Assembly: GCA_017428055.1 (NCBI GenBank)
Contig: JAFRRN010000009.1
Coordinates: forward strand, 1 to 61,269
DNA length: 61,269 bases
Reading direction: 5' to 3'
Origin: Prevotella sp.
GTDB taxonomy: Bacteria > Bacteroidota > Bacteroidia > Bacteroidales > Bacteroidaceae
The notes below the pieces were generated by a model, which searched no databases, had not been told where the DNA came from, and saw nothing but the letters and a program-made list of their open reading frames with translations. The translations under genes were made by a program, and so were the position numbers. Below, piece after piece: positions 1 to 61,269 of the stretch; within the stretch, counting starts at the first letter, position 1, and every line of letters begins with the position of its first letter.

Positions 1-3000
1 GACCAATTGAGTATTACCGCCTGGGATACGGGTAACAAGCGGCAACAAGTGCTCTATGCCGTGACCACCCCCGCCGACGCTGCGGGATGGTTTGGCGTAC
101 AGGCTGTTTCCAACGGCTCCGGCAAGGGCTGGTGGAACCGTGCCGACAAGGGATTGTATTGTTTAACCGCCCAGCGTTCTGCCGCCATCTATGGCGACGA
201 CCTCACTACAGGTTGGCTCGTGGTGTTCCAATGTACCGGGCAAGCCACTTCTGCCATGACTTTGACCAATGGTGATGGCAACCCCGATGGTACATTCTCT
301 TATGTGATGAGTGAGGATGGAACAGCCTATTTCTGTACGATTACCGCTGAGAGCAACGCATATATTGGCTTCTGTGGCATCAAGAATAGCGGGTTTATCT
401 CAAGTATTTCAGTTTACAAACCCAACAAGGCCGTTGTGAAGACCACTTACACGGTGAGATTTGTTGACACCGAGGGTAATGAGTTGAAGGAAGCCGTGAC
501 ATACGATGCTATCGCTGGTGCCGAGATCGCCTTGACGGCTGCCGACAAGGCGAATATTGTCGTGGGTGATGATACCTATATCTATGAGAGTGATGACGCA
601 GAAGGAAAAGCTGTGGAAGAAGACGGCTCTACTGTTGTGACCGCCGTGTTCCATAAAGCGCAGAACTTAACGTACAAGGTGAATGAGGTAGCCAATGGAA
701 CTGTTGTAAGAACTACGGAAGGAATTGCTTTCGAGTCAGCTACTGTAACGGTGCCTTATCGTAAGTACAATGTGGTTGATGGCGTATTGTATGCCAAGGA
801 TGCTACCAGCAAGGAGTACAATCATCGTTTCGTGTTGACACAAGACGGACAAGAGGTGAACCTTGACTATACCGCAACGGAAACAGCCAATGTGGTTTAC
901 CTCTCCGAGGGCGAGGATATTGAGGGCTTGACCCCATGTACGAGTGTCAATACGGGAATCCGCAGTTCCAATTCCTCATCGGCATACGCTGCCGAGGGTG
1001 ATGTGAAGTTTGTCACGTTGGGTCCCGGAACGTACAAGTTGACGGCTATCATCCATCATGCCCAAAAGACCCCAGACAGCCATTGGATCTTCAAGGCGGG
1101 CGAGAACCAGATTGCCGACTTGAATTGTACGAAAGAAAATATACAGGAACTCCCATCCGACGAGTTTACGTTGACCGAGAACACACCTATTTATATTGCA
1201 CAAGGCGGCGGTGCCAACATGGGTATCGACCTTGTTTATATCACTGGCGATGGTGAGGTAGTCGTGGAAGAGCCCATCTCTACATTCGACTTCAACGCCT
1301 CTACCCATGCCGTCTCCTCCAGTGAGTCCACCGAAGGTGACATCACTACCGACGAGGTGATTACCGAGGGAGACGTGACATTGAACGTCACGCCAAACCC
1401 AAGTGGCACGAACAACCGCTATTGGGGTACAGCTAATGGCCCGCAACTGCGCGTCTATGGCGGTAAGTTGACATTGACAGCCAATGGAAAGGCCATCACG
1501 AAGGTTGTCGTGAACAATGGCAAGTGGAACGCTGCCAACACGTTCAACGGCGTGGCTGCCGAGACAGGTGAATGGGAAGGCAACTCCACCAACGTCATTC
1601 TCGCCGTTGCCGGCAATACGCAGATTAACAGCATCGAGGTGACTACCGCCGATGCCGATGAGAATACCACCACCTACGAGGAGCCTGTGGCTCCCTCCAT
1701 CCCCGAGGTGGAGAGCATCGCCGAGTTCAATGCCTTGGAGAAGAATGCCGAGGCGCAGTTGAACTTCTCCGCTGACAAGAATGTGCAAGTGGTATTCGTC
1801 AACAAGAACGAGGAGAAGAACCGTGAGTATGTGATTCTGCAAGACAACGAAAAGAGCCGCATCGTGCTTTACAACATGGGCGTGGCTGATGTCCTGAAGG
1901 CCAATGACGTGCTGACGGGCTCGCTCACGGGTAAGAACAGCCCGTACTATGGTATGGCAGAGATGGCGAAGACCGCCAACACCGACCCTGCAACCATCGT
2001 TGCCGCAGAGGGAACAGCCATCAAGGCTGACGTGCTTTCGGGCGTGAGTGCTGCGTTTGATCCTTATAAGATCTTGAAGCTCTGCCAAATCCAGAACGTA
2101 GTTGTTGCCACCGACGGCACACGTCGTTATGCCGTGGAGGGCGAGGATCGCATAGAGATTCGCGACAACTTCTCCGTTGGTTATGAGTTGCCGGAAGACG
2201 GCACGGAATTGAAGAGCATCACGGGTATTGTCGTTCCTTACGTGAACAATGGTGATACCGTTTATCAGATTACCCCGATTAGCCAAGAGGCAATCGTCAT
2301 CGCCGTTCCTCAAGTATACAAGGAGTTTGCCGAGACGACAACCTTGTTGACTACCGTTGCCAACATCGCCGCCATTGCCGAGGAGGGATGGGTAGAAGGT
2401 GGAACATCGCAAGCCAATAAGGCTGGTACCATCGATCCCGTGACCGAGGAGGAAGGCAAGAAGATTGTCACCGAGGGCGTGATGCTGAAGAAGGGCAATG
2501 GCGGCAAGGCGTTTGCCACATTCGTGACGGGCATCGACTCGCTCTATGCTTACGGATGTACCGCTGGCGGCAGCGACCGCGACCTGATTGTCACGGCAAC
2601 ATCTACCGATGGCGACGTGGTGACAGCCCGCGCAACCTCTTCGGAATATACTTCCGTGAAGGTGGTCTTGGCATTGGATAAGACCAAGAAATACAAAGTG
2701 GTGTATGAAGGTGCCAATGCTGGCGAGGACAGTGGTGCTGATGTTGTGTTGCATGGCGTGAAATTCGTTGTTTCCAATGAGGTGGTTCCCGCAGAATTCT
2801 CTTATCGTGTGGAGAGCTATGTAGGCTCATTCTATGAGGGAATGGATGTGGAAGTGGATTATGACGCTATCATTGAGGCTATCGGTGCTACCGCAGAGAC
2901 GTTGGCTATCAATGCCGAGGCATCGGATGGCACACGCCTAAATGGTGTCCGCGGTGAGACCGATGGTTGGTACAACAACGACGGAATGCCGATGGTATGG

Positions 3001-4194
3001 GATGAACAGCCATATTACTACGTACAAGATAATCCCGATGCTACACCTATCGGTAAGTACTATTGGGTAGGTGGCTATCCTGGTCATACCGCAGAGCCAG
3101 CTGAATACACTGGCAAGATTGTTTATACCAATACTGAGACAGGTGCCGAGGCATACGTCTATATCACGCTTGCATACGTGGAAGCACCAAAGGTGGAGTT
3201 TGACATCGTGAGCACCATTGCCGCTGCCGTTACTTATACACCCGAGGAAAGCTCTTACACGGAGAAGATCGTGCCGCTCACCGAGGAGCAGATTGCATCG
3301 ATTTGTACGGCTTTGGGCATCTCCACGTTGGCAGAGGGCGAGGTCTATGGCTACAACCCATCAACCGAGGAGTTTGTTTCCGCATACGCAAGCTATGACG
3401 GATGGCGCGATGTCAATGGCGACTTCACCAACTGGACGGGCAACGCCGAAGCTCCCGCTTGCGTGAAGATCTACGATGACGGTGCCAACTACTATTGCTA
3501 CAACATCGGTGGCTTGCAAGGACAGTACAAGACGTATTGGGCAATCACCAAGGACGGCAAGGCTGCCCTCGTGGAAGTGACATTCTCCTATCTGCAATAT
3601 ACCGTGGGAACGGAGGACTTGAGCGATGGCTACCTTGCCAACAGCTCGCAAGACTACACCGTGCAGTCAGGGCAGACCGTACACTTCGAGTTCACCAACC
3701 ATTCCAAGAAGGATGGCAACTGGCAGAACTGGATCCTCGTTGCCAAGCAGAATGAGGAAGTCAAGATGGCTCTTCGCGCCGACAACTGGGAGAATATCCA
3801 ATGGTCGAATGAGAATTGCGTGTCCGACTACAACTGGGAGACGTTCATGAATGACATGGATGGCGCTTACGTAGTGTTGGATGCTACCTATCAAGAGGGT
3901 CTCATCACCACGAATGCTGTCATCACGACGGTTGAGGGTGTGGTTTATCACTACAGTTTCACCAAGCAATTGGCAGAAGCACCCGAGGAATTGGTGTTCC
4001 AACTCTCTGAGGAAGCCGCTTACCTTGAGGTCTATGCCGCCGAGGTGACAGGTGAATACATCCCGACAGCCATCAACAAGGCAAATGTAGCCGAAGGCGT
4101 TGAGACAATCTTCGACCTCAATGGTCGCCGTGTCAATAGCATGAAGAAGGGTGGTCTTTACATCATCAACGGCAAGAAGGTCGTTGTGAAGTAA
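1..4194 (+). CDS. Large T9SS-type surface protein, 5' truncated by window edge
   Basis: The reading frame is open from the first base, so the true start lies upstream; about 1397 residues are visible. The protein is rich in Thr, Val, Glu and Gly with a beta-sandwich character and shows no catalytic motif. A MucBP-like segment (YTVRFVDTEGNELKEAV) lies near residue 150. A domain at roughly residues 1220-1330 (FTNHSKKDGNWQNW, RADNWENIQW, MDGAYVVLDATY) recurs in the product of 15450-17189. The tail (DLNGRRVNSMKKGGLYIINGKK, split around the Gly-Gly) is a type A-like T9SS sorting signal, so export across the outer membrane and surface anchoring are inferred. Role in glycan binding or adhesion is a guess from the shared domain. 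A strong terminator follows. Confidence 0.85.
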   Translation, partial: DQLSITAWDTGNKRQQVLYAVTTPADAAGWFGVQAVSNGSGKGWWNRADKGLYCLTAQRSAAIYGDDLTTGWLVVFQCTGQATSAMTLTNGDGNPDGTFSYVMSEDGTAYFCTITAESNAYIGFCGIKNSGFISSISVYKPNKAVVKTTYTVRFVDTEGNELKEAVTYDAIAGAEIALTAADKANIVVGDDTYIYESDDAEGKAVEEDGSTVVTAVFHKAQNLTYKVNEVANGTVVRTTEGIAFESATVTVPYRKYNVVDGVLYAKDATSKEYNHRFVLTQDGQEVNLDYTATETANVVYLSEGEDIEGLTPCTSVNTGIRSSNSSSAYAAEGDVKFVTLGPGTYKLTAIIHHAQKTPDSHWIFKAGENQIADLNCTKENIQELPSDEFTLTENTPIYIAQGGGANMGIDLVYITGDGEVVVEEPISTFDFNASTHAVSSSESTEGDITTDEVITEGDVTLNVTPNPSGTNNRYWGTANGPQLRVYGGKLTLTANGKAITKVVVNNGKWNAANTFNGVAAETGEWEGNSTNVILAVAGNTQINSIEVTTADADENTTTYEEPVAPSIPEVESIAEFNALEKNAEAQLNFSADKNVQVVFVNKNEEKNREYVILQDNEKSRIVLYNMGVADVLKANDVLTGSLTGKNSPYYGMAEMAKTANTDPATIVAAEGTAIKADVLSGVSAAFDPYKILKLCQIQNVVVATDGTRRYAVEGEDRIEIRDNFSVGYELPEDGTELKSITGIVVPYVNNGDTVYQITPISQEAIVIAVPQVYKEFAETTTLLTTVANIAAIAEEGWVEGGTSQANKAGTIDPVTEEEGKKIVTEGVMLKKGNGGKAFATFVTGIDSLYAYGCTAGGSDRDLIVTATSTDGDVVTARATSSEYTSVKVVLALDKTKKYKVVYEGANAGEDSGADVVLHGVKFVVSNEVVPAEFSYRVESYVGSFYEGMDVEVDYDAIIEAIGATAETLAINAEASDGTRLNGVRGETDGWYNNDGMPMVWDEQPYYYVQDNPDATPIGKYYWVGGYPGHTAEPAEYTGKIVYTNTETGAEAYVYITLAYVEAPKVEFDIVSTIAAAVTYTPEESSYTEKIVPLTEEQIASICTALGISTLAEGEVYGYNPSTEEFVSAYASYDGWRDVNGDFTNWTGNAEAPACVKIYDDGANYYCYNIGGLQGQYKTYWAITKDGKAALVEVTFSYLQYTVGTEDLSDGYLANSSQDYTVQSGQTVHFEFTNHSKKDGNWQNWILVAKQNEEVKMALRADNWENIQWSNENCVSDYNWETFMNDMDGAYVVLDATYQEGLITTNAVITTVEGVVYHYSFTKQLAEAPEELVFQLSEEAAYLEVYAAEVTGEYIPTAINKANVAEGVETIFDLNGRRVNSMKKGGLYIINGKKVVVK

Positions 4195-4218
4195 TTGATA
4201 GATATATCTCAAAAACCA

Positions 4219-4260
4219 TGAGGGTATGTCAAGAAAACTTGGCACACCCTCATATCTTTT
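4219..4260 (+). terminator. Intrinsic terminator after the surface protein
   Basis: A stem of about 15 bp (4219-4233 with 4238-4252, one mismatch and one G-U pair) closes an AAAA loop and is followed by TATCTTTT. It sits 25 bp after the stop codon and faces the convergent merR-type gene. An A-rich run on the other side could let it serve both strands. Confidence 0.8.
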
Positions 4261-4281
4261 CCAAACGCCCTACAATCATCG

Positions 4282-4632
4282 TCACGTAAGGGAGGTAAGC
4301 TGTTCTTTGAGCGATTTCAGTTGGTCGCGCACGGAAATCAACGTCTCCAACACCTCGTTGCTCTTATCCACCCCGCCGCGATTCTCATTGAGATACTTGC
4401 GGGCGGCAGCCAACTTGAACCCTCGCACCTTCACCAAGTTGTAAATCAACCTGATTTGCTCGATGTCCTTGTCGGTGTATTGGCGCACCTTGTTGGAGCT
4501 GATGGTCTTGGGGCGAAGATGCGGAAACTCCTTTTCCCAATAGCGCAACAGGCTCTCCGTGACACCCAGCATCTGCGCCACTTCCTTGATGGAATAATAT
4601 AGTTTGAGGTTCTTGTCGGTATTCAGTGCCAT
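4282..4632 (-). CDS. MerR-family transcriptional regulator
   Basis: A 116-residue protein with an N-terminal winged helix-turn-helix of the MerR type: YYSIKEVAQMLGVTESLLRYWEKEF at about residues 12-36 (helix-turn-helix and the wing-entry RYWE), then a KVRQYTDKDIEQIRLI segment. A C-terminal helix (about 80-116) with heptad-like Leu spacing would form the dimer coiled coil. There is no Cys-rich effector pocket, so it resembles the small effector-less MerR regulators common in Bacteroidetes rather than metal sensors. It is transcribed divergently from alaS with its own TATATTTG element. The regulated target is not evident. Confidence 0.9.
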   Translation of the reverse strand: MALNTDKNLKLYYSIKEVAQMLGVTESLLRYWEKEFPHLRPKTISSNKVRQYTDKDIEQIRLIYNLVKVRGFKLAAARKYLNENRGGVDKSNEVLETLISVRDQLKSLKEQLTSLT

Positions 4633-4711
4633 CGTCTTCTATTAATGATTATCTTGCTTGTTGATGTCATGTGTTAAAAACATTAGTGACAAGACATCAC
4701 TTTTGCGGGTG

Positions 4712-4719
4712 CAAATATA
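4712..4719 (-). promoter_or_regulatory. -7 element of merR-type gene
   Basis: TATATTTG on the minus strand, fitting the Bacteroidetes TAnnTTTG consensus, about 80 bp upstream of the start codon. Confidence 0.65.
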
Positions 4720-4762
4720 GTGATTTTTCCTTTACAAAACCACTATTATAGATATTTTTTTG

Positions 4763-4770
4763 TAATTTTG
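4763..4770 (+). promoter_or_regulatory. -7 element of alaS
   Basis: TAATTTTG matches TAnnTTTG and is followed by GC, about 47 bp before the alaS start. It is divergent from the merR-type promoter 44 bp away. Confidence 0.7.
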
Positions 4771-4816
4771 CAGCCAATTCACCATCGCAATAAATCATTA
4801 AACATCAAACAAATAT

Positions 4817-7438
4817 ATGATGACAGCTAAAGAAATCCGTGACTCATTCAAGAAATACTTCGAGTCGAAAGGACACGCAATCGTACCATCAGCCCCCATG
4901 GTCATCAAGGATGACCCCACCCTCATGTTCACCAATGCGGGCATGAACCAATGGAAAGACATCATCCTCGGCACACGCGAGCCAGAGCCGCGACGCCGCG
5001 CCGATACCCAGAAATGCCTCCGAGTGAGCGGCAAGCACAACGACTTGGAGGAGGTGGGACACGACACCTACCACCACACCATGTTTGAGATGCTCGGCAA
5101 CTGGAGCTTCGGCGACTATTTCAAGGAGGGAGCCATCGATATGGCGTGGGAGTATCTGGTAGATGTACTGCACCTCAACCCCAACGACCTGTACGTTACC
5201 GTGTTTGAGGGGTCGCCCGAGGAGAACATCCCACGCGACGACGAGGCGGCAAGCTATTGGGCAAAGCATGTTCCAGCTGACCATATCATCAATGGCAACA
5301 AGCACGACAACTTCTGGGAGATGGGCGACACGGGTCCTTGCGGTCCCTGTTCGGAGATTCATCTCGACTCCCGCACGGAGAAAGAGAAGGCAGAGGTGCC
5401 TGGCAGGGAACTCGTGAACAAGGACAACCCACAGGTCATCGAGATATGGAACCTCGTGTTCATGCAGTTCAACCGCAAGGCCGATGGCTCCTTGGAGAAG
5501 CTCTCCATGAACGTCATCGACACGGGCATGGGCTTTGAGCGGTTGGTACGTGCCTTGCAAGGGAAGCATTCCAACTACGACACCGACATCTTCCAGCCCA
5601 TCATCAAGCAGGAAGAGCAAATCACGGGAATGAAATATGGAGAGAAAGAGGAGACGGATGTCGCCATGCGCGTCTGCGCCGACCACCTTCGTGCCGTCGC
5701 TTTCTCCATCGCCGACGGGCAATTGCCGTCAAACGCCAAGGCGGGATATGTCATCCGTCGCATCTTGCGCCGCGCCGTTCGCTATGCCTATACGTTCCTC
5801 GACCAGAAAGAAGGTTTCCTGTATAAGTTGCTACCCGTCTTGGTAGACGAGATGGGCGATGCCTTCCCCGAGTTGAAAGCCCAGCAGGAACTGATTGGCC
5901 GTGTCATGAAAGAGGAGGAAGACTCGTTCTTGCGCACCCTCGACCGTGGCATCAATCTGCTCAATGGAGCCATGGACGAGTTGCAAGCCCACAAGCAGAC
6001 GGTGCTTGACGGCGTTGCCGCCTTCCGTTTGTTTGACACTTACGGCTTCCCTCTTGACCTCACCGAGTTGATTTGCCGCGAGAACGGCTACACGGTCAAC
6101 GTGTCACAATTCAATGAGGAGATGGAAAAACAAAAAGCCCGCGCCCGCAACGCCGCCCAAGTGGAGAACTCCGATTGGGTCGTCTTGAGGGAAGGCGAAC
6201 AGAAGTTTGTGGGTTACGACTATACGGAATACGAATGCCATATTCTCCGTTACCGAAAAGTGACACAGAAGAAGAACGTGTTTTACGAACTGGTATTCGA
6301 CTTCACGCCCTTCTATGGCGAGATGGGCGGACAAGTGGGCGACCAAGGTGTCATCGTCTCTGAGGACGAGACCGTCGAGATCATCGACACCAAGCGCGAG
6401 AACAACCAAAGTGTGCATATCGTCAAGCAATTGCCCAAGAATCCCGAGGCAGACTTCATGGCATGTGTAGACACCGACAAACGCGAGGCGAGTGCCGCCA
6501 ACCACACCGCCACTCACCTACTCGACTATGCGTTGAAACAGGTCTTGGGCGACCATGTGGAACAGAAAGGCTCCTTGGTGGGTCCCAACACGTTGCGGTT
6601 CGACTTCTCCCACTTCCAGAAAGTGACAGACGAGGAGCTCAGGCAAGTGGAACGGCTCGTTAACGACATGGTGCGCCAAGACATCCCCTTGGACGAACAC
6701 CGCGACACACCGATGGAGGAAGCGAAGAAGATGGGAGCTATCGCCCTCTTCGGTGAGAAATACGGCGACAAGGTTCGTGTGGTGCGCTTTGGTCCTTCTT
6801 GTGAGTTCTGTGGCGGCATCCACGCCAAGTCCACGGGACATATCGGCATGTTCAAGATTGTCAGCGAGGGTTCTGTGGCAGCGGGCATCCGCCGCGTAGA
6901 GGCCATCACGGGCAAGAATTGCGAGGAGGCAATATACACGCTTGAAGACACCATCCGCGACATCAAGTCTTTCTTCAACAACGCCAAAGACCTACGGGGC
7001 GTCATCGCCAAATACATCGACGAACACGAGGGAATGAAAAAGGACATTGAGAAATACCACCAACAAGCCTTGGAACGTACCCTCCAGATGATTCTCGAAC
7101 ACAAGGAGATTGTCAACGGCGTGACAGTGGTGAAAGCCACCCTGCCCATCGAGGCGGCACAAGCCAAGGACTTGGTGTTCAAGGTGAAGAATGCCATTGG
7201 GGGAAGCCTCGTGTGCGTCATCGGCAGCACGGGTGGAGGCAAGCCCCTATTGAGCGTCATGCTCAGCGAGGATATGGTGAAAGACCACGACCTACACGCC
7301 GGGCAGATGGTACGAGAGGCAGCCAAGCTCATACAAGGCGGCGGAGGCGGTCAACCCCACTATGCCTCTGCGGGCGGCAAGAACCTTGAAGGCATCGGTG
7401 CTGCCGTGGAGAAGGTCGTAGAATTGGCGAGACTTTAA
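4817..7438 (+). CDS. alaS: Alanine--tRNA ligase
   Basis: 873 residues, full length for bacterial AlaRS. It charges tRNA-Ala in the cytoplasm and edits mischarged Ser/Gly-tRNA. Class II catalytic core signs are [11 protein letters not shown] (motif 1 region), [18 protein letters not shown] (motif 2) and [10 protein letters not shown] (motif 3). The editing domain has the zinc-binding HTATHLL (HxxxH) and [16 protein letters not shown] (CxxxH) motifs. The C-terminal DHHA1/C-Ala domain ends with a Gly-rich [16 protein letters not shown]. Two in-frame ATGs stand together at 4817 and 4820; either could be the start. A small lipoprotein gene follows after 10 bp and may be cotranscribed. Confidence 0.98.
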
Positions 7439-7448
7439 CAGGCACGTC

Positions 7449-7838
7449 ATGAAATATTTATGGCTTGCCCTCGCGCTTATCCTCATGGCATGTGGCACCA
7501 AGCAACAACAGACAGAGATGGAAAGACCGAGATTAGAACGCCGTGACATAGGCGAGTTCTCACCCAACACGCTCCTCATCATGTATGACAAGGAGGTAGG
7601 CAAGGAACCTCTTTTGAAAGCCATCGAGGCATACGAGGCAAAGGTCATTTACGACTATGGCATCGTCACGGGATTCGCCATCCGCATTCCCGACGGCAAG
7701 AAGATTGGCGATGCCATCCTATATTTTAAGAAGGTGGAAGGCGTGAAGTCTGTGGAGCGTGACCGCATCTACCATATTGATGACCCCATAGGCCCGCACC
7801 GACGCATAGACAAGATGCCTCTCGTCAAGCCGGAATAG
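7449..7838 (+). CDS. Small lipoprotein with an inhibitor I9 / subtilisin-prodomain-like fold
   Basis: 129 residues. The N-terminus MKYLWLALALILMACG has a lipobox (LMAC), so it should be an acylated envelope protein. After a short linker, residues about 40-115 follow the pattern of the peptidase inhibitor I9 / S8 propeptide fold: an N-terminal strand (NTLLIMYDKEV), a helix, a second strand with a Tyr (KVIYDYGIVTGFAIRIP), a second helix and the closing GVKSVERDRIYHI, which mirrors the usual G-V-x-x-V-E-x-D ending. There is no protease domain. It lies 10 bp after alaS. The I9 resemblance is my pattern reading and needs a profile search; inhibitor or chaperone function is inferred. Confidence 0.65.
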   Translation: MKYLWLALALILMACGTKQQQTEMERPRLERRDIGEFSPNTLLIMYDKEVGKEPLLKAIEAYEAKVIYDYGIVTGFAIRIPDGKKIGDAILYFKKVEGVKSVERDRIYHIDDPIGPHRRIDKMPLVKPE

Positions 7839-7857
7839 CCTTATCTATGAGACGTGC

Positions 7858-7905
7858 CAATGCTCAATGGCTGATTGACAATTGCCCTTCAGCCATTGAG
7901 TATTG
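7858..7905. terminator. Long hairpin between convergent genes
   Basis: A 17-bp stem (7858-7874 with 7889-7905, one G-U pair) and a 14-nt loop lie between the lipoprotein gene and the convergent RhuM gene. The U-tract is weak (TTTA), but the position fits a bidirectional terminator. Confidence 0.6.
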
Positions 7906-7934
7906 TTTATCGCCGTATTGACGTTGTAGCTCAA

Positions 7935-8825
7935 TTACCGTATCATGTTCAACAAATCCTGCGCCGAGGTCTCCTGCATCTTCAAGTAGGCAAACAGTTT
8001 CTTCCCAGCATCCTTCAGGCTTGCGCCAAAGGCATAGACCGTATCGTCGATGATGAGGAATCGGTCGTGAGACCGTTGGCAGATGTTGACTTGTATAGGA
8101 GGGTATTGGGCGTTATGCCGTTGCAAGTCTAATTGCAACTGTTGGCTCATCGGTTTTGTGTACACGGTGGCGGAAACGCCCGCCGCCCTCTTGCTGAGCA
8201 TGGTTAGCGTACTTTCGTCGATATAATTGTCTATCAATATCACCGACCTCTTCGCTTGCTTGATTAGATTGGCAATCTGCACGTAAGCATCGAATATCTG
8301 GCCGTCATAGAAGACGCCCTCAATGGGAGGCAAGGAGGAGCGAACAAAGAAATCCACTCTTGTCTCTAACTCTCGAATTCTCGAGTTCTGACTTTCAAAA
8401 CATCTATCTACATGATTCTCCAGATTGGCAAATCGTTGGTTAATAGCATATCCCTTTAGCAGGTATTCCCGAAGAACACCATTTGCCCATCGTCTAAACT
8501 CAATGCCTTTGGTGGTGTTGACCCTAAATCCTATTGAGATGATGGCATCCAAGTTATAATAGGCTAGGTTTCTACTTACCATTCGTTTGCCTTCTTGTTG
8601 AACTGTTCGGAAAACCCGAACAGTTGCCTCCTCTTGAAGTTCCCCTTGTCCATAAATGTTCTTGATATGCTCACTGATGTTTGCCTTACTGGACTGAAAC
8701 AATGTGACTATTTGCTGTTGGCTCAACCACACCGTCTCATCTTCCACTCTCACCTCCAACCGAATGGTCTCATCTGGCTGGTACATCACAATCTCACCTT
8801 TACTGCTTTTCTCGATGTTATTCAT
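7935..8825 (-). CDS. RhuM-family protein with C-terminal PLD-like domain
   Basis: 296 residues. The N-terminal half (about 1-130) is typical of the virulence RhuM family: IRLEVRVEDETVWLSQQQIVTLF, then SKANISEHIKNI, then RNLAYYNLDAIISIGFRVN and EFRRWANGVLREYLLKGY. A coiled-coil-like linker (about 130-165) leads to a C-terminal domain (DNYIDESTLTML, then HDRFLIIDD, then YAFGASLKDAGKK) resembling phospholipase D-like modules. The usual HxK is HDR, so the Lys is not in its normal place and activity is uncertain. The family is often found in variable genome regions; its function is not established. It has its own promoter (TACCTTTG) and no toxin or phage partner beside it. Confidence 0.85.
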   Translation of the reverse strand: MNNIEKSSKGEIVMYQPDETIRLEVRVEDETVWLSQQQIVTLFQSSKANISEHIKNIYGQGELQEEATVRVFRTVQQEGKRMVSRNLAYYNLDAIISIGFRVNTTKGIEFRRWANGVLREYLLKGYAINQRFANLENHVDRCFESQNSRIRELETRVDFFVRSSLPPIEGVFYDGQIFDAYVQIANLIKQAKRSVILIDNYIDESTLTMLSKRAAGVSATVYTKPMSQQLQLDLQRHNAQYPPIQVNICQRSHDRFLIIDDTVYAFGASLKDAGKKLFAYLKMQETSAQDLLNMIR

Positions 8826-8849
8826 GGGCGTTTTTCACGATTAGCTATG

Positions 8850-8857
8850 CAAAGGTA
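8850..8857 (-). promoter_or_regulatory. -7 element of RhuM gene
   Basis: TACCTTTG on the minus strand followed by GC, about 25 bp from the start codon at 8825. Confidence 0.7.
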
Positions 8858-8932
8858 ATCATTATCAACAACATCGCCAAGCGATTATCCCATATTTGCA
8901 TGGAAAACAATCTGTGTTCAAATTATTTATTG

Positions 8933-8940
8933 TATCTTTG
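8933..8940 (+). promoter_or_regulatory. -7 element of DUF4488-like gene
   Basis: TATCTTTG followed by CA. It lies inside the longest possible reading frame (ATG at 8900), so the upstream ATG cannot be the start of the gene transcribed from here. Confidence 0.75.
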
Positions 8941-8968
8941 CACATCAATGAATCATAAAGCTAACAAG

Positions 8969-9802
8969 ATGGAAAAGAAGATTGCACTATCGCTGATGGC
9001 AGCGGCACTCTTAACCCTGCCAATGGTTGTAAACGCACAGACCGAGAACCCACGAGGCATCTACAAGATGATAACACTTACGGGGAAACAGGGCGAAATC
9101 AAAGCCCCTTTCGACCAGTACAAAATCTGCACCGACAGCGTGACGCTCATGCTCTCCACGCAAAAGGCGGCCTTCCAGATTACCGACACCGACCATAAGG
9201 TGTTTGAATACACTGGCGACCAGCCCAAAGACGAAAACGACAAGAGTACCCTCATCTACGACAGCAATGCAGACCATTTCACCATGAAATGGTGGAGTAC
9301 GAACAGAGGCCATCTCTACTTTCCCGATAACGACTGGTGCATCGAGAAGTACGAGGCCAACCAATTCTCGGAAACGGCACAATTGGCCTTTGAGGCTCTG
9401 AATGCCGTGCCAACGTTTAACAAGAACAACCCGCTGCTTGGCACCTGGCGCATTCTTGGCGATGTGGATGAGTTGCGCGACGTGAAGAAGTTTCTGCCAA
9501 AGATGCATGAGAACTACGAGACCAGCAAGTACTTCAATTCATTCTATGTCTTTACCCCAAAGAGCTTTGCATTGGTGTTGCTCGGTCGCGGTGGCGTTGC
9601 CAACCCCGTGGAATACGACGGCAAGAAGTCCTACAAGTTGAACAACAAGACTATAAGCAACGTGAGATGGCTTACGAAAGACCGCATCGCCGTGGAGGAA
9701 AGAATCGACTACCGCATAGATTGGAAGATATTGGAGCGCGTGACCGACGGCGAGACCATGATGAGCCGCTTCGCCAGACAATATGTGAAGAAGTTTAGAT
9801 GA
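8969..9802 (+). CDS. Exported DUF4488-like protein
   Basis: 277 residues from the ATG at 8969. I chose this start because the -7 element TATCTTTG lies at 8933-8940, after the ATG at 8900, and because the protein then begins with a clean signal peptide (MEKKIALSLMAAALL, cleavage near VNAQ). The body appears to have two related halves: one beginning NPRGIYKMITLTG and one beginning NPLLGTWRILGDVDELRDV. This two-lobe lipocalin-like layout with G-x-Y/W starts fits the Bacteroidetes DUF4488 family as I remember it; the family call is moderate. It would act in the periplasm. No neighbour suggests a pathway. Confidence 0.7.
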   Translation: MEKKIALSLMAAALLTLPMVVNAQTENPRGIYKMITLTGKQGEIKAPFDQYKICTDSVTLMLSTQKAAFQITDTDHKVFEYTGDQPKDENDKSTLIYDSNADHFTMKWWSTNRGHLYFPDNDWCIEKYEANQFSETAQLAFEALNAVPTFNKNNPLLGTWRILGDVDELRDVKKFLPKMHENYETSKYFNSFYVFTPKSFALVLLGRGGVANPVEYDGKKSYKLNNKTISNVRWLTKDRIAVEERIDYRIDWKILERVTDGETMMSRFARQYVKKFR

Positions 9803-9817
9803 CGGTCTTGTCAAGGC

Positions 9818-9990
9818 ATGAAAAGTCTTGACAAAAAGACTATCGGGAAAAAACGCAAAATAGAATCGTTTGACATGGATGAATGGTCCCGAAAGCCATT
9901 CTTGTTCGGTGATTTTGGGTGGAAATATCCATTTAACATTTTTTCTGTGGCATCCGTCGGCGGCGGATGCCACATTTATCCCTCGTCAAT
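9818..9990 (-). repeat. Dispersed intergenic palindromic repeat, copy 1
   Basis: Read on the minus strand, this stretch aligns with 24107-24290 on the plus strand. Both contain a TGTGGCATCCG/CGGATGCCACA stem (here 9946-9974, 11 bp, 7-nt loop), an A-run and GTTAAA, a TGGCTTT segment, then CTCTATTTTGCG or TTCTATTTTGCG and GTTTTTGTCA or CTTTTTGTCA. Indels break any shared reading frame, so it looks like a noncoding element or decayed sequence. Confidence 0.65.
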
Positions 9991-10202
9991 GTGGTATTTA
10001 CGGGGGACAAAGGTATCAGAAATATTGTTAAAATGCCGCGTATATCACCTTTGGGAAACGCATGGAAAAGGTAATATGTTGATAATGAGGGCATTGTAGG
10101 ATGCGCCACCATTGCGTTATTTTCGTCCAAAGACCAAGTTGTTTGGAAAACCGCCCGCCATTTGCGGTCGTTTCGTGACAAATAATTGACAAAACAACAA
10201 TG

Positions 10203-10292
10203 ATTGAAGATAAGAAATGGAAGATTGAAGATTGTTTGACGACGACCATTGGTGCAAGCCTCATCTTCAATCTTCCATCTTCCATCTTCAAT
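10203..10292. repeat. GAAGATTGAAGATTG-type inverted repeat
   Basis: The left arm (10203-10233) and right arm (10262-10292) form an imperfect stem of about 30 bp around a 28-nt loop. It begins 11 bp after the mdh stop and may serve as an mRNA 3' end structure. Related sequence occurs at 17208-17275 and 41967-42035. Confidence 0.65.
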
Positions 10293-10302
10293 TCTCAACC
10301 AC

Positions 10303-11295
10303 TTATAAATTCGGATTGATCTTGCTCCACTCAAAGATGGGCGGAACGATGTTCAAGGTGACCAGTTCGTCACGCATCTTGCAAAGATGCTCGTAGGATG
10401 CATCGAGCTTGGCGTTCTCTTCGGGCGTTCCTTGAGGCACTTCGAAGTGAGCACCATCGCGGTCGAGCGTGGTCTGCATTGCCATCATGATGTGGTCGTA
10501 CTTGTCGGTCTTCACATACGTACCCACGGGGAAGCGGAACGGCTCGCCGCCCATAGCGGAGCGAATCATCTCAACGCTGAGGTAGGAAGGACTCTGGAAC
10601 GAGCTGCGGCCACGCAACTTGATGATGGCGGCCCCACCCTGGGTGACGGCTTTCTTCATCTGCTCCCACTCCTCCTCGGGGAACTCGTCGGTACCGATGA
10701 TGTCGGCCAAGGGGCGACCAGCCACCTTCACATGGCTGCCGAAAACCGCCATCTGCTCACCGTGTCCACCGTATGTGGCGCAACCGGTAATCTCGCTCTG
10801 CATCACTCCAAACTTCTTGGCGAGAGCCGATTGCAAGCGTGTTGTGTCAAGACCTGCCAGAGTGGTTACTTGCCCTGGCTTCAATCCTGAATAAAGCAAC
10901 GTGACAAGACCCGTGAGGTCGGCGGGGTTGAAGATGATGACCACGTGTTTCACGTCGGGGCAATACGTCTTGATGTTCTGTCCAAGCTCCTCGGCAATCT
11001 TACAGTTGCCAGCGAGCAAGTCCTCGCGCGTCATGCCTTCCTTACGGGGTGCGCCACCAGAAGAGATGATATACTTGGCGTTGGTGAACGCCTCCGCTGC
11101 GTCTGTCGTGGCGGTAATCTTCACGTCGCCAAAACCACTTTGGCGCATTTCCTCTGCCACGCCCTCGGGTGAGAACACGTCATAGAGGCAGATGTCATCG
11201 GTGAGTCCCATCATCAGGGCAGTCTGCACCATGTTGGAGCCAATCATGCCAGCTGCGCCGACGATGGTTAGCTTGTCGTTTGTTAAAAATGCCAT
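10303..11295 (-). CDS. mdh: Malate dehydrogenase
   Basis: 330 residues. It oxidises malate to oxaloacetate with NAD, or runs in reverse in the reductive succinate pathway that Prevotella uses. The Rossmann motif is KLTIVGAAGMIGSN near the N-terminus. The mobile substrate loop carries Arg residues (GGAPRKEGMTREDLL), the NAD/substrate segment is IIFNPADLTGLV, and the catalytic His lies in ATYGGHGEQM. The length is slightly above the usual 310-320. It is monocistronic with its own TATTTTTG promoter; an inverted repeat follows the stop codon. Confidence 0.93.
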   Translation of the reverse strand: MAFLTNDKLTIVGAAGMIGSNMVQTALMMGLTDDICLYDVFSPEGVAEEMRQSGFGDVKITATTDAAEAFTNAKYIISSGGAPRKEGMTREDLLAGNCKIAEELGQNIKTYCPDVKHVVIIFNPADLTGLVTLLYSGLKPGQVTTLAGLDTTRLQSALAKKFGVMQSEITGCATYGGHGEQMAVFGSHVKVAGRPLADIIGTDEFPEEEWEQMKKAVTQGGAAIIKLRGRSSFQSPSYLSVEMIRSAMGGEPFRFPVGTYVKTDKYDHIMMAMQTTLDRDGAHFEVPQGTPEENAKLDASYEHLCKMRDELVTLNIVPPIFEWSKINPNL

Positions 11296-11344
11296 AATGT
11301 CTTATTTTGAGTTATGAATAAATGCAAAGTCATTAAAACAAGGG

Positions 11345-11352
11345 CAAAAATA
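11345..11352 (-). promoter_or_regulatory. -7 element of mdh
   Basis: TATTTTTG on the minus strand followed by CC, about 50 bp upstream of the mdh start. Confidence 0.65.
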
Positions 11353-11383
11353 CAAAAAATCTATCGAAGAAACGAACTATTCA

Positions 11384-13729
11384 TCATAAATAATTCGCTA
11401 CATCCCACACTTGCGTCTTGCTACAGACAATGGGAACGGTCAATCTACCAACTTTCAAGACAAAGTCGCCCTCCTCCAAAGTCCATTTGCCATCGGCTCC
11501 GACAAAAGCAAGAGCCTTGGCGGGAAGGCGGAAGGTGACGGTTTTCACCTCGCCGGGCTGCAATTCAACCTTTGTGAAGTCGCGCAGCCTTTTGTTGTCG
11601 GGAACGATGGATGCGACAAGGTCGCTCGAATAGAGCAGAACCGCTTCCTTACCGACGCGGTCGCCCGTGTTCTTAACATCCACGGAGACGGTGAGGATGT
11701 CATCGGCCGTGAATGATGACTTGTCTACTCTCAAGTTGGAATAGTCGAAAGTGGTATAGCTAAGGCCATAGCCAAAAGGCCATTGCAGCGACACCTTTGC
11801 GTCATAGTTATATGCGCCCGCCATGGTACCCACCTCCTCGCTGACCTTATAGTCGTAGGTGTTGAGTGAATTGATCTCACGGGGATAGGTATAAGGCATC
11901 TTGGCAGAGAAATTCACGTCGCCAGCCAACAGGTTGGCAAGGGCATCTGCACCGTAATTGCCAGGGAGGAAGATGTCAACGACGGCTTTTGCCAACGGCT
12001 CGATGTCGGCAATGAGCCTGGGACGACCCTCATTGAGGACGAGGATGATGGGCTTGCCCGTTTTCGCTAACTCCTTTACCAAGTTGCGTTGGTTTAAGGA
12101 GAGCCAGAGGTCGGTGAGGTTGCCAGGGGTCTCCGTATAGCTGTTTTCCCCGATACAGGCGATGATGACATCTGCTTGGGCAGCGGCGGCAACGGCTTTT
12201 TCTATCTGTGGCCGATTCTCGTCATAGTATGCCCCATTCTCATTATAGGTCACGCCTTGTTCGAGAATGATGTTCTCCTTGCCATACTTAGTGCATAGGG
12301 CTTCGTAGATGGTGTTGTATTTCTCGGCGAGTTCCTCAGCCTTTGAGCCTTGCCATGTGTAACTCCACCCGCCATTGAGGCAGCGCATCTGGTTGGCATT
12401 AGGTCCCGTCAGCAAGATCTTCTTCCCTTCGGGCTTCAAAGGCAGGATATTACCCTCGTTCTTAAGCAGCACCTCGGTCTCCTCAGCGGCGCGTAGGGCT
12501 TTCAGCGCAAACTCATCGGAGCCGAACTTCTCATATCCCTTGCCCCCAGTATTGGGCTGGTCGAACAAGCCAAGGCGGTATTTCACGCGGAGGATGCGGC
12601 GCACGGCATCGTCGATGCGCGTCATGGGAACTTTCCCCTCCTGCACCAATTCCTTCAAGAGGATGCAGAAGTCCACGCTATAGGGGTCCATCGACATGTC
12701 GATGCCCGCATTGATGGCGATGCGGATAGCATCCTTCTTGTCCTTCGCCACCTTTTCGCGTGTGAACAAACTATTGATGTCTGCCCAGTCGGTAACGAGC
12801 ATCCCGTCCCATTGCAAGTCCTCCTTGAGCCATTTCGTCAGGTATTCGTAACTGGCATGGACGGGCACGCCATTGATGCTGGCGGAATTGACCATCATCG
12901 TCAAGCACCCGGCGAGGGCGGCTCGGCGGAATGGCTCAAAGTATTTCTCTCGGAGCATCTGCGGCGACACGTAGGCGGGGGTGCGGTCCTTGCCCGTCCA
13001 AGGTGCGCCGTATGCAAAATAATGTTTCACGCTTGTGGCGACATGGTATTTGTCGATGTGATTCGGGTCATCGCCTTGATAACCCTGAATCTCTGCCGCC
13101 ACCATCTTGGAGTTCACGATGGCATCCTCTCCGAAGCTCTCCCAGATACGGGGCCAACGGGGGTCGCGGCCCAAATCCACCACGGGATTATACACCCACG
13201 GGCAGTTGCCGGCACGGCTCTCGTATGCACAGACCTCCGCTCCCGTAAGTGCCAGCTCCGTATTGAACGAGGCACCGAGGTTGATGGGCTGCGGGAAGAG
13301 CGTACCGCCCTGCGTATAGGTCACGCCATGGTTGTGGTCGAGGCCATAGATATCGGGGATGCCGATGTGTTTCATCGACTTCTCCTGTATCAAGCGAATC
13401 CATTTCTGCCATTGCTCTACCGTGGCGGCGCGGGTTCCGGGGGCGTTGAGGATGCTGCCAATTTTGTACTTGGAGATGATGGTGTCGAGCATCGTCTCAT
13501 TGAGTTGCCAAACCATCTTGGGCGTACCTTGTGAATGGTCTTCCTGCAAACGACCCATCACGTCGAAGTTCAATTCCAACATCTGACCAATCTTCTCGTC
13601 AAGGGTCATCTTGGAGAGGGTCTTTTCAATCTTTGCCTCTATCTTCGCATCACGTGGGATAGCGGGCTTCTGTGCGTAGGCAGTAATCGCAAGCATTGTG
13701 ACGATTGCCCACAAATACATTTTTTTCAT
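11384..13729 (-). CDS. Glycoside hydrolase family 3 beta-glucosidase-like enzyme
   Basis: 781 residues with a signal peptide ([20 protein letters not shown]), so periplasmic. The order is the GH3 N-terminal TIM-barrel domain ([43 protein letters not shown]), then the C-terminal GH3 domain ([27 protein letters not shown]), and a fibronectin III-like C-terminal domain ([20 protein letters not shown]). The nucleophile Asp is expected in [12 protein letters not shown]. The family removes beta-linked glucose or xylose from oligosaccharide ends; the exact substrate cannot be read. It is divergent from the sialidase-fold gene that opens the pectin region. Confidence 0.93.
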
Positions 13730-13755
13730 ATTTGTTCTTATAATTGTTATGTTTG

Positions 13756-13763
13756 CAAAGTTA
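13756..13763 (-). promoter_or_regulatory. -7 element of GH3 gene
   Basis: TAACTTTG on the minus strand followed by CA, about 27 bp upstream of the start codon. Confidence 0.65.
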
Positions 13764-13890
13764 CGTTTTTATATCTGAAATAATGATAAAAAAGGTGATT
13801 TTTTAAGTCCAAATGATGTAGTATATCCGAAGTTTTATTTGAATTGACCAAAAAAACACGAAAAACAAAGGATATATTTAACGGATTTTG

Positions 13891-13898
13891 TATTTTTG
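13891..13898 (+). promoter_or_regulatory. -7 element of sialidase-fold gene
   Basis: TATTTTTG followed by CA, 33 bp before the ATG at 13931. It lies inside the longer frame that opens at 13844 and so argues for the later start. Confidence 0.75.
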
Positions 13899-13930
13899 CA
13901 CCCAAACAATCAAAAAATAGAACTAAAGAC

Positions 13931-15286
13931 ATGAGAAGAAACTTTATGACGGCGATACTCGTCGGGTTATCGTTGTATGCGATGGCTGACGATGTCCCAT
14001 TTGTGGTGACGAACGGACTCTTCGATAGCAACATCAAGGAAACCTTTGGCTTGGAATATGCGCCGGGAACGGAAACTTATACCGTATTTGCCGCCGCAGA
14101 AGGCACGGATCATTATGCCAACGGCGTGGTGATGGCGGCGTTTAAAGGGAACCTTTACTGCATGTGGCAAAGCTCCGCGAAAGACGAAGACGCTACCGAT
14201 ACGTGGGTTGCCTATAGCCGCAGCACGGATGGAGGCAAGACTTGGTCCGCGCCAATGGTGTTATGCCCTACCATCGCAGATGGATATTGCTCGTCGGGGG
14301 GATGGTTGAGTACGGGTGACAAATTAATTGGGTATATCAACACTTGGCCCTCCAATCTCTCCCCTAAAGGTGGCTATACCAGATACGTGGAAAGCACTGA
14401 TGGCTTGACATGGACAGACCCCTCAGTAGTGAAGATGGCAGATGGCTCTCAACTCAACGGCATCTTTGAGCAAGACCCACACGTGTTGCCCGATGGTCGC
14501 ATAGTGGGTGCCGCTCATTTCCAGCCAGGCTTGAAGATTTGTCCCATTTATACCGACGACCCATACGGCGTGAGCGGATGGAAGAAAGGGAACTTCACCT
14601 ATACCGCCAACGGCGACCAATCAGCCGAGCTCGAGCCAAGCCTTTTCCGCAAGCCAGACGGGACTTTAGTAATGACATTTCGCGACCAAAAAGGCTCATA
14701 TTCTGTTTTGGCGGCAACCAGCAAAGACCGCGGAGAAACATGGTCAAAAGCCGAAAAGACAAACATGCCCGACTCACGTGCCAAGCAGAGCGCGGGCAAT
14801 TTGCCAGATGGCACGGCATTCATCTGCAACAATCCCGGCCGTGTGGTCAACAGCAACAATAAGACGTGGCGTGTACCATTGGTAATCACCTTGAGTGCCG
14901 ACGGCGAGACTTTCGACCATGCCTACCTGTTGCGTTCTGGCTTGGAGGGCGATTACCCATCCTTGCGCTATGAGGGAAAGAGTAAGACTTTGGGATATAG
15001 TTATCCCAAGGCCATGGTTTATGGCGACTATCTTTATGTCTCATACGCCACCAACAAGGACGATGCCCAATTTACGCGCGTACCAATTAATAATATAGCC
15101 CTTAACACGTCTATCCACTTGGCCCACATGGGCAACAGCACGATTGAGGCATTTGACATGAGGGGCATGAAAGTGGCGATGGCAAGCAGTAAAGACTTCG
15201 ACATCAACACATTGCCCAAGGGTATGTATATCATCAAGGTGAAGACCGAAGGCGGTGTCCATACACGCAAAATCATATTGAAATAA
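13931..15286 (+). CDS. Secreted sialidase-fold (BNR/Asp-box) protein with T9SS tail
   Basis: 451 residues from the ATG at 13931, picked because the promoter lies between the first possible ATG (13844) and this one and because a signal peptide then begins the protein (MRRNFMTAILVGLSLYAMAD). Asp-box motifs of the six-bladed propeller are visible: STDGGKTWS (about residue 98), STDGLTW (about 155) and SKDRGETWS (about 265). The C-terminus (about 375-451) is a type A T9SS domain (EAFDMRGMKV, then LPKGMYIIKVKTEGG, then KIILK). Likely an exo-acting glycosidase of the sialidase superfamily. The substrate is uncertain, and the pectin genes downstream make a non-sialic substrate possible. Confidence 0.8.
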   Translation: MRRNFMTAILVGLSLYAMADDVPFVVTNGLFDSNIKETFGLEYAPGTETYTVFAAAEGTDHYANGVVMAAFKGNLYCMWQSSAKDEDATDTWVAYSRSTDGGKTWSAPMVLCPTIADGYCSSGGWLSTGDKLIGYINTWPSNLSPKGGYTRYVESTDGLTWTDPSVVKMADGSQLNGIFEQDPHVLPDGRIVGAAHFQPGLKICPIYTDDPYGVSGWKKGNFTYTANGDQSAELEPSLFRKPDGTLVMTFRDQKGSYSVLAATSKDRGETWSKAEKTNMPDSRAKQSAGNLPDGTAFICNNPGRVVNSNNKTWRVPLVITLSADGETFDHAYLLRSGLEGDYPSLRYEGKSKTLGYSYPKAMVYGDYLYVSYATNKDDAQFTRVPINNIALNTSIHLAHMGNSTIEAFDMRGMKVAMASSKDFDINTLPKGMYIIKVKTEGGVHTRKIILK

Positions 15287-15383
15287 TCCATCTGTTGTAT
15301 AAGAAGCTATAAAATAGGGGCAATTATGAACAATTATCCACCTTTTTGAGAGAAAATTCCCCATCACGAAACCAAATAATAGG

Positions 15384-15391
15384 TAAATTTG
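15384..15391 (+). promoter_or_regulatory. -7 element upstream of the pectin operon
   Basis: TAAATTTG followed by CA, about 58 bp before the ATG at 15450. I see no TAnnTTTG element before susC, so this may drive the whole run to 23857. Confidence 0.6.
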
Positions 15392-15449
15392 CACGGTAAT
15401 CAATAAACTACATCTAACTAACATTTTAATTAAATCTTAAAAAACAAGT

Positions 15450-17189
15450 ATGAAAAAAATCTTTACTTTAATTGCAACGACACTCTTCACCATGAGTGTT
15501 TTTGCCGACGAGGCTGCAGTGATCACCATTTCACAAGACACCTACAAGGCAGAGGGAAGTACCAATGACATCTATCTCTTCGAAGGTACCGATGTGACAT
15601 TGGAATTTGTTGACAACGCACGTGCTTGGAAGGTACAGGAACGCCAAGGATGGAACAAGGGCATCAACTTCCAGAACAACAAGCGTGTACGCTTCAACTT
15701 CCCCACTGGGATGAAGGTGTACCGTATCGAGATGGACGGCTATTCATCTGGTGACAACTGGGAATACTTAGGTGCTTACGGATGGTATGAGAATGGAACT
15801 TACGAATGGCAAGACCCCATTGGCTTGGGCGTGAAGGACAACAAAATCATCTACGAACAGGCAAGATTTCCGCTCGACCCTTGCGAGGTGGTGCCCGAGA
15901 ACGAGAACTATGCCACCCCACATGACAATGTGGCTGGTTACACTTTCGCCGTCCTTGATTTCACCGATGAGCCATACGAGGGTGAGTTCAATATGTATTG
16001 GACTGGCAACAACCAGCTGAACGTGGCTTTCCGTATCTATACCACCGCAGAGGCTGCCAAGGCTGCAACGAGCAGCGTGAAGATCCCCACCAACGCCAGC
16101 AACGTGTTTGACCTCTCTACCGTGACATGGGCAGAAGGTGGCGGCGGTCGTGCCAACTACAATGGTAGCCATCTGGATTACGCGCTTGTGGGCGATGAGG
16201 CCATCTTTACCTTGAACAACACGCAGCAAGCCGCATACAAGATCTCTTTCGACTATGTTACGATTATCGAGGACTTCACCGCTGACTTCGTGATTGAAGA
16301 CGCTACGGGTACCCAAGTCTACAAGAGCACAGTTGCCATGCCACGCACAACTCCCGAGAAGGGCACTAATGACTGGAACTATTGGACGACCAACGAGAAT
16401 GCCGACTTCGTGATTCCTGCTTTGGCACCGGGTCTCTACACCTTCCGCATCAAGTACAACGGACAAGGCACATGGAATGACTCTCCCACGCAATTCACCG
16501 CCAACATCAAGAACATCAAGTTTGAGACCATTGATATAGACATCATTGGCGAGTTGGATAACACTACAGGTTGGTGGTCAGCATTCTCCAAGTATTATAC
16601 CATCTACCCCAATAACATCCAGCACATTGAGTTCTACAACTACTCAGACAAGGCAAACAACTGGGACAATTTCCTTGTAGTGCTCGCCAATGTGGCTGGT
16701 CATACAGCAGACCCAAACCTTGATGGTTATGCAGAAGGTTATGCAGAGTACTTCGTGGTTCGTGCCGACAACTATGGTTGGGGAACAAACTATGACGAGA
16801 CCAAACGTGAGAACAATTGGGATTGGAGCAACTTCACCAACATCTTGAATGGTGCTTACGTGAAACTCGACATTGCCCGCAATGGTGGCGAGGTGACGGT
16901 CAATGCAGACGTATTGGGTTCCGACGGCAACACATACTTCCAAAAGTATGTTGCCAACATCCCCGATGCAGAAGCCGCTGTGGTGGCATTCCTCTCAGTA
17001 GAGAAGGGGCATCTCATCGTTGACAATGAGAAGAGCAGCCAGGTAGAGAATCCCGCAGCAAGTGGCATTGAGAATGTAAGGTCACAGATGGGTGCAAGCG
17101 GTGTCCGCTACAACTTGGCTGGTCAGAAGGTGAGCGCATCTTACAAGGGTGTGGTCATTGAGAATGGCAAGAAGTTCATCGTGAAGTAA
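15450..17189 (+). CDS. T9SS surface protein with tryptophan-rich glycan-binding-like domain
   Basis: 579 residues: a signal peptide (MKKIFTLIATTLFTMSVFAD), two beta-rich regions, and a domain at about residues 370-520 (EFYNYSDKANNWDNFLVVL, VVRADNYGWGTNY, NNWDWSNFTNILNGAYVKLDI) that also occurs near the C-terminus of the protein at 1-4194. The tail (YNLAGQKVSASYKGVVIENGKK) is a T9SS-like sorting signal. Trp- and Tyr-rich surfaces suggest sugar binding, but no catalytic motif is seen. It precedes susC by about 100 bp and probably belongs to the same transcript. A surface glycan-binding role in pectin uptake is inferred from context. Confidence 0.78.
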   Translation: MKKIFTLIATTLFTMSVFADEAAVITISQDTYKAEGSTNDIYLFEGTDVTLEFVDNARAWKVQERQGWNKGINFQNNKRVRFNFPTGMKVYRIEMDGYSSGDNWEYLGAYGWYENGTYEWQDPIGLGVKDNKIIYEQARFPLDPCEVVPENENYATPHDNVAGYTFAVLDFTDEPYEGEFNMYWTGNNQLNVAFRIYTTAEAAKAATSSVKIPTNASNVFDLSTVTWAEGGGGRANYNGSHLDYALVGDEAIFTLNNTQQAAYKISFDYVTIIEDFTADFVIEDATGTQVYKSTVAMPRTTPEKGTNDWNYWTTNENADFVIPALAPGLYTFRIKYNGQGTWNDSPTQFTANIKNIKFETIDIDIIGELDNTTGWWSAFSKYYTIYPNNIQHIEFYNYSDKANNWDNFLVVLANVAGHTADPNLDGYAEGYAEYFVVRADNYGWGTNYDETKRENNWDWSNFTNILNGAYVKLDIARNGGEVTVNADVLGSDGNTYFQKYVANIPDAEAAVVAFLSVEKGHLIVDNEKSSQVENPAASGIENVRSQMGASGVRYNLAGQKVSASYKGVVIENGKKFIVK

Positions 17190-17207
17190 CAGAGTCATGT
17201 AAGGCAA

Positions 17208-17275
17208 ATTGAAGGTTGGAAATTGAAAAATAGCATGTGATGGCTATGTTTTCGATTTTCAATCTTCAATTTTCA
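17208..17275. repeat. Inverted repeat of the GAAGATTG family before susC
   Basis: Arms rich in ATTGAA and TTCAAT (left 17208-17235, right 17247-17275) form a long imperfect hairpin around a TGATGG-type loop. It lies between the upstream surface protein gene and susC and could tune relative expression. Related to 10203-10292. Confidence 0.55.
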
Positions 17276-17297
17276 GTTGATGCAAAAACTACTTTTT

Positions 17298-20200
17298 ATG
17301 AATCTACATTTGAAACGAATCATCACCGTAGGTCTGTTTTCGTCGGTATGTTTGTTGGGAATGGCGCAACAAACGGTGCAAGGCACGGTGAAAGACAGCA
17401 ACGGAAACCCGATGATAGGTGTGACAGTCGTTGTCGATGGCAAGGCAGTCGCCGTTACCGACATCGACGGACATTTCATGTTGAAGGCGGCACAACCATC
17501 ATCCAAGGTTGAATTATCCTTCTTGGGTTATCAGAACCAATCCTTCACAATAGGTAAGAAAACCCAATTCGACATCACCATGCAAGACGATGCCCATGCC
17601 TTGAACGAAGTCGTGGTGGTGGGCTATGGCACCCTGCGCAAGGCAGACCTCACGGGCTCGGTGGGTTCCATCGGCACGGAGAAACTCAACGAGAAAGGTA
17701 CACCGTCCATATTGGAGGGGTTGCAAGGAAGCGTGGCAGGTGTCAATATCACCAAAGCCAGCGGACGTGCCGGCGGGAGCATGAACATCGAGATACGTGG
17801 AAAGAACTCCATCAGCGGTTCACAAACCCCACTATATGTGGTGGATGGAGTGATTTGTTCCGACATCGAGTTTCTCAACCCACAAGACATCGAGCGCATC
17901 GACGTGCTGAAAGACGCATCCTCCACCGCCATCTATGGCTCACGCGCCACGGCAGGTGTCATCATGGTGACAACGAAAGGCGGTGCCAATATCGGCAAGC
18001 GGGCGCAGAAGCCAACCATCTCCTATGATGGATACTATGGTGTGAGTAAAGTGGCGCGTATGCCAGACTTCATGAATGGAGAGGAATACTACAAATACCG
18101 ATTCATGAAATTCTTGGCTTATGCCGATGGCAGTGACCATGGCGGTCAACCCATTTGGGTGAATACCGACGTGTCGAAGTGCCTATTGCAGATAGACAAC
18201 CTCGACCCCACCAGTGGCTATCGCATGAAACAATTATTGGCAGACAACCAAGTGTACAACTGGCGTGACCTCGTGTTACAGGACGGTCGACAGCAGAACC
18301 ATTACATTTCAGTCAATGGCGGAAACGAGAAAGTACATTACCATTTGGGCTTGGGCTACATGGATGAGAAAGGCATCTACAAGAACGACGAGCAGTCTAA
18401 ATACACTTTCAAGGGAAGTATGGACGCAGAACTCAGCAAGGTGGTGAGTGTCGGCTTCAGCGTCAACATGGCCCGCATCAACCATGACTATGCCAGCGAC
18501 ACAGGTGTGCGCAATGCTTTCCGTGCACAACCGTTCATGCAACCCTTTGCCGAGGATGGCAGCATCAACTACTATCCTGGCGACCGCTACACATTAGGCA
18601 CCAATTATGAGCAGTTCACCAGCAGCGTGAGTCCCCTCGTCTATATGCAAGACCAATACAAGAATGTCCTTTCTTGGAATGCCTTGGCCAATGCCTACTT
18701 ACAAGTCAACCCATTGGATGGGCTGACATTCAAAACCTCTTTCTCTCCCACATTCTCACATAGTCGCGAGGGATTCTTCCAAGACAGCAAGATTAACCAA
18801 ACGCAAAACGAGGCACATCGCAACTCCTCGTTAGGCTTTTCATGGACATGGGACAACATCTTGACATACGACAAGACATGGGCGGAAGACCATCATGTCA
18901 ATTTGATGGGACTGATATCGTCGTCATTCTCCAATGGCGAATCGGAACGGCTGTACTACATGAAAGTCATGGACGGCACCTACTGGTGGAACCTCGGCTC
19001 CACAGACCAAGGCTACGACTACAATTCCTCTGGCACGGGATATAGCGAGACGAGCCTGATGTCATACGCCCTCCGCGCCAATTACACATACAAAGGCAAG
19101 TATATGGTGACGGGAACAGTAAGATGGGATGGCAGCTCCAAGTTCGCAAAAGGCAACAAATGGGGGTCATTCCCATCGGCTGCAATTGCTTGGCGCATTT
19201 CTGAAGAGGACTTCATGAAACAACTGCAATGGCTCTCCAACCTAAAGTTGCGCCTCTCATACGGTGTGACGGGAAACAATTCGGTGGGAAACTACGCGAC
19301 GATGCTCACGGTGGGCGGCACCAACTATTACCCCTTCGGCTCATCGTACCTGCAAGGCATGAAGCCCAGCGGCATAGTAGACCGCAACTTGAAATGGGAG
19401 AAAGCACATGAATTCAATATCGGTCTTGACTTCGCCTTCCTTCACGACCGCATCCAAGGTAGCATCGATTGGTACAACAAGAAGTCAACCGACTTGCTTT
19501 ACAGTGTGCAATTGCCATTGGAGACGGGCGGAACATCCTTGACGACCAACGTTGGCTCTGTTCGCAACAAAGGTATTGAGGTGAACTTAACCACGCAGAA
19601 CATCGTCTCCCGCGACTGGCATTGGAGTACCACCTTCACCTTCGCCCATAACAAGAATGAAGTACTCGAAATCAACGGCACAGGCAATCTCATCACCGAC
19701 AATCCCACGGGCAACCTCTTGATAGGGCAACCCTACAATAACATATACAGCTTTGAGTGGGATGGCATCGTGAGCGACCGCGACATGGTCGTGCCAGACA
19801 ACGAGATAGCACGGTTGAGTGGCTTGACACCTGGTGAGACCGTCAAGGAATACACCTATTACAATAAGTGTTACGGATGGGTGGAGGGAAACCCCATCAT
19901 CGTGGACCGCAACGGCGACGGCCGTTTCACAGACGAAGACCGCAAACTATATAAGTCTGATCCCGCATGGACGGGTAGCGTCACCTCCAACCTGGAATGG
20001 AAAAACTGGGACTTGTCATTCTCCCTATATGCCAAGCAACACTACACCATCTATTCCAACTTCTACAGTGACTACTTGGAAATCGGGCAGAACTCGCGAG
20101 GCACCAACAAGCTGAATGCCGATTGGTACATCCCCGCCGGTACGTTGATTGACTGCGATGGCGTGAATGCCGATGGCACTTACATCAATCCTGTCTATCA

Positions 20201-20531
20201 AGAAGCAACACACTACGGCAGCTATCCTTTCCCCAATGCTGGCGCACCGAGCGAAGGACAGGGTTCTCCCTATTGGTGTAAGGATGTCCACACCAATGCC
20301 ATCACCGATGCCTCATTTGTGAAAGTGAAGCATATCACCTTGGGCTATACCTTCCCCCGCAAGTGGATGAGCAAGATTGGTTGCTCGCAGTTGCGTATCT
20401 ATGGAACTGTCACCAACCCCTTCGTATTCACCAAGTACAAGGGCTACGACCCTGAGTGGGCAAACGCTGCCAACACGCAGGACGGACCGAGTACCGTGAC
20501 ATGGCAAATCGGCGCCAACATCAAGTTTTAA
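17298..20531 (+). CDS. SusC/RagA-family TonB-linked outer membrane transporter
   Basis: About 1077 residues. ATGs at 17280 and 17298 are both possible; I prefer 17298, which gives the signal peptide MNLHLKRIITVGLFSSVCLLG. An N-terminal carboxypeptidase-regulatory-like domain (VQGTVKDSNGNPMIGVTVVVDG) is followed by the TonB box and plug (ALNEVVVVGYGTLRKADLTGSV; PLYVVDGVICSDIEFLNP; DVLKDASSTAIYGSRATAGVIMVTTKGG). The rest is a 22-strand barrel typical of SusC, ending with an aromatic-terminated strand (GANIKF). It pairs with the SusD gene 30 bp downstream; together they import oligosaccharides using TonB energy. The nearby pectin methylesterase points to pectic oligomers. Confidence 0.96.
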   Translation: MNLHLKRIITVGLFSSVCLLGMAQQTVQGTVKDSNGNPMIGVTVVVDGKAVAVTDIDGHFMLKAAQPSSKVELSFLGYQNQSFTIGKKTQFDITMQDDAHALNEVVVVGYGTLRKADLTGSVGSIGTEKLNEKGTPSILEGLQGSVAGVNITKASGRAGGSMNIEIRGKNSISGSQTPLYVVDGVICSDIEFLNPQDIERIDVLKDASSTAIYGSRATAGVIMVTTKGGANIGKRAQKPTISYDGYYGVSKVARMPDFMNGEEYYKYRFMKFLAYADGSDHGGQPIWVNTDVSKCLLQIDNLDPTSGYRMKQLLADNQVYNWRDLVLQDGRQQNHYISVNGGNEKVHYHLGLGYMDEKGIYKNDEQSKYTFKGSMDAELSKVVSVGFSVNMARINHDYASDTGVRNAFRAQPFMQPFAEDGSINYYPGDRYTLGTNYEQFTSSVSPLVYMQDQYKNVLSWNALANAYLQVNPLDGLTFKTSFSPTFSHSREGFFQDSKINQTQNEAHRNSSLGFSWTWDNILTYDKTWAEDHHVNLMGLISSSFSNGESERLYYMKVMDGTYWWNLGSTDQGYDYNSSGTGYSETSLMSYALRANYTYKGKYMVTGTVRWDGSSKFAKGNKWGSFPSAAIAWRISEEDFMKQLQWLSNLKLRLSYGVTGNNSVGNYATMLTVGGTNYYPFGSSYLQGMKPSGIVDRNLKWEKAHEFNIGLDFAFLHDRIQGSIDWYNKKSTDLLYSVQLPLETGGTSLTTNVGSVRNKGIEVNLTTQNIVSRDWHWSTTFTFAHNKNEVLEINGTGNLITDNPTGNLLIGQPYNNIYSFEWDGIVSDRDMVVPDNEIARLSGLTPGETVKEYTYYNKCYGWVEGNPIIVDRNGDGRFTDEDRKLYKSDPAWTGSVTSNLEWKNWDLSFSLYAKQHYTIYSNFYSDYLEIGQNSRGTNKLNADWYIPAGTLIDCDGVNADGTYINPVYQEATHYGSYPFPNAGAPSEGQGSPYWCKDVHTNAITDASFVKVKHITLGYTFPRKWMSKIGCSQLRIYGTVTNPFVFTKYKGYDPEWANAANTQDGPSTVTWQIGANIKF

Positions 20532-20560
20532 TGTAGATGGACTATCAATTATTGAAGATT

Positions 20561-22378
20561 ATGAAAAAGCAATTATATACTATCGTTTTCATCATCAGCA
20601 TCATCTTTGGCACCACCAGTTGCAGTGACTTCCTTGAAGCAGACAACAAAGCCAGCGTGGAGGCCAATGAGTATTTCAGCACCGAAGAGGGACAGGTGGC
20701 TTTGAGGGTGACATTATACAACAGCCTCAAGCCGTTGGTCAATGACACGCAACTCTCTGAATGGGGAACAGATCTCTATATCGCTACGCGCAATGCAGAC
20801 CCAGGCAGTATGCACCAATACGACATCGACCCCACCAATGGATCGGTGAAGAGTTTCTACACCAATGCCTACACGATGGTCAACAATGCCAACTGCATGT
20901 TGAAATATGCCACAAACAACGCGCAATACATCGCCGAGGCTAAATTCGTGCGCTGCTTTGGCTATTATATGCTTACCCAGCACTTCGGTTCCGTACCCTA
21001 CATCACACAATACATCGAGGATGCCAAGAAAGACTTCCCACGCACACCGTTGGAAGACATCTATAAAAACTGCATCGCTGAATTGGAAAGCATCATGGAC
21101 GATGCCAGCCTTCCGCAAATGAGCCATGAGGGATATATCAGCCAACAGGCGGTCAAATCCTTGCTGGCAAAGACCTGCCTCGCCGCAGGATGGGACTTGC
21201 AAACGACATTGACGGATGCTCCCCAAGGTCAATATACCATCACGGCGACAGACTATTTCCAAAAGGCAGTGCAATATGCGGAAAGCGTTATCGCAGGACA
21301 ATCGCTCACCATGTCTTTTGCCGACAAATGGAGTCCCAACAATGAGGGCAATGAGGAAGAGATCTTCTCCGTGCAGTATGAACGCAATGGTTATCCTGGC
21401 GACGAACTCACAGGTGGCCATAATCGACAAAACACGTATGGCACGGGATATGGCAACCCCGAGGACAACGGACTGAAGTCATGTGGCGGGCTCGCGCCAT
21501 CACCCAAGTCCATCTACCTATGGGCAGAGGGCGACGAGCGTTACGAAGCCACCTTCATGACCACCATCTATAATTTCCTGCCCGGCAACTGGCCATATAT
21601 GGGCTATTATGCCTATTACAAAGCCTCCACTACGGCATTGCAGAACATGGTGATTGCCGACCGGTATTTCCCATGGTATGCCAAGACTGCCGATGTGGAG
21701 AGGTACATGGCTGCCCACAAGGAGCAGTTCGTACAAGGTGACTGTCGCGCCACCTGCCATGTACATATCATCGCCGACCCCGCGACGACGTATTTCTTCA
21801 ATGACGATGGCAGCGTGGCTTCAGCCAATACGGTGAGAAACATCGACTACATGGAATATGTCAAGGAGCAGAAGACCACGGCATCCGTACCCTGCGTGAA
21901 GAAATTTGACGACCCCAACACCTTGCAGAATGGGAGCAGCACGGGGTATCGCGACATCGTGGTATACCATGTCAGCAACATGTACCTCACCGCTGCCGAG
22001 GCAAACTACATGGCGGGCAACGAGGAGCGAGCATTGCAACTCATCAATGCCGTAAGGGCACGTGCCAAGGCAACGCCCATCACAAGCTTCGCCGCATACT
22101 CGCCCGACTATGAACGCACGGTGGGATTCGACATACGCCCCATTGACCTCATTCTTGACGAGATGGCCCGCGAGCTGTATGCGGAAACGACACGATGGAT
22201 CGACCTACGGCGCACGAAACAGCTGGTGCGTTACAACGTGGAGTTTAACTCTTACATCAACTCCATCGCCGACATGAGCAATCCCCGAGGCGAGGTGAAA
22301 TGGTACAGGCCTATCCCCGCAGCGGAGATCGAGACGAACACTGCCATATCGGAAGCAGACCAAAATCCCGGCTATTAA
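20561..22378 (+). CDS. SusD/RagB-family nutrient-binding lipoprotein
   Basis: 605 residues from the ATG at 20561. A start 24 bp earlier is possible but gives a poorer signal. MKKQLYTIVFIISIIFGTTSC carries the lipobox (TTSC). The following SDFLEADNKASVEANEYFS is a typical SusD N-terminus. The C-terminal SusD signature is present (NMYLTAAEANYMAGN, then INAVRARAKA, then LILDEMARELYAETTRWIDLRR). The protein caps the SusC barrel at the cell surface and binds glycan. It lies directly after susC in the same operon. Confidence 0.96.
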   Translation: MKKQLYTIVFIISIIFGTTSCSDFLEADNKASVEANEYFSTEEGQVALRVTLYNSLKPLVNDTQLSEWGTDLYIATRNADPGSMHQYDIDPTNGSVKSFYTNAYTMVNNANCMLKYATNNAQYIAEAKFVRCFGYYMLTQHFGSVPYITQYIEDAKKDFPRTPLEDIYKNCIAELESIMDDASLPQMSHEGYISQQAVKSLLAKTCLAAGWDLQTTLTDAPQGQYTITATDYFQKAVQYAESVIAGQSLTMSFADKWSPNNEGNEEEIFSVQYERNGYPGDELTGGHNRQNTYGTGYGNPEDNGLKSCGGLAPSPKSIYLWAEGDERYEATFMTTIYNFLPGNWPYMGYYAYYKASTTALQNMVIADRYFPWYAKTADVERYMAAHKEQFVQGDCRATCHVHIIADPATTYFFNDDGSVASANTVRNIDYMEYVKEQKTTASVPCVKKFDDPNTLQNGSSTGYRDIVVYHVSNMYLTAAEANYMAGNEERALQLINAVRARAKATPITSFAAYSPDYERTVGFDIRPIDLILDEMARELYAETTRWIDLRRTKQLVRYNVEFNSYINSIADMSNPRGEVKWYRPIPAAEIETNTAISEADQNPGY

Positions 22379-22397
22379 CATTCAACAAACAGAAAGC

Positions 22398-22877
22398 ATG
22401 AATCACAATATGAGAAAAATGATATGTCTCACATGGTGTTTGATGATGATGGGACTTGCCCTCAACTCATGCAACGACGATGAGAATGGCGAGGACGCAC
22501 CCTACAGTTTCAGCCAAACACCCGAGCGTGACGCACAAGGAACCTACATAGGAACCTTCACCCGCACACAAGTTGGCACCACAGAGGGGGAGAGTGGCGA
22601 GGGAACACTCACCATCACACCCACAGACACGGCTTATGTCGCCGTGCTGAAATTTGAGAGCGAGAGCCTGAACCTCTCGACCCATGTGCGTGTGAACATC
22701 GCCCACTCCAATGGCGGGTACGTGTTTTCCAACCATGTGACTGACAACAACATCCAGTCGAAGATTGGCGGACACATCAATGAGGCGCGAGTGGTAAACA
22801 CCACATTCCAACTGCGCCAACGCCAAGGACGTTCCACGAAAGTGTACAATTATTCTTTTGAGGGTAGCAAACCATGA
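22398..22877 (+). CDS. Small lipoprotein of the pectin operon, unknown function
   Basis: 159 residues; an alternative ATG lies at 22410. The signal ends in a lipobox (GLALNSC). The mature part is beta-rich (GTYIGTFTRTQVGTTEGESG, then GTLTITPTDTAYVAVLKFES), like small envelope lipoproteins with a calycin or immunoglobulin fold; no family is recognised. It lies 19 bp after susD and overlaps the methylesterase start by 4 bp (ATGA), so coupled translation is likely. Its position suggests an accessory surface protein for the SusCD pair. Confidence 0.8.
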   Translation: MNHNMRKMICLTWCLMMMGLALNSCNDDENGEDAPYSFSQTPERDAQGTYIGTFTRTQVGTTEGESGEGTLTITPTDTAYVAVLKFESESLNLSTHVRVNIAHSNGGYVFSNHVTDNNIQSKIGGHINEARVVNTTFQLRQRQGRSTKVYNYSFEGSKP

Positions 22878-23857
22878 TGCGACACCTGACAACGATGGCC
22901 TTGCTGCTGATGTGTACCATCGGCAGCAAGGCACATAGCCTATCTAACTTGACAGGCATCGACTTCATCGTAGCGGCAGACGGCACAGGGAACTACTCCA
23001 CTGTGCAAGAGGCAATCAATGCCGTACCCGACTTCCGCAAGGCTGGCCCTACACGCATCTTCATCAAGCGGGGCGTGTATAAGGAGAAAATCGTCATTCC
23101 CGAAACCAAACAAGGGGTACAACTGTATGGCGAGGAGGGAACGGTCATCACGTATAACGACTATGCCAACAAGCCCAATGTTTTCGGTGAGAACAAGGGA
23201 ACAAGCGGTTCTTCCACCATCTACATCTTCGGACCAGACTTCGTGGCAGAGGACATCACCTTTGAAAACTCATCGGGACCTGTCGGACAAGCCGTTGCCG
23301 TGCAGGTGGGAGGCGACCGTGCCACATTCCGCCGTTGCCGTTTCCTCGGATTCCAAGACACGCTTTACACCTTCGGCGAGAACACGCGCGAATACTATGA
23401 GGATTGCTACATCGAGGGAACGGTGGACTTTATCTTCGGGAAAGCGACCGCCGTGTTCGTGCGTTGCCATCTGCATAGCAAGTCGGGCGGATTTGTCACC
23501 GCACCCGCCACGCCACAAGGGGCAGACTATGGATATGTGTTCTATGACTGCCAACTGACGGCAGACGAAACCGTGAAGAAGGAGTCAGTCTTTCTCTCAC
23601 GCCCTTGGCGACCCTATGCGCAAACGGTTTTTATCCGTTGCCATCTCGGCTCACACATTAATCCAAGGGGTTGGGATAATTGGGGCAACGTAGGCAATGA
23701 GCAAACAGCCTACTATGCAGAATACCAAAGTTCAGGGGAAGGGGCAAGACCTAATGAGCGTGTCAGTTGGTCACATCAACTGACAGATATCTCCCGATAT
23801 TCTATTGCCCAAGTGCTTGCAGGAAAGGACAACTGGTCTCCAGCAGAAAGCCGATAG
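22874..23857 (+). CDS. Pectin methylesterase (carbohydrate esterase family 8)
   Basis: 327 residues with a signal peptide (MMRHLTTMALLLMCTIGSKA). It hydrolyses the methyl esters of homogalacturonan to give pectate plus methanol. All CE8 landmarks are visible: IVAADGTGNYSTVQEAINAVP near the start; GQAVAVQVGGDRATFRRC with the conserved Gln; FLGFQDTLYTF with the catalytic acid Asp; EGTVDFIFGKATAVF with the nucleophile Asp; and LSRPWRPYAQTVFI with the substrate-binding Arg. It is the last gene of the operon. Export suggests a periplasmic or surface site. Confidence 0.97.
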   Translation: MMRHLTTMALLLMCTIGSKAHSLSNLTGIDFIVAADGTGNYSTVQEAINAVPDFRKAGPTRIFIKRGVYKEKIVIPETKQGVQLYGEEGTVITYNDYANKPNVFGENKGTSGSSTIYIFGPDFVAEDITFENSSGPVGQAVAVQVGGDRATFRRCRFLGFQDTLYTFGENTREYYEDCYIEGTVDFIFGKATAVFVRCHLHSKSGGFVTAPATPQGADYGYVFYDCQLTADETVKKESVFLSRPWRPYAQTVFIRCHLGSHINPRGWDNWGNVGNEQTAYYAEYQSSGEGARPNERVSWSHQLTDISRYSIAQVLAGKDNWSPAESR

Positions 23858-24106
23858 GAAGAAAGCGACCCACAAGGCCACTCGCCGTAGTGAATGGCAA
23901 AAATGTCAAGAAAAATTCGATTTCAAGGGGCAAATGGCTGCATTATTTTCCATCAAACGCAAAGTGGGGCGTAAATACGCGATTCTCGCGGCTTTTCCGT
24001 AAGATGTTGCAGCACAAGGAGTTATGGGCTTTATGCAATAAAGAAGCCCTCTTAAAGGTCGCTTTTCACCCCATTTTCTCCCGAAAAACACCCCTTTTGC
24101 CCCTGA

Positions 24107-24290
24107 CGGATGTGGCATCCGTGGTCGACGGATGCCACATCCGCACCCGATAAATGCCACACAAAAAAAGTTAAACGCATCATTCCGCCTGGAAAAACCG
24201 AAAAACATGGCTTTTTCGGACGATACTTCCACCGCCCCCACTCTATTTTGCGAAAAATCCCAAACATGTTTTTGTCAGGATTTTTCAGCT
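24107..24290 (+). repeat. Dispersed intergenic palindromic repeat, copy 2
   Basis: Starts with a perfect 15-bp stem (24107-24121 with 24129-24143, 7-nt loop TGGTCGA), then GATAAATGCCAC, an A-run, GTTAAA and TGGCTTT, CTCTATTTTGCG and GTTTTTGTCA. It aligns with 9818-9990 on the other strand. Confidence 0.7.
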
Positions 24291-24405
24291 TTTTCTTGTG
24301 GAAAAGACTCCCTTACGACCACCATTTGAAGAAAGGACGCGGAGGTACAATGCATATTCGACAAGAACTCTTTCGATTTGCACACGTTTCGGTATGTATA
24401 AAAAA

Positions 24406-24451
24406 CAGGCATTGGCCATTGCTTTCGTTTCATTGCGATGGCCAATGCCTG
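24406..24451 (-). terminator. Strong intrinsic terminator for the asnS operon
   Basis: A 17-bp stem (24406-24422 with 24435-24451, at most one mismatch) with, on the minus strand, TTTTTTAT directly after it. It lies 40 bp beyond the asnS stop. Reading the plus strand it is followed by ATTTATTTCCTTT and may also stop transcripts from the methylesterase side. Confidence 0.85.
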
Positions 24452-24491
24452 ATTTATTTCCTTTGCCACAGATAACCCGCGACAAAAACCT

Positions 24492-25976
24492 TTAGAACTC
24501 CGCCGACTTGGGTGTGCGGGGGAATGGGATGACATCGCGGATGTTTTGCATTCCCGTGACGAAGAGGATGAGCCGCTCAAAGCCCAAGCCGAAGCCCGCA
24601 TGGGGGCAAGATCCCCAGCGACGTGTGTCTAAATACCACCACAGATGGGTCTTGTCCATCTTGCGGCGTTCCACCTCGCCCAACAGCTTCTCGTAGTTTT
24701 CCTCACGCACCGACCCGCCAATAATCTCACCAATCTGTGGGAACAACACGTCGGTACCCTGCATCGTCGGCCCTGGGGCAATGGCTCCCTTATAGCCGAT
24801 GCTCTCCCCCGTTCCCGAGGCTTGCCCCTCGGGTGTGGTCGCGTTCTGCTTCATATAGAACGACTTAAAGGCGCGAGGATAGTCGGTCATGATAACGGGC
24901 TTCTTGAAATATTCCTCCACGAGGTAACGTTCATGCTCCGAGGCGAGGTCATCGCCCCAGTTGCATGGGAACTCAAACTTCTTCCCTTGCTTGATGGCAT
25001 CCTGCAAGATGTTAATACCCTCGGTGTAAGGCAGTCGGACAAAGGTATCCTTCAGCACACCCTCCAATCGCGGAATCAAATCGTGTTGGGGCGTGATGAA
25101 CTTATTGTCGTTGATAAAGTCCAGGTCGTCCCTGCACTTATCCAAAGCCCAGCGTACACAATACTTGATGAAGTCTTCCTCCAAGTCCATCAGTTCCTCC
25201 TGGTCGATGAATGCCACTTCGGGTTCCACCATCCAGAACTCTGCGAGGTGACGAGGCGTATTGGAGTTCTCTGCACGGAACGTTGGTCCAAAGGTGTAAA
25301 CCTGCCCAAGGGCAGTCGCACCCAACTCACCCTCCAACTGGCCGCTGACGGTCAATGAAGTCTGCTCGCCAAAGAAGTCGTCGTCGTAGATGATCTTGCC
25401 ACCCTCATCCTTCTTCAAGTCATAAAGGTTCTTGGTGGTCACCTGGAACATGTTGCCAGCCCCCTCACAATCACTTGCCGTGATGATGGGTGTATGGAAA
25501 TACAAGAATCCATGCCCATGGAAATACTGGTGTATGGCCATTGCCATATTGTGACGAATGCGCATGATTGCCCCAAAAATATTGGTGCGGAGGCGCATGT
25601 GGGCATGTTGGCGCATAAACTCAAAGGTCTGTCCCTTCTTTTGCATGGGATAGTCGTTGCCGCACAAGCCATACACCTCAATGCTCTCGCATTGGATTTC
25701 CGAGGTTTGACCAGCACCCTGGCTCTCCACCAGCGTTCCCACGGCGGAGATGCAAGCCCCCGTGGTGATTTGCTTGAGCAACTCGCCATCAAACTTCGTG
25801 GGGTCTACCACCACTTGAATGCTCTTGATGGTAGAGCCGTCATTAAGTGCTATGAAGTCTACGACCTTACTGCTACGATGGGTACGCACCCATCCCTTCA
25901 CGTTGATGGTGGCACCAAAGTCTGTTCGACGCAAGGCATCAACCACTTTCGTCCTACGAATATTGTCTTTCGCCAT
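24492..25976 (-). CDS. asnS: Asparagine--tRNA ligase
   Basis: 494 residues from the ATG at 25976, 19 bp after the preceding gene. A longer frame opens upstream but overlaps that gene and adds unlike residues. The N-terminal OB-fold anticodon-binding domain includes [24 protein letters not shown]. Class II motif 2 is [21 protein letters not shown] and motif 3 is [23 protein letters not shown], the Asn-type ending. It charges tRNA-Asn in the cytoplasm and is the last gene of a purB, pseudouridine synthase, asnS operon with a terminator after it. Confidence 0.97.
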
Positions 25977-25995
25977 GATTGTGTTGTGAAATGAT

Positions 25996-27435
25996 TTATT
26001 CAAATGCGCCCATACGCAGTATGTCCACTTCCTTCTCCGTGAGATAACGCCAGTCGCCACGGCGCACTCCCTTCTTGGTAAGACCGGCAAACTGTACACG
26101 GTCGAGCTTTACCACGCGGTAGCCGAGGCTCTCAAAGATACGGCGAACGATACGGTTCTTGCCACTGTGGATCTCGATGCCAACCTGTGTCTTGTCTTGC
26201 TCGTCGGCATATTCGATGGCATCGGCATGGACCTCGCCATCTTCCAACTTGACACCCTCGGCAATTTGTTGCATGTCATGGGCAGTCACTTTCTTATCGA
26301 GGAACACGTGATAAATCTTCTTCTTGAGGAATTTGGGATGAGTAAGCTTGCTGGCAAGTTCACCATCATTGGTCAAGAGCAGCACACCCGTGGTGTTACG
26401 GTCGAGCCTTCCCACCGGATAGATACGCTCGTTGCAAGCATCTTTCACCAAATCCATCACGGTCTTGCGCTGTTGTGGGTCATCGCTGGTGGTGACACAG
26501 TCCTTGGGCTTGTTGAGCAAGACATACACCTTCTTCTCCAACTTGACAATCTGGTCGTGGAACAACACCTCATCACTGCGCTTCACCTTCGTTCCCAGTT
26601 CAGTGACAACAACACCATTCACCGAGACGACACCCGCCGTGATGAAGTCATCAGCCTCACGCCGGGAGCAAACTCCAGCATTTGCCAAGAACTTATTAAG
26701 ACGGAGGGGTGCATCGGGATCGACATCTACCTCTTTATAATCAATGCGTTTCTTCAAATTGGGCTTAGCTTTCTGCACACGGTTAGGCTTCGGACGATTG
26801 CCACCCTGCGGGTATCCGCCACCGTACTGGGAGCCATATCCGCCCTGCTGGCGAGGCTGATAGCCACCCTCGTTGTAGCGGGGACGATAGCCGCCCTGTT
26901 GGCGAGACTGGTAGCCACCTTGCTCATCGCTGCCGTAACGCGGGCGATAGCCACCTTGTTGGCGAGGTTGGTAACCACCTTGCTCGTCATTGCCGTAACG
27001 CGGACGATAGCCACCCTGCGGGCGAGGCTGGTAGCCACCCTGCTCATCATTGCCGTAACGCGGGCGATAGCCACCCTGCGGGCGGGATTTATACCCACCT
27101 TGCTCATCATTGCCATAGCGGGGACGATAGCCTCCCTGCTGTCGGGGCTGATAGCCATTTTGCTGAGGATTGGCACTGTAATGAGGACGATAGCCACTTT
27201 TTCTCTGTGTGTTATCCGATTGGAGTCTCTCACCGAAGCCCTCGGGGCGGAATCCCCCCTCCCCTGAACGGTCGGAACTATACGCCCGCTGCTGTGAATT
27301 GATACGGGGACGCTGGGGTTTGCCACTGTTGGGTCGATACACTCTCTGGTAATTACTGGGCTTATAGCCTTCGCGGCCACTCGCCTTCTGCTCTTCAGAT
27401 TGTTCTTGCGGTTTGTTTTCTAATTCTGAATCCAT
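25996..27435 (-). CDS. rRNA pseudouridine synthase (RsuA/RluB family) with Gly-Tyr-Arg-Pro repeat extension
   Basis: 479 residues from the ATG at 27435. The N-terminal 230 residues are low complexity and Arg/Tyr/Gly/Gln-rich, with four 20-residue units of the type [20 protein letters not shown]. This is followed by an S4 RNA-binding domain ([20 protein letters not shown]) and the catalytic domain with the Asp in [20 protein letters not shown]. The family isomerises a uridine in 23S or 16S rRNA. The basic repeat tail probably adds RNA binding or condensate behaviour. It is in an operon with purB (48 bp upstream) and asnS (19 bp downstream). Confidence 0.93.
26896..27135 (-). repeat. Four 60-bp in-frame tandem units
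   Basis: Encodes four consecutive 20-residue units starting GGYRPRYG, with a fifth partial unit after them ([17 protein letters not shown]). Units differ at few positions (P/Q, N/S, K/Q). Length variation between strains would be expected. Confidence 0.85.
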
Positions 27436-27483
27436 AATAATAAATACGCTTATTGGCCTCACGGCCATGTTAATAAATATGAT

Positions 27484-28833
27484 TTAATAAATACCTGTAT
27501 AGTTGGAGGGAGTGATGGCGAGTAATTCTGCCTTGACATCATCACTGACATCCAACGTGTTGATAAATTCATGAATCGTCTCCTGGGTCATCTTTTGGTT
27601 GGTGCGCGTCAAAGCCTTCAACGCCTCGTAAGGATGCGGATATGCCTCACGGCGGAGGATAGTCTGTATGGCTTCGGCTACGACAGCCCAAGTGTTATCC
27701 AAGTCTTCTGCAAGTTTTTCCTCGTTGAGGATCAACTTGCGCAATCCCTTCAACGTACTCTGCATCGCAATCAAGCCATGACCAAGGGGAACGCCGATGT
27801 TTCGGAGAACCGTGGAGTCGGTCAAGTCGCGCTGTAAACGGCTAACAGGCAGTTTCCGGGCCAGGAATTGCAGGATGGCATTTGCTATGCCGAGATTGCC
27901 CTCGCTATTCTCGAAGTCAATGGGGTTTACCTTATGTGGCATGGCACTTGACCCCACTTCGCCCGCCTTTATCTTCTGCTTGAAATACTCCATGGATATA
28001 TACATCCAAAAATCGCGGTCGAGGTCAATGATGATGGTATTGATCCGACGCAAAGCATCAAAGATTGCACCAAGCGAATCATAGTTGCTAATCTGTGTGG
28101 TGTATTGCTCACGTTGCAAATGCAACTTCTCACTGACGAAGCGATTGCCAAAATCCCGCCAATCAACCTGTGGATAAGCAACGTGGTGGGCATTGAAATT
28201 ACCCGTGGCACCACCAAACTTGGCAGTGACCTTACATGACTTCAACTCCTCCAATTGCTCCTGGAGGCGGTAGACAAACACCATCACCTCCTTGCCAAGG
28301 CGCGTGGGAGAGGCAGGCTGGCCATGGGTTTTCGCCAACATGGGAACGTCCATCCAGTCTTGCGTATATTGCATAAGTTGGTCTATCAGTTCTTCCGTTT
28401 GCGGGATGTACACCTCTTTGAGTGCCTCTTTGACGGAAAGGGGAACGCTGGTGTTATTGATGTCCTGCGAAGTTAGACCGAAATGGACGAACTCCTTATA
28501 GGCATCCAAACCGCTAATCTTGTCAAATTGTTCCTTGATGTAATACTCTACTGCCTTGACATCGTGGTTAGTGATGCCCTCAATGTCCTTCACACGCTGG
28601 GCTTCTGCCACATCGAAACGGAGATAGATGTCACGCAAACGCCCAAAAAGTCCCTTATCGAATGCCTCCAATTGGGGCAAAGGTAACTCACATAGCGCGA
28701 TGAAATACTCGATTTCAACACGTACACGATAACGAATCAAAGCATATTCGGAGAAAAAATCCGCAAGACTCTCTGTCTTCCCCCTATATCGGCCATCAAT
28801 CGGCGAAATGGCCATCAACCACCTTAAATCCAT
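27484..28833 (-). CDS. purB: Adenylosuccinate lyase
   Basis: 449 residues, full length. It cleaves SAICAR and adenylosuccinate, releasing fumarate, in purine synthesis. N-terminal ISPIDGRYRGKTESLADFFSEY; the first conserved region is FVHFGLTSQDINNTSVPL; His in AKTHGQPASPTRLGKEV; and the superfamily signature GSSAMPHKVNPIDFENSEGN. The start at 28833 (MDLRWLMA) is just 15-20 nt from the inferred transcription start; ATG 28815 is an alternative. It leads the purB, pseudouridine synthase, asnS operon. Confidence 0.97.
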   Translation of the reverse strand: MDLRWLMAISPIDGRYRGKTESLADFFSEYALIRYRVRVEIEYFIALCELPLPQLEAFDKGLFGRLRDIYLRFDVAEAQRVKDIEGITNHDVKAVEYYIKEQFDKISGLDAYKEFVHFGLTSQDINNTSVPLSVKEALKEVYIPQTEELIDQLMQYTQDWMDVPMLAKTHGQPASPTRLGKEVMVFVYRLQEQLEELKSCKVTAKFGGATGNFNAHHVAYPQVDWRDFGNRFVSEKLHLQREQYTTQISNYDSLGAIFDALRRINTIIIDLDRDFWMYISMEYFKQKIKAGEVGSSAMPHKVNPIDFENSEGNLGIANAILQFLARKLPVSRLQRDLTDSTVLRNIGVPLGHGLIAMQSTLKGLRKLILNEEKLAEDLDNTWAVVAEAIQTILRREAYPHPYEALKALTRTNQKMTQETIHEFINTLDVSDDVKAELLAITPSNYTGIY

Positions 28834-28854
28834 TGCTAATACTTATCAAGGCTG

Positions 28855-28862
28855 CAAAGGTA
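28855..28862 (-). promoter_or_regulatory. -7 element of purB operon
   Basis: TACCTTTG followed by CA on the minus strand, 22 bp upstream of the purB start. Confidence 0.7.
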
Positions 28863-28905
28863 CGAAATAATTTGAAATAACCGTAAATAATCGTATTATT
28901 AAAAC

Positions 28906-29106
28906 TTAAAAATTAACATCCCACAACGATTTGCCGAACTTGGCATCGTCACCATCGTCGTCACCACCGATGACAACAGGGTCATCCTCTTCAAATTCTT
29001 TCACGACAAAACTGCCCCGTGGGTCTCCCTGAACCATGGAATCATACTTTGTATGAAAATCTAACACCTTGGAGAATGGTTTTATATATGGTCTTTTATA
29101 GTTCAT
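28906..29106 (-). CDS. Small acidic protein, last gene of the giant-protein operon
   Basis: 66 residues with a basic start (MNYKRPYIKPFSKVLDF) and a very acidic C-terminal half (KEFEEDDPVVIGGDDDGDDA, ending KFGKSLWDVNF). It has no signal peptide, membrane segment or known domain. Similar short proteins with a (K)-x-Y-I-K-P start and an Asp-rich tail ending in W-D/E occur widely in Prevotella, in my recollection, often beside surface-protein genes; their function is not known to me. It starts 6 bp after the dockerin/fimbrillin gene, so it is part of that operon. Possibilities include a secreted peptide precursor or a chaperone; none is proven. Confidence 0.7.
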   Translation of the reverse strand: MNYKRPYIKPFSKVLDFHTKYDSMVQGDPRGSFVVKEFEEDDPVVIGGDDDGDDAKFGKSLWDVNF

Positions 29107-29112
29107 GCCCTA

Positions 29113-30231
29113 CTAATTAAAAATTCTATTGCCGTTGGCATCACGGAGAGAAGTACCCATATTAATCGTGAAAGGATGGATATGCCCCGCCTTCAGCGTA
29201 GCGGTAAACGGGAGGTAAACCGAGCCATACTCATTGGCCGAGCCAACCTTGAATTCATTGTCCTGTTTGAAAATCTTGCATTTGATTTCCAAGTAAGCCG
29301 TCTTGGCATTGTCAGCATCCACGATGGCTGTTCCTCTATCCATGCCTGTTATGGCTTGGGGTATCAAGAAAAGATAGTCGCTCTCATTCTTGGCAAGCAA
29401 AGTCTCCTCCTCCGCATCTACGACGATGTTGTTCTCCTCGCCATCCCGATAAGCCTTCAATGTGAAATCGCTATTGCCACTCACATCGTACCATTGGTCA
29501 GTAAGCAGTGCGTATTTGCCCGATTCATGGACGTTGTGGAGTTTTACTTCTTTCACCTCCACCGTGTAATCTGCCAGGCTGTTGGTCTTGATAAGGGAGA
29601 ACTGAAGGGCGGAACAGACATGGTCGAACACAAGATTCACAACCCCCTGACAGTTGTTCCACGTGTCGGTTTTCTTTGCCACGAGCACATCGCGCTGGTC
29701 ATCGGAGCTTTGTTCTGTTACCACTAACAGGTATGGGTTTCCATCGTTTAGTTCGAAGAAGTCCACATTGCTTTTGTAATAGGTATAATACCCAAATACG
29801 TAGACATCATCATCGTCACCTACAACGGATGACGATGGCCAAGTTCCATTGTTCTCGTAATAGCCCTTTGTCGTAATGCTTAGAGTCTCAGACCTATTTG
29901 TCTTAACCCACTGAATACCATAGAATTTATACATCATATTGATGTAAAAGTAATCCAACGTGTGGGTGAAAACAGCTGGGGCAAGCCGTTTGTTCGCCTT
30001 GGCACCATTGGGCTGAGTGAGCGGGTTTTCCGACACTTGCAGGATAAGCTTTCGCTCTTGCTGTTCGTCGTTGGCGGGATTGCCTTCATCGGGATTTCCC
30101 AATATTTTATTGACGAGGGTCACCACGTCTGAGACGGAAATAGTGCCATCATTGTTGACATCATAATGGTTGCCTTGTGCTTGCACATGAAGCGCGACGA
30201 ACGTCATCGCACAAAAAAGATATTTTCTCAT
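29113..30231 (-). CDS. Secreted protein with dockerin-like repeat and fimbrillin-like body
   Basis: 372 residues. The signal peptide is MRKYLFCAMTFVALHVQAQ. Directly after it stands a single dockerin-type calcium-binding repeat (DVNNDGTISVSDVVTLVNKIL). The rest resembles Mfa-like/fimbrillin family proteins: SNVDFFELNDGNPYLLV, then LVFDHVCSALQFSLIKTNSL (the typical H-x-x-S-x-L-x-F strand) and YLFLIPQAI. No lipobox is present, unlike usual fimbrillins. It is 4 bp after the lipoprotein gene and 6 bp before the small acidic gene. It may be a partner or pilin-like subunit of the giant protein; that is inference from the operon. Confidence 0.75.
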   Translation of the reverse strand: MRKYLFCAMTFVALHVQAQGNHYDVNNDGTISVSDVVTLVNKILGNPDEGNPANDEQQERKLILQVSENPLTQPNGAKANKRLAPAVFTHTLDYFYINMMYKFYGIQWVKTNRSETLSITTKGYYENNGTWPSSSVVGDDDDVYVFGYYTYYKSNVDFFELNDGNPYLLVVTEQSSDDQRDVLVAKKTDTWNNCQGVVNLVFDHVCSALQFSLIKTNSLADYTVEVKEVKLHNVHESGKYALLTDQWYDVSGNSDFTLKAYRDGEENNIVVDAEEETLLAKNESDYLFLIPQAITGMDRGTAIVDADNAKTAYLEIKCKIFKQDNEFKVGSANEYGSVYLPFTATLKAGHIHPFTINMGTSLRDANGNRIFN

Positions 30232-30235
30232 AACT

Positions 30236-31060
30236 TCAATAATAATCTACATTTACTGTCTGGGCAGAGGATGTAATGGTAAACACCGTCCCCGTGTTCC
30301 ATATAGCTTTCTCGTGAACATTATAATAATAAATGGAGGCTTGCTCCCCTTCCACACGTGCATAGACAGTAAGCGAGTAAGGGGCAAGGAACAGGTTTTC
30401 GCCAATGGTTGCCACGCCCCGGCATTCGCCGTTCACCATCACGGCGATAAGGTCGCCCGCTGCTGGTTGCAACACGTCTTGGGCAATCCGGGGCATTTGG
30501 AGCGAAAGGGGCATCTGCACGGGGTATTTGGCACTTCCAGCCAATAATGTGGGCATGTAAATATCATCCACCCCATATACTTTCTCTGGCACAAATGTTT
30601 CCGTGCCTGTCAGCGTGAAGGTCTGCCGTAATTGGCTACAATAATAGCTGAGTGTTATATGGACAGCCTTGTCTGACTCCTCATTTCCAAGCACCTTCAA
30701 GATAAAGGTTACGTCCTTGGTGTTGCCAAGCGCAATGGCTGGCCGTGCCATCGCCCGTATTTCATTACCGATGAAGACTGCCATGAGGTCTTTCTCCGTG
30801 GAATAAGGTACCAACTCTGGTTGCAATGTCACCATCAAGATCATCCAACTCTCATAGTCGCCAGGCTGTGGAGCTGTCCAATCGGGCGTTTCCTCATTGG
30901 CAGACCAATCGATTTTCCAATCGGCTGTGCCAACGGCCTTCTGCCATTTCGTCGTACTTTGTCCTGTGCCAGTAGTAGACGTATTATCGTCGGATGAGCT
31001 GCAGCCCCACATCAACGTGAGGGCTGCCAGCATCATCGCATTATAAATAAACCTTTTCAT
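30236..31060 (-). CDS. Lipoprotein with two V-N-G-E-x-R-G type modules shared with the giant protein
   Basis: 274 residues with a lipobox (LTLMWGCSSSDD) and a Ser/Thr linker. Two related beta modules follow: one around DLMAVFIGNEIRAMARPAI and one around DLIAVMVNGECRGVATIGEN, each followed by strands ending in an aromatic Y-Y or F-T-L segment. The same pattern (D-x-L-x-A-F-x-N-G-E-x-x-G-V) occurs in the giant protein at about residues 2955 and 3265. The gene starts 6 bp after the giant-protein gene. I infer an outer membrane anchor or assembly partner for the giant protein; no named family is recognised. Confidence 0.75.
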   Translation of the reverse strand: MKRFIYNAMMLAALTLMWGCSSSDDNTSTTGTGQSTTKWQKAVGTADWKIDWSANEETPDWTAPQPGDYESWMILMVTLQPELVPYSTEKDLMAVFIGNEIRAMARPAIALGNTKDVTFILKVLGNEESDKAVHITLSYYCSQLRQTFTLTGTETFVPEKVYGVDDIYMPTLLAGSAKYPVQMPLSLQMPRIAQDVLQPAAGDLIAVMVNGECRGVATIGENLFLAPYSLTVYARVEGEQASIYYYNVHEKAIWNTGTVFTITSSAQTVNVDYY

Positions 31061-31066
31061 ATTTTC

Positions 31067-34000
31067 TTACTTAACTACTTTCTTCTTTCCATTATAGATA
31101 TAGACACCTTTCTTTGATGGACGGCCTGGGAGCTTATAGCCTTGCAGCGTGTACCATCCCTCTTGTGGAATGTCAACACGTGTGAAGTCGATGCGTGTTG
31201 GCGTATTTGGCATTCCTACCACGGCATTTGCCTTGTACGTGAGGATGTCGGAAGTAGTGGCGATGATTTCATCCTCCCGCTCCACGGCGAATGAAAGCCC
31301 TTGTTGCTTGTCGCCTCCGATACTCATATAGAAGATGCCGTCCTCATTCATCGTGCTAACACCACACAGCTCGCCATTGGCGAATGCCAACAGACGGTCT
31401 CCTTCTTCCAAATTCAAGCCGTTGGCAATGGCAGTGAGCGACATCGTTGTGGGCGAAGTGGAATAAGCCTTCTTGACAGGAGCCTTGTAAACCATATTGA
31501 TGAACGAGCTGCTTGGCTCAAAGAACGGATAGGTAAATAACACTCTATTTTGTTCTTGACGCAACAGCATGTATCCCTCGCCAGGCTTCATGTATTGGAG
31601 GGTACCCTCCCACTTGCCACTGCCGTTATATCCATTGAAGATGGCAAACTCGTCGTGGCTCTTGATGACATCGCCGTCTTTCGCATAGGTGAAATACTCT
31701 GCGAGGGCAGTCTCCACGGGCAGGTTCACCATCGGCGTATAACCAATGCTATTCCATCCTGAATTGACGATAATGGTTCGCTCTGCCCAATCCTTGACGA
31801 TATAGCCTGACAGCTGCACAGAGATGTCCTTGCTCACCTTAACCGCATAGAAGTTTCGTGGAGAGATAGCCAAACTATCAATATCCTCGGAAATCTTCCA
31901 GTGGTTGTCGGTATAGATAAGGGTCAAGCCATTGGTGTTATCGGTCATGACATCGCCATTTTGCCATGGGAATCCATCGAGCAGTCGGTTGAGGTTCCTG
32001 AATGATTTGCTCTCATAGACATTGAAGGAAACCCAGTTCCAACCCTTCCGCAAGTCGAGTGTCTGCACATACTGGTTGTCAGCATAGAAGATGCAGGGTG
32101 AATCTATGCTTCCATACAACTTGGAGTTCTTAAATTTGATGTTATCATAATTGATGAGCAACATTTCCCTGCCAGTGGCATAGTGCCATAGCTTGAAATA
32201 GAGTTGATCAGATACCGTCGTGTCGTTATAAACAGTAAGATAGAGCATACTCTTTCCCGTGGCCTCATCGTATGAAATATGTGAAACGCCATGGCAAACT
32301 CCCTCTCGGTCAAACACGCCCACGATGTCGCGTGTATCGGTAATGATCTGGTTGTCGTCAAGGCTACCCATCACCACACGTCCCAATATATTCATCGTAT
32401 ATTTGCGCAAATCCCTGCTCACTACCCAGTCTGGCTCTTCACCATAGATGGTGAGATTAAGAGACAGGGGTTCAGAAAGACCTTCTTCGTCTGTCAAGTA
32501 AATAACCTCGTCGTAAGTTCCCACGTTCAAGTTCTTATTGACGGTAAACGTCAAATAGGTTTCTTCCCTTGGACCGATGGTGTTAGTCTGTGGGCTGACA
32601 GTGAGCCATCTCGGACAGTTTTCCACTTTGAATGTATGGTTACCACCGCTAACATTCTTAATCAGTATATCAAAATCCATTCCCTCACCGTATGGTATCT
32701 CATACTTCAAGGTCTTGTCTGACCACCGCAAAGCGTTGCAGTCAACGAAGCAGCTCAATGTGGCTGGCGATGCCATGCTGTTGCCGTTCATGTCTGGAAT
32801 ATCACGGACGGTGACATAGATGGTTCGCTTATTGATGTACTCGGTAGGCTCATCAATGTTAATCAAGAGCTGGTTGTCGCGACCCACATGGCTGAAACCG
32901 AGGTTTTTTAACGTCTCGTAAGGTCTCACGGGTGCGCCTTGACTTTGGTCGATGTGGTTATACAGGTCTTGCTTAGATACCGACTCATCAAAGATGTAGT
33001 CACGCACAGGGGTGCTGGTGGGCAGTTTCGTGGTCTTATCCAACTCATACAAGATATTGCCTTCTGGATCCTTGTGTATTGTCTGACTATAAACGTATGG
33101 AACAAGGACAAGGTTGTTATTCGACTGCCGCTCTTGGCGACTGAAGTTCATGTAAACCTTCAAGCCCGCCTCGTCGCCGTATGGACTCTTGAGGCTATAA
33201 CTCTTGATGAGCGAAAGTGGCAAAGCCTGCTCAAACAAGCAAATCTCATCGAGGTTTCCTTGTAACCAGTTATGGGTGTCAACAATGACGGAATCGGTCT
33301 TGCCCTTGTGGAATGTCGCACCTAACATGGGAATACCACCCGAAATGCCGCCAAGGGAATCGACAGCGAATGAGGCGCGAAGGATGCGGTCCATATAGAT
33401 GTTGCCTATATTGCGCGAGCGGTTGACAGTCATGGCATAATGATGCCAGCGATTGTCGCTATAATCTCCCGATATGTCGATTTGCATACCATTGGTACGA
33501 TATATCAAATTTTCCGCCTCAAAGCCAATGAAGAACTGGTTCTCAGCACCTTCATCTGTGTCAAGCCCCAAACCGTTGCTGATGAGTGCACCGCGTCCCT
33601 CTGGGGTTGTTTTAAACCAGAACATGAGCGTATAGTCCTCATCGTCGGCACGGGTGATGGCATTCTGGTCGAGAGCCAGGCCTCGGTCTTCCCAATCAAG
33701 ACGGAGCGACATGCCTTGTGGCTGCGCCCAAGCCACATTGACGATTCGTGCATGGGCACCCTGTGCCTTGTCGGTGGCATATTCACCCTCGCCCTCATTC
33801 ATTGGGTAATAGTCCACCAAGCCCATCTCATAGCCAGTGAGACGCTTATAGCCGTAAGTGGTTCCCAACTGTAGAGCCGTGAGTGCGCGATACCATACAC
33901 GAGCCTCCATCATGCGACCTTGGTAGAACTGGCAACCACTGTCATAGCGATTCACCTCATTGGTGCGTCCGAAGATAAGATTTCCCGCTCCCGTATAAGG

Positions 34001-37000
34001 CTCTTCCATTTCAAAGCTACCCACAGACTTACCACCGATGTACAACGACAAGCGGCATGGATCCTTTTCCTTGGTAGGCTGGCTGATGACCATCGCCACT
34101 TGTTGGAAGATGCTATAGTCTATCGTATCATTCGACTTGTATTCACTTTGCCTGTCAACCACCACCTTGAGTTTCTGGTCAGCAGTAATCCACAGCTGTA
34201 ACTTCTTGTTGTTAGTACCATGTGAGAAGAGGGGCATATCCACTCCTTTCACGTCAGGTTTAATCATCATGCTAATGGTCAAGTCCTTGCTGGCAAAGTT
34301 TCGAACCACTTCCGTCTCGATACTTCCTTTGCTGTCATTCCCAGAGAATTGGAGCGACACGTCTTCAGACACATTATTATTGTTCACCTCGCCTTTCACC
34401 TCGAAATTGACTTTGTGGTCAAGGTAGTTGTGCTCGATTGCCTCAGAGAAATTGAAGATAATGTTCTCGCCAATGTCAAGAACTCCATCAATCGGCTCTG
34501 GTGTTCCAAAGAGCTGCGGGCGACGGGTGTCCTTGATACCGCTGAGGATCTGCGAAGACGATGTCAGGAAGCTGTTACCGTCTCGTATATATAGCACGGC
34601 ACGGAGGTCGTATGCCTTTTCCATGACAACACCCTCGCCATAGAACTCCGTGTTGATATATCCATTGTCAGGAATTTTCTCCTTCACGCCACTCGCCAAT
34701 GCCATGAGCGAATCGTTGTCATAGTAAGAGCAGAGGTTTGTCCAGTAGTCATCGCCACGCGCCGTCTCCTTATATTGGAACTCGATGTGGTCGAAGTTCT
34801 TTTGTTTCCTGTCGAAGCCATCAATCTTGACGGGGAGGAAATAGCCTTTCTTCTCATGGAATGGCGCATCGGTATTCATCACCCACTTGTCGCCCGGGGT
34901 GGAGATGTTGACAGGCCCTGCCATACGCAGGAAATGCACGTCAAACTTCACCTTGTCATAGACATTGACATCGTTCTTGGAAACGATACCAATTTCCAAG
35001 TTCTCATAGTCGAAATCCTCGCCGGCATATACCTCAAGGGTCTTTTCTGTTATCTGACCTGGTACTACATACATGTTTCGGCCGTCGCCAGTGATAGGAC
35101 TTCCATCCATCATCAGCTTGGCACCCTTGGGATTGGTTGCCTCTTCTTGGAAAAGAGTATAGAACGAGAGGGGTGTGGAGATGGCATTAGGCTCTTCGCT
35201 ATCGTTAGTGAGGTAAACTTTGAAACGAGCAGGCTCTCCGTATGGTACACCACTGATGCTCTGTTTATCCAATGTAATCTTGGGGTTCTCAATTTTCTTG
35301 GTGCGGGCATCGAGGACGGTTCCAGAACGATAGAACATCGTCCTACGCTCATCTTCCCACGGCTGGACTGTTGCACCGCCTCGTGTGCGATAGACAAAGC
35401 CACGTGCAAACCTGACGGGGTCATCTTTACCCAAATCCAAATGTCGCTCAAGATAGTCGTCGTTGTAGTCCACTTGTGCATAGAAGTTCTGGCTGGTGAA
35501 CACATCCAACACATCATTGCTCTTCTTGGTGGAGCCCACAACGGAAGTTGCACGATAGACATCAAAGTCGAGATGCGAGGAATTGTTCATTCCGATGGAG
35601 AACGATTCCTTCCTATTGTAGGTCTTGGCGGTGGTGGTGTTGTATTTCACATCGTAGGACATGGTGGGATAGACGAGATACTTAAAACAGCTACCCGTGA
35701 ATTTGACCTCTGTCTCCGATCTCCACCAAGAAGGTTTCAGATTGTCATTCTTCATGACCTTTGACAAGAAACTGACAACCATTTTGCCCCCAACCCTGCC
35801 CAATACATTCAAGATATCAAGGGTGATATCCCCTGCATTGGCTGACGAGCTGAAATATTCATCTGTATTGATACCCAATGGCCATGTCATCGTACTGCTA
35901 TTGGAATACGAGCTCTCGAAATTCTCGCTGTATGTCATGCCCGTGCCACCATCTACGTCAAAGTTCTTCACCAAATCAGTAGCGGTCAGTTTATCCTCTT
36001 CGTTCCGGATGATCATTTTCACCCATTCAAACATGATGCCGCAATATTTCTGTACATCATCCGTTTGGGCGGTATCATCATACTTGTCTGGCACGACGAC
36101 ACAATAATTCATGTCATTCCTCTTGGTTGACGCATTCTTGTGCATGGACAAGGTGTAATAGAAAGGATCGTCACCGACCATGTTCATCACGGCAAAATCC
36201 TTATCGTCGGGATCCTTCAGCGAGAGATACACTTTCTTGCCCGTGGCATTGGCTTGTTTCTGGGCGTCTTCCGGCGTACCGATATACATCAGCGCACGGC
36301 ATTGTTCGGCCAATTCGGGTATGAGTTGGGTGGTGATATATTTCTGTGTGTGTGCGAAAGTGGAGGTAAGCTCCGCCCCGAAGACCAAAGACTCATCCCT
36401 CACGAGGTGATAGAGTTTGCCATTGGCATCCTTGCCTTGGGCTATATCCACCATGGTACCCGCCTTGTCGGTGCTGCCCGTCACTAAGGTTGCCCCCGGA
36501 AGCCGTCCCTTCATCTGCTGGAAGATACTGTCGGGAATGGCACGGATGGTCACACCTTGCTTGACGATGTTGTTTTGCACCACGCCCATATATATATCAG
36601 CATTGGCACCCACCATCGACGTTGCCGAACTGGTCTTGATGTCTTCCGTGGCTGTCATGGTGTAAGTGAAAGCACGGTTGCCCTTCCCGGAGAATACGAT
36701 GTCGTTGGAATATTGGAATCCCGTCGTGGCATCTTGCAAGATACCGTATGACGGTCCCATGGCACCAACAGTAGAAGTAAACGTGACACCATAATAATTA
36801 TTCATGGTGGTACCGTTCTTCAAATCCATACTCACACCAGCCGACCAAGCCATGTCCATTGTATAGGTGTACTTCAGTGTGGAGCCTTTCGAGAGTGTTG
36901 CAGAACTGGTTCCCCCTGGTGGGTCGCGCAGGATATCCACAAGCGTGGGTTGCTCCGCATTGAGGATGTCATTGGATCCAGGCCTGGTGTATATATTCAG

Positions 37001-40000
37001 GATATAAGCCTTCAGTGGTTCTGCCTCGTATGTTTTGCCATCAAGTTCGAGCGTCATCGAAACGGTGCGCAGGGCATCGTCCTTGGTTAGGTTATAGTTT
37101 ACCTGCTGTGCGTAGAGATTCACAATGCCTACGCCCTCCTCGTTGAGTTGCACCTCTTCCTTATGGGTGGAACTGACCATGCCATTGTGTACCACCACCT
37201 TGCCGCCATTCATCTGCACCACATCAATGGTATCACTCAATGAGTTGTTGTTCCAATAATAACGCTCCACCGCTTCCAAGCGATAGGAATAATAGCGGTT
37301 GATGCTAAACACGGGATGTCCAAACGTATATTTCGTTTTCATCACAGTGGGAGCGTCATCCTTGTCGGATGCCTTCTCGGACACTTGATACACCAACGGC
37401 ACCTCCGATTTGTCCCCGCCGAGGTTGGTGGCAGTATAGGAATAGTCTCCGTAATAGTCGAAGAGACCGTAGCCCAACTGCTTGTATGTCAGCTCCACGG
37501 GGTTGTGGTAGATACGGTTGTAAATGGCATTGTAGGTTACGGTGGGATCTTTAATCGTCACCTTGGCAAGGTTTACCCACGAGCCTTCGTATTTCTTTTC
37601 TATAGGCTTGATGGCTTCTGTCAAGTCAACGACATCACTCACCTTTCCCTCTTGGAACAATGTGGCATATCCCTCACAAAAAATCTGTTGCACTTTCCAT
37701 TTTACGGGTGGCAGTTCTATCATGTATTCACCCGTGATAGTGTCAGGCTTCACCACAATGCGCTTACGATACATATTCACCGTTGTCACATAATCGGTGG
37801 GGTCGCCCTGCTTTCCATTATGATAAATGGTATCGCGCTCTGAGAGCAATGGGTTGACATTATCGAAGACAATATTTGACGTGTTGTCACCCTCAAGGGT
37901 CAGTATCATCGTCACGTCGCGACCGAGGTTGTTGCGCGAGAGGCTGTTACCCAAAGGCAAATTGCCCTGCGTGTCGCCTCCCACTACGCGACCAATCAAC
38001 TTCACCTTCGTCTTGTCATAGAAATAGATGTCGGTGAGCTTATCCGTGAAGTTATGGGTGAATTTCCCACCGTCTGTAAAATCATGACCATCCATCTTGG
38101 CGACGATGGTTCTCTTACCATCCAACACGTAGAAGGTGAACTTCCCATCAAAGTCTGTCTCCAACAACTTGCCAGAGGCAGTATATACATCATGACCGTC
38201 AACAGAGAAATTGGCGCCATGCACGGGGATGGATGTACCTTCATACATCACGTAGCCAGAGAAACGGTGTCCCGAGGTGACGATGAAGTCTTTCAACTCT
38301 CGGTAATTGATTGAATCATTGAACGTGACATCATATTGGCTATTTTCCAATTCAATCCTGTCGGAGCTGGTAACACCCACATTATAAACGACTGTCCTGC
38401 CTTTGAAATAGGAAAGGTTCTCAATCATGAACTTTCCCGTCTCATCGGTCGCAACGGTTTCCGTGAAACTGTTGCCGCCTTTGGCAGTAATGGTGACGGA
38501 TACATTCGGTATTCCCGTGCCATCGGCGAAACGCACGTAACCCTCCATCTTGCAACTGTGCTTACAGCCTGCCACCACGGAGTCGGAATAATGATAGCTG
38601 GTACCCTCGCAGTCTATCGCCGAGCGCACCGTATATTCATAGTCATCGAGCATCGAGACAGTTTTGTCCTCATAAATCATATCTGTGAGGTTGGTGGCTA
38701 TAACTTCCCATTTATGACTTCCCACCTTGCAGCGCAACACCTCAAAATAGTCCACCACGTCGTTTTCCACATCCCACTGAATCAAGACACTGCTCTGGCG
38801 GGACGTTGTGGTAAGCTTTTTGGAAACTTTGCCTGATGCCTCGTAATAGAAAGTAGCACCAACTACATTAATAATAACAGTGTTGGCATCAAAATTTTCA
38901 GGTACTAAAATGGGTGAAATACCAAACTCGTTGTCTGATGCTTGCCAATTGTTTCCGATCACCTCTCCCCATTCTTCTTGATTTCTTGGTAATTTTTCTC
39001 CCTGCGTTTCATCGCAATACGATTGCCAGGCATATTCGCCCCAGGTACTCCAGTAGCATTTTTGGAGGGAGCAATCGCCACTGAAGTAGAACGATTTAGC
39101 GAACTGGTTTGAGCCGCTGGAATCTATGTATTTAAAACGCTCATCCCCTTCTCCTGCCGAGAAGAAGAGAGAATTATCAATCTTACATGGATTCTCGCAA
39201 TGATTGATGAAGCCAGCAAACGTGGGGTAACCTTTCCCAGACTCTAATTTCTTGGCATAGACAAGGCAATTGTTAATGGTAATATCCTTGCCTTTCAACA
39301 CAAAGCCAGCGGCTTGATTGAAATTCTTAAATTCTCCCTCCACGCCGCAATTGCTGATAACAAGGTTTTCTGCCCTGTCCACCATGCCGGAAATATCCTC
39401 ATAATATCCGATATAGGCATCATATTTGATATTGAGGTTACTGATTCTGGCATTTTTCACGTTCTTAAAAAGAGTGAGGTCTTCAGCTATGATGGTATGT
39501 CCATTTCCATCAAAGACACCACTGAATGGATACTTTTCCGTTCCGACGATATATCTGTCATCGCCACCCATCAGGTGGAGGTCGGTATTCAGTAACACTT
39601 GGGTCTCACAAAATCTATTCCCATTGCCAGAATTTACGTAAGAAACAAATTTATCCCAATCGCTTTCAGAATTGATGACAATCTGTTTGATGCCATTTTC
39701 AATGGGGCTTGTGCCTCTGCATGTGGAAACCTCTACATAGTAATTGATACATGGGCGCGTGAAAGTGAGTTGCTTCTGACGGGCAAGAATCTCTGCCCGT
39801 GTCAGGGTGTATTCCACACTGTCCACCAAAGCACCTTGACGGTTAAACATCTTCACCTTCATTTTCATTTCCGCACGGTCATCCCAAACATAATAAAACG
39901 AATCATCGTCGTATTCCCATGTCACGTTGGCGGTATATTGGTCTTTGCCCGCTTGCTCCATCTTGGCACTCTTGACATGATACAGCCTCATAGGATCCAA

Positions 40001-41194
40001 ACTTACAGAACGAGAAGCGACCGTGGGGTTACCGTTCCACCCCCAGAAATCGGTGGCGGTACGGCGTATGCGGTAGCGAACATGGGGGAAATAGCCGTAT
40101 TCATCTTTCATGTCTTGGGTAAGCGAGGCGATGATGGTTGAATCGGTATAGGAATAGCTATGCTTGTCTAAATCAAACATTTCCATGCCAATGGTGACAA
40201 AATCTTCATCTTTCCCTGTTATGGACCGTTGTATCTCAAAGGCATCGCCTTCTATCAGGTCAGCGTCATTAAGGGCATTGATTTTCCACTTGAGCTTGAC
40301 AGTCCTCTTGCTGTCGTTATAGATAGAATCGGAAAAGTCCATCGGGGCATGAATCATCTTCATATCCACAAACGGACTTCTGACCGTTACGATGGATTTA
40401 AACTGATCCTTATAGGTCACCTGGACATATACAGACCGATAAGGCTGGGTGACATCAAGCGACACCTTGCCCGAGGATTTCTTGGCATCCAACACGATTT
40501 GATGTTCATTGTTGAGACTGTCAAGATAAACGGCCTTAGCCGAAATGACAGAGTCCGCGCCCACCATCCAAGGAATCAAAATCTTACCAACGCTATCCGG
40601 TACGATGACTGGCTCTGTAACCATCACCTCCAACACGGGAGGTGCTTCGGGAACGGTAAACTCAAAAGATGTAAGATTCGACACTCTTTGATGGGATCTG
40701 GCAGTACCATCGCGATCCACATCCCAAACGAATTTAAGGGTCTTCCCTAAATATTTGTCAGGTATCACCCACCTTGCTTGTACAAAGAACACGTCATGGT
40801 TTTTCTCTCCATAAAGATTCTTTGACTCCACAGTTCCCTTTTTAAGTTGATACTCTTCGAAATCTTTCCCAACCTTGACAAACATTTCGCCATCGATATC
40901 GGTTTTTAGTCTTGTAGGCGCATAACCTGATTTGTCATCGTCCAAACATTTCCAATACAAAAGCGTAACCTCGTCATTGGAACCTTCCACCTTCAATTTG
41001 AGGTATCCATCCACGACCCAACAGTTAGCTCCATCCTGGTCTACAATAGGACATGAAATGGTGATTTCGCGCACCCCTTTGGGTGTCACCCTATAGTTGG
41101 AGCTGTTGTCAACACCCGTGGCAAATGCCATCTGCGGCATCGCCATGACCATGAAGGTGAGCAATGCCATTGTCCACCATCGTTTCTTAGTCAT
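31067..41194 (-). CDS. Giant multidomain T9SS surface protein (about 3375 residues)
   Basis: Start at 41194 gives a signal peptide (MTKKRWWTMALLTFMVMAMPQMAFA); an ATG at 41209 is the alternative. In order: beta-rich and fibronectin-III-like region (about 30-510); right-handed repeat region resembling GLUG motifs (520-690, FSGVFDGNGHTIIAEDL); carboxypeptidase-regulatory-like modules (880-1080); a large unnamed core containing VDILRDPPGG (near 1420) up to about 2000; two LamG/jellyroll modules (about 2305-2470 and 2518-2690, LMFWFKTTPEGRGALISNG); a BACON-like module (2840-2930); modules with repeated GWN(W/S) motifs; and a T9SS tail (YTLQGYKLPGRPSKKGVYIYNGKK). It leads a four-gene operon. Likely a surface adhesin or binding scaffold; substrate unknown. 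Confidence 0.85.
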   Translation of the reverse strand: MTKKRWWTMALLTFMVMAMPQMAFATGVDNSSNYRVTPKGVREITISCPIVDQDGANCWVVDGYLKLKVEGSNDEVTLLYWKCLDDDKSGYAPTRLKTDIDGEMFVKVGKDFEEYQLKKGTVESKNLYGEKNHDVFFVQARWVIPDKYLGKTLKFVWDVDRDGTARSHQRVSNLTSFEFTVPEAPPVLEVMVTEPVIVPDSVGKILIPWMVGADSVISAKAVYLDSLNNEHQIVLDAKKSSGKVSLDVTQPYRSVYVQVTYKDQFKSIVTVRSPFVDMKMIHAPMDFSDSIYNDSKRTVKLKWKINALNDADLIEGDAFEIQRSITGKDEDFVTIGMEMFDLDKHSYSYTDSTIIASLTQDMKDEYGYFPHVRYRIRRTATDFWGWNGNPTVASRSVSLDPMRLYHVKSAKMEQAGKDQYTANVTWEYDDDSFYYVWDDRAEMKMKVKMFNRQGALVDSVEYTLTRAEILARQKQLTFTRPCINYYVEVSTCRGTSPIENGIKQIVINSESDWDKFVSYVNSGNGNRFCETQVLLNTDLHLMGGDDRYIVGTEKYPFSGVFDGNGHTIIAEDLTLFKNVKNARISNLNIKYDAYIGYYEDISGMVDRAENLVISNCGVEGEFKNFNQAAGFVLKGKDITINNCLVYAKKLESGKGYPTFAGFINHCENPCKIDNSLFFSAGEGDERFKYIDSSGSNQFAKSFYFSGDCSLQKCYWSTWGEYAWQSYCDETQGEKLPRNQEEWGEVIGNNWQASDNEFGISPILVPENFDANTVIINVVGATFYYEASGKVSKKLTTTSRQSSVLIQWDVENDVVDYFEVLRCKVGSHKWEVIATNLTDMIYEDKTVSMLDDYEYTVRSAIDCEGTSYHYSDSVVAGCKHSCKMEGYVRFADGTGIPNVSVTITAKGGNSFTETVATDETGKFMIENLSYFKGRTVVYNVGVTSSDRIELENSQYDVTFNDSINYRELKDFIVTSGHRFSGYVMYEGTSIPVHGANFSVDGHDVYTASGKLLETDFDGKFTFYVLDGKRTIVAKMDGHDFTDGGKFTHNFTDKLTDIYFYDKTKVKLIGRVVGGDTQGNLPLGNSLSRNNLGRDVTMILTLEGDNTSNIVFDNVNPLLSERDTIYHNGKQGDPTDYVTTVNMYRKRIVVKPDTITGEYMIELPPVKWKVQQIFCEGYATLFQEGKVSDVVDLTEAIKPIEKKYEGSWVNLAKVTIKDPTVTYNAIYNRIYHNPVELTYKQLGYGLFDYYGDYSYTATNLGGDKSEVPLVYQVSEKASDKDDAPTVMKTKYTFGHPVFSINRYYSYRLEAVERYYWNNNSLSDTIDVVQMNGGKVVVHNGMVSSTHKEEVQLNEEGVGIVNLYAQQVNYNLTKDDALRTVSMTLELDGKTYEAEPLKAYILNIYTRPGSNDILNAEQPTLVDILRDPPGGTSSATLSKGSTLKYTYTMDMAWSAGVSMDLKNGTTMNNYYGVTFTSTVGAMGPSYGILQDATTGFQYSNDIVFSGKGNRAFTYTMTATEDIKTSSATSMVGANADIYMGVVQNNIVKQGVTIRAIPDSIFQQMKGRLPGATLVTGSTDKAGTMVDIAQGKDANGKLYHLVRDESLVFGAELTSTFAHTQKYITTQLIPELAEQCRALMYIGTPEDAQKQANATGKKVYLSLKDPDDKDFAVMNMVGDDPFYYTLSMHKNASTKRNDMNYCVVVPDKYDDTAQTDDVQKYCGIMFEWVKMIIRNEEDKLTATDLVKNFDVDGGTGMTYSENFESSYSNSSTMTWPLGINTDEYFSSSANAGDITLDILNVLGRVGGKMVVSFLSKVMKNDNLKPSWWRSETEVKFTGSCFKYLVYPTMSYDVKYNTTTAKTYNRKESFSIGMNNSSHLDFDVYRATSVVGSTKKSNDVLDVFTSQNFYAQVDYNDDYLERHLDLGKDDPVRFARGFVYRTRGGATVQPWEDERRTMFYRSGTVLDARTKKIENPKITLDKQSISGVPYGEPARFKVYLTNDSEEPNAISTPLSFYTLFQEEATNPKGAKLMMDGSPITGDGRNMYVVPGQITEKTLEVYAGEDFDYENLEIGIVSKNDVNVYDKVKFDVHFLRMAGPVNISTPGDKWVMNTDAPFHEKKGYFLPVKIDGFDRKQKNFDHIEFQYKETARGDDYWTNLCSYYDNDSLMALASGVKEKIPDNGYINTEFYGEGVVMEKAYDLRAVLYIRDGNSFLTSSSQILSGIKDTRRPQLFGTPEPIDGVLDIGENIIFNFSEAIEHNYLDHKVNFEVKGEVNNNNVSEDVSLQFSGNDSKGSIETEVVRNFASKDLTISMMIKPDVKGVDMPLFSHGTNNKKLQLWITADQKLKVVVDRQSEYKSNDTIDYSIFQQVAMVISQPTKEKDPCRLSLYIGGKSVGSFEMEEPYTGAGNLIFGRTNEVNRYDSGCQFYQGRMMEARVWYRALTALQLGTTYGYKRLTGYEMGLVDYYPMNEGEGEYATDKAQGAHARIVNVAWAQPQGMSLRLDWEDRGLALDQNAITRADDEDYTLMFWFKTTPEGRGALISNGLGLDTDEGAENQFFIGFEAENLIYRTNGMQIDISGDYSDNRWHHYAMTVNRSRNIGNIYMDRILRASFAVDSLGGISGGIPMLGATFHKGKTDSVIVDTHNWLQGNLDEICLFEQALPLSLIKSYSLKSPYGDEAGLKVYMNFSRQERQSNNNLVLVPYVYSQTIHKDPEGNILYELDKTTKLPTSTPVRDYIFDESVSKQDLYNHIDQSQGAPVRPYETLKNLGFSHVGRDNQLLINIDEPTEYINKRTIYVTVRDIPDMNGNSMASPATLSCFVDCNALRWSDKTLKYEIPYGEGMDFDILIKNVSGGNHTFKVENCPRWLTVSPQTNTIGPREETYLTFTVNKNLNVGTYDEVIYLTDEEGLSEPLSLNLTIYGEEPDWVVSRDLRKYTMNILGRVVMGSLDDNQIITDTRDIVGVFDREGVCHGVSHISYDEATGKSMLYLTVYNDTTVSDQLYFKLWHYATGREMLLINYDNIKFKNSKLYGSIDSPCIFYADNQYVQTLDLRKGWNWVSFNVYESKSFRNLNRLLDGFPWQNGDVMTDNTNGLTLIYTDNHWKISEDIDSLAISPRNFYAVKVSKDISVQLSGYIVKDWAERTIIVNSGWNSIGYTPMVNLPVETALAEYFTYAKDGDVIKSHDEFAIFNGYNGSGKWEGTLQYMKPGEGYMLLRQEQNRVLFTYPFFEPSSSFINMVYKAPVKKAYSTSPTTMSLTAIANGLNLEEGDRLLAFANGELCGVSTMNEDGIFYMSIGGDKQQGLSFAVEREDEIIATTSDILTYKANAVVGMPNTPTRIDFTRVDIPQEGWYTLQGYKLPGRPSKKGVYIYNGKKKVVK

Positions 41195-41255
41195 GAATAA
41201 TGAAATCATAAGATATCTGTGTTAGTTATTTGACTAATAAATTATTACAAGCTTG

Positions 41256-41263
41256 CAAATGTA
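41256..41263 (-). promoter_or_regulatory. -7 element of the giant-protein operon
   Basis: TACATTTG followed by CA on the minus strand, about 62 bp upstream of the ATG at 41194. I see no other promoter-like element before the following three genes. Confidence 0.65.
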
Positions 41264-41354
41264 CAAAAAGATATTGAAAATAAGAAGAGGGAAGTCGGAT
41301 TATTCGCCTTTTTCCAACTTTCCCCTTCCCTTTTCTCTCCTTTTTAGTTAACAG

Positions 41355-42461
41355 TCAACTATTTTTCTTGTAGCTCGCAACAGCCCAACATGCCATGACA
41401 ACGGCTATTCCCGTGAGTGCCAACACTTGGTGGGCAATGCTTCGGAGGTCGCCCCCTCGCACGAAGACGGTGCGGATGGCATCGATGAAATAGTGCATGG
41501 GATTGATATATGTGGTGGCGTATGCCCACTGGGGCATGGAACGTGTCGGTGTAAAGAGACCACTGAGGAGCAACATCGACACCACGAAAAACCACATGAC
41601 GAATATCGCCTGCTGCATCGTGTCAGAATAATTGGAGATGATTAGCCCAAAGGAACTCCAAAAGAGAGCCAACGGCATGACCAACAGGAAGATGAGCCAT
41701 ATCGGTCCTTGGCAAGTAATGCCGTAGACGAGCCACGATAGGACGAGGCAAACAGTGATGAGCAACAGGGCTATCAGCCAATAGGGGATGAGCTTGGCAA
41801 GGATGAAAGCCCACTTTGACACGGGCGTGACATTGATTTGCTCGATGGTACCCGCCTCCTTCTCGCCCACGATGTTAAGGGTAGGCAGGAATCCGCACAT
41901 CAACATGAGGAGCATGGCAAAGAGGGCAGGTATCATGAACACCTTGTAGTTAAGGTGTTTGTTGTATAAAAATGAAGATTGAAGATTGTTTTGCTGCACC
42001 TCAATGGCGTTAGCCGTTCCTTCATTCTTCATTCTTAACACTTCATTGACGATTTGCGACAGATAAGCACTGCCCATTGCCCCCTTGGTGCCGTTTACGG
42101 CATTGGCGGCGATCAGCACCTGCGGTTGTTTCCCTTGCATGATGTCCTTGCCATAATCCCGCGGAATGACAAGGATGACATCGGCCTTGCTCGTCTCCAC
42201 CTCCTTCAGCGCAGCTCGGTAAGTAGGTTTCTGGCCGTTGAAGATGAAATAGTTGGAAGCCTCGATGTCGTGGACGATTTGTTGTGATAGTTGCGAGCGG
42301 TCGTTATCAACCACATCGACACGGATGTTTTTCACCTCTTGGTTCATGACCCACGGCATCACGCACATCATCATGATGGGGAAAATGACAATGAGTCGGG
42401 GGAGGAACACATTGCGACGAATCTGGAGGAACTCTTTTTGGATGAGATATTTGATGGGCAT
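41355..42461 (-). CDS. ABC-2 type permease of the efflux operon (YbhR-like)
   Basis: 368 residues: one N-terminal membrane helix (PRLIVIFPIMMMCVMPWVM), a large extracytoplasmic domain (about 40-170), then five or six helices (FMIPALFAMLLMLMCGF; WLIALLLITVCLVLSWLVYGI; IAVVMACWAVASY). The segment VGEKEAGTIEQINVTPV is the ABC-2 signature before helix 3. It is the last of five genes for a drug or lipid exporter. Odd feature: about 25 residues (RMKNEGTANAIEVQQNNLQ) are encoded by a copy of the GAAGATTGAAGATTG inverted repeat found between genes elsewhere. Confidence 0.93.
   Translation of the reverse strand: MPIKYLIQKEFLQIRRNVFLPRLIVIFPIMMMCVMPWVMNQEVKNIRVDVVDNDRSQLSQQIVHDIEASNYFIFNGQKPTYRAALKEVETSKADVILVIPRDYGKDIMQGKQPQVLIAANAVNGTKGAMGSAYLSQIVNEVLRMKNEGTANAIEVQQNNLQSSFLYNKHLNYKVFMIPALFAMLLMLMCGFLPTLNIVGEKEAGTIEQINVTPVSKWAFILAKLIPYWLIALLLITVCLVLSWLVYGITCQGPIWLIFLLVMPLALFWSSFGLIISNYSDTMQQAIFVMWFFVVSMLLLSGLFTPTRSMPQWAYATTYINPMHYFIDAIRTVFVRGGDLRSIAHQVLALTGIAVVMACWAVASYKKNS
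41967..42035. repeat. GAAGATTG-type inverted repeat inside the permease gene
   Basis: ATGAAGATTGAAGATTG at the left end and a CATTCTTCATTCTTA arm at the right end enclose about 38 bp. The frame of the permease is kept. It resembles the intergenic copies at 10203-10292 and 17208-17275. Confidence 0.55.
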
Positions 42462-42491
42462 GGTCTTATAGAGCTAATGGGTCTTATGGGA

Positions 42492-43550
42492 TTATTCGAG
42501 ACGCTTATTGAATTTGGCGAGCGAGATGATGAGGAGCAGGATGGTGATGCCAGAAAGGATTGTCACCTCGCGCATCACATCACCGATGCCCACACCCATA
42601 ATCATGAGCTTGCGCATCGCCTCGATGTAATACCGGGGTGGCACGATGGCGGAAATCCATTGTAGGATTGTGGGCATCGACTCCACAGGGAATATCATGC
42701 CCGAAAGCATGACGATAGGCACGAGCAAGACCATCGCGGAGAGCAACAACGCCATGAGCTGGCTGTTAGCGATATTGGAAATGAGCAAGCCGAGCGACAG
42801 GGCGAGGAGTATATAAATGGTACTCACTATGTAAATCCATACGATGGAGCCGTGCAAGGGCACTCCCAACACATACCGCCCCATCAGTAAGATGGTCGTG
42901 AGGATGGCAAACGCCAACACAAGATAGGGTACTACCTTGGCAATGATGACCATGATGGGCTTGACGGGCGACACCAGCAACACCTCCATTGTTCCCTTCT
43001 CCTTCTCACGCACGATGGAGATGGAGGTCATCATCGCACACACCAACATCAAGAGCATACCCATGATGGCGGGTACGAAATTGTATGCCGACTTCATCTG
43101 CGGATTGTATAACATCTTGGTATTAACCAAGGAATACGGGGCGTTGGCAATGGTCTGTGTGGCATAGTTCGTCCATTGTTGTGCCATGTTAGGGTCTGCG
43201 CCATCGACGATAAGCTGCACCCCACTCTTCTTCGAGGCAAAGTATTGTCCGAAGACGATGGCAAGGTCTGCCTTTTGGTTGCGTATCAGCCGTTCAGCAT
43301 CCTTAGGAGTGGCGACCGTCGCCGTGATGGTGAAATATTCCGACGCGGCGAGGCGGTCGATGGCTTGCTTTGTCTTGTGGTCTATTGACGAGGTGACGAC
43401 CACCGTTCGCACATTGCGTACATCCGTCGTGATGGCAAACCCGAAGATGAGCATCATCACGACGGGCATCCCGAAGAGGATAAGCATCGTGCGCTTGTCG
43501 CGTAAGATATGCTTGGTTTCCTTGATGACAAATGAGATAAACTGTTTCAT
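42492..43550 (-). CDS. ABC-2 type permease of the efflux operon (YbhS-like)
   Basis: 352 residues: N-terminal helix (LILFGMPVVMMLIFGFAI), periplasmic domain (about 40-165), then several helices (FVPAIMGMLLMLVCAMMTS; YLVLAFAILTTILLMGRYVLG; YILLALSLGLLISNIA; ILSGITILLLIISLA). The pre-helix signature VREKEKGTMEVLLVSPVKP is present. It follows the ATPase gene by 7 bp and precedes the second permease by 30 bp. With that permease it should form the membrane channel of the exporter. Confidence 0.95.
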   Translation of the reverse strand: MKQFISFVIKETKHILRDKRTMLILFGMPVVMMLIFGFAITTDVRNVRTVVVTSSIDHKTKQAIDRLAASEYFTITATVATPKDAERLIRNQKADLAIVFGQYFASKKSGVQLIVDGADPNMAQQWTNYATQTIANAPYSLVNTKMLYNPQMKSAYNFVPAIMGMLLMLVCAMMTSISIVREKEKGTMEVLLVSPVKPIMVIIAKVVPYLVLAFAILTTILLMGRYVLGVPLHGSIVWIYIVSTIYILLALSLGLLISNIANSQLMALLLSAMVLLVPIVMLSGMIFPVESMPTILQWISAIVPPRYYIEAMRKLMIMGVGIGDVMREVTILSGITILLLIISLAKFNKRLE

Positions 43551-43557
43551 GTCTCTT

Positions 43558-45033
43558 TTAATCGCTTGAACGAGTGGCTTGTCTTGCTAAATAAGTAAAC
43601 ACATGGTTCATGTCGGGCTGGTCGAATCTGAGCTTCAGCTCCTCGGGTGTACCCATCGCCTTGATCTTGCCGTCCACCATGATGGAGATGCGGTCGCAAT
43701 ATTCCGCCTCGTCCATATAGTGTGTGGTGACGAATACCGTGATGCCCCGCGCCGCCGCGTCATAAATCAATTCCCAGAACTGCCGCCTCGTGGCAGGGTC
43801 TACGCCGCCCGTCGGCTCATCGAGAAACACCACGCTCGGCTCGTGGAAGATGGAAACGGAGAAGGCGAGCTTCTGTTTCCAACCCAAGGGCAATGAGGCA
43901 ACGAGGTCATTCTTATGGTCGGTGAACTTCAACCGCTCCAACAGTTCATCCTTTTTTCGGGCTATCGCCTTATCATCCATGCCATAGATGCCCGCGAAGA
44001 GACGGATATTCTCCGCCACGGTCAGGTCTTCGTAGAGCGAGAACTTCTGGCTCATATACCCGATATGCTTCTTAATCTGCTCATATTCCTTGCTGATGTC
44101 GAAGCCCGCCACCGTCCCCCTACCGCTCGTGGGCTGGTTCAAACCCGTCAGGATGTGCATGGCAGTGGTCTTCCCTGCGCCATTGGCACCGAGGAAACCG
44201 AAGATTTCTCCCCGCTTGACCGTGAAGGAAATGTCATCGACGGCATGGAACGAGCCAAACGCCTTCACCAGATGCTCCACCTCGATTACCTGTTCTGTTT
44301 GTTGAGGCAATGCCTCAACAAACGGGACGGGCTGCCTTTCGATGGGGGGAGGGTTGAAGATATGGGCATATTCAGCCAAGATTTCCTCGGGCTTGCCGAT
44401 GCCTCTCACCCGCCCTTGGTCAAGGAAAGCCACCCTTTCGCAGCATCTCACCTCGTCCAAGTAGGGCGTGGATGCCATGATGGTGATGCCCCGTTCCTTC
44501 AGCATGGCGAGCATCTCCCAAAATTCCTTGCGCGAAACGGGGTCTACACCCGTGGTCGGCTCGTCCAAAAACAACACGCTGGGGGCATGGACAAGGGCGC
44601 AAGAGAGTGCCAACTTCTGTTTCATGCCGCCAGAGAGCGCACCCGCCTTGCGGTTCTTGAATCGTTCGATCTGTGAATATATCGCCTTGATGCTATCATA
44701 CCCCTCCTCTACGGTCGTTCCGAAGAGGGTGGCAAAGAACTCCAAGTTCTCGATAACCGTCAAATCCTGGTATAGGGAGAACCTTCCCGGCATATATCCC
44801 ACGCGCTTACGGATGTCGTTCATCTGTTTCACCACGTCAAAGCCATCGACCGATGCCGTACCTTCATTGGGCAACAGCAACGTGCAAAGGATGCGGAACA
44901 TGGAGGTCTTGCCCGCCCCGTCGGGACCGATGAGGCCGAACACCTCGCCCTTGGAGACGGAGAATGACACGTCATCCAATGCCTTCACCGTTCCATAACT
45001 CTTTGAAACGTGGTTGACTTCGATGCTATTCAT
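43558..45033 (-). CDS. ABC exporter ATPase with two fused nucleotide-binding domains (YbhF-like)
   Basis: 491 residues. The first ATPase (about 1-230) has Walker A GPDGAGKTS, signature LSGGMKQKLAL and Walker B VLFLDEPTTGVDP. The second (about 245-480) has Walker A GANGAGKTT, a degenerate signature (SLPLGWKQKLAF) and Walker B VVFLDEPTGGVDP. The weak second signature is as in E. coli YbhF, as I recall. It powers the two permeases. The start codon overlaps the end of the membrane fusion gene by 8 bp, so translation is probably coupled. Confidence 0.95.
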   Translation of the reverse strand: MNSIEVNHVSKSYGTVKALDDVSFSVSKGEVFGLIGPDGAGKTSMFRILCTLLLPNEGTASVDGFDVVKQMNDIRKRVGYMPGRFSLYQDLTVIENLEFFATLFGTTVEEGYDSIKAIYSQIERFKNRKAGALSGGMKQKLALSCALVHAPSVLFLDEPTTGVDPVSRKEFWEMLAMLKERGITIMASTPYLDEVRCCERVAFLDQGRVRGIGKPEEILAEYAHIFNPPPIERQPVPFVEALPQQTEQVIEVEHLVKAFGSFHAVDDISFTVKRGEIFGFLGANGAGKTTAMHILTGLNQPTSGRGTVAGFDISKEYEQIKKHIGYMSQKFSLYEDLTVAENIRLFAGIYGMDDKAIARKKDELLERLKFTDHKNDLVASLPLGWKQKLAFSVSIFHEPSVVFLDEPTGGVDPATRRQFWELIYDAAARGITVFVTTHYMDEAEYCDRISIMVDGKIKAMGTPEELKLRFDQPDMNHVFTYLARQATRSSD

Positions 45034-45979
45034 GGTCGGTCGTCGCCTGTGACAGTTTCACTTCCCCGTACATACCTATTTTAATATAACCATCGTTCTT
45101 GACGGCAATCTTCACCGCATACACCAAGTCGGCGCGTTCATCGTCGGTCAAGATGGTCTTGGGCGTGAACTCCGAACGGCTCGATATCCACGATACCATG
45201 CCGTCGTAAGGCTTTTTCTGACCGTCACCATAGTCGGCAAAGACCGTCACCTTCTGCCCCACCTTCACCTGTTGCAACTGCAAGGAGGTCAGATAGGCAC
45301 GAATAAACATGTTCTCCGTGTCTGCCACCTTGAACAAAGGCTTGCCCATGGCGACAAACTCACCCCTTTCGACATACTTCTCCAACACCGTTCCGTGGAT
45401 GGGAGCGATGACATGGCACTTCCGCAGTTGGTCTACCAACTGGCTCACCTGCACATTCGTGGCGGCAATCTGCTTCTCCAACGAGCGGGTGCTGGTGCTG
45501 AGCGAGGAGACTTGCGCCTCCAACTGCTTCTGCAACACGCTCACTTGGCTGTTCGCATCGTCGAGCATCTTTGTGGGCGCGGCACCGTCGGCAACCAGTT
45601 CCTTATACCTCTGCTGCTCCTGCTGCGCCTTGGCAAGCTGTTGGCGCGTGGCGGCAATCTGCTTTTGCATGTCGGGTTTCTGGCTGGCATAGACCTCCTT
45701 GGTGGCACCGAGTTGGCGAATCTTGAGCCAAATCTGCGTCGTGTCGATGATGCCCAACTCCTGTCCGAGGGCGACCTCCTCGCCCTCTTGTACGTTGAAC
45801 GTGAGTAATGCCCCACCCTGCTCGGCATAAACCGTGGTTTCCGTTGCCTCAAACGTTCCCGTTGCATCATACTCCTTCTCCTTGTTTCCACAAGCATTGA
45901 ATGAAAGAGCGAGCAAGAGTAGGCTAACAAATGTCAAATCTTTGCGTTTCATATTGTTGATTGGTTTCATGGTTTCCAT
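45026..45979 (-). CDS. HlyD-family membrane fusion lipoprotein (YbhG-like)
   Basis: 317 residues; a start at 45952 (MKRKDLTFVSLLLLALSFNAC) is equally plausible and carries the lipobox. A biotinyl-lipoyl-like half (YAEQGGALLTFNVQEGEEVALGQELGIID) is followed by a long coiled coil (about residues 100-200, rich in Gln/Lys/Ala) and the second half (VIAPIHGTVLEKYVERGEFVAMGKPLFKVAD). It links the inner membrane ABC pump to the TolC-like channel encoded 5 bp upstream. Confidence 0.93.
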   Translation of the reverse strand: METMKPINNMKRKDLTFVSLLLLALSFNACGNKEKEYDATGTFEATETTVYAEQGGALLTFNVQEGEEVALGQELGIIDTTQIWLKIRQLGATKEVYASQKPDMQKQIAATRQQLAKAQQEQQRYKELVADGAAPTKMLDDANSQVSVLQKQLEAQVSSLSTSTRSLEKQIAATNVQVSQLVDQLRKCHVIAPIHGTVLEKYVERGEFVAMGKPLFKVADTENMFIRAYLTSLQLQQVKVGQKVTVFADYGDGQKKPYDGMVSWISSRSEFTPKTILTDDERADLVYAVKIAVKNDGYIKIGMYGEVKLSQATTDHE

Positions 45980-45984
45980 GTTTT

Positions 45985-47256
45985 TTATTCGTTTGTAACA
46001 TATTTCAAGTCATACACATGTTTGAGCATCTGCACCTCATGTGTAGACAATTGCACCTTGGCAGCATTCTCATTGTTGATCTCACGCACAAGGTCGTTGA
46101 CATCGATGATGCCGTGGGCAAGCTTTGACTCCGCCGCCTTGCGTACTTTGGAACGGAGGCTGATAATCTCATTGTCCTCATCCATCAACTTGCGATACCG
46201 CTCGATGCTCTCGCTTTGTTGCAACTGCTCCAGGCGGTTGTTGAAAAGGAACACCTCGCGATTGCTTTCTGCCAGTTCCCGTTGCAATTGGATTTTCGCC
46301 TTGTCGTTCTTTCTTGTGTAAAGCGAACCGATATTCCAAGTCAACCGCGCGCCCACCATCCCGTTCAGCGACCATGCCCTGCTCATCATGTCCTCAAACA
46401 TATTATAGCCGGGATAGCCATAAAAGCCAGAGGCAAAGACGCTGAATTTCGGCAACAACTGGGCATCGAGCATCTTCTCCTGCGCGTCCGCCAACCGCAG
46501 TTGCGTGTCAATGAGCCGCAACTCTGGCCGCTGTTCCGTCTGTTGTGTCATAGTCACAACAGATTGAATGGGCTTGACCGCCTCTTTCACTTCCATGCCG
46601 CAGAAGGTGGAGAGCATCAATAGCAGGGACTGACGCTGCGACTGGAGGCTCGTCATCTGCTGGACAACACCGAGCCGTTCCGCCTTCACCGAGTTGTAGT
46701 CGCTCTCTGCGGCGGTGCCGCGCTTGTACATCGACGCGAGTTTCTTCTCATTGGAGGCGAGCAGCTCCTGCATGTCCTCGTTCAATTTCACCTGTTCGTC
46801 GAGCAGCAACAACGCGAAATACATCTCATTCACGCGCCGACGCACGGCATAGAGCGTCACGTCGTTCTGTGCCGCCTGCACCTCCCCTTGCCTTTTGGCA
46901 ATCTCCTTTTGGCTCTTGATGACACCACCGTCATAGATGGGTTGGTTGATGTCCACGCCGATACGATACTGGTCTTTGCGCAACCCCTTGACTTCCGCAC
47001 CCATCTGGCTCAACATCGTCTTCATCTGGTCAGGCCACGAGGTGACAGCACTCTGGTAGGTGGCTTGCGCCGATGCCGACACCTGCGGCAACCATCCTTT
47101 TCCAATGTTGTCAATGGTGAGGTCTGTCGTCTTCCCGATGAGGTCGTATTGGCGAATCAAAGGATAGTTTCGCTCGGCTGCCTGTTGGCATTCCTCCAAG
47201 GTCTGCGCCTGTGCAACGAAGGGCAACATCCATAATAATATTAAGAGTTTTCTCAT
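45985..47256 (-). CDS. TolC-family outer membrane efflux protein
   Basis: 423 residues from the ATG at 47256, chosen because the -7 element at 47288-47295 lies inside the longer frame and because a signal peptide follows (MRKLLILLWMLPFVAQAQ). Outer membrane factor pattern: TLEECQQAAERNYPLIRQYD at the start, long helices with Gln/Lys heptads, two internal halves, and the second-half start LRLADAQEKMLDAQLLPKFSVFASG. It is the first gene of the operon: TolC, HlyD, ATPase, permease, permease. Confidence 0.94.
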   Translation of the reverse strand: MRKLLILLWMLPFVAQAQTLEECQQAAERNYPLIRQYDLIGKTTDLTIDNIGKGWLPQVSASAQATYQSAVTSWPDQMKTMLSQMGAEVKGLRKDQYRIGVDINQPIYDGGVIKSQKEIAKRQGEVQAAQNDVTLYAVRRRVNEMYFALLLLDEQVKLNEDMQELLASNEKKLASMYKRGTAAESDYNSVKAERLGVVQQMTSLQSQRQSLLLMLSTFCGMEVKEAVKPIQSVVTMTQQTEQRPELRLIDTQLRLADAQEKMLDAQLLPKFSVFASGFYGYPGYNMFEDMMSRAWSLNGMVGARLTWNIGSLYTRKNDKAKIQLQRELAESNREVFLFNNRLEQLQQSESIERYRKLMDEDNEIISLRSKVRKAAESKLAHGIIDVNDLVREINNENAAKVQLSTHEVQMLKHVYDLKYVTNE

Positions 47257-47287
47257 ATCACATATCACAATGATTTCGTTCTGTTGG

Positions 47288-47295
47288 CAAAGGTA
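47288..47295 (-). promoter_or_regulatory. -7 element of the efflux operon
   Basis: TACCTTTG followed by CC on the minus strand, about 32 bp before the TolC gene start. Confidence 0.7.
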
Positions 47296-47337
47296 AGGTA
47301 AAAAAGCCGTGCCATAGCTATCTTTAATAATGAAAGA

Positions 47338-47374
47338 ATGTCCTTTTCGTACAAAAAACCAAGGAAAAGGACAT
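47338..47374. promoter_or_regulatory. Operator-like inverted repeat between efflux operon and AraC regulator
   Basis: ATGTCCTTTTC (47338-47348) and GAAAAGGACAT (47364-47374) are a perfect 11-bp inverted repeat with a 15-bp spacer. It lies about 20 bp upstream of the -7 element of the AraC gene, over its -33 region, and 43 bp upstream of the efflux -7 element. Binding by the AraC protein is inferred. Confidence 0.6.
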
Positions 47375-47392
47375 GATTTCAGCACAATCCAT

Positions 47393-47400
47393 TATCTTTG
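47393..47400 (+). promoter_or_regulatory. -7 element of AraC regulator
   Basis: TATCTTTG followed by CA, 20 bp before the ATG at 47420. Confidence 0.7.
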
Positions 47401-47419
47401 CAGCATAAATCGAACAAAC

Positions 47420-48313
47420 ATGGCAGACCTACAACACTTCACCCTCTCACAACTCAAACAACTGCTTGACGGGCAAAACGAGCAGCTAACCAACAATTAC
47501 ATCTCGCAAAACCTCGCTGTTGCCCGCAACGTGCAAATATCTATCATCAAACGGCAATTCACAAGAACACCTGTCATCATGGACGAAATGCGTATCTTGA
47601 TTGTCACACAGGGGTGGGCGAACCCCATTGTCAACCTCATGGAACGGCATTTAATGACGGGAGACCTCATCTTCGTCGGCGTGAATGGCATCCTTCAATT
47701 TCAGGAAGCGGCAGACAACGTGAAAGGTTTAGGGTTCTCCATCAGCAACGACCTCTTCAACCTCGCCATCGGGAATCGCATCCCCAAGGCCTTCGACGGC
47801 CACCTGCGCGACTTCCATTTCCACCTCCAACAGCATGAAATGGATTTTCTCGACCAACTGCATCACCTTATTTATATACACACACGCGAGGAGGGACATA
47901 ACTCGCAAACCACCCTGCACCTCATTAGTGCCTACCTCTGGTATATCGACAACCTATGGAACAAACAAGAAGAAGCATACCAACAGACGCAAACGCGCGA
48001 ACAGCAACTGTTCAGCAAATTCATCCAGTTGGTCAGTGAGCATGGGTACAAGAACCGCAACATCGACTTCTATGCCTCCCACCTATACATCTCCCCACGC
48101 TACATGAGTACCTTGATAAAAAAAGTGAGCGGAAAGGCTGCCAAGGAATGGATTGACGATGCCGTCATCACACGTATCAAGATTGAACTGAAACACACAG
48201 ACAAGCAGGTGAGGCAAATCAGCGACGAGATGGAATTCCCCAATCCTTCGTTCTTTTGCAAGTTCTTCAAAAGGATGACGGGCATCACGCCACAAGACTA
48301 TCGTACATTATGA
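47420..48313 (+). CDS. AraC-family transcriptional regulator
   Basis: 297 residues from the ATG at 47420, which follows the promoter; the longer frame from 47330 covers that promoter. The N-terminal half (about 1-180) is a cupin-like sensor as in Bacteroidetes AraC proteins (FTRTPVIMDEMRILIVTQGWA). The C-terminal domain (about 190-297) has two helix-turn-helix motifs (NIDFYASHLYISPRYMSTLI and VRQISDEMEFPNPSFFCKFF) and the family ending FKRMTGITPQDYRTL. Divergent from the efflux operon, so it probably controls that operon and itself. Confidence 0.94.
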   Translation: MADLQHFTLSQLKQLLDGQNEQLTNNYISQNLAVARNVQISIIKRQFTRTPVIMDEMRILIVTQGWANPIVNLMERHLMTGDLIFVGVNGILQFQEAADNVKGLGFSISNDLFNLAIGNRIPKAFDGHLRDFHFHLQQHEMDFLDQLHHLIYIHTREEGHNSQTTLHLISAYLWYIDNLWNKQEEAYQQTQTREQQLFSKFIQLVSEHGYKNRNIDFYASHLYISPRYMSTLIKKVSGKAAKEWIDDAVITRIKIELKHTDKQVRQISDEMEFPNPSFFCKFFKRMTGITPQDYRTL

Positions 48314-48320
48314 CACCAAA

Positions 48321-48345
48321 GGCAAAAACTTTGCCCGTTTTTCCT
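48321..48345 (+). terminator. Intrinsic terminator after AraC gene
   Basis: GGCAAA/TTTGCC stem (48321-48326 with 48330-48335) followed by CGTTTTTCCTTTT, starting 8 bp after the stop codon. Confidence 0.6.
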
Positions 48346-48363
48346 TTTATCGAAATAATTGAT

Positions 48364-48371
48364 TACCTTTG
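48364..48371 (+). promoter_or_regulatory. -7 element of DUF59 gene
   Basis: TACCTTTG followed by CA, 24 bp before the ATG at 48395. It lies inside the longer frame opening at 48359. Confidence 0.7.
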
Positions 48372-48394
48372 CATCCATAAAAGACAAAATAACA

Positions 48395-48715
48395 ATGGAA
48401 CAAACGGAGAAAGTGTGGATAGAGGAGCGCATCGTGGACGTGCTGAAGACCGTCTACGACCCCGAGATTCCCGTAGACATATACGAATTGGGACTCATCT
48501 ATAAAATCGACGTGAAAGACAACGGCGACGTGGACATCGATATGACGTTCACGGCACCCTCCTGCCCCGCCGCCGACTACATCTTGGAAGATGTCCGACA
48601 GAAAGTTGACGCATTGGAGGGTGTGCATACCGTAACGGTTAACTTGGTGTTTGAGCCCGCTTGGGACCAGAGCATGATGAGTGAAGAGGCTCGATTGGAG
48701 TTGGGATTTGACTGA
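48395..48715 (+). CDS. DUF59/MIP18-family iron-sulfur assembly factor (SufT-like)
   Basis: 106 residues from the ATG at 48395 (the promoter excludes the upstream start). Family marks: VLKTVYDPEIPVDIYELGLIY, then DIDMTFTAPSCPAAD with the conserved Cys and PxAD, then VNLVFEPAWDQSMMSEEAR. Members help Fe-S cluster insertion in the cytoplasm. It lies 14 bp before lpxH and is probably cotranscribed with it; no other suf gene is in view. Confidence 0.92.
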   Translation: MEQTEKVWIEERIVDVLKTVYDPEIPVDIYELGLIYKIDVKDNGDVDIDMTFTAPSCPAADYILEDVRQKVDALEGVHTVTVNLVFEPAWDQSMMSEEARLELGFD

Positions 48716-48729
48716 AAGGACAACATAAC

Positions 48730-49500
48730 GTGGAAAACAAAAACATCTATTTCCTTGCCGACGCCCACCTGGGGTCGCTCGCCATCGAGCATCCGAGGAT
48801 GCAGGAGCGGCGGTTGGTGCGCTTCCTCGATAGCATCAAGCACAAGGCTGCCGCCGTTTATCTCTTAGGAGACATGTTCGACTTCTGGAATGAATATAAG
48901 CATGTCGTACCCAAAGGCTACACCCGCTTCCTCGGAAAAGTGTCCGAACTGACCGACATGGGCGTGGAGGTGCATTACTTCACGGGCAACCACGACATCT
49001 GGACTTACGGGTACTTGGAGAAAGAGTGCGGCGTCACCATCCACCGCAAGCCGCTCACCACGGAGATATACGACAAGGTGTTCTTCCTCGCACACGGCGA
49101 CGGGCTGGGCGACCCCGACGCTAAGTTCAAGTTCCTGCGCAAGATGTTCCACAACCGCACATGCCAGAGGCTGCTCAACTTCATGCACCCGTGGTGGGGA
49201 ATGCAGCTCGGGCTAAGATGGGCGAAACACTCGCGGCTGAAACGTGCCGACGGCAAGGAGCCTCCCTACATGGGCGAGGACCGCGAACACTTGGTGTTGT
49301 TCACCAAGGAATACATGAAGACCCACCCCAACATCGACTATTTCATCTTCGGGCATCGCCATATCGAGCTGGAATTGCGACTCTCGAAAAAGGCTGACCT
49401 CATCATCCTCGGCGACTGGATATGGCAATTCACCTACGCCGTGTTTGACGGCGAGCACATGTTCCTGCAACAATACATCGAGGGGGAGAGCAAACCATAA
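48730..49500 (+). CDS. lpxH: UDP-2,3-diacylglucosamine diphosphatase
   Basis: 256 residues, GTG start at 48730; no ATG fits before the first catalytic motif. It is a calcineurin-like metallophosphoesterase with IYFLADAHLG (DxH), YLLGDMFDFW (GDxxD), TGNHDIW (GNHD), LAHGDGLG and FGHRH. It cleaves UDP-diacylglucosamine to lipid X in lipid A synthesis at the inner membrane. Bacteroidetes members are of this length. Second gene after the DUF59 protein. Confidence 0.92.
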   Translation: MENKNIYFLADAHLGSLAIEHPRMQERRLVRFLDSIKHKAAAVYLLGDMFDFWNEYKHVVPKGYTRFLGKVSELTDMGVEVHYFTGNHDIWTYGYLEKECGVTIHRKPLTTEIYDKVFFLAHGDGLGDPDAKFKFLRKMFHNRTCQRLLNFMHPWWGMQLGLRWAKHSRLKRADGKEPPYMGEDREHLVLFTKEYMKTHPNIDYFIFGHRHIELELRLSKKADLIILGDWIWQFTYAVFDGEHMFLQQYIEGESKP

Positions 49501-49529
49501 ACCTTTTTCTTATTTTTTAATTTCATTTT

Positions 49530-49595
49530 GGCTATAGCCGCACACCCTTTCGGCTATAGCCGCAAGGCCTTTTGCCTATAGGCGCAAGGTGACAG
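49530..49595 (+). repeat. Three 22-bp tandem units with palindromic cores
   Basis: GGCTATAGCC at 49530-49539 and 49552-49561 and GCCTATAGGC at 49574-49583 recur at an exact 22-bp period, each followed by CGCA. The stretch between lpxH and the convergent ATPase gene is otherwise gene-free. Confidence 0.7.
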
Positions 49596-49650
49596 ATGCG
49601 GCATCTGTTCCCGCCATCTGCCACATTTAGCACTTATAAATGCCACGAAT
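49592..49650 (+). repeat. Dispersed palindromic repeat, core copy 3
   Basis: CAGATGCGGCATCTG, then a CATCTGCCACATTT arm, then ATAAATGCCAC. These parallel the palindrome plus GATAAATGCCAC of copy 2 at 24107, but the rest of the element is absent or unrecognisable here. Confidence 0.5.
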
Positions 49651-49701
49651 AGACCCTTACATCACGTGGATGTCAGCCTTACGATTCGTAATGGGATTAT
49701 C

Positions 49702-50829
49702 TCATTTCACCAGCCACAACCGCATCAATTGGTCTGCAATGTAATGTTCGCCATTCTCAAAGGAGACGAGACCATACGCCAGTAGTTTCTTGATGGAGCT
49801 TTGTACGCTGCTTGCCGACTTAAGCCTGTGTTTACGGATGAATGCTCCCGATGTGATTTGTCGTGCGCGTCGCTCCTTGGCGATGGCATAGAGCAATTCC
49901 TTCTGTGACAGATTCAAACGAGCCATTATCTCACTATAATGGCGGTCGGCCTCCTTGACCATCATATCGATGGTCAAATCCGTCATTTCGCGCGTACAGA
50001 GGGAACCCATGGGAGTTATGGAAAAGGCCTCGCGGAATGTCTTTTGGTTGTAATAAGTGTTACCCTCAAAAGTTTGGTAGACATCATGGATGGCTTCTTC
50101 CTCTACCCGTTTCTCATGGGCAATGAAATGATGGCTAACAAAGTCAGCATATTTATCCTCCGGAATAACACCAAGGTTTTGAATATCCGCACTATTATAA
50201 AAAGGTCGGGCTGAGTCGAGAAACATCTCTCCAAGCAAATGTCTTTCACTCCCAGCAAAGATAAACTGCGTGTTTGAGAGTCTCTGGATATGGGAACGCA
50301 ACAACGCCTCGATGTTTTTTTCGGGATAATTGGCAACCTGTTGAAACTCATCAATAGCCACGACACACTTTTTCCCGGCATTCTCCAATGTACGGAAAAT
50401 CTCTTCGAGAGAATAGATGGGGTTATGAATCTCACCAATGGAAATGCCAAAAGTAGGGAGTGAAGTAACAGGGTCAAAGCCAATGTTACCTGTCAGGGAA
50501 CGCATCGTGGCCATCGCCAATTTCTGCATTTTCTGCCCCTGGCTGGCTAATGTGTTGAATACAGACTTACCAAATTCAAAGGTAAACTCTTGTAATGTCG
50601 ATGTCTTGAGGATGTCTATAAAGAAAGTGACATAATGGTCACTAACAATATGTTTGTCAAAACAATGATAAATCAGTTGTGTCTTTCCTACTCTGCGAGG
50701 CGACATCAACACGACATTGGCACCATTGGTTAAACTATGTATCAGTTGTTTGGCTTCATCTTTCCTATCACAAAACAACTCTTCGGGCACTTTGCCAGTT
50801 GTCACGAACGGATTGGATATACTTGTCAT
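49702..50829 (-). CDS. Orphan AAA/STAND-type ATPase
   Basis: 375 residues. Walker A LMSPRRVGKTQLIYH (about residue 42), Walker B KCVVAIDEFQQV (about 160), and a sensor-like QFIFAGSERHLLGEMF. The C-terminal third (about 300-375) looks like a winged helix (QITSGAFIRKHRLKSASSV, then IKKLLAYGLVSFENGEHYI). This matches the DUF234/archaeal-type ATPase group widespread in Bacteroidetes, whose function is mostly unknown. No nuclease or toxin lies next to it. Promoter TATATTTG at 50847-50854. Confidence 0.85.
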   Translation of the reverse strand: MTSISNPFVTTGKVPEELFCDRKDEAKQLIHSLTNGANVVLMSPRRVGKTQLIYHCFDKHIVSDHYVTFFIDILKTSTLQEFTFEFGKSVFNTLASQGQKMQKLAMATMRSLTGNIGFDPVTSLPTFGISIGEIHNPIYSLEEIFRTLENAGKKCVVAIDEFQQVANYPEKNIEALLRSHIQRLSNTQFIFAGSERHLLGEMFLDSARPFYNSADIQNLGVIPEDKYADFVSHHFIAHEKRVEEEAIHDVYQTFEGNTYYNQKTFREAFSITPMGSLCTREMTDLTIDMMVKEADRHYSEIMARLNLSQKELLYAIAKERRARQITSGAFIRKHRLKSASSVQSSIKKLLAYGLVSFENGEHYIADQLMRLWLVK

Positions 50830-50846
50830 ATCTCATAGGTTTTCTG

Positions 50847-50854
50847 CAAATATA
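50847..50854 (-). promoter_or_regulatory. -7 element of the AAA ATPase gene
   Basis: TATATTTG followed by CA on the minus strand, 18 bp before the start codon. Confidence 0.65.
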
Positions 50855-50921
50855 CGCTTTATGGGACAGATATGCAAACAATCCGTCCTAACAGATAAAT
50901 ATTTTTGAATTATTTAACTTG

Positions 50922-50942
50922 CATTATGCAATTTGCATAATG
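50922..50942. promoter_or_regulatory. 21-bp perfect palindrome, operator-like
   Basis: CATTATGCAA, one T, TTGCATAATG. It lies about 70 bp upstream of the ATPase -7 element and 30 bp beyond the stop of the KDG kinase. It is AT-rich with no U-tract, so a binding site is more likely than a terminator. Confidence 0.5.
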
Positions 50943-50971
50943 TGATTTACATAATCGAACACCACATCAAA

Positions 50972-51997
50972 TCAACCCCTTGCATCAAGGAAAGGCAGGA
51001 TCTCATCCTCCGTGACCAAGTTGAAGTCGCCCGAGATGGAGTTTTTCAACTGGCTTGCCGCCAATGCGAAGTCAAGGCTTCGCTGTGGGTCGCCATCCCA
51101 TTTCAACGCGGCATGGATAAACGCCGCCACGTAAGCATCGCCTACGCCCATCGGGTCGAGCACGGGATAGATGTCATAGATATGGGCGGTGTAAATCTTC
51201 CCCTCGCTCCACAAGAGTCCAGTCAACGTATGGTGGTTGGTGCTGATCTGGTTGCGCAGGGCGAGAAGCATCTGCCGACATCGTGGGAATTGCCTATGGA
51301 GCTCGTCGAAATACGCTCCATACGCCTCCATGTCTAACTCGGTGTCGGCGTACATATTGTTGATGGGGATATGGGGAACGCCACTCGCCACCTCCCATTC
51401 ATTCTGGTCGCCAAAGATGAAGTCACTATATTGCATCAACTCATGCAACACGTCGTGCGCCTTGGGACCATATTTCCAAAGGTTCTTGCGGTAATTGATG
51501 TCGCAAGTGATAAACAATCCCATATCCTTTGCCACCTTTACCGCCTCAAACGTGGCGTCCGTCGCGCTCTGGCTTACCGAGCAGGTGATGCCAGAGCAAT
51601 GGAACACGTTGGCATCGGCGAAGATGTCACGCCAAGGGAACATGCCCGGGGCGGAGGAATAGAACGAGGAGTTCATGCGGTCGTATACCACCTGCGAGTT
51701 GCGCATAGCCGCCGAAGCCTCAAAATAATACGTACCGAGGCGGTCGCCGCCCCTCACCACATGGCTCACGTCTATGCCATAGCAGCGCAACTCGTTGAGG
51801 CAGGCCTGCCCGATTTGCCCGTTGGGGATGCGCGATACATACTCCACCCTGTCGCCGAGCATCGACAACGACACGGCGACATTGGCCTCACTGCCCCCAA
51901 AATTACCATTAAACCGATGTCCCTGCATCAGGCGGAGGCAGTCGTTCTTAGACCACCTCAGCAGGATTTCCCCGAATGTTACAATCTTGTCTTTCAT
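50972..51997 (-). CDS. kdgK: 2-dehydro-3-deoxygluconokinase (PfkB family)
   Basis: 341 residues from the ATG at 51997; the earlier ATG at 52021 falls in the -7 element. It phosphorylates 2-keto-3-deoxygluconate made from galacturonate or unsaturated uronates. PfkB marks: IVTFGEILLRWS at the N-terminus, GGSEANVAVSLSMLG, NYRKNLW, and the catalytic PMGVGDAYVAAFIHAAL (GVGD in place of the usual GAGD, Asp kept). It is divergent from a T9SS surface protein; the PL1 lyase and the CE8 esterase elsewhere in the window fit a pectin pathway. Confidence 0.85.
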   Translation of the reverse strand: MKDKIVTFGEILLRWSKNDCLRLMQGHRFNGNFGGSEANVAVSLSMLGDRVEYVSRIPNGQIGQACLNELRCYGIDVSHVVRGGDRLGTYYFEASAAMRNSQVVYDRMNSSFYSSAPGMFPWRDIFADANVFHCSGITCSVSQSATDATFEAVKVAKDMGLFITCDINYRKNLWKYGPKAHDVLHELMQYSDFIFGDQNEWEVASGVPHIPINNMYADTELDMEAYGAYFDELHRQFPRCRQMLLALRNQISTNHHTLTGLLWSEGKIYTAHIYDIYPVLDPMGVGDAYVAAFIHAALKWDGDPQRSLDFALAASQLKNSISGDFNLVTEDEILPFLDARG

Positions 51998-52018
51998 CTG
52001 ATAAACGTTATTCCCTTG

Positions 52019-52026
52019 CAAAAATA
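52019..52026 (-). promoter_or_regulatory. -7 element of kdgK
   Basis: TATTTTTG followed by CA on the minus strand, 22 bp before the ATG at 51997. Confidence 0.65.
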
Positions 52027-52058
52027 GGAAAAAAAAGCAATAATTGGAAAAAAAACAC

Positions 52059-52066
52059 TACCTTTG
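52059..52066 (+). promoter_or_regulatory. -7 element of the T9SS protein at 52097
   Basis: TACCTTTG, 31 bp before the ATG at 52097. It is divergent from the kdgK element 33 bp away; GGAAAAAAAA occurs twice between them. Confidence 0.7.
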
Positions 52067-52096
52067 TCACATTATTTTATATATAACAATAACATC

Positions 52097-54814
52097 ATGA
52101 AGAAAATCTTTACTTTTTTAATCATCGCAATGGCTCTCTCCGTGAGTGCCAACGCACAGAAGTACCGTAAGACTTGGGACTTCCGTAATGGTTTCAGCGC
52201 AGCGACCATCGCCGCCCTGCAAGCCGACATGGAGCAGAACGGTGCCACGGGAAGCACATCCCACTGGCGCGACTATGAGAAAGATGCCGCCCTCACCGGC
52301 GGCGGGCAGGGCGCATTCTGGTGTGCCGACAATGGCGCAGCGGGAAACGATGAAGGCTATGTCACGACAACCGTGGACGGCGTAAGCACCGTCATTCCCG
52401 AATTGGAAGGCTTGACGCTCAAGGGCATCAAGGCAAAGGGCCTTGTCATTGCCTATAACTTCGCACAGGCTGCCAATGAGAACGCACCCAACGGCTTGTT
52501 CCCTAACGGCAAGAGCTTCCTATGGTTCAACGGCAAGAACTTGACCTTCAACATTAAGAACGTGAAGAAGGGAGAGACCCTGAAGATTGGTATCGAGTCT
52601 CACAAGAATACCGAGGCTCGTGGCATCAACATCTCCGTGGACGGCGAGACGCTTTCTCCCGAGTCGGGCAACAATGTCCCCACGTATTTTGAGGATGTGG
52701 TATGGAACATCCCTGACGACACCCCCGACGTGGATGACTATACCGACGTGAAGGTGACAACCACCAACGGTTGCCACATCTATTACATTATCGTGGGCGA
52801 AGGCGATACTCCCGAGGACCTCACCACCAACATCGCCCTCATCGGGGCGTTTGCCGGCATTCCCCTTGAGTCGTTCCCCTTCTATTCGGCCCTGGCCTCC
52901 CAAGAGAACATGAAGGTGACATCCATCGACGTAACGGGCGACATCTCCGCTGTAAGCAGCGAGAGCCTCCAGGCATACGACGTGTTAGTGGTCGCTCCCA
53001 ACATCTCTACAGACAATGCCATCGTACCCATCCTGAAAGAGGCTATGCCCTTCGTGCCGATGCTCAATGCCAATGCCAACCTCTACAATGCGTGGGGTTA
53101 TGGCGAGGCTGTGGAGACCCAAGCACCATTCGGCGTGGTGAAAGATGTCAAGAATGAACTCTTCAAGAATATCGAACTGCCTGAAATAGACGAGGGTGCG
53201 GGTATCGTATTCACCAACGAGACACCTATCACCGGCGTGAAATTGGGCGACTATTTCGCCGATGATGACATCCTGGCTACCGTATATGGCGACCCCACCA
53301 CCGTTGCTATCCATACCCACAACACCTATCACAACGGGTATATCTACGTGCCTTATAACACCTTGGCCATCCTTGACGCTTACGCCGAGACGGCACCCAC
53401 ACTGTTGCAAAACGCTGTCAGCGTATTGGCAGCATCCAAGGCAGAGATAACCAAGACCCCATCGCCAACGTTCCAACTGGAATACAAGAACCTCAATACC
53501 AACGTCATCATCAAGAGTGCCAATAGCAAGGCCAAGATCTACTACACCTTGGACGGCACCGACCCCACCACAGAGAGCACTCTCTACACTGAACCATTCA
53601 ACCTGACCGAGGAGACAACCGTCAAGGCATCTGCCATCGCCGAGGGATATAAGCTCAGTGACCCCGCATCCATCCTCGTGGAGATGAAGAGACAAGCAGA
53701 GACGCCCGTCATCAGCTACACGACAGAGAACGGCAAGGCTGTGGTGACGATTACCTGCGCCACACCCAATGCCAACATCTGGTACAACTACACGGCATCT
53801 GCCGACTCCACGGCATCGTCTCCCTATACCGGACCGATTACATTGACAGAGAACAAAACCGTTTCCGCTTTCGCCCTAAATGATGAGTTTGTTCTCTCCG
53901 AGGTAGCATCTGAAAACATTTACATCAAGGACGCAAAGGTGCGTATTGACGTGGTGGCACACATGGACGCTAACCCCACAGACTACAACAATGGCTCTAC
54001 CTCCACCGCCTACTATTTCTCTTGGGGCAAGGACAAGAGTGCTTATTCCTATTGGAACACAGAGTCGGAGCCGATTATCGAGACCGATGAAGACGGCAAT
54101 GAGAACATTGTGGGCTACTCTGAGCTGAACCCCGAGGAGACGGTAGACTTCGGCAACGGCTGGAAGATCGTCTCCCGCGGCCACGTGATGATCTGGGAAA
54201 ACATCAAGGCAGGCAAACAATATGGCGTGGGGTCTGCTTACAACCCCGCCACCGTGGATGACTATTCCGACTTGGTGACCAATTACTACATCAACATCGG
54301 CGAATGGAACACCTCCTACCCACGCAATGGTATCATTGCCACGACGGTGAAATATGCCGGACCGTTCGACATCGTGTCGTTTATCTCCAACGGTAACAGC
54401 GGAGGCTCGCCCGAGTGCGTCTTTGAAGTATCTGCAGATAGCGTCAACTGGGAACAGGTGGGCGACACCTGCGTACTCGCCGGACAGCGCCTCTATCGCA
54501 AGTTTGTACGTAGCTATGAGGGAACAGACGAGGTGTATGTCCGTACACGTATCGCTGACGCAAACTCCAAGGCTGGCTACTACGACATCTATATCATGAA
54601 CGAAGGCGACGAGTCGAAAGCCCTTGAAGAACAGATGGACGAGGACTATAAGAACAACGCCAGCGGCATCGAGAACGTCAACGCCTCCTCACGCATCGCC
54701 AGCGTACCAACCACCATCTACGACATCAACGGCATTCGCCACAACGCCCTGCGCCAAGGCATCAACATCGTGAGGATGAGTGATGGCAAGGTGAAGAAGA
54801 TGATGGTTAAGTAA
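52097..54814 (+). CDS. T9SS surface protein with chitobiase-C-terminal-like repeats
   Basis: 905 residues from the ATG at 52097 (signal peptide MKKIFTFLIIAMALSVSANAQ). An N-terminal beta domain (YRKTWDFRNGFS; LWFNGKNLTFNIKNVKKGE) is followed by a Rossmann-like region (about 245-440, ALIGAFAGIPLESFPFYSAL, YDVLVVAPN), then two CHB_HEX_C-like modules (about 465-540, KIYYTLDGTDPTTES; and 555-620, ANIWYNYTASAD), a further beta domain, and a T9SS tail (TTIYDINGIRHNALRQGINIV). No catalytic motif. It lies between kdgK and a PL1 lyase, so a surface role in pectin binding is possible. Confidence 0.8.
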   Translation: MKKIFTFLIIAMALSVSANAQKYRKTWDFRNGFSAATIAALQADMEQNGATGSTSHWRDYEKDAALTGGGQGAFWCADNGAAGNDEGYVTTTVDGVSTVIPELEGLTLKGIKAKGLVIAYNFAQAANENAPNGLFPNGKSFLWFNGKNLTFNIKNVKKGETLKIGIESHKNTEARGINISVDGETLSPESGNNVPTYFEDVVWNIPDDTPDVDDYTDVKVTTTNGCHIYYIIVGEGDTPEDLTTNIALIGAFAGIPLESFPFYSALASQENMKVTSIDVTGDISAVSSESLQAYDVLVVAPNISTDNAIVPILKEAMPFVPMLNANANLYNAWGYGEAVETQAPFGVVKDVKNELFKNIELPEIDEGAGIVFTNETPITGVKLGDYFADDDILATVYGDPTTVAIHTHNTYHNGYIYVPYNTLAILDAYAETAPTLLQNAVSVLAASKAEITKTPSPTFQLEYKNLNTNVIIKSANSKAKIYYTLDGTDPTTESTLYTEPFNLTEETTVKASAIAEGYKLSDPASILVEMKRQAETPVISYTTENGKAVVTITCATPNANIWYNYTASADSTASSPYTGPITLTENKTVSAFALNDEFVLSEVASENIYIKDAKVRIDVVAHMDANPTDYNNGSTSTAYYFSWGKDKSAYSYWNTESEPIIETDEDGNENIVGYSELNPEETVDFGNGWKIVSRGHVMIWENIKAGKQYGVGSAYNPATVDDYSDLVTNYYINIGEWNTSYPRNGIIATTVKYAGPFDIVSFISNGNSGGSPECVFEVSADSVNWEQVGDTCVLAGQRLYRKFVRSYEGTDEVYVRTRIADANSKAGYYDIYIMNEGDESKALEEQMDEDYKNNASGIENVNASSRIASVPTTIYDINGIRHNALRQGINIVRMSDGKVKKMMVK

Positions 54815-54879
54815 CCGCCATTATCGAAAACATAGAAGAGGCACTTGCCTCACCTCACAATCATTTCCGCATTGAAAGC

Positions 54880-54912
54880 AACAAGGGGTATTCGCAACGG
54901 ATACCCCTTGTT
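54880..54912. terminator. Bidirectional terminator between convergent genes
   Basis: A perfect 12-bp stem, AACAAGGGGTAT (54880-54891) with ATACCCCTTGTT (54901-54912), and a 9-nt loop. It lies between the T9SS protein and the convergent PL1 gene. The U-tract is short. Confidence 0.75.
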
Positions 54913-54962
54913 TGTTGGTACGGAAACAATCTTTGAATATGAACAAAGATTCAAAAATGCCT

Positions 54963-57659
54963 TTATTCCATCCGAACAACTTTTTTCCCTCGTTGAATGA
55001 TAATGTTCCTAAAATAGTTGGCTTGTTTTCTACCACCAACGTCGTAGGTAGATAGAGTATCGTCAGAATCATTCAACTTCAAGGTTTGTATTCCGTCAGG
55101 GGTGCTTCCCTTGACGGCAACGTGGAAGTCTCTTGTCAAGTTGATGCCATCTTGTGACACTTTGACGGGGATGACGAGCAAGGCAGATGTGTTTCCAGTT
55201 GATTTTACCACAAGGTTCTTATCGGCATCGATATAGGTCTGGCATTCGGGACTCGCCGCCATGCCATTCTCGACGCTAATGCCTTGCAAGGATGTATAGC
55301 CAGCGAAATAGGGTTTCAAACTGAAAGAAAGGCTTTCGCCTGTTGACATGGTGAAGTTAGGCTTGGCTATCCAGTTGAGGTATTCCTCCAAGTCGGTGTA
55401 ATAGTCACCGTCCCGATCCTCGTTGTTATTGGCGACCAGGGGGTCTGTTCCCACGATTTCCTCATACCAATCGGGAATGCCGTCGTTGTCTGAATCCCAT
55501 CCTTCCTCGCGTTGTGCATATACGATGTTCAAGCCATCGAAGCCCTCGGCATCACTCTCACAATCGGGCAATCCTTTCTTCTTGGTGTATTTGCCCACGA
55601 CGGAAGTCGTTCCCGTAAGCGTCTCGTTGACCATGCGTTGGTCGTGGTTGTCAAGTTCGGGCAGGTTGCATCCCACATCGCTGAGCACATTCTTGAAAGC
55701 CGCCTCCGCCGTCTCTATCGTTGCGTATGAGGGGAAGAATGGCTCGTCGTGGAACAACTGCCAGTCGAGAACCTTTCCATCATAGAGCCGATAGCGGTAG
55801 GTGTCATCGAGTTTATCTTGCGACTTGGTGCCATTGAGGTTTTCCCTCACGTTGCCGCTGATGTAATACGATTGAGTACCCATGCCAACGTTCTCCAAGT
55901 CTGACGTGAACAGGTACTTGATACGTGACGCTGGTCCCATCTTGTAATAGTTGTTGACAAACTGCCCCTCATGCGTTCCGCCATCCGTGGTGCGCCCACC
56001 CCAGTTGTAACACACATTATTAAACATGTCGGCACGTCCGTCGGCGTAGCCCGAGCCATCCAAACCACCACCCATGCTCCAGTTGCGCCCCTCGCAATGA
56101 GCCATCAAGTTATGGTGGTAACTGCCCGCATGGCTACCCATCACCCCACCACTGATGGTGGCGGCATAGCCATGTTCCACGGGTTTGCCCTGCCTCTCCA
56201 TCTGCGTGGCGTGACCGGCATAGTTGAGAGCCTCGCTGATGATGGTACGTTGCAATGTCATGTCACGGGCATTGCGCGAGGAGAAGCCCTCATCGATAGT
56301 CCAGGCAATGGAGCAATGATCCATGATGGCATGGTCGTTGCCCGTCATCCCCATGCCATCGGCGGTATTCTCGTTGGGGGAGACACCATCCCAGCTATCT
56401 GCTCCTCCCAATCTCATCCTGATGAAACGAGTGATGCCGTCGCTTTGCATACCGAAAGGCTTGTTGCGCAACATGATGCCACGCCCCGGTGCCGTCTGTC
56501 CGGCAATGGTGACAAACTTGTCGCTAACCGTCAAGCGGGAGTTCAAGGCGATGACTCCTGCCACGTCAAACACGATGGTACGGGGTCCTTTGACCTTTTC
56601 TATGCCATAGCGGAGTGTCCCCTGCGTACCGTCATCTGCCAGAGACGTGACATGATAGACCACACCCCCACGTCCGCCGATGGCATAACGCCCATAGCCC
56701 TCCGCCCCCGGGAAAGCCAAGCGGCGGGGCTGGAATGTCATCACCTTCCCTTTGTATACGGCACCAGAGGCATCTACTTCATCCACACGCCACCAATAAC
56801 GCACAAGAGGAGAGAATCCAGAGATGGTACATTCGGCAACCGTACCCTCGTATTGGTAGTCCGTGGCATTCACCACTTGCAAGGAGTCTGTACCGAGTGC
56901 CAATCGATGGTCCACGGCAACATCCGCTCCTGTCCATTTGAATGTCAAGGAGCCATTGTCGGCATCTACATGATAGTCATGATTGGTGGGATATTCATCC
57001 ACGATGCCGTATGGATTGACATCAAATTCCAATCCATTGAGCATGACGCTCGTCGTAGTATATGTATTTCCCAGAATGGGAGTAGTGACGTAACGGATAA
57101 CAACTGGCTGGTTTTCCACCACCTCAAACTCCACGAATGACCGCCCCACGTCCGACATCTTCAGGTTATCGCTGTTGCACGAATATTTCACACCCGTCGC
57201 CTTTTCCACCCCATTCACCTCAACTTTGATGCTCGGCAGGGTTTGGTTCTTGTCGGTATTGTTATGGTAGGCAATGACCGAATGTGGGCCAGGGGTCATC
57301 CCCTCGATGGTCAAGACGATGGCAGTAGGTGCGCCATTCACCTTGACGATGTTTCCATCCTCCAAGTTGCAAGCCAAAACACCATCGCCAACGAGCCTCA
57401 TTCCCGATTGTACGGTCTGCTTATTCCAATTAGACCCTACGGCAGAGGCTCCCTCTCCGGCACTAATGGTGATTTTCATGCCATTCTCCAATGTCTTTGT
57501 CTCTGTGGCTACACGCCCCACGGGCCATGAGATGTAATTGGGCTCCGTGACTTCCGACGTGTTACGCCCGGGGAAATCGAAGTCGATGTTTTGCGCCAAT
57601 ACATTCATCACAAAACCTACCAACACCATCGAAAGCGATAGAAATCTCTGTTTATTCAT
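54963..57659 (-). CDS. Secreted pectate lyase, polysaccharide lyase family 1
   Basis: 898 residues with a signal peptide (MNKQRFLSLSMVLVGFVMNVLAQ). N-terminal carbohydrate-binding-like beta domain (about 25-215), a fibronectin III-like domain (about 220-305), then the PL1 beta-helix (about 311-690): FPGAEGYGRYAIGGRGG, VTSLADDGTQGTLRYGIE, TIVFDVAGVIALNSRL, FIRMRLGGADSWDG, NDHAIMDHCSIAWTIDEG. Next is a calcium-binding thrombospondin-3-like stretch (DSDNDGIPDWYEE) and a C-terminal T9SS-like tail (STYDVGGRKQANYFRN). It cleaves polygalacturonate by beta-elimination. Its only visible promoter lies beyond an intrinsic terminator (57748-57775). Confidence 0.9.
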   Translation of the reverse strand: MNKQRFLSLSMVLVGFVMNVLAQNIDFDFPGRNTSEVTEPNYISWPVGRVATETKTLENGMKITISAGEGASAVGSNWNKQTVQSGMRLVGDGVLACNLEDGNIVKVNGAPTAIVLTIEGMTPGPHSVIAYHNNTDKNQTLPSIKVEVNGVEKATGVKYSCNSDNLKMSDVGRSFVEFEVVENQPVVIRYVTTPILGNTYTTTSVMLNGLEFDVNPYGIVDEYPTNHDYHVDADNGSLTFKWTGADVAVDHRLALGTDSLQVVNATDYQYEGTVAECTISGFSPLVRYWWRVDEVDASGAVYKGKVMTFQPRRLAFPGAEGYGRYAIGGRGGVVYHVTSLADDGTQGTLRYGIEKVKGPRTIVFDVAGVIALNSRLTVSDKFVTIAGQTAPGRGIMLRNKPFGMQSDGITRFIRMRLGGADSWDGVSPNENTADGMGMTGNDHAIMDHCSIAWTIDEGFSSRNARDMTLQRTIISEALNYAGHATQMERQGKPVEHGYAATISGGVMGSHAGSYHHNLMAHCEGRNWSMGGGLDGSGYADGRADMFNNVCYNWGGRTTDGGTHEGQFVNNYYKMGPASRIKYLFTSDLENVGMGTQSYYISGNVRENLNGTKSQDKLDDTYRYRLYDGKVLDWQLFHDEPFFPSYATIETAEAAFKNVLSDVGCNLPELDNHDQRMVNETLTGTTSVVGKYTKKKGLPDCESDAEGFDGLNIVYAQREEGWDSDNDGIPDWYEEIVGTDPLVANNNEDRDGDYYTDLEEYLNWIAKPNFTMSTGESLSFSLKPYFAGYTSLQGISVENGMAASPECQTYIDADKNLVVKSTGNTSALLVIPVKVSQDGINLTRDFHVAVKGSTPDGIQTLKLNDSDDTLSTYDVGGRKQANYFRNIIIQRGKKVVRME

Positions 57660-57747
57660 TTTTTATGATTGTTTATTTGATTTGTTTATAATCCGTCATT
57701 GTGCCATCCATTCATCTTTCTTACCCGATAAGAATAACGCCTCGGAG

Positions 57748-57775
57748 AAAAAAAAAAGGTCGCCCGCTGGCGACC
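57748..57775 (-). terminator. Intrinsic terminator of the leader RNA
   Basis: Stem GGTCGCC/GGCGACC (57758-57764 with 57769-57775), a 4-nt loop, and ten T on the minus strand (57748-57757). Confidence 0.85.
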
Positions 57776-57812
57776 GACTTGTTAACCTTAAATCTAATAC
57801 TATGAAAAACAC
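57748..57812 (-). ncRNA. Short leader or small RNA, Bacteroidales-1-like
   Basis: Minus strand: -7 element TATCTTTG (57817-57824), then about 55 nt including CATAGTATTAGATTTAAGG and TTAACAAG, ending in a terminator hairpin. Promoter, short body and terminator match the layout of the Bacteroidales-1 RNA motif as I recall it; the sequence identity is from memory and needs a covariance search. About 90 nt separate it from the PL1 start codon. Confidence 0.5.
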
Positions 57813-57816
57813 GTTG

Positions 57817-57824
57817 CAAAGATA
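57817..57824 (-). promoter_or_regulatory. -7 element of the leader RNA / PL1 gene
   Basis: TATCTTTG followed by CA on the minus strand. It is the only good promoter element upstream of the PL1 gene in this gap. Confidence 0.7.
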
Positions 57825-57951
57825 AGCGATTTCTCCATTACCTCCAAATGTTTTTCAAAAAAAATGCCACAAAGACCGAATATTTAACTTTTGTTTGCAA
57901 TTTAACCCCCTTTTTTCCGCAAAAAACCCATCAGAGGGGGAAAAAACTTTA

Positions 57952-60462
57952 TCATCTCACCACCATTTTCTTGCCGCCAACGACGTAAATGCCCGGACGC
58001 AATCCCGTGCGCAGGTCGAACACATTGGCTTGCCGCTTCACGCAACGGCCATTCAGGTCGAAGACATCCACGAGCGTCGGTCTCTCCGTCTCGCCTGACA
58101 ATGCTATCTCGATGCCATCGGGATGGTCATCGTCGAAATGCACATCATCCTCGTCACCTATCGGAGTGATGACAGGATAGGCGTTTAGGGTGCCATATAT
58201 AAACTGGGCACGTTGCGACAACCATTTTTTCGCATTGCTGGCAGCGGTGGCATAATTCTTGCCGTCGCCCCAGCTTGTGGCGTTGTGCTGGAACGATGGG
58301 TTTGCGTAGGCAAAGTATTCGTCGCAATAGTCGATAAGTTCTTCGAGGTGATTCTCCATGAAGTCTCTCCACAGATGGTAATACACGCGGTCAAGGGTCT
58401 TGCTGACATACCGCAGGTCGTAGATGAACTGCTTTCCCGACATGTTGAAGATGCTGTTGTAATAGTCGGCATTGGCATCGGTGGTGCAATATTGCCTGTT
58501 CGTCTCATAGCCATACGCCCAGTCCAAGTCCCATACGGGGCCAAAGACGAACTTGTCTTCCTCTGACCCTACGGTAGCCTTATAGAGGAACGTACTCTTG
58601 GGATGCTGGAGTTCATAGTTGGCTATCAATTCATTGACGAGCAAGTAACGCGCCAACATGTCAACGTCCACATACGTATAGAAGTCAAAGCCATTCTTCA
58701 ACCTTCGCAAGAATACATTGAAGTCTTGCACGATCATCTGCTGCGTGATGCTTGTGGGATCCTCGGCGAAATTGGGAAACTTGATGTTGACGGGCAAGCT
58801 GTATTCTGGGGAGCGAAACCTATATGTCTCGTCATAGTATGTGTCAAGCTCAAGCAACGCCGCACTGTCTTCCTTGGCAAGGTCAATGCTGTTGTTGGAG
58901 ATCCCGACTTTTTCGGTGAAGTTATAGCTTCCCCGATAGTTTCCGTTGATATATAGCTCCACTGGCACGATATGGTTGGCGCCAGCCGCACCGACGAGAC
59001 ACGCCGCTTTCATGCCTATGGCGTTGCTGAGCATGGAACCCGTCTGCTTGTTCGCCAACAACACCCAGCTCTTCCCGTTGGTAAGACCTAACGGCTTCTG
59101 CTTGGACGCAAACTTCAGCCGATACGGGTTCTTGTCCCATGGTTGGTTGCTCCAACTGCTATTGCCACGGCCTTTTATTTGTACGGGCGTGGAGGGCATG
59201 TCGGGGAAGACGCCCCCGCCGTCGATAGAGATCGTGGCATCTAAATAGTAATCCTTGCTCGAAATCATCTCGCCGGTGTTGGTATAGATGTCGATGCGCG
59301 GAATGCTGCTCGTCTCCATGTCGGTGAGCCAATCCACTTGGACACGGTATTCACGGCCAAAGGGTTGCATCCCGTAACGATACTCGGCGGGCGTGATAAT
59401 CTCGGGACCGTGGTAGTCGGGATTCTCATCGACGCGCCATAGTTGGAACTCGGCAAGCACCAGATAGAGACGGTGGGCAGATGCCTGGAGAAGGATGCGA
59501 AGGTGGCTATAGTCGCGCCCAAGGTCTATCACGGGGCTTTTGTAGGTGGCTCCCGCCGAGGTGGGCAAACCGTCCGCCTCTTCCGTAAACTCGCGTATCT
59601 GCGTCCATTGCTGGCCGTCATTGGAGGCGAAAAGCGTGAATTTCAAGGGCCAATAACTCCCTGATGAACGGGTAACATAACTAAAGCTGACACGTTGCAA
59701 GTTTTCTTTCAGGGCGATGTCAAGATAGGGCTCCGTGGCATATATGACAGGTTTCTGGTCGGCGGCTACATCCCACGTGCTATGGTAGAATGTCTGCGGG
59801 TTGCCGTCAAGCATCTGCCCAAAGCCCTCGCCATCCCGCCCCGGGAGGTTTGAAGAGAACTGGTCGGCGGTAAGACCTATCTCCGTCGGCAGGAAACGGT
59901 CTACGGAGTCACTCCATACGGCCTCTTTCACCAACGTCTTCTTGAACTCCCGCCAACCATGTCGCACAACGGTGTAAACCGCGTCCTTGTCGAACTTGTG
60001 GCGGCTCACCTTGCTCTGTTGCCGTTGACCGCCCATATAGACATGGTCTTTCCCCCCGGCGACCTGGAATGACGGCGTGAGCCACTTACTGATGGCACCT
60101 ATGCGGGCAGTGATGAGCGAATCGCCCTCGATGTCTGCCTCCACGTCCTGGAACACCTGGTCGTTGTACTTGTTGTTGAACTTGAACGAGGCGAATGACG
60201 GCATGTCCTTCGGACGCTCATGGCAGATGGAGTCGATGCGGTCAAGGTCATAGCAATAGGTCGTGTCGCTGACGACGGTGATGCGCAACTGGCGGTTGGC
60301 TTCTTCCCGGCTTTTGATGTAAGACGAGGGGAACACGTCAAGGCGGTAGCCGTTGAAATAGACAAACAGCGAGTCGCTCCCTGCCGCCGCTGCCACCATA
60401 GGCAACATCACCAGAATCGCCACCAATTGCTTCCTGACATATAGAATTTGCGATTTCATCAT
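57952..60462 (-). CDS. Surface protein with discoidin-like and CotH kinase-like domains
   Basis: 836 residues from the ATG at 60462 (60459 and 60480 are alternatives); the -7 element at 60498 rules out the start at 60528. After a signal (LVAILVMLPMVAAAA) and a beta region, an F5/8 type C-like domain lies at about 210-370 (DGNPQTFYHSTWD; LKFTLFASNDGQQWTQIREF). The CotH domain covers about 425-760 (IKGRGNSSW; WVLLANKQTGSMLSNAIG; LYINGNYRGSYNFTEKVGI; FGPVWDLDWAYGY). A T9SS tail follows (VDVFDLNGRCVKRQ, then RPGIYVVGGKK). CotH of Bacillus is a protein kinase; activity here is untested. Confidence 0.88.
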   Translation of the reverse strand: MMKSQILYVRKQLVAILVMLPMVAAAAGSDSLFVYFNGYRLDVFPSSYIKSREEANRQLRITVVSDTTYCYDLDRIDSICHERPKDMPSFASFKFNNKYNDQVFQDVEADIEGDSLITARIGAISKWLTPSFQVAGGKDHVYMGGQRQQSKVSRHKFDKDAVYTVVRHGWREFKKTLVKEAVWSDSVDRFLPTEIGLTADQFSSNLPGRDGEGFGQMLDGNPQTFYHSTWDVAADQKPVIYATEPYLDIALKENLQRVSFSYVTRSSGSYWPLKFTLFASNDGQQWTQIREFTEEADGLPTSAGATYKSPVIDLGRDYSHLRILLQASAHRLYLVLAEFQLWRVDENPDYHGPEIITPAEYRYGMQPFGREYRVQVDWLTDMETSSIPRIDIYTNTGEMISSKDYYLDATISIDGGGVFPDMPSTPVQIKGRGNSSWSNQPWDKNPYRLKFASKQKPLGLTNGKSWVLLANKQTGSMLSNAIGMKAACLVGAAGANHIVPVELYINGNYRGSYNFTEKVGISNNSIDLAKEDSAALLELDTYYDETYRFRSPEYSLPVNIKFPNFAEDPTSITQQMIVQDFNVFLRRLKNGFDFYTYVDVDMLARYLLVNELIANYELQHPKSTFLYKATVGSEEDKFVFGPVWDLDWAYGYETNRQYCTTDANADYYNSIFNMSGKQFIYDLRYVSKTLDRVYYHLWRDFMENHLEELIDYCDEYFAYANPSFQHNATSWGDGKNYATAASNAKKWLSQRAQFIYGTLNAYPVITPIGDEDDVHFDDDHPDGIEIALSGETERPTLVDVFDLNGRCVKRQANVFDLRTGLRPGIYVVGGKKMVVR

Positions 60463-60497
60463 GGGGTCAAAAGATAACATGTAATAGAAAGACAATA

Positions 60498-60505
60498 CAA
60501 AGATA
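60498..60505 (-). promoter_or_regulatory. -7 element of CotH gene
   Basis: TATCTTTG on the minus strand, 36 bp upstream of the ATG at 60462. Confidence 0.7.
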
Positions 60506-60613
60506 ACAAAAAATCTCCAATTGTGCAAATATCACAAGGGAAAAATACATGGTTTGCGTCGTGCATACATATCGTTTACACCACGTAAACCAATTATTTC
60601 CAACTCGCAAAAC

Positions 60614-60931
60614 GCCACTTTGCCACTTTGCCACTTTGCCACATTAAGGACTTGTTACATTATTACATGTTACATTATTACATTAAGCACTTTTCAATAT
60701 GCAGGAAGTATATATATATAATTATATTAATATATTATTATAATAATATATTAATATAAAAATAAAGTACTTATAATCTAAATATTTTCCTGTCATTTTA
60801 CTTACGATTTTTCACACCTGTTCATGGGAAACACCTTAATGTAATAATGTAATGTTGTAACAATGTAACAAACTGCTGTGTGGATTGTTTGTTGGAAATT
60901 CCTTAATGTGGCAAAGTGGCAAAGTGGCAAA
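60614..60931. repeat. Nested inverted repeat with GCCACTTT iterons
   Basis: The left arm has three GCCACTTT units plus GCCAC (60614-60642). The stretch 60619-60649 is a perfect 31-bp inverted match to 60901-60931. An inner pair, TTACATTATTACATTAAG (60670-60687) and its complement (60835-60852), is a perfect 18-bp match. The two pairs nest and enclose AT-rich DNA. Confidence 0.85.
60722..60759. repeat. Perfect 38-bp AT palindrome
   Basis: 19 bases starting TTATATTAATATATT are followed at once by their exact reverse complement (centre 60740/60741). Only A and T. It lies inside the nested repeats, toward the left inner arm. Confidence 0.85.
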
Positions 60932-61018
60932 ATGCCCCTGAGAAAATTGGTCGGTCTCTACCTGCGAAAATGCCCCCTTTATCGCACACGAAAATTTGGC
61001 GGTTTCAAATATGTTTTG

Positions 61019-61026
61019 TACCTTTG
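61019..61026 (+). promoter_or_regulatory. -7 element of methyltransferase gene
   Basis: TACCTTTG followed by CA, 38 bp before the ATG at 61065. Confidence 0.7.
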
Positions 61027-61064
61027 CACATAGATAGAACCGTTCACTTACAACGAAACAATCT

Positions 61065-61269
61065 ATGGCAAACAAGAACCTCAACGCCGCCAAGGAGGCA
61101 AAGAAAGACGAGTTTTACACGCAGCTGTCGGACATCAACAATGAGCTGAGGCACTATCGGGAGCATTTCCGGGGGAAGACGGTGCTGTGCAATTGCGACG
61201 ACCCGAGGGTGTCAAACTTCTTCACTTACTTCGCCTACAACTTCGAGTTTTTAGGTTTGAAGCGGCTCA
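61065..61269 (+). CDS. EcoRI-family adenine-specific DNA methyltransferase, 3' truncated by window edge
   Basis: 68 residues visible. NAAKEAKKDEFYTQLSDI, then NELRHYREHFRGKTVLCNCD and DPRVSNFFTYFAYNFEFLG match the N-terminus of M.EcoRI-type methylases (KKDEFYTQ, YREHF, CNCDDPRVSNFF) very closely from memory. These enzymes methylate adenine, in EcoRI at GAATTC, or act as orphan modification enzymes. No restriction endonuclease is visible within the window. Start ATG at 61065 follows a clear promoter. Confidence 0.9.
   Translation, partial: MANKNLNAAKEAKKDEFYTQLSDINNELRHYREHFRGKTVLCNCDDPRVSNFFTYFAYNFEFLGLKRL

Follow-up and report, generated by a model that had tools for sequence, protein, structure and literature searches.

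The stretch of Prevotella sp. DNA analysed here (61,269 nt of contig JAFRRN010000009.1, hereafter the window) carries on its minus strand four closely spaced genes, coding for a giant protein (31067-41194, 3375 aa), a companion lipoprotein (30236-31060, 274 aa), a dockerin/fimbrillin-like protein (29113-30231, 372 aa) and a small protein detected by the profiles A4 and A5 (28906-29106, 66 aa). The intergenic gaps are 6, 4 and 6 nt, and one Bacteroidota-type -7 box, TACATTTG (41256-41263, minus strand, found by searching for the pattern TAnnTTTG), lies upstream of the giant gene, in agreement with the initial annotation, which had described a tight cluster with a single visible promoter. The next intergenic minus-strand box (28855-28862) precedes the gene downstream of the operon, and the five further minus-strand boxes between these two all fall within the giant gene; over both strands, the window contains 46 such boxes (28.1 expected from shuffling). 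A scan for sigma-70 promoters was uninformative (26 found, 26.0 expected), and the TAnnTTTG box was used instead. The site listing shows no terminator-like site on the 3' side of the small gene. The giant gene has an alternative start, a second in-frame ATG at 41209, which would yield 3380 aa. The operon is of the rumen-type Prevotella, and our literature search found no description of it or of the small-protein family.

The giant protein and its companion lipoprotein

The giant contains a CarboxypepD_reg-like domain (aa 884-944, 38363-38545, minus strand; Pfam E 2e-7, with 31.7 bits against a cut-off of 32.3) and two stretches that match the ConA-like Laminin_G_3 domain, the best of which spans aa 2288-2442 (33869-34333, minus strand; Pfam E 1.8e-21). 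Towards the C-terminus lie module A (D-I-V-G-V-F type, 32075-32434) and module B (D-x-L-x-A-F-x-N-G-E type, 31148-31468), followed by a T9SS-like sorting domain (31070-31249, all on the minus strand) ending in WYTLQGYKLPGRPSKKGVYIYNGKKKVVK and defined by alignment A6, whose own-genome profile matches it with E 2.1e-21, the giant's own domain being among the 13 seeds of that profile. TIGR04183 gave no match to the giant at E<=1. Relatives of residues 1000-3375 occur in 51 of 150 same-genus genomes (E<=1e-20). A C-terminal end of the type WYTLxGxKLxxRPTKKGVYIYNGKK is conserved in relatives. The T9SS translocon SprA/Sov (TIGR04189) is encoded by 39 of 40 genomes, among them this one (G000), and the giant, with a C-terminal sorting domain and the translocon encoded in its genome, is thus predicted to be T9SS cargo. 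A PDB sequence search with the giant, the lipoprotein and the fimbrillin returned nothing useful. Foldseek with the giant C-terminus gave nine matches (E<=1e-3); the matched proteins are multi-domain, those of the pilin/adhesin kind included, and were discarded because the TM-scores were only 0.06-0.17.

The companion (AF2 pLDDT 89.5) has two modules (aa 64-164, 30569-30871, and aa 170-274, 30239-30553, both on the minus strand), and the pattern that had been noticed by eye as common to the lipoprotein and the giant is supported by both profile comparisons and structure models. With hhalign, the two companion modules match the two giant modules with probabilities of 90.7-97.9 (97.5-97.9 for module A, 90.7-97.2 for module B) and E-values from 1.2e-6 to 3.6e-13, whereas against six other giant segments 11 of the 12 comparisons stay under a probability of 3 and the twelfth reaches 42.6. 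In the predicted (AF2) models, compared by strand order without superposition, both companion modules and module B have six strands in the same order, and module A has seven. Foldseek with the companion found no match at E<=1e-3. A lipobox was found by regular expression in 44 of 73 companions; the expression is too strict for this family, and when the unmatched sequences are inspected by eye, those that lack a lipobox come down to five (L104, L129, L137, L143, L157).

Conservation of the operon across loci

Of the 74 non-redundant loci compared, one of them the window, 73 have the companion gene next after the giant. All four genes are also present in the record of Xylanibacter brevis ATCC 19188 (L130). 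Among the 60 of these loci with at least 2.5 kb of downstream sequence, 19 have a fimbrillin-like gene, the same 19 have a small gene (so that the two are paired in 19/19), and both are missing in the other 41. The conserved order that the initial annotation proposed to score among homologs is seen for the giant-companion pair and only in this minority for the other two genes: the fimbrillin and small genes are a second, optional unit, and the four genes are not an indivisible set. In L124, L152 and L154 this unit precedes a giant, whereas the nearest giant, that of L135 with 72% identity, is not followed by it. Mapped on the giant tree (61 rows), the presence of the unit needs nine changes, at least eight of them forced.

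The fimbrillin-like protein

The third protein has an Mfa_like_1 domain (aa 114-359, within 29113-30231, minus strand; Pfam E 6.8e-13, 49.6 bits against a cut-off of 27) and can be assigned from this domain to the Mfa-like fimbrillins. Alignment A3 has 19 members, the window's protein being one, and 17 of these match the domain. Because iteration carried the fimbrillin HMM over into the companion family, the profiles were rebuilt from alignments A2-A4. The dockerin-like repeat noted earlier at its N-terminus is indeed there (aa 23-46, 30094-30165, minus strand; alignment A3 and a match to Dockerin_1 with E 6e-4 that does not reach the curated cut-off); it is a single dockerin-like/EF-hand half-repeat standing in the place of the lipobox, not a scaffoldin-type dockerin. 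A dockerin of the cellulosome type, which requires two F-hand repeats, was rejected on this single repeat. Of 23 such fimbrillin genes, the window's counted, 20 have a lipobox and three have the dockerin-like repeat instead.

A family of small proteins linked to T9SS cargo genes

The small protein belongs to a family with an N-terminal Y-x-x-P, a variable acidic middle, an acidic tail and often a C-terminal Trp. In the window the first motif is YIKP (29077-29088, minus strand; Y and P are invariant in alignments A4 and A5) and the tip is LWDVNF (28909-28926, minus strand; W is invariant in A5). Among the motifs on which RiPP recognition elements (RRE) dock is Y-x-x-P. A Trp lies within the last eight residues in 58 of 85 family members, and a Ser lies 15 to 18 residues past the Pro in 69 of 85 (22.8 expected); the window's own protein has no Ser in this interval. 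Profile A4 gives 14 matches in its own genome at E<=10, one containing an internal stop, and with profile A5 the family is found in 31 of the 40 genomes compared within the genus and in 4 of 99 across the order. The genes are scattered, with 27 matches in this genome and 20 in the next, and a reversed-sequence null gave 1 match against 29 in 1.59 Mb and 1 against 30 in 134 kb. The family is large in Prevotella and apparently undescribed.

A small YxxP ORF follows 28 of the 89 located ends of genes with the C-terminal sorting domain (CTD) in this genome, against 1 of 601 controls (non-CTD, non-operon genes, taken from other genomes). The seeds of the CTD profile include 11 of these 28 positives; with the 11 seed genes removed, the small ORF is found after 17 of 78. 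The flanks available from other genomes contain 18 non-giant CTD genes, of which only three have a small gene, and two further CTD matches in the window have none behind them. A first gene-level count had given p 0.14 because giants were classed as CTD genes and operon fimbrillins as non-CTD. The initial label of accessory or signal protein proved too narrow for what is a genome-wide family, tied to T9SS cargo genes and, by co-occurrence, to the cassette described below.

A cassette of RRE, kinase and putative protease

A stand-alone PqqD-type RRE (PF05402 E 4.2e-13, over the cut-off) is found in 35 of the 40 genomes, and an HprK-like kinase also in 35, the same five genomes lacking both. The kinase carries the P-loop SG[TSA]GKST and an NDDNP motif in 20 of 20 loci, which places it among HprK-like kinases; its matches to HprK_rel_A (E 1.6e-4) and ScmC (1.9e-6) stay under the curated cut-offs, and it matches nothing in Pfam. 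Beside RRE and kinase, all 20 loci examined have a frame with the motif of a signal-peptidase-like protease. Its Ser-His spacing is 38-39 in all 17 cases measured, three of the 17 lack an Asp 19-33 residues past the His, and its matches to Peptidase_S24 and sigpep_I have E about 1e-3, below cut-offs. No solved relative of the RRE or of the kinase was found. An ABC transporter motif is present in three of the 20 loci (L345, L359, L361), and an NTP transferase was not noticed among the neighbours of the cassette, as judged without a profile search.

Within the 40 same-genus genomes, all 31 that have small proteins also have the RRE and the kinase (Fisher 1.9e-4), and the five without RRE and kinase have no small proteins. 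As SprA is retained in all five, neither loss of the T9SS nor gross incompleteness explains the missing genes, and the idea that small genes simply track the presence of the T9SS does not fit. On the SprA tree (37 genomes), the absence of the cassette requires at least four changes. Individual genomes depart from the pattern: G016, G018, G061 and G076 have cassette genes and no small match, G229 has a small match without kinase, G004 has its kinase and PqqD matches about 24 kb apart and a sole, weak small match (E 0.01), and G010 has small matches and cassette genes with no SprA match. In 332 kb around 20 cassette loci no credible small gene was found, so the link between small proteins and cassette is one of co-occurrence only; the sole strict match there, a frame of L349 with two nested starts, seems to be due to chance.

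Discussion

Gene order, conservation, module homology, family membership, cargo linkage and co-occurrence with the cassette are the observed parts of the explanation that we favour, and which we hold with moderate confidence: a giant and a module-sharing lipoprotein, with an optional fimbrillin/small unit, in which the small proteins are peptide precursors matured by a cassette located elsewhere in the genome. On this view the giant is a type IX-exported surface protein with ConA-like (LamG) domains and two β-sandwich modules near its C-terminus, and the companion, built from two copies of the giant's module, would dock on it or anchor it. The surface machine with a lipoprotein proposed earlier thus suits the giant/companion pair, on the strength of 73 of 74 loci and the shared module, and not the divisible set of four. 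The small proteins are probably RRE-guided, phosphorylated and cleaved peptides: their Y-x-x-P would be bound by the stand-alone PqqD-type RRE, a Ser about 17 residues further on would be phosphorylated by the HprK-like kinase, and the signal-peptidase-like protease would remove the leader, all from elsewhere in the genome, after which the mature product would serve the surface protein encoded alongside. More tentatively, and here we are rather doubtful ourselves, a RiPP-type machine may mature a dedicated small phosphopeptide for many T9SS surface proteins, helping to export, anchor or decorate them, with no free natural product involved; this would be a post-translational layer of type IX secretion.

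The position of the small genes, adjoining cargo genes and outside the cassette, would also suit cytosolic, cargo-specific T9SS pilots or chaperones that bind the PqqD-like protein unmodified, the kinase and protease serving something else. Short terminal motifs around a variable acidic middle are what an adaptor might have, and T9SS cargo crosses Sec unfolded, according to the review PMC10202324. Yet the five genomes without the RRE are precisely those that lack the kinase, and Ser is enriched near the expected phospho-acceptor position, and we regard such pilots as unlikely. It is also rather improbable that this is an ordinary adhesin operon with an uncharacterised small protein, its correlation with the RRE cassette being an accident of descent and draft genomes. 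The comparison does cover just 40 genomes, the cassette-less G069 and G081 are close kin, and small matches are likewise missing from the genomes most closely related to G020 and G058; against this stand the repeated changes on the tree, the SprA kept by every cassette-less genome, and a cargo linkage that holds independently of the cassette. Finally, the YxxP N-termini of two of seven small proteins weakly match NF033524 and NF033528 (E 0.05-0.2), as would be expected of secreted RiPPs of the lasso/paeninodin kind, antimicrobial or signalling, for which cargo genes were merely convenient expression hosts. We give this very little credence, since a small gene follows so many cargo genes and the leader peptidase B2 (PF13471), for which five of the 40 genomes have matches with E<=0.001 and one has a match over the cut-off, is unmatched in this genome, which makes a lasso identity unlikely.

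If the maturation of the small proteins by the cassette is correct, it would give a testable role to RRE/kinase/protease cassettes, whose biological role is described as unknown by their discoverers (PMC13381572). It would also join recognition-element-guided peptide maturation with type IX secretion and widen the picture of the Prevotella T9SS by a family of short genes that abounds in the genus. As a surface module, the giant/companion pair is clear and conserved, and a direct search for its ligand is feasible.

The fimbrillin-like protein resembles the Mfa/FimA-type fimbrillins of Bacteroidales (PF13149) in its Mfa_like_1 match and in the lipobox of most of its relatives, and differs in that no other pilus subunit or accessory gene is seen in this operon and that three loci have the dockerin-like repeat in place of the lipobox. 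In Flavobacterium johnsoniae, the SprB adhesin operon consists of sprC, sprD, sprB and sprF; there too, a giant T9SS-exported surface protein is encoded with dedicated partners, whereas in the present operon the lipoprotein companion is composed of a module that the giant itself contains, and fimbrillin and peptide genes are added. The closest parallel to the cassette is found in the linear polyphosphorylated peptides (LPP) of Bacillota, for which the same gene types yield a phosphorylated, cleaved peptide and which are called restricted to that phylum (PMC13381572). Both systems have an HprK-like kinase, a stand-alone RRE and a signal-peptidase-I-like protease (a putative one in Prevotella) adjoining one another, and no lasso leader peptidase (in our case, in this genome). 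Their precursors are alike in size, in a Y-x-x-P close to the N-terminus, in a Ser that follows the Pro by about 15-17 residues and in variable C-termini; the Ser-His spacing of the protease LppS (S29/H68) is also like the 38-39 of the Prevotella enzyme. Further marks of LPP-type loci are an NTP transferase, an MsbA-like transporter and a precursor gene within the cluster, whereas here a transporter accompanies few cassettes and an NTP transferase was not noticed, and the VLxHQxIxFET part of the LPP precursor motif (YxxPxVLxHQxIxFETxxS) is not seen in A4 and A5. Unlike LPP, moreover, the Prevotella cassette belongs to Bacteroidota, and its putative precursors are many scattered small genes, often behind T9SS cargo and none seen beside the cassette itself.

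Results

The four genes of the operon lie on the minus strand in the order given by the initial annotation, starting with the giant (31067-41194) and continuing with the companion lipoprotein (30236-31060), the fimbrillin-like protein (29113-30231) and a small protein of 66 aa (28906-29106), with gaps of 6, 4 and 6 nt, respectively. The single visible promoter was likewise recovered: one -7 box of the Bacteroidota type (TACATTTG, 41256-41263) lies ahead of the giant, and the next intergenic -7 box on the minus strand is found only before the gene downstream of the operon. Over the whole window, TAnnTTTG boxes occur 46 times (28.1 expected), and they are usable as promoter marks in the window's own genome (G000).

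The giant contains two LamG (Laminin_G_3) stretches, one carboxypeptidase-regulatory-like domain and, at its C-terminus, a sorting domain of the type IX secretion system (T9SS) which is kept in close relatives. In giants of relatives, the N-terminal 500-800 residues are poorly conserved (the best local matches often start from residue 477-794), a pattern that would fit exchange or rapid evolution of the outermost part, similarly to an adhesin tip. T9SS cargo genes are frequent in the window, since the sorting-domain profile (A6) also matches, besides the giant, at 4057-4191, 17052-17186 and 54653-54772 on the plus strand and at 57958-58137 on the minus strand (the last two weakly); no small gene was found behind the matches at 4057-4191 and 17052-17186.

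The proposal that the lipoprotein and the giant share a module is supported both by profile-profile matches and by structure prediction. The two companion modules match the two giant modules with E-values from 1.2e-6 to 3.6e-13, the companion modules match each other with 1.8e-18 and the giant modules with 2.5e-13, while companion modules against six other giant segments, used as control, stayed under a probability of 3 in all but one of the 12 comparisons, where it was 42.6. The AlphaFold2 models (pLDDT 89.5 and 89.3) have the same strand order, read without superposition; giant module A has seven strands, and giant module B and the two companion modules have six each. For neither the companion nor the giant C-terminus did we find a close relative of solved structure. 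We infer that the modules of the two proteins bind each other.

Relatives of giant residues 1000-3375 occur in 51 of 150 same-genus genomes (E<=1e-20), in one closer and one more distant group. Among named genomes, the best 80 of at least 364 confirmed giant relatives were taken as the locus set; nearly all are from metagenome-assembled genomes, with titles that often point to the stomach of ruminants, and a cultured strain, Xylanibacter brevis ATCC 19188, is also represented. With the window added, and after removal of five near-identical loci and two in which the giant runs off the contig, 74 loci remained. Conservation of gene order holds for the giant and the companion, which follows directly in all of the 74 except L158 (73 loci, with a median gap of 6 nt), but does not extend to the other two genes: the fimbrillin gene is present in only 19 of the 60 loci with at least 2.5 kb downstream, and the small gene in those same 19 (in L164, one of the 19, the fimbrillin is read in two frames). 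On a giant tree of 61 rows, presence of this pair requires nine changes, at least eight of them forced by well-supported branches, and the fimbrillin and small genes are gained or lost as one. Because these genes often nearly overlap (the gap is between -4 and 33 nt in 18 of the 19 loci; for instance L098, L103, L106 and L161), translational coupling is suggested. The pair directly precedes a giant in L124, L152 and L154, and a second giant follows it in L106; in these four loci paralogous operons appear to lie head to tail.

Counting the window, 23 fimbrillin-like genes were compared: 20 have a lipobox at the N-terminus, and the other three (window, L098 and L161) have a signal peptide and, after it, a single dockerin-like half-repeat. 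Five of 73 companions, judged by eye, have no lipobox (L104, L129, L137, L143 and L157); of the five, L129 has a T9SS-type domain at its end, and dockerin-like sequence is found at the start of L104 and at the end of L157, as read on L046 and L061, contigs of equal length. Based on these swaps, the dockerin-like repeat would seem to act as an exchangeable element for surface retention, and not as a scaffoldin dockerin. At another locus (L198) a small YxxP gene lies ~212 nt behind a frame with a dockerin-like repeat at its end, where a sorting domain would be expected, which hints that both ends mark one kind of surface protein.

The small protein belongs to a larger family. The operon small-protein profile (A4) hits 14 places in G000 at E<=10, of which one is interrupted by a stop; leaving aside the window's own, the other twelve intact places lie directly behind T9SS sorting-domain genes, at distances between -4 and 58 nt. 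These cargo-linked proteins were used to build a second profile (A5). Applied at E<=0.05 to 40 same-genus genomes with a completeness of at least 90%, it matches in 31 (27 matches in G000, 20 in the next genome), and in an order-wide sample of 99 genomes it matches in only four, G000 included. From the small-protein searches 57 loci were taken and 56 scored, L205 having no readable small ORF; in 37 the nearest long upstream frame, up to 380 nt away, is a sorting-domain gene (19/25 in G000, 18/28 in other same-genus genomes, 0/3 elsewhere). The six misses in G000 include L229, where the start was misread and the cargo gene is present, and the window's small gene, which stands behind the fimbrillin.

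Seen from the cargo side, 28 of 89 located cargo-gene ends in G000 have a small YxxP ORF within 200 nt downstream, against one of 601 control ORFs of at least 150 aa in flanks from other genomes (Fisher 5e-26; 3e-16 without the 11 seed genes). The 89 ends derive from the best 92 of 129 A6 matches, with two window matches left out (neither has a small gene behind it) and one end not located; in at least five of the 89, the end seems to have been read in the wrong frame. Reversed sequences gave one such ORF against 29 in giant loci, and one against 30 in cargo loci. In the flanks from other genomes, a small gene lies behind three of 18 non-giant sorting-domain genes. The control exception is in L135, the nearest relative, which has no fimbrillin-small pair behind its giant; at the 5' end of this locus a small protein ending in SSLWD lies 41 nt behind a 797-aa gene with no recognised sorting domain, and it may be a true family member behind another gene type.

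G000 has one match to a PqqD-type RiPP recognition element (RRE), and some other genomes several. It lies on contig 58 (L344, ~27.7-29.3 kb) together with an HprK-like kinase and an S26/S24-like protease; rpoD and an uncharacterised exported protein of ~190 aa are encoded close by. The kinase gene is beside PqqD in all 20 loci examined, and a signal-peptidase/S24-like frame is near it in all of them (17 picked as genes, three by frame); rpoD is nearby in 16 and an ABC transporter in three, and no credible small gene adjoins any of the 20 cassettes. PqqD is present in 35 of 40 same-genus genomes and the kinase in those same 35, less than 2 kb apart by listed coordinates in 34 (in the exception, G004, they are ~24 kb apart, and its only small match is weak). 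Both genes occur in each of the 31 small-positive genomes, and the five genomes without them have no small match (Fisher 1.9e-4). Across genomes the small family goes with the cassette and not with the T9SS, given that the translocon protein SprA is retained in all five; G010 agrees with this, having small matches and the cassette while SprA gave no match there.

Mapped on a tree of SprA from 37 genomes (without G010, and without G017 and G054, whose SprA genes are split), cassette absence requires at least four changes. The nearest kin of two cassette-less genomes (G018 for G020, G061 for G058) have the cassette genes and no small match, and therefore these are not four clean joint losses; loss of the substrates before the enzymes would fit. 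Order-wide, the kinase is found in 15 of 99 genomes. Three genomes from outside the genus are small-positive; the kinase is present in two of them and absent in G229.

Discussion

Surface adhesin operons with partner genes are already known, and our literature search found no description of the companion/giant pair or of the small-protein family. YxxP and type IX are absent from the accessible text of a survey of Bacteroidales RiPPs (PMC10352776).

We propose that the small proteins would dock on the RRE, would then be phosphorylated and cleaved, and that the product may act in the surface protein encoded beside each small gene. Y-x-x-P near the N-terminus is invariant in the family, and a serine lies 15 to 18 residues after the proline in 69 of 85 members (22.8 expected), with a peak at P+17. 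The window's small protein has YIKP and the LWD tip, with serines at P+2, P+13 and P+22; it is an imperfect case of this mechanism, because it has no serine at P+15..18, where the alignment suggests a short insert.

The proposal is based on gene types shared with a known system, on the spaced serine and on the Ser-His spacing of the protease. Stand-alone PqqD-type RREs bind Y-x-x-P in the leaders of lasso peptides and of linear polyphosphorylated peptides (LPPs; PMC13381572; PMC12710340). In the Bacillota system of Popov and co-workers, as shown in PMC13381572, where LPPs are said to be restricted to Bacillota, the YxxP precursor is presented by the RRE, a serine just after the leader is phosphorylated by an HprK-like kinase, and the leader is cut by a signal-peptidase-like enzyme. 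The Prevotella cassette has these three gene types (RRE, HprK-like kinase and signal-peptidase-like protease) in common with the LPP system, and its protease has the same Ser-His spacing, of 38-39 in all 17 measured, compared with 39 in LppS of the Bacillota system.
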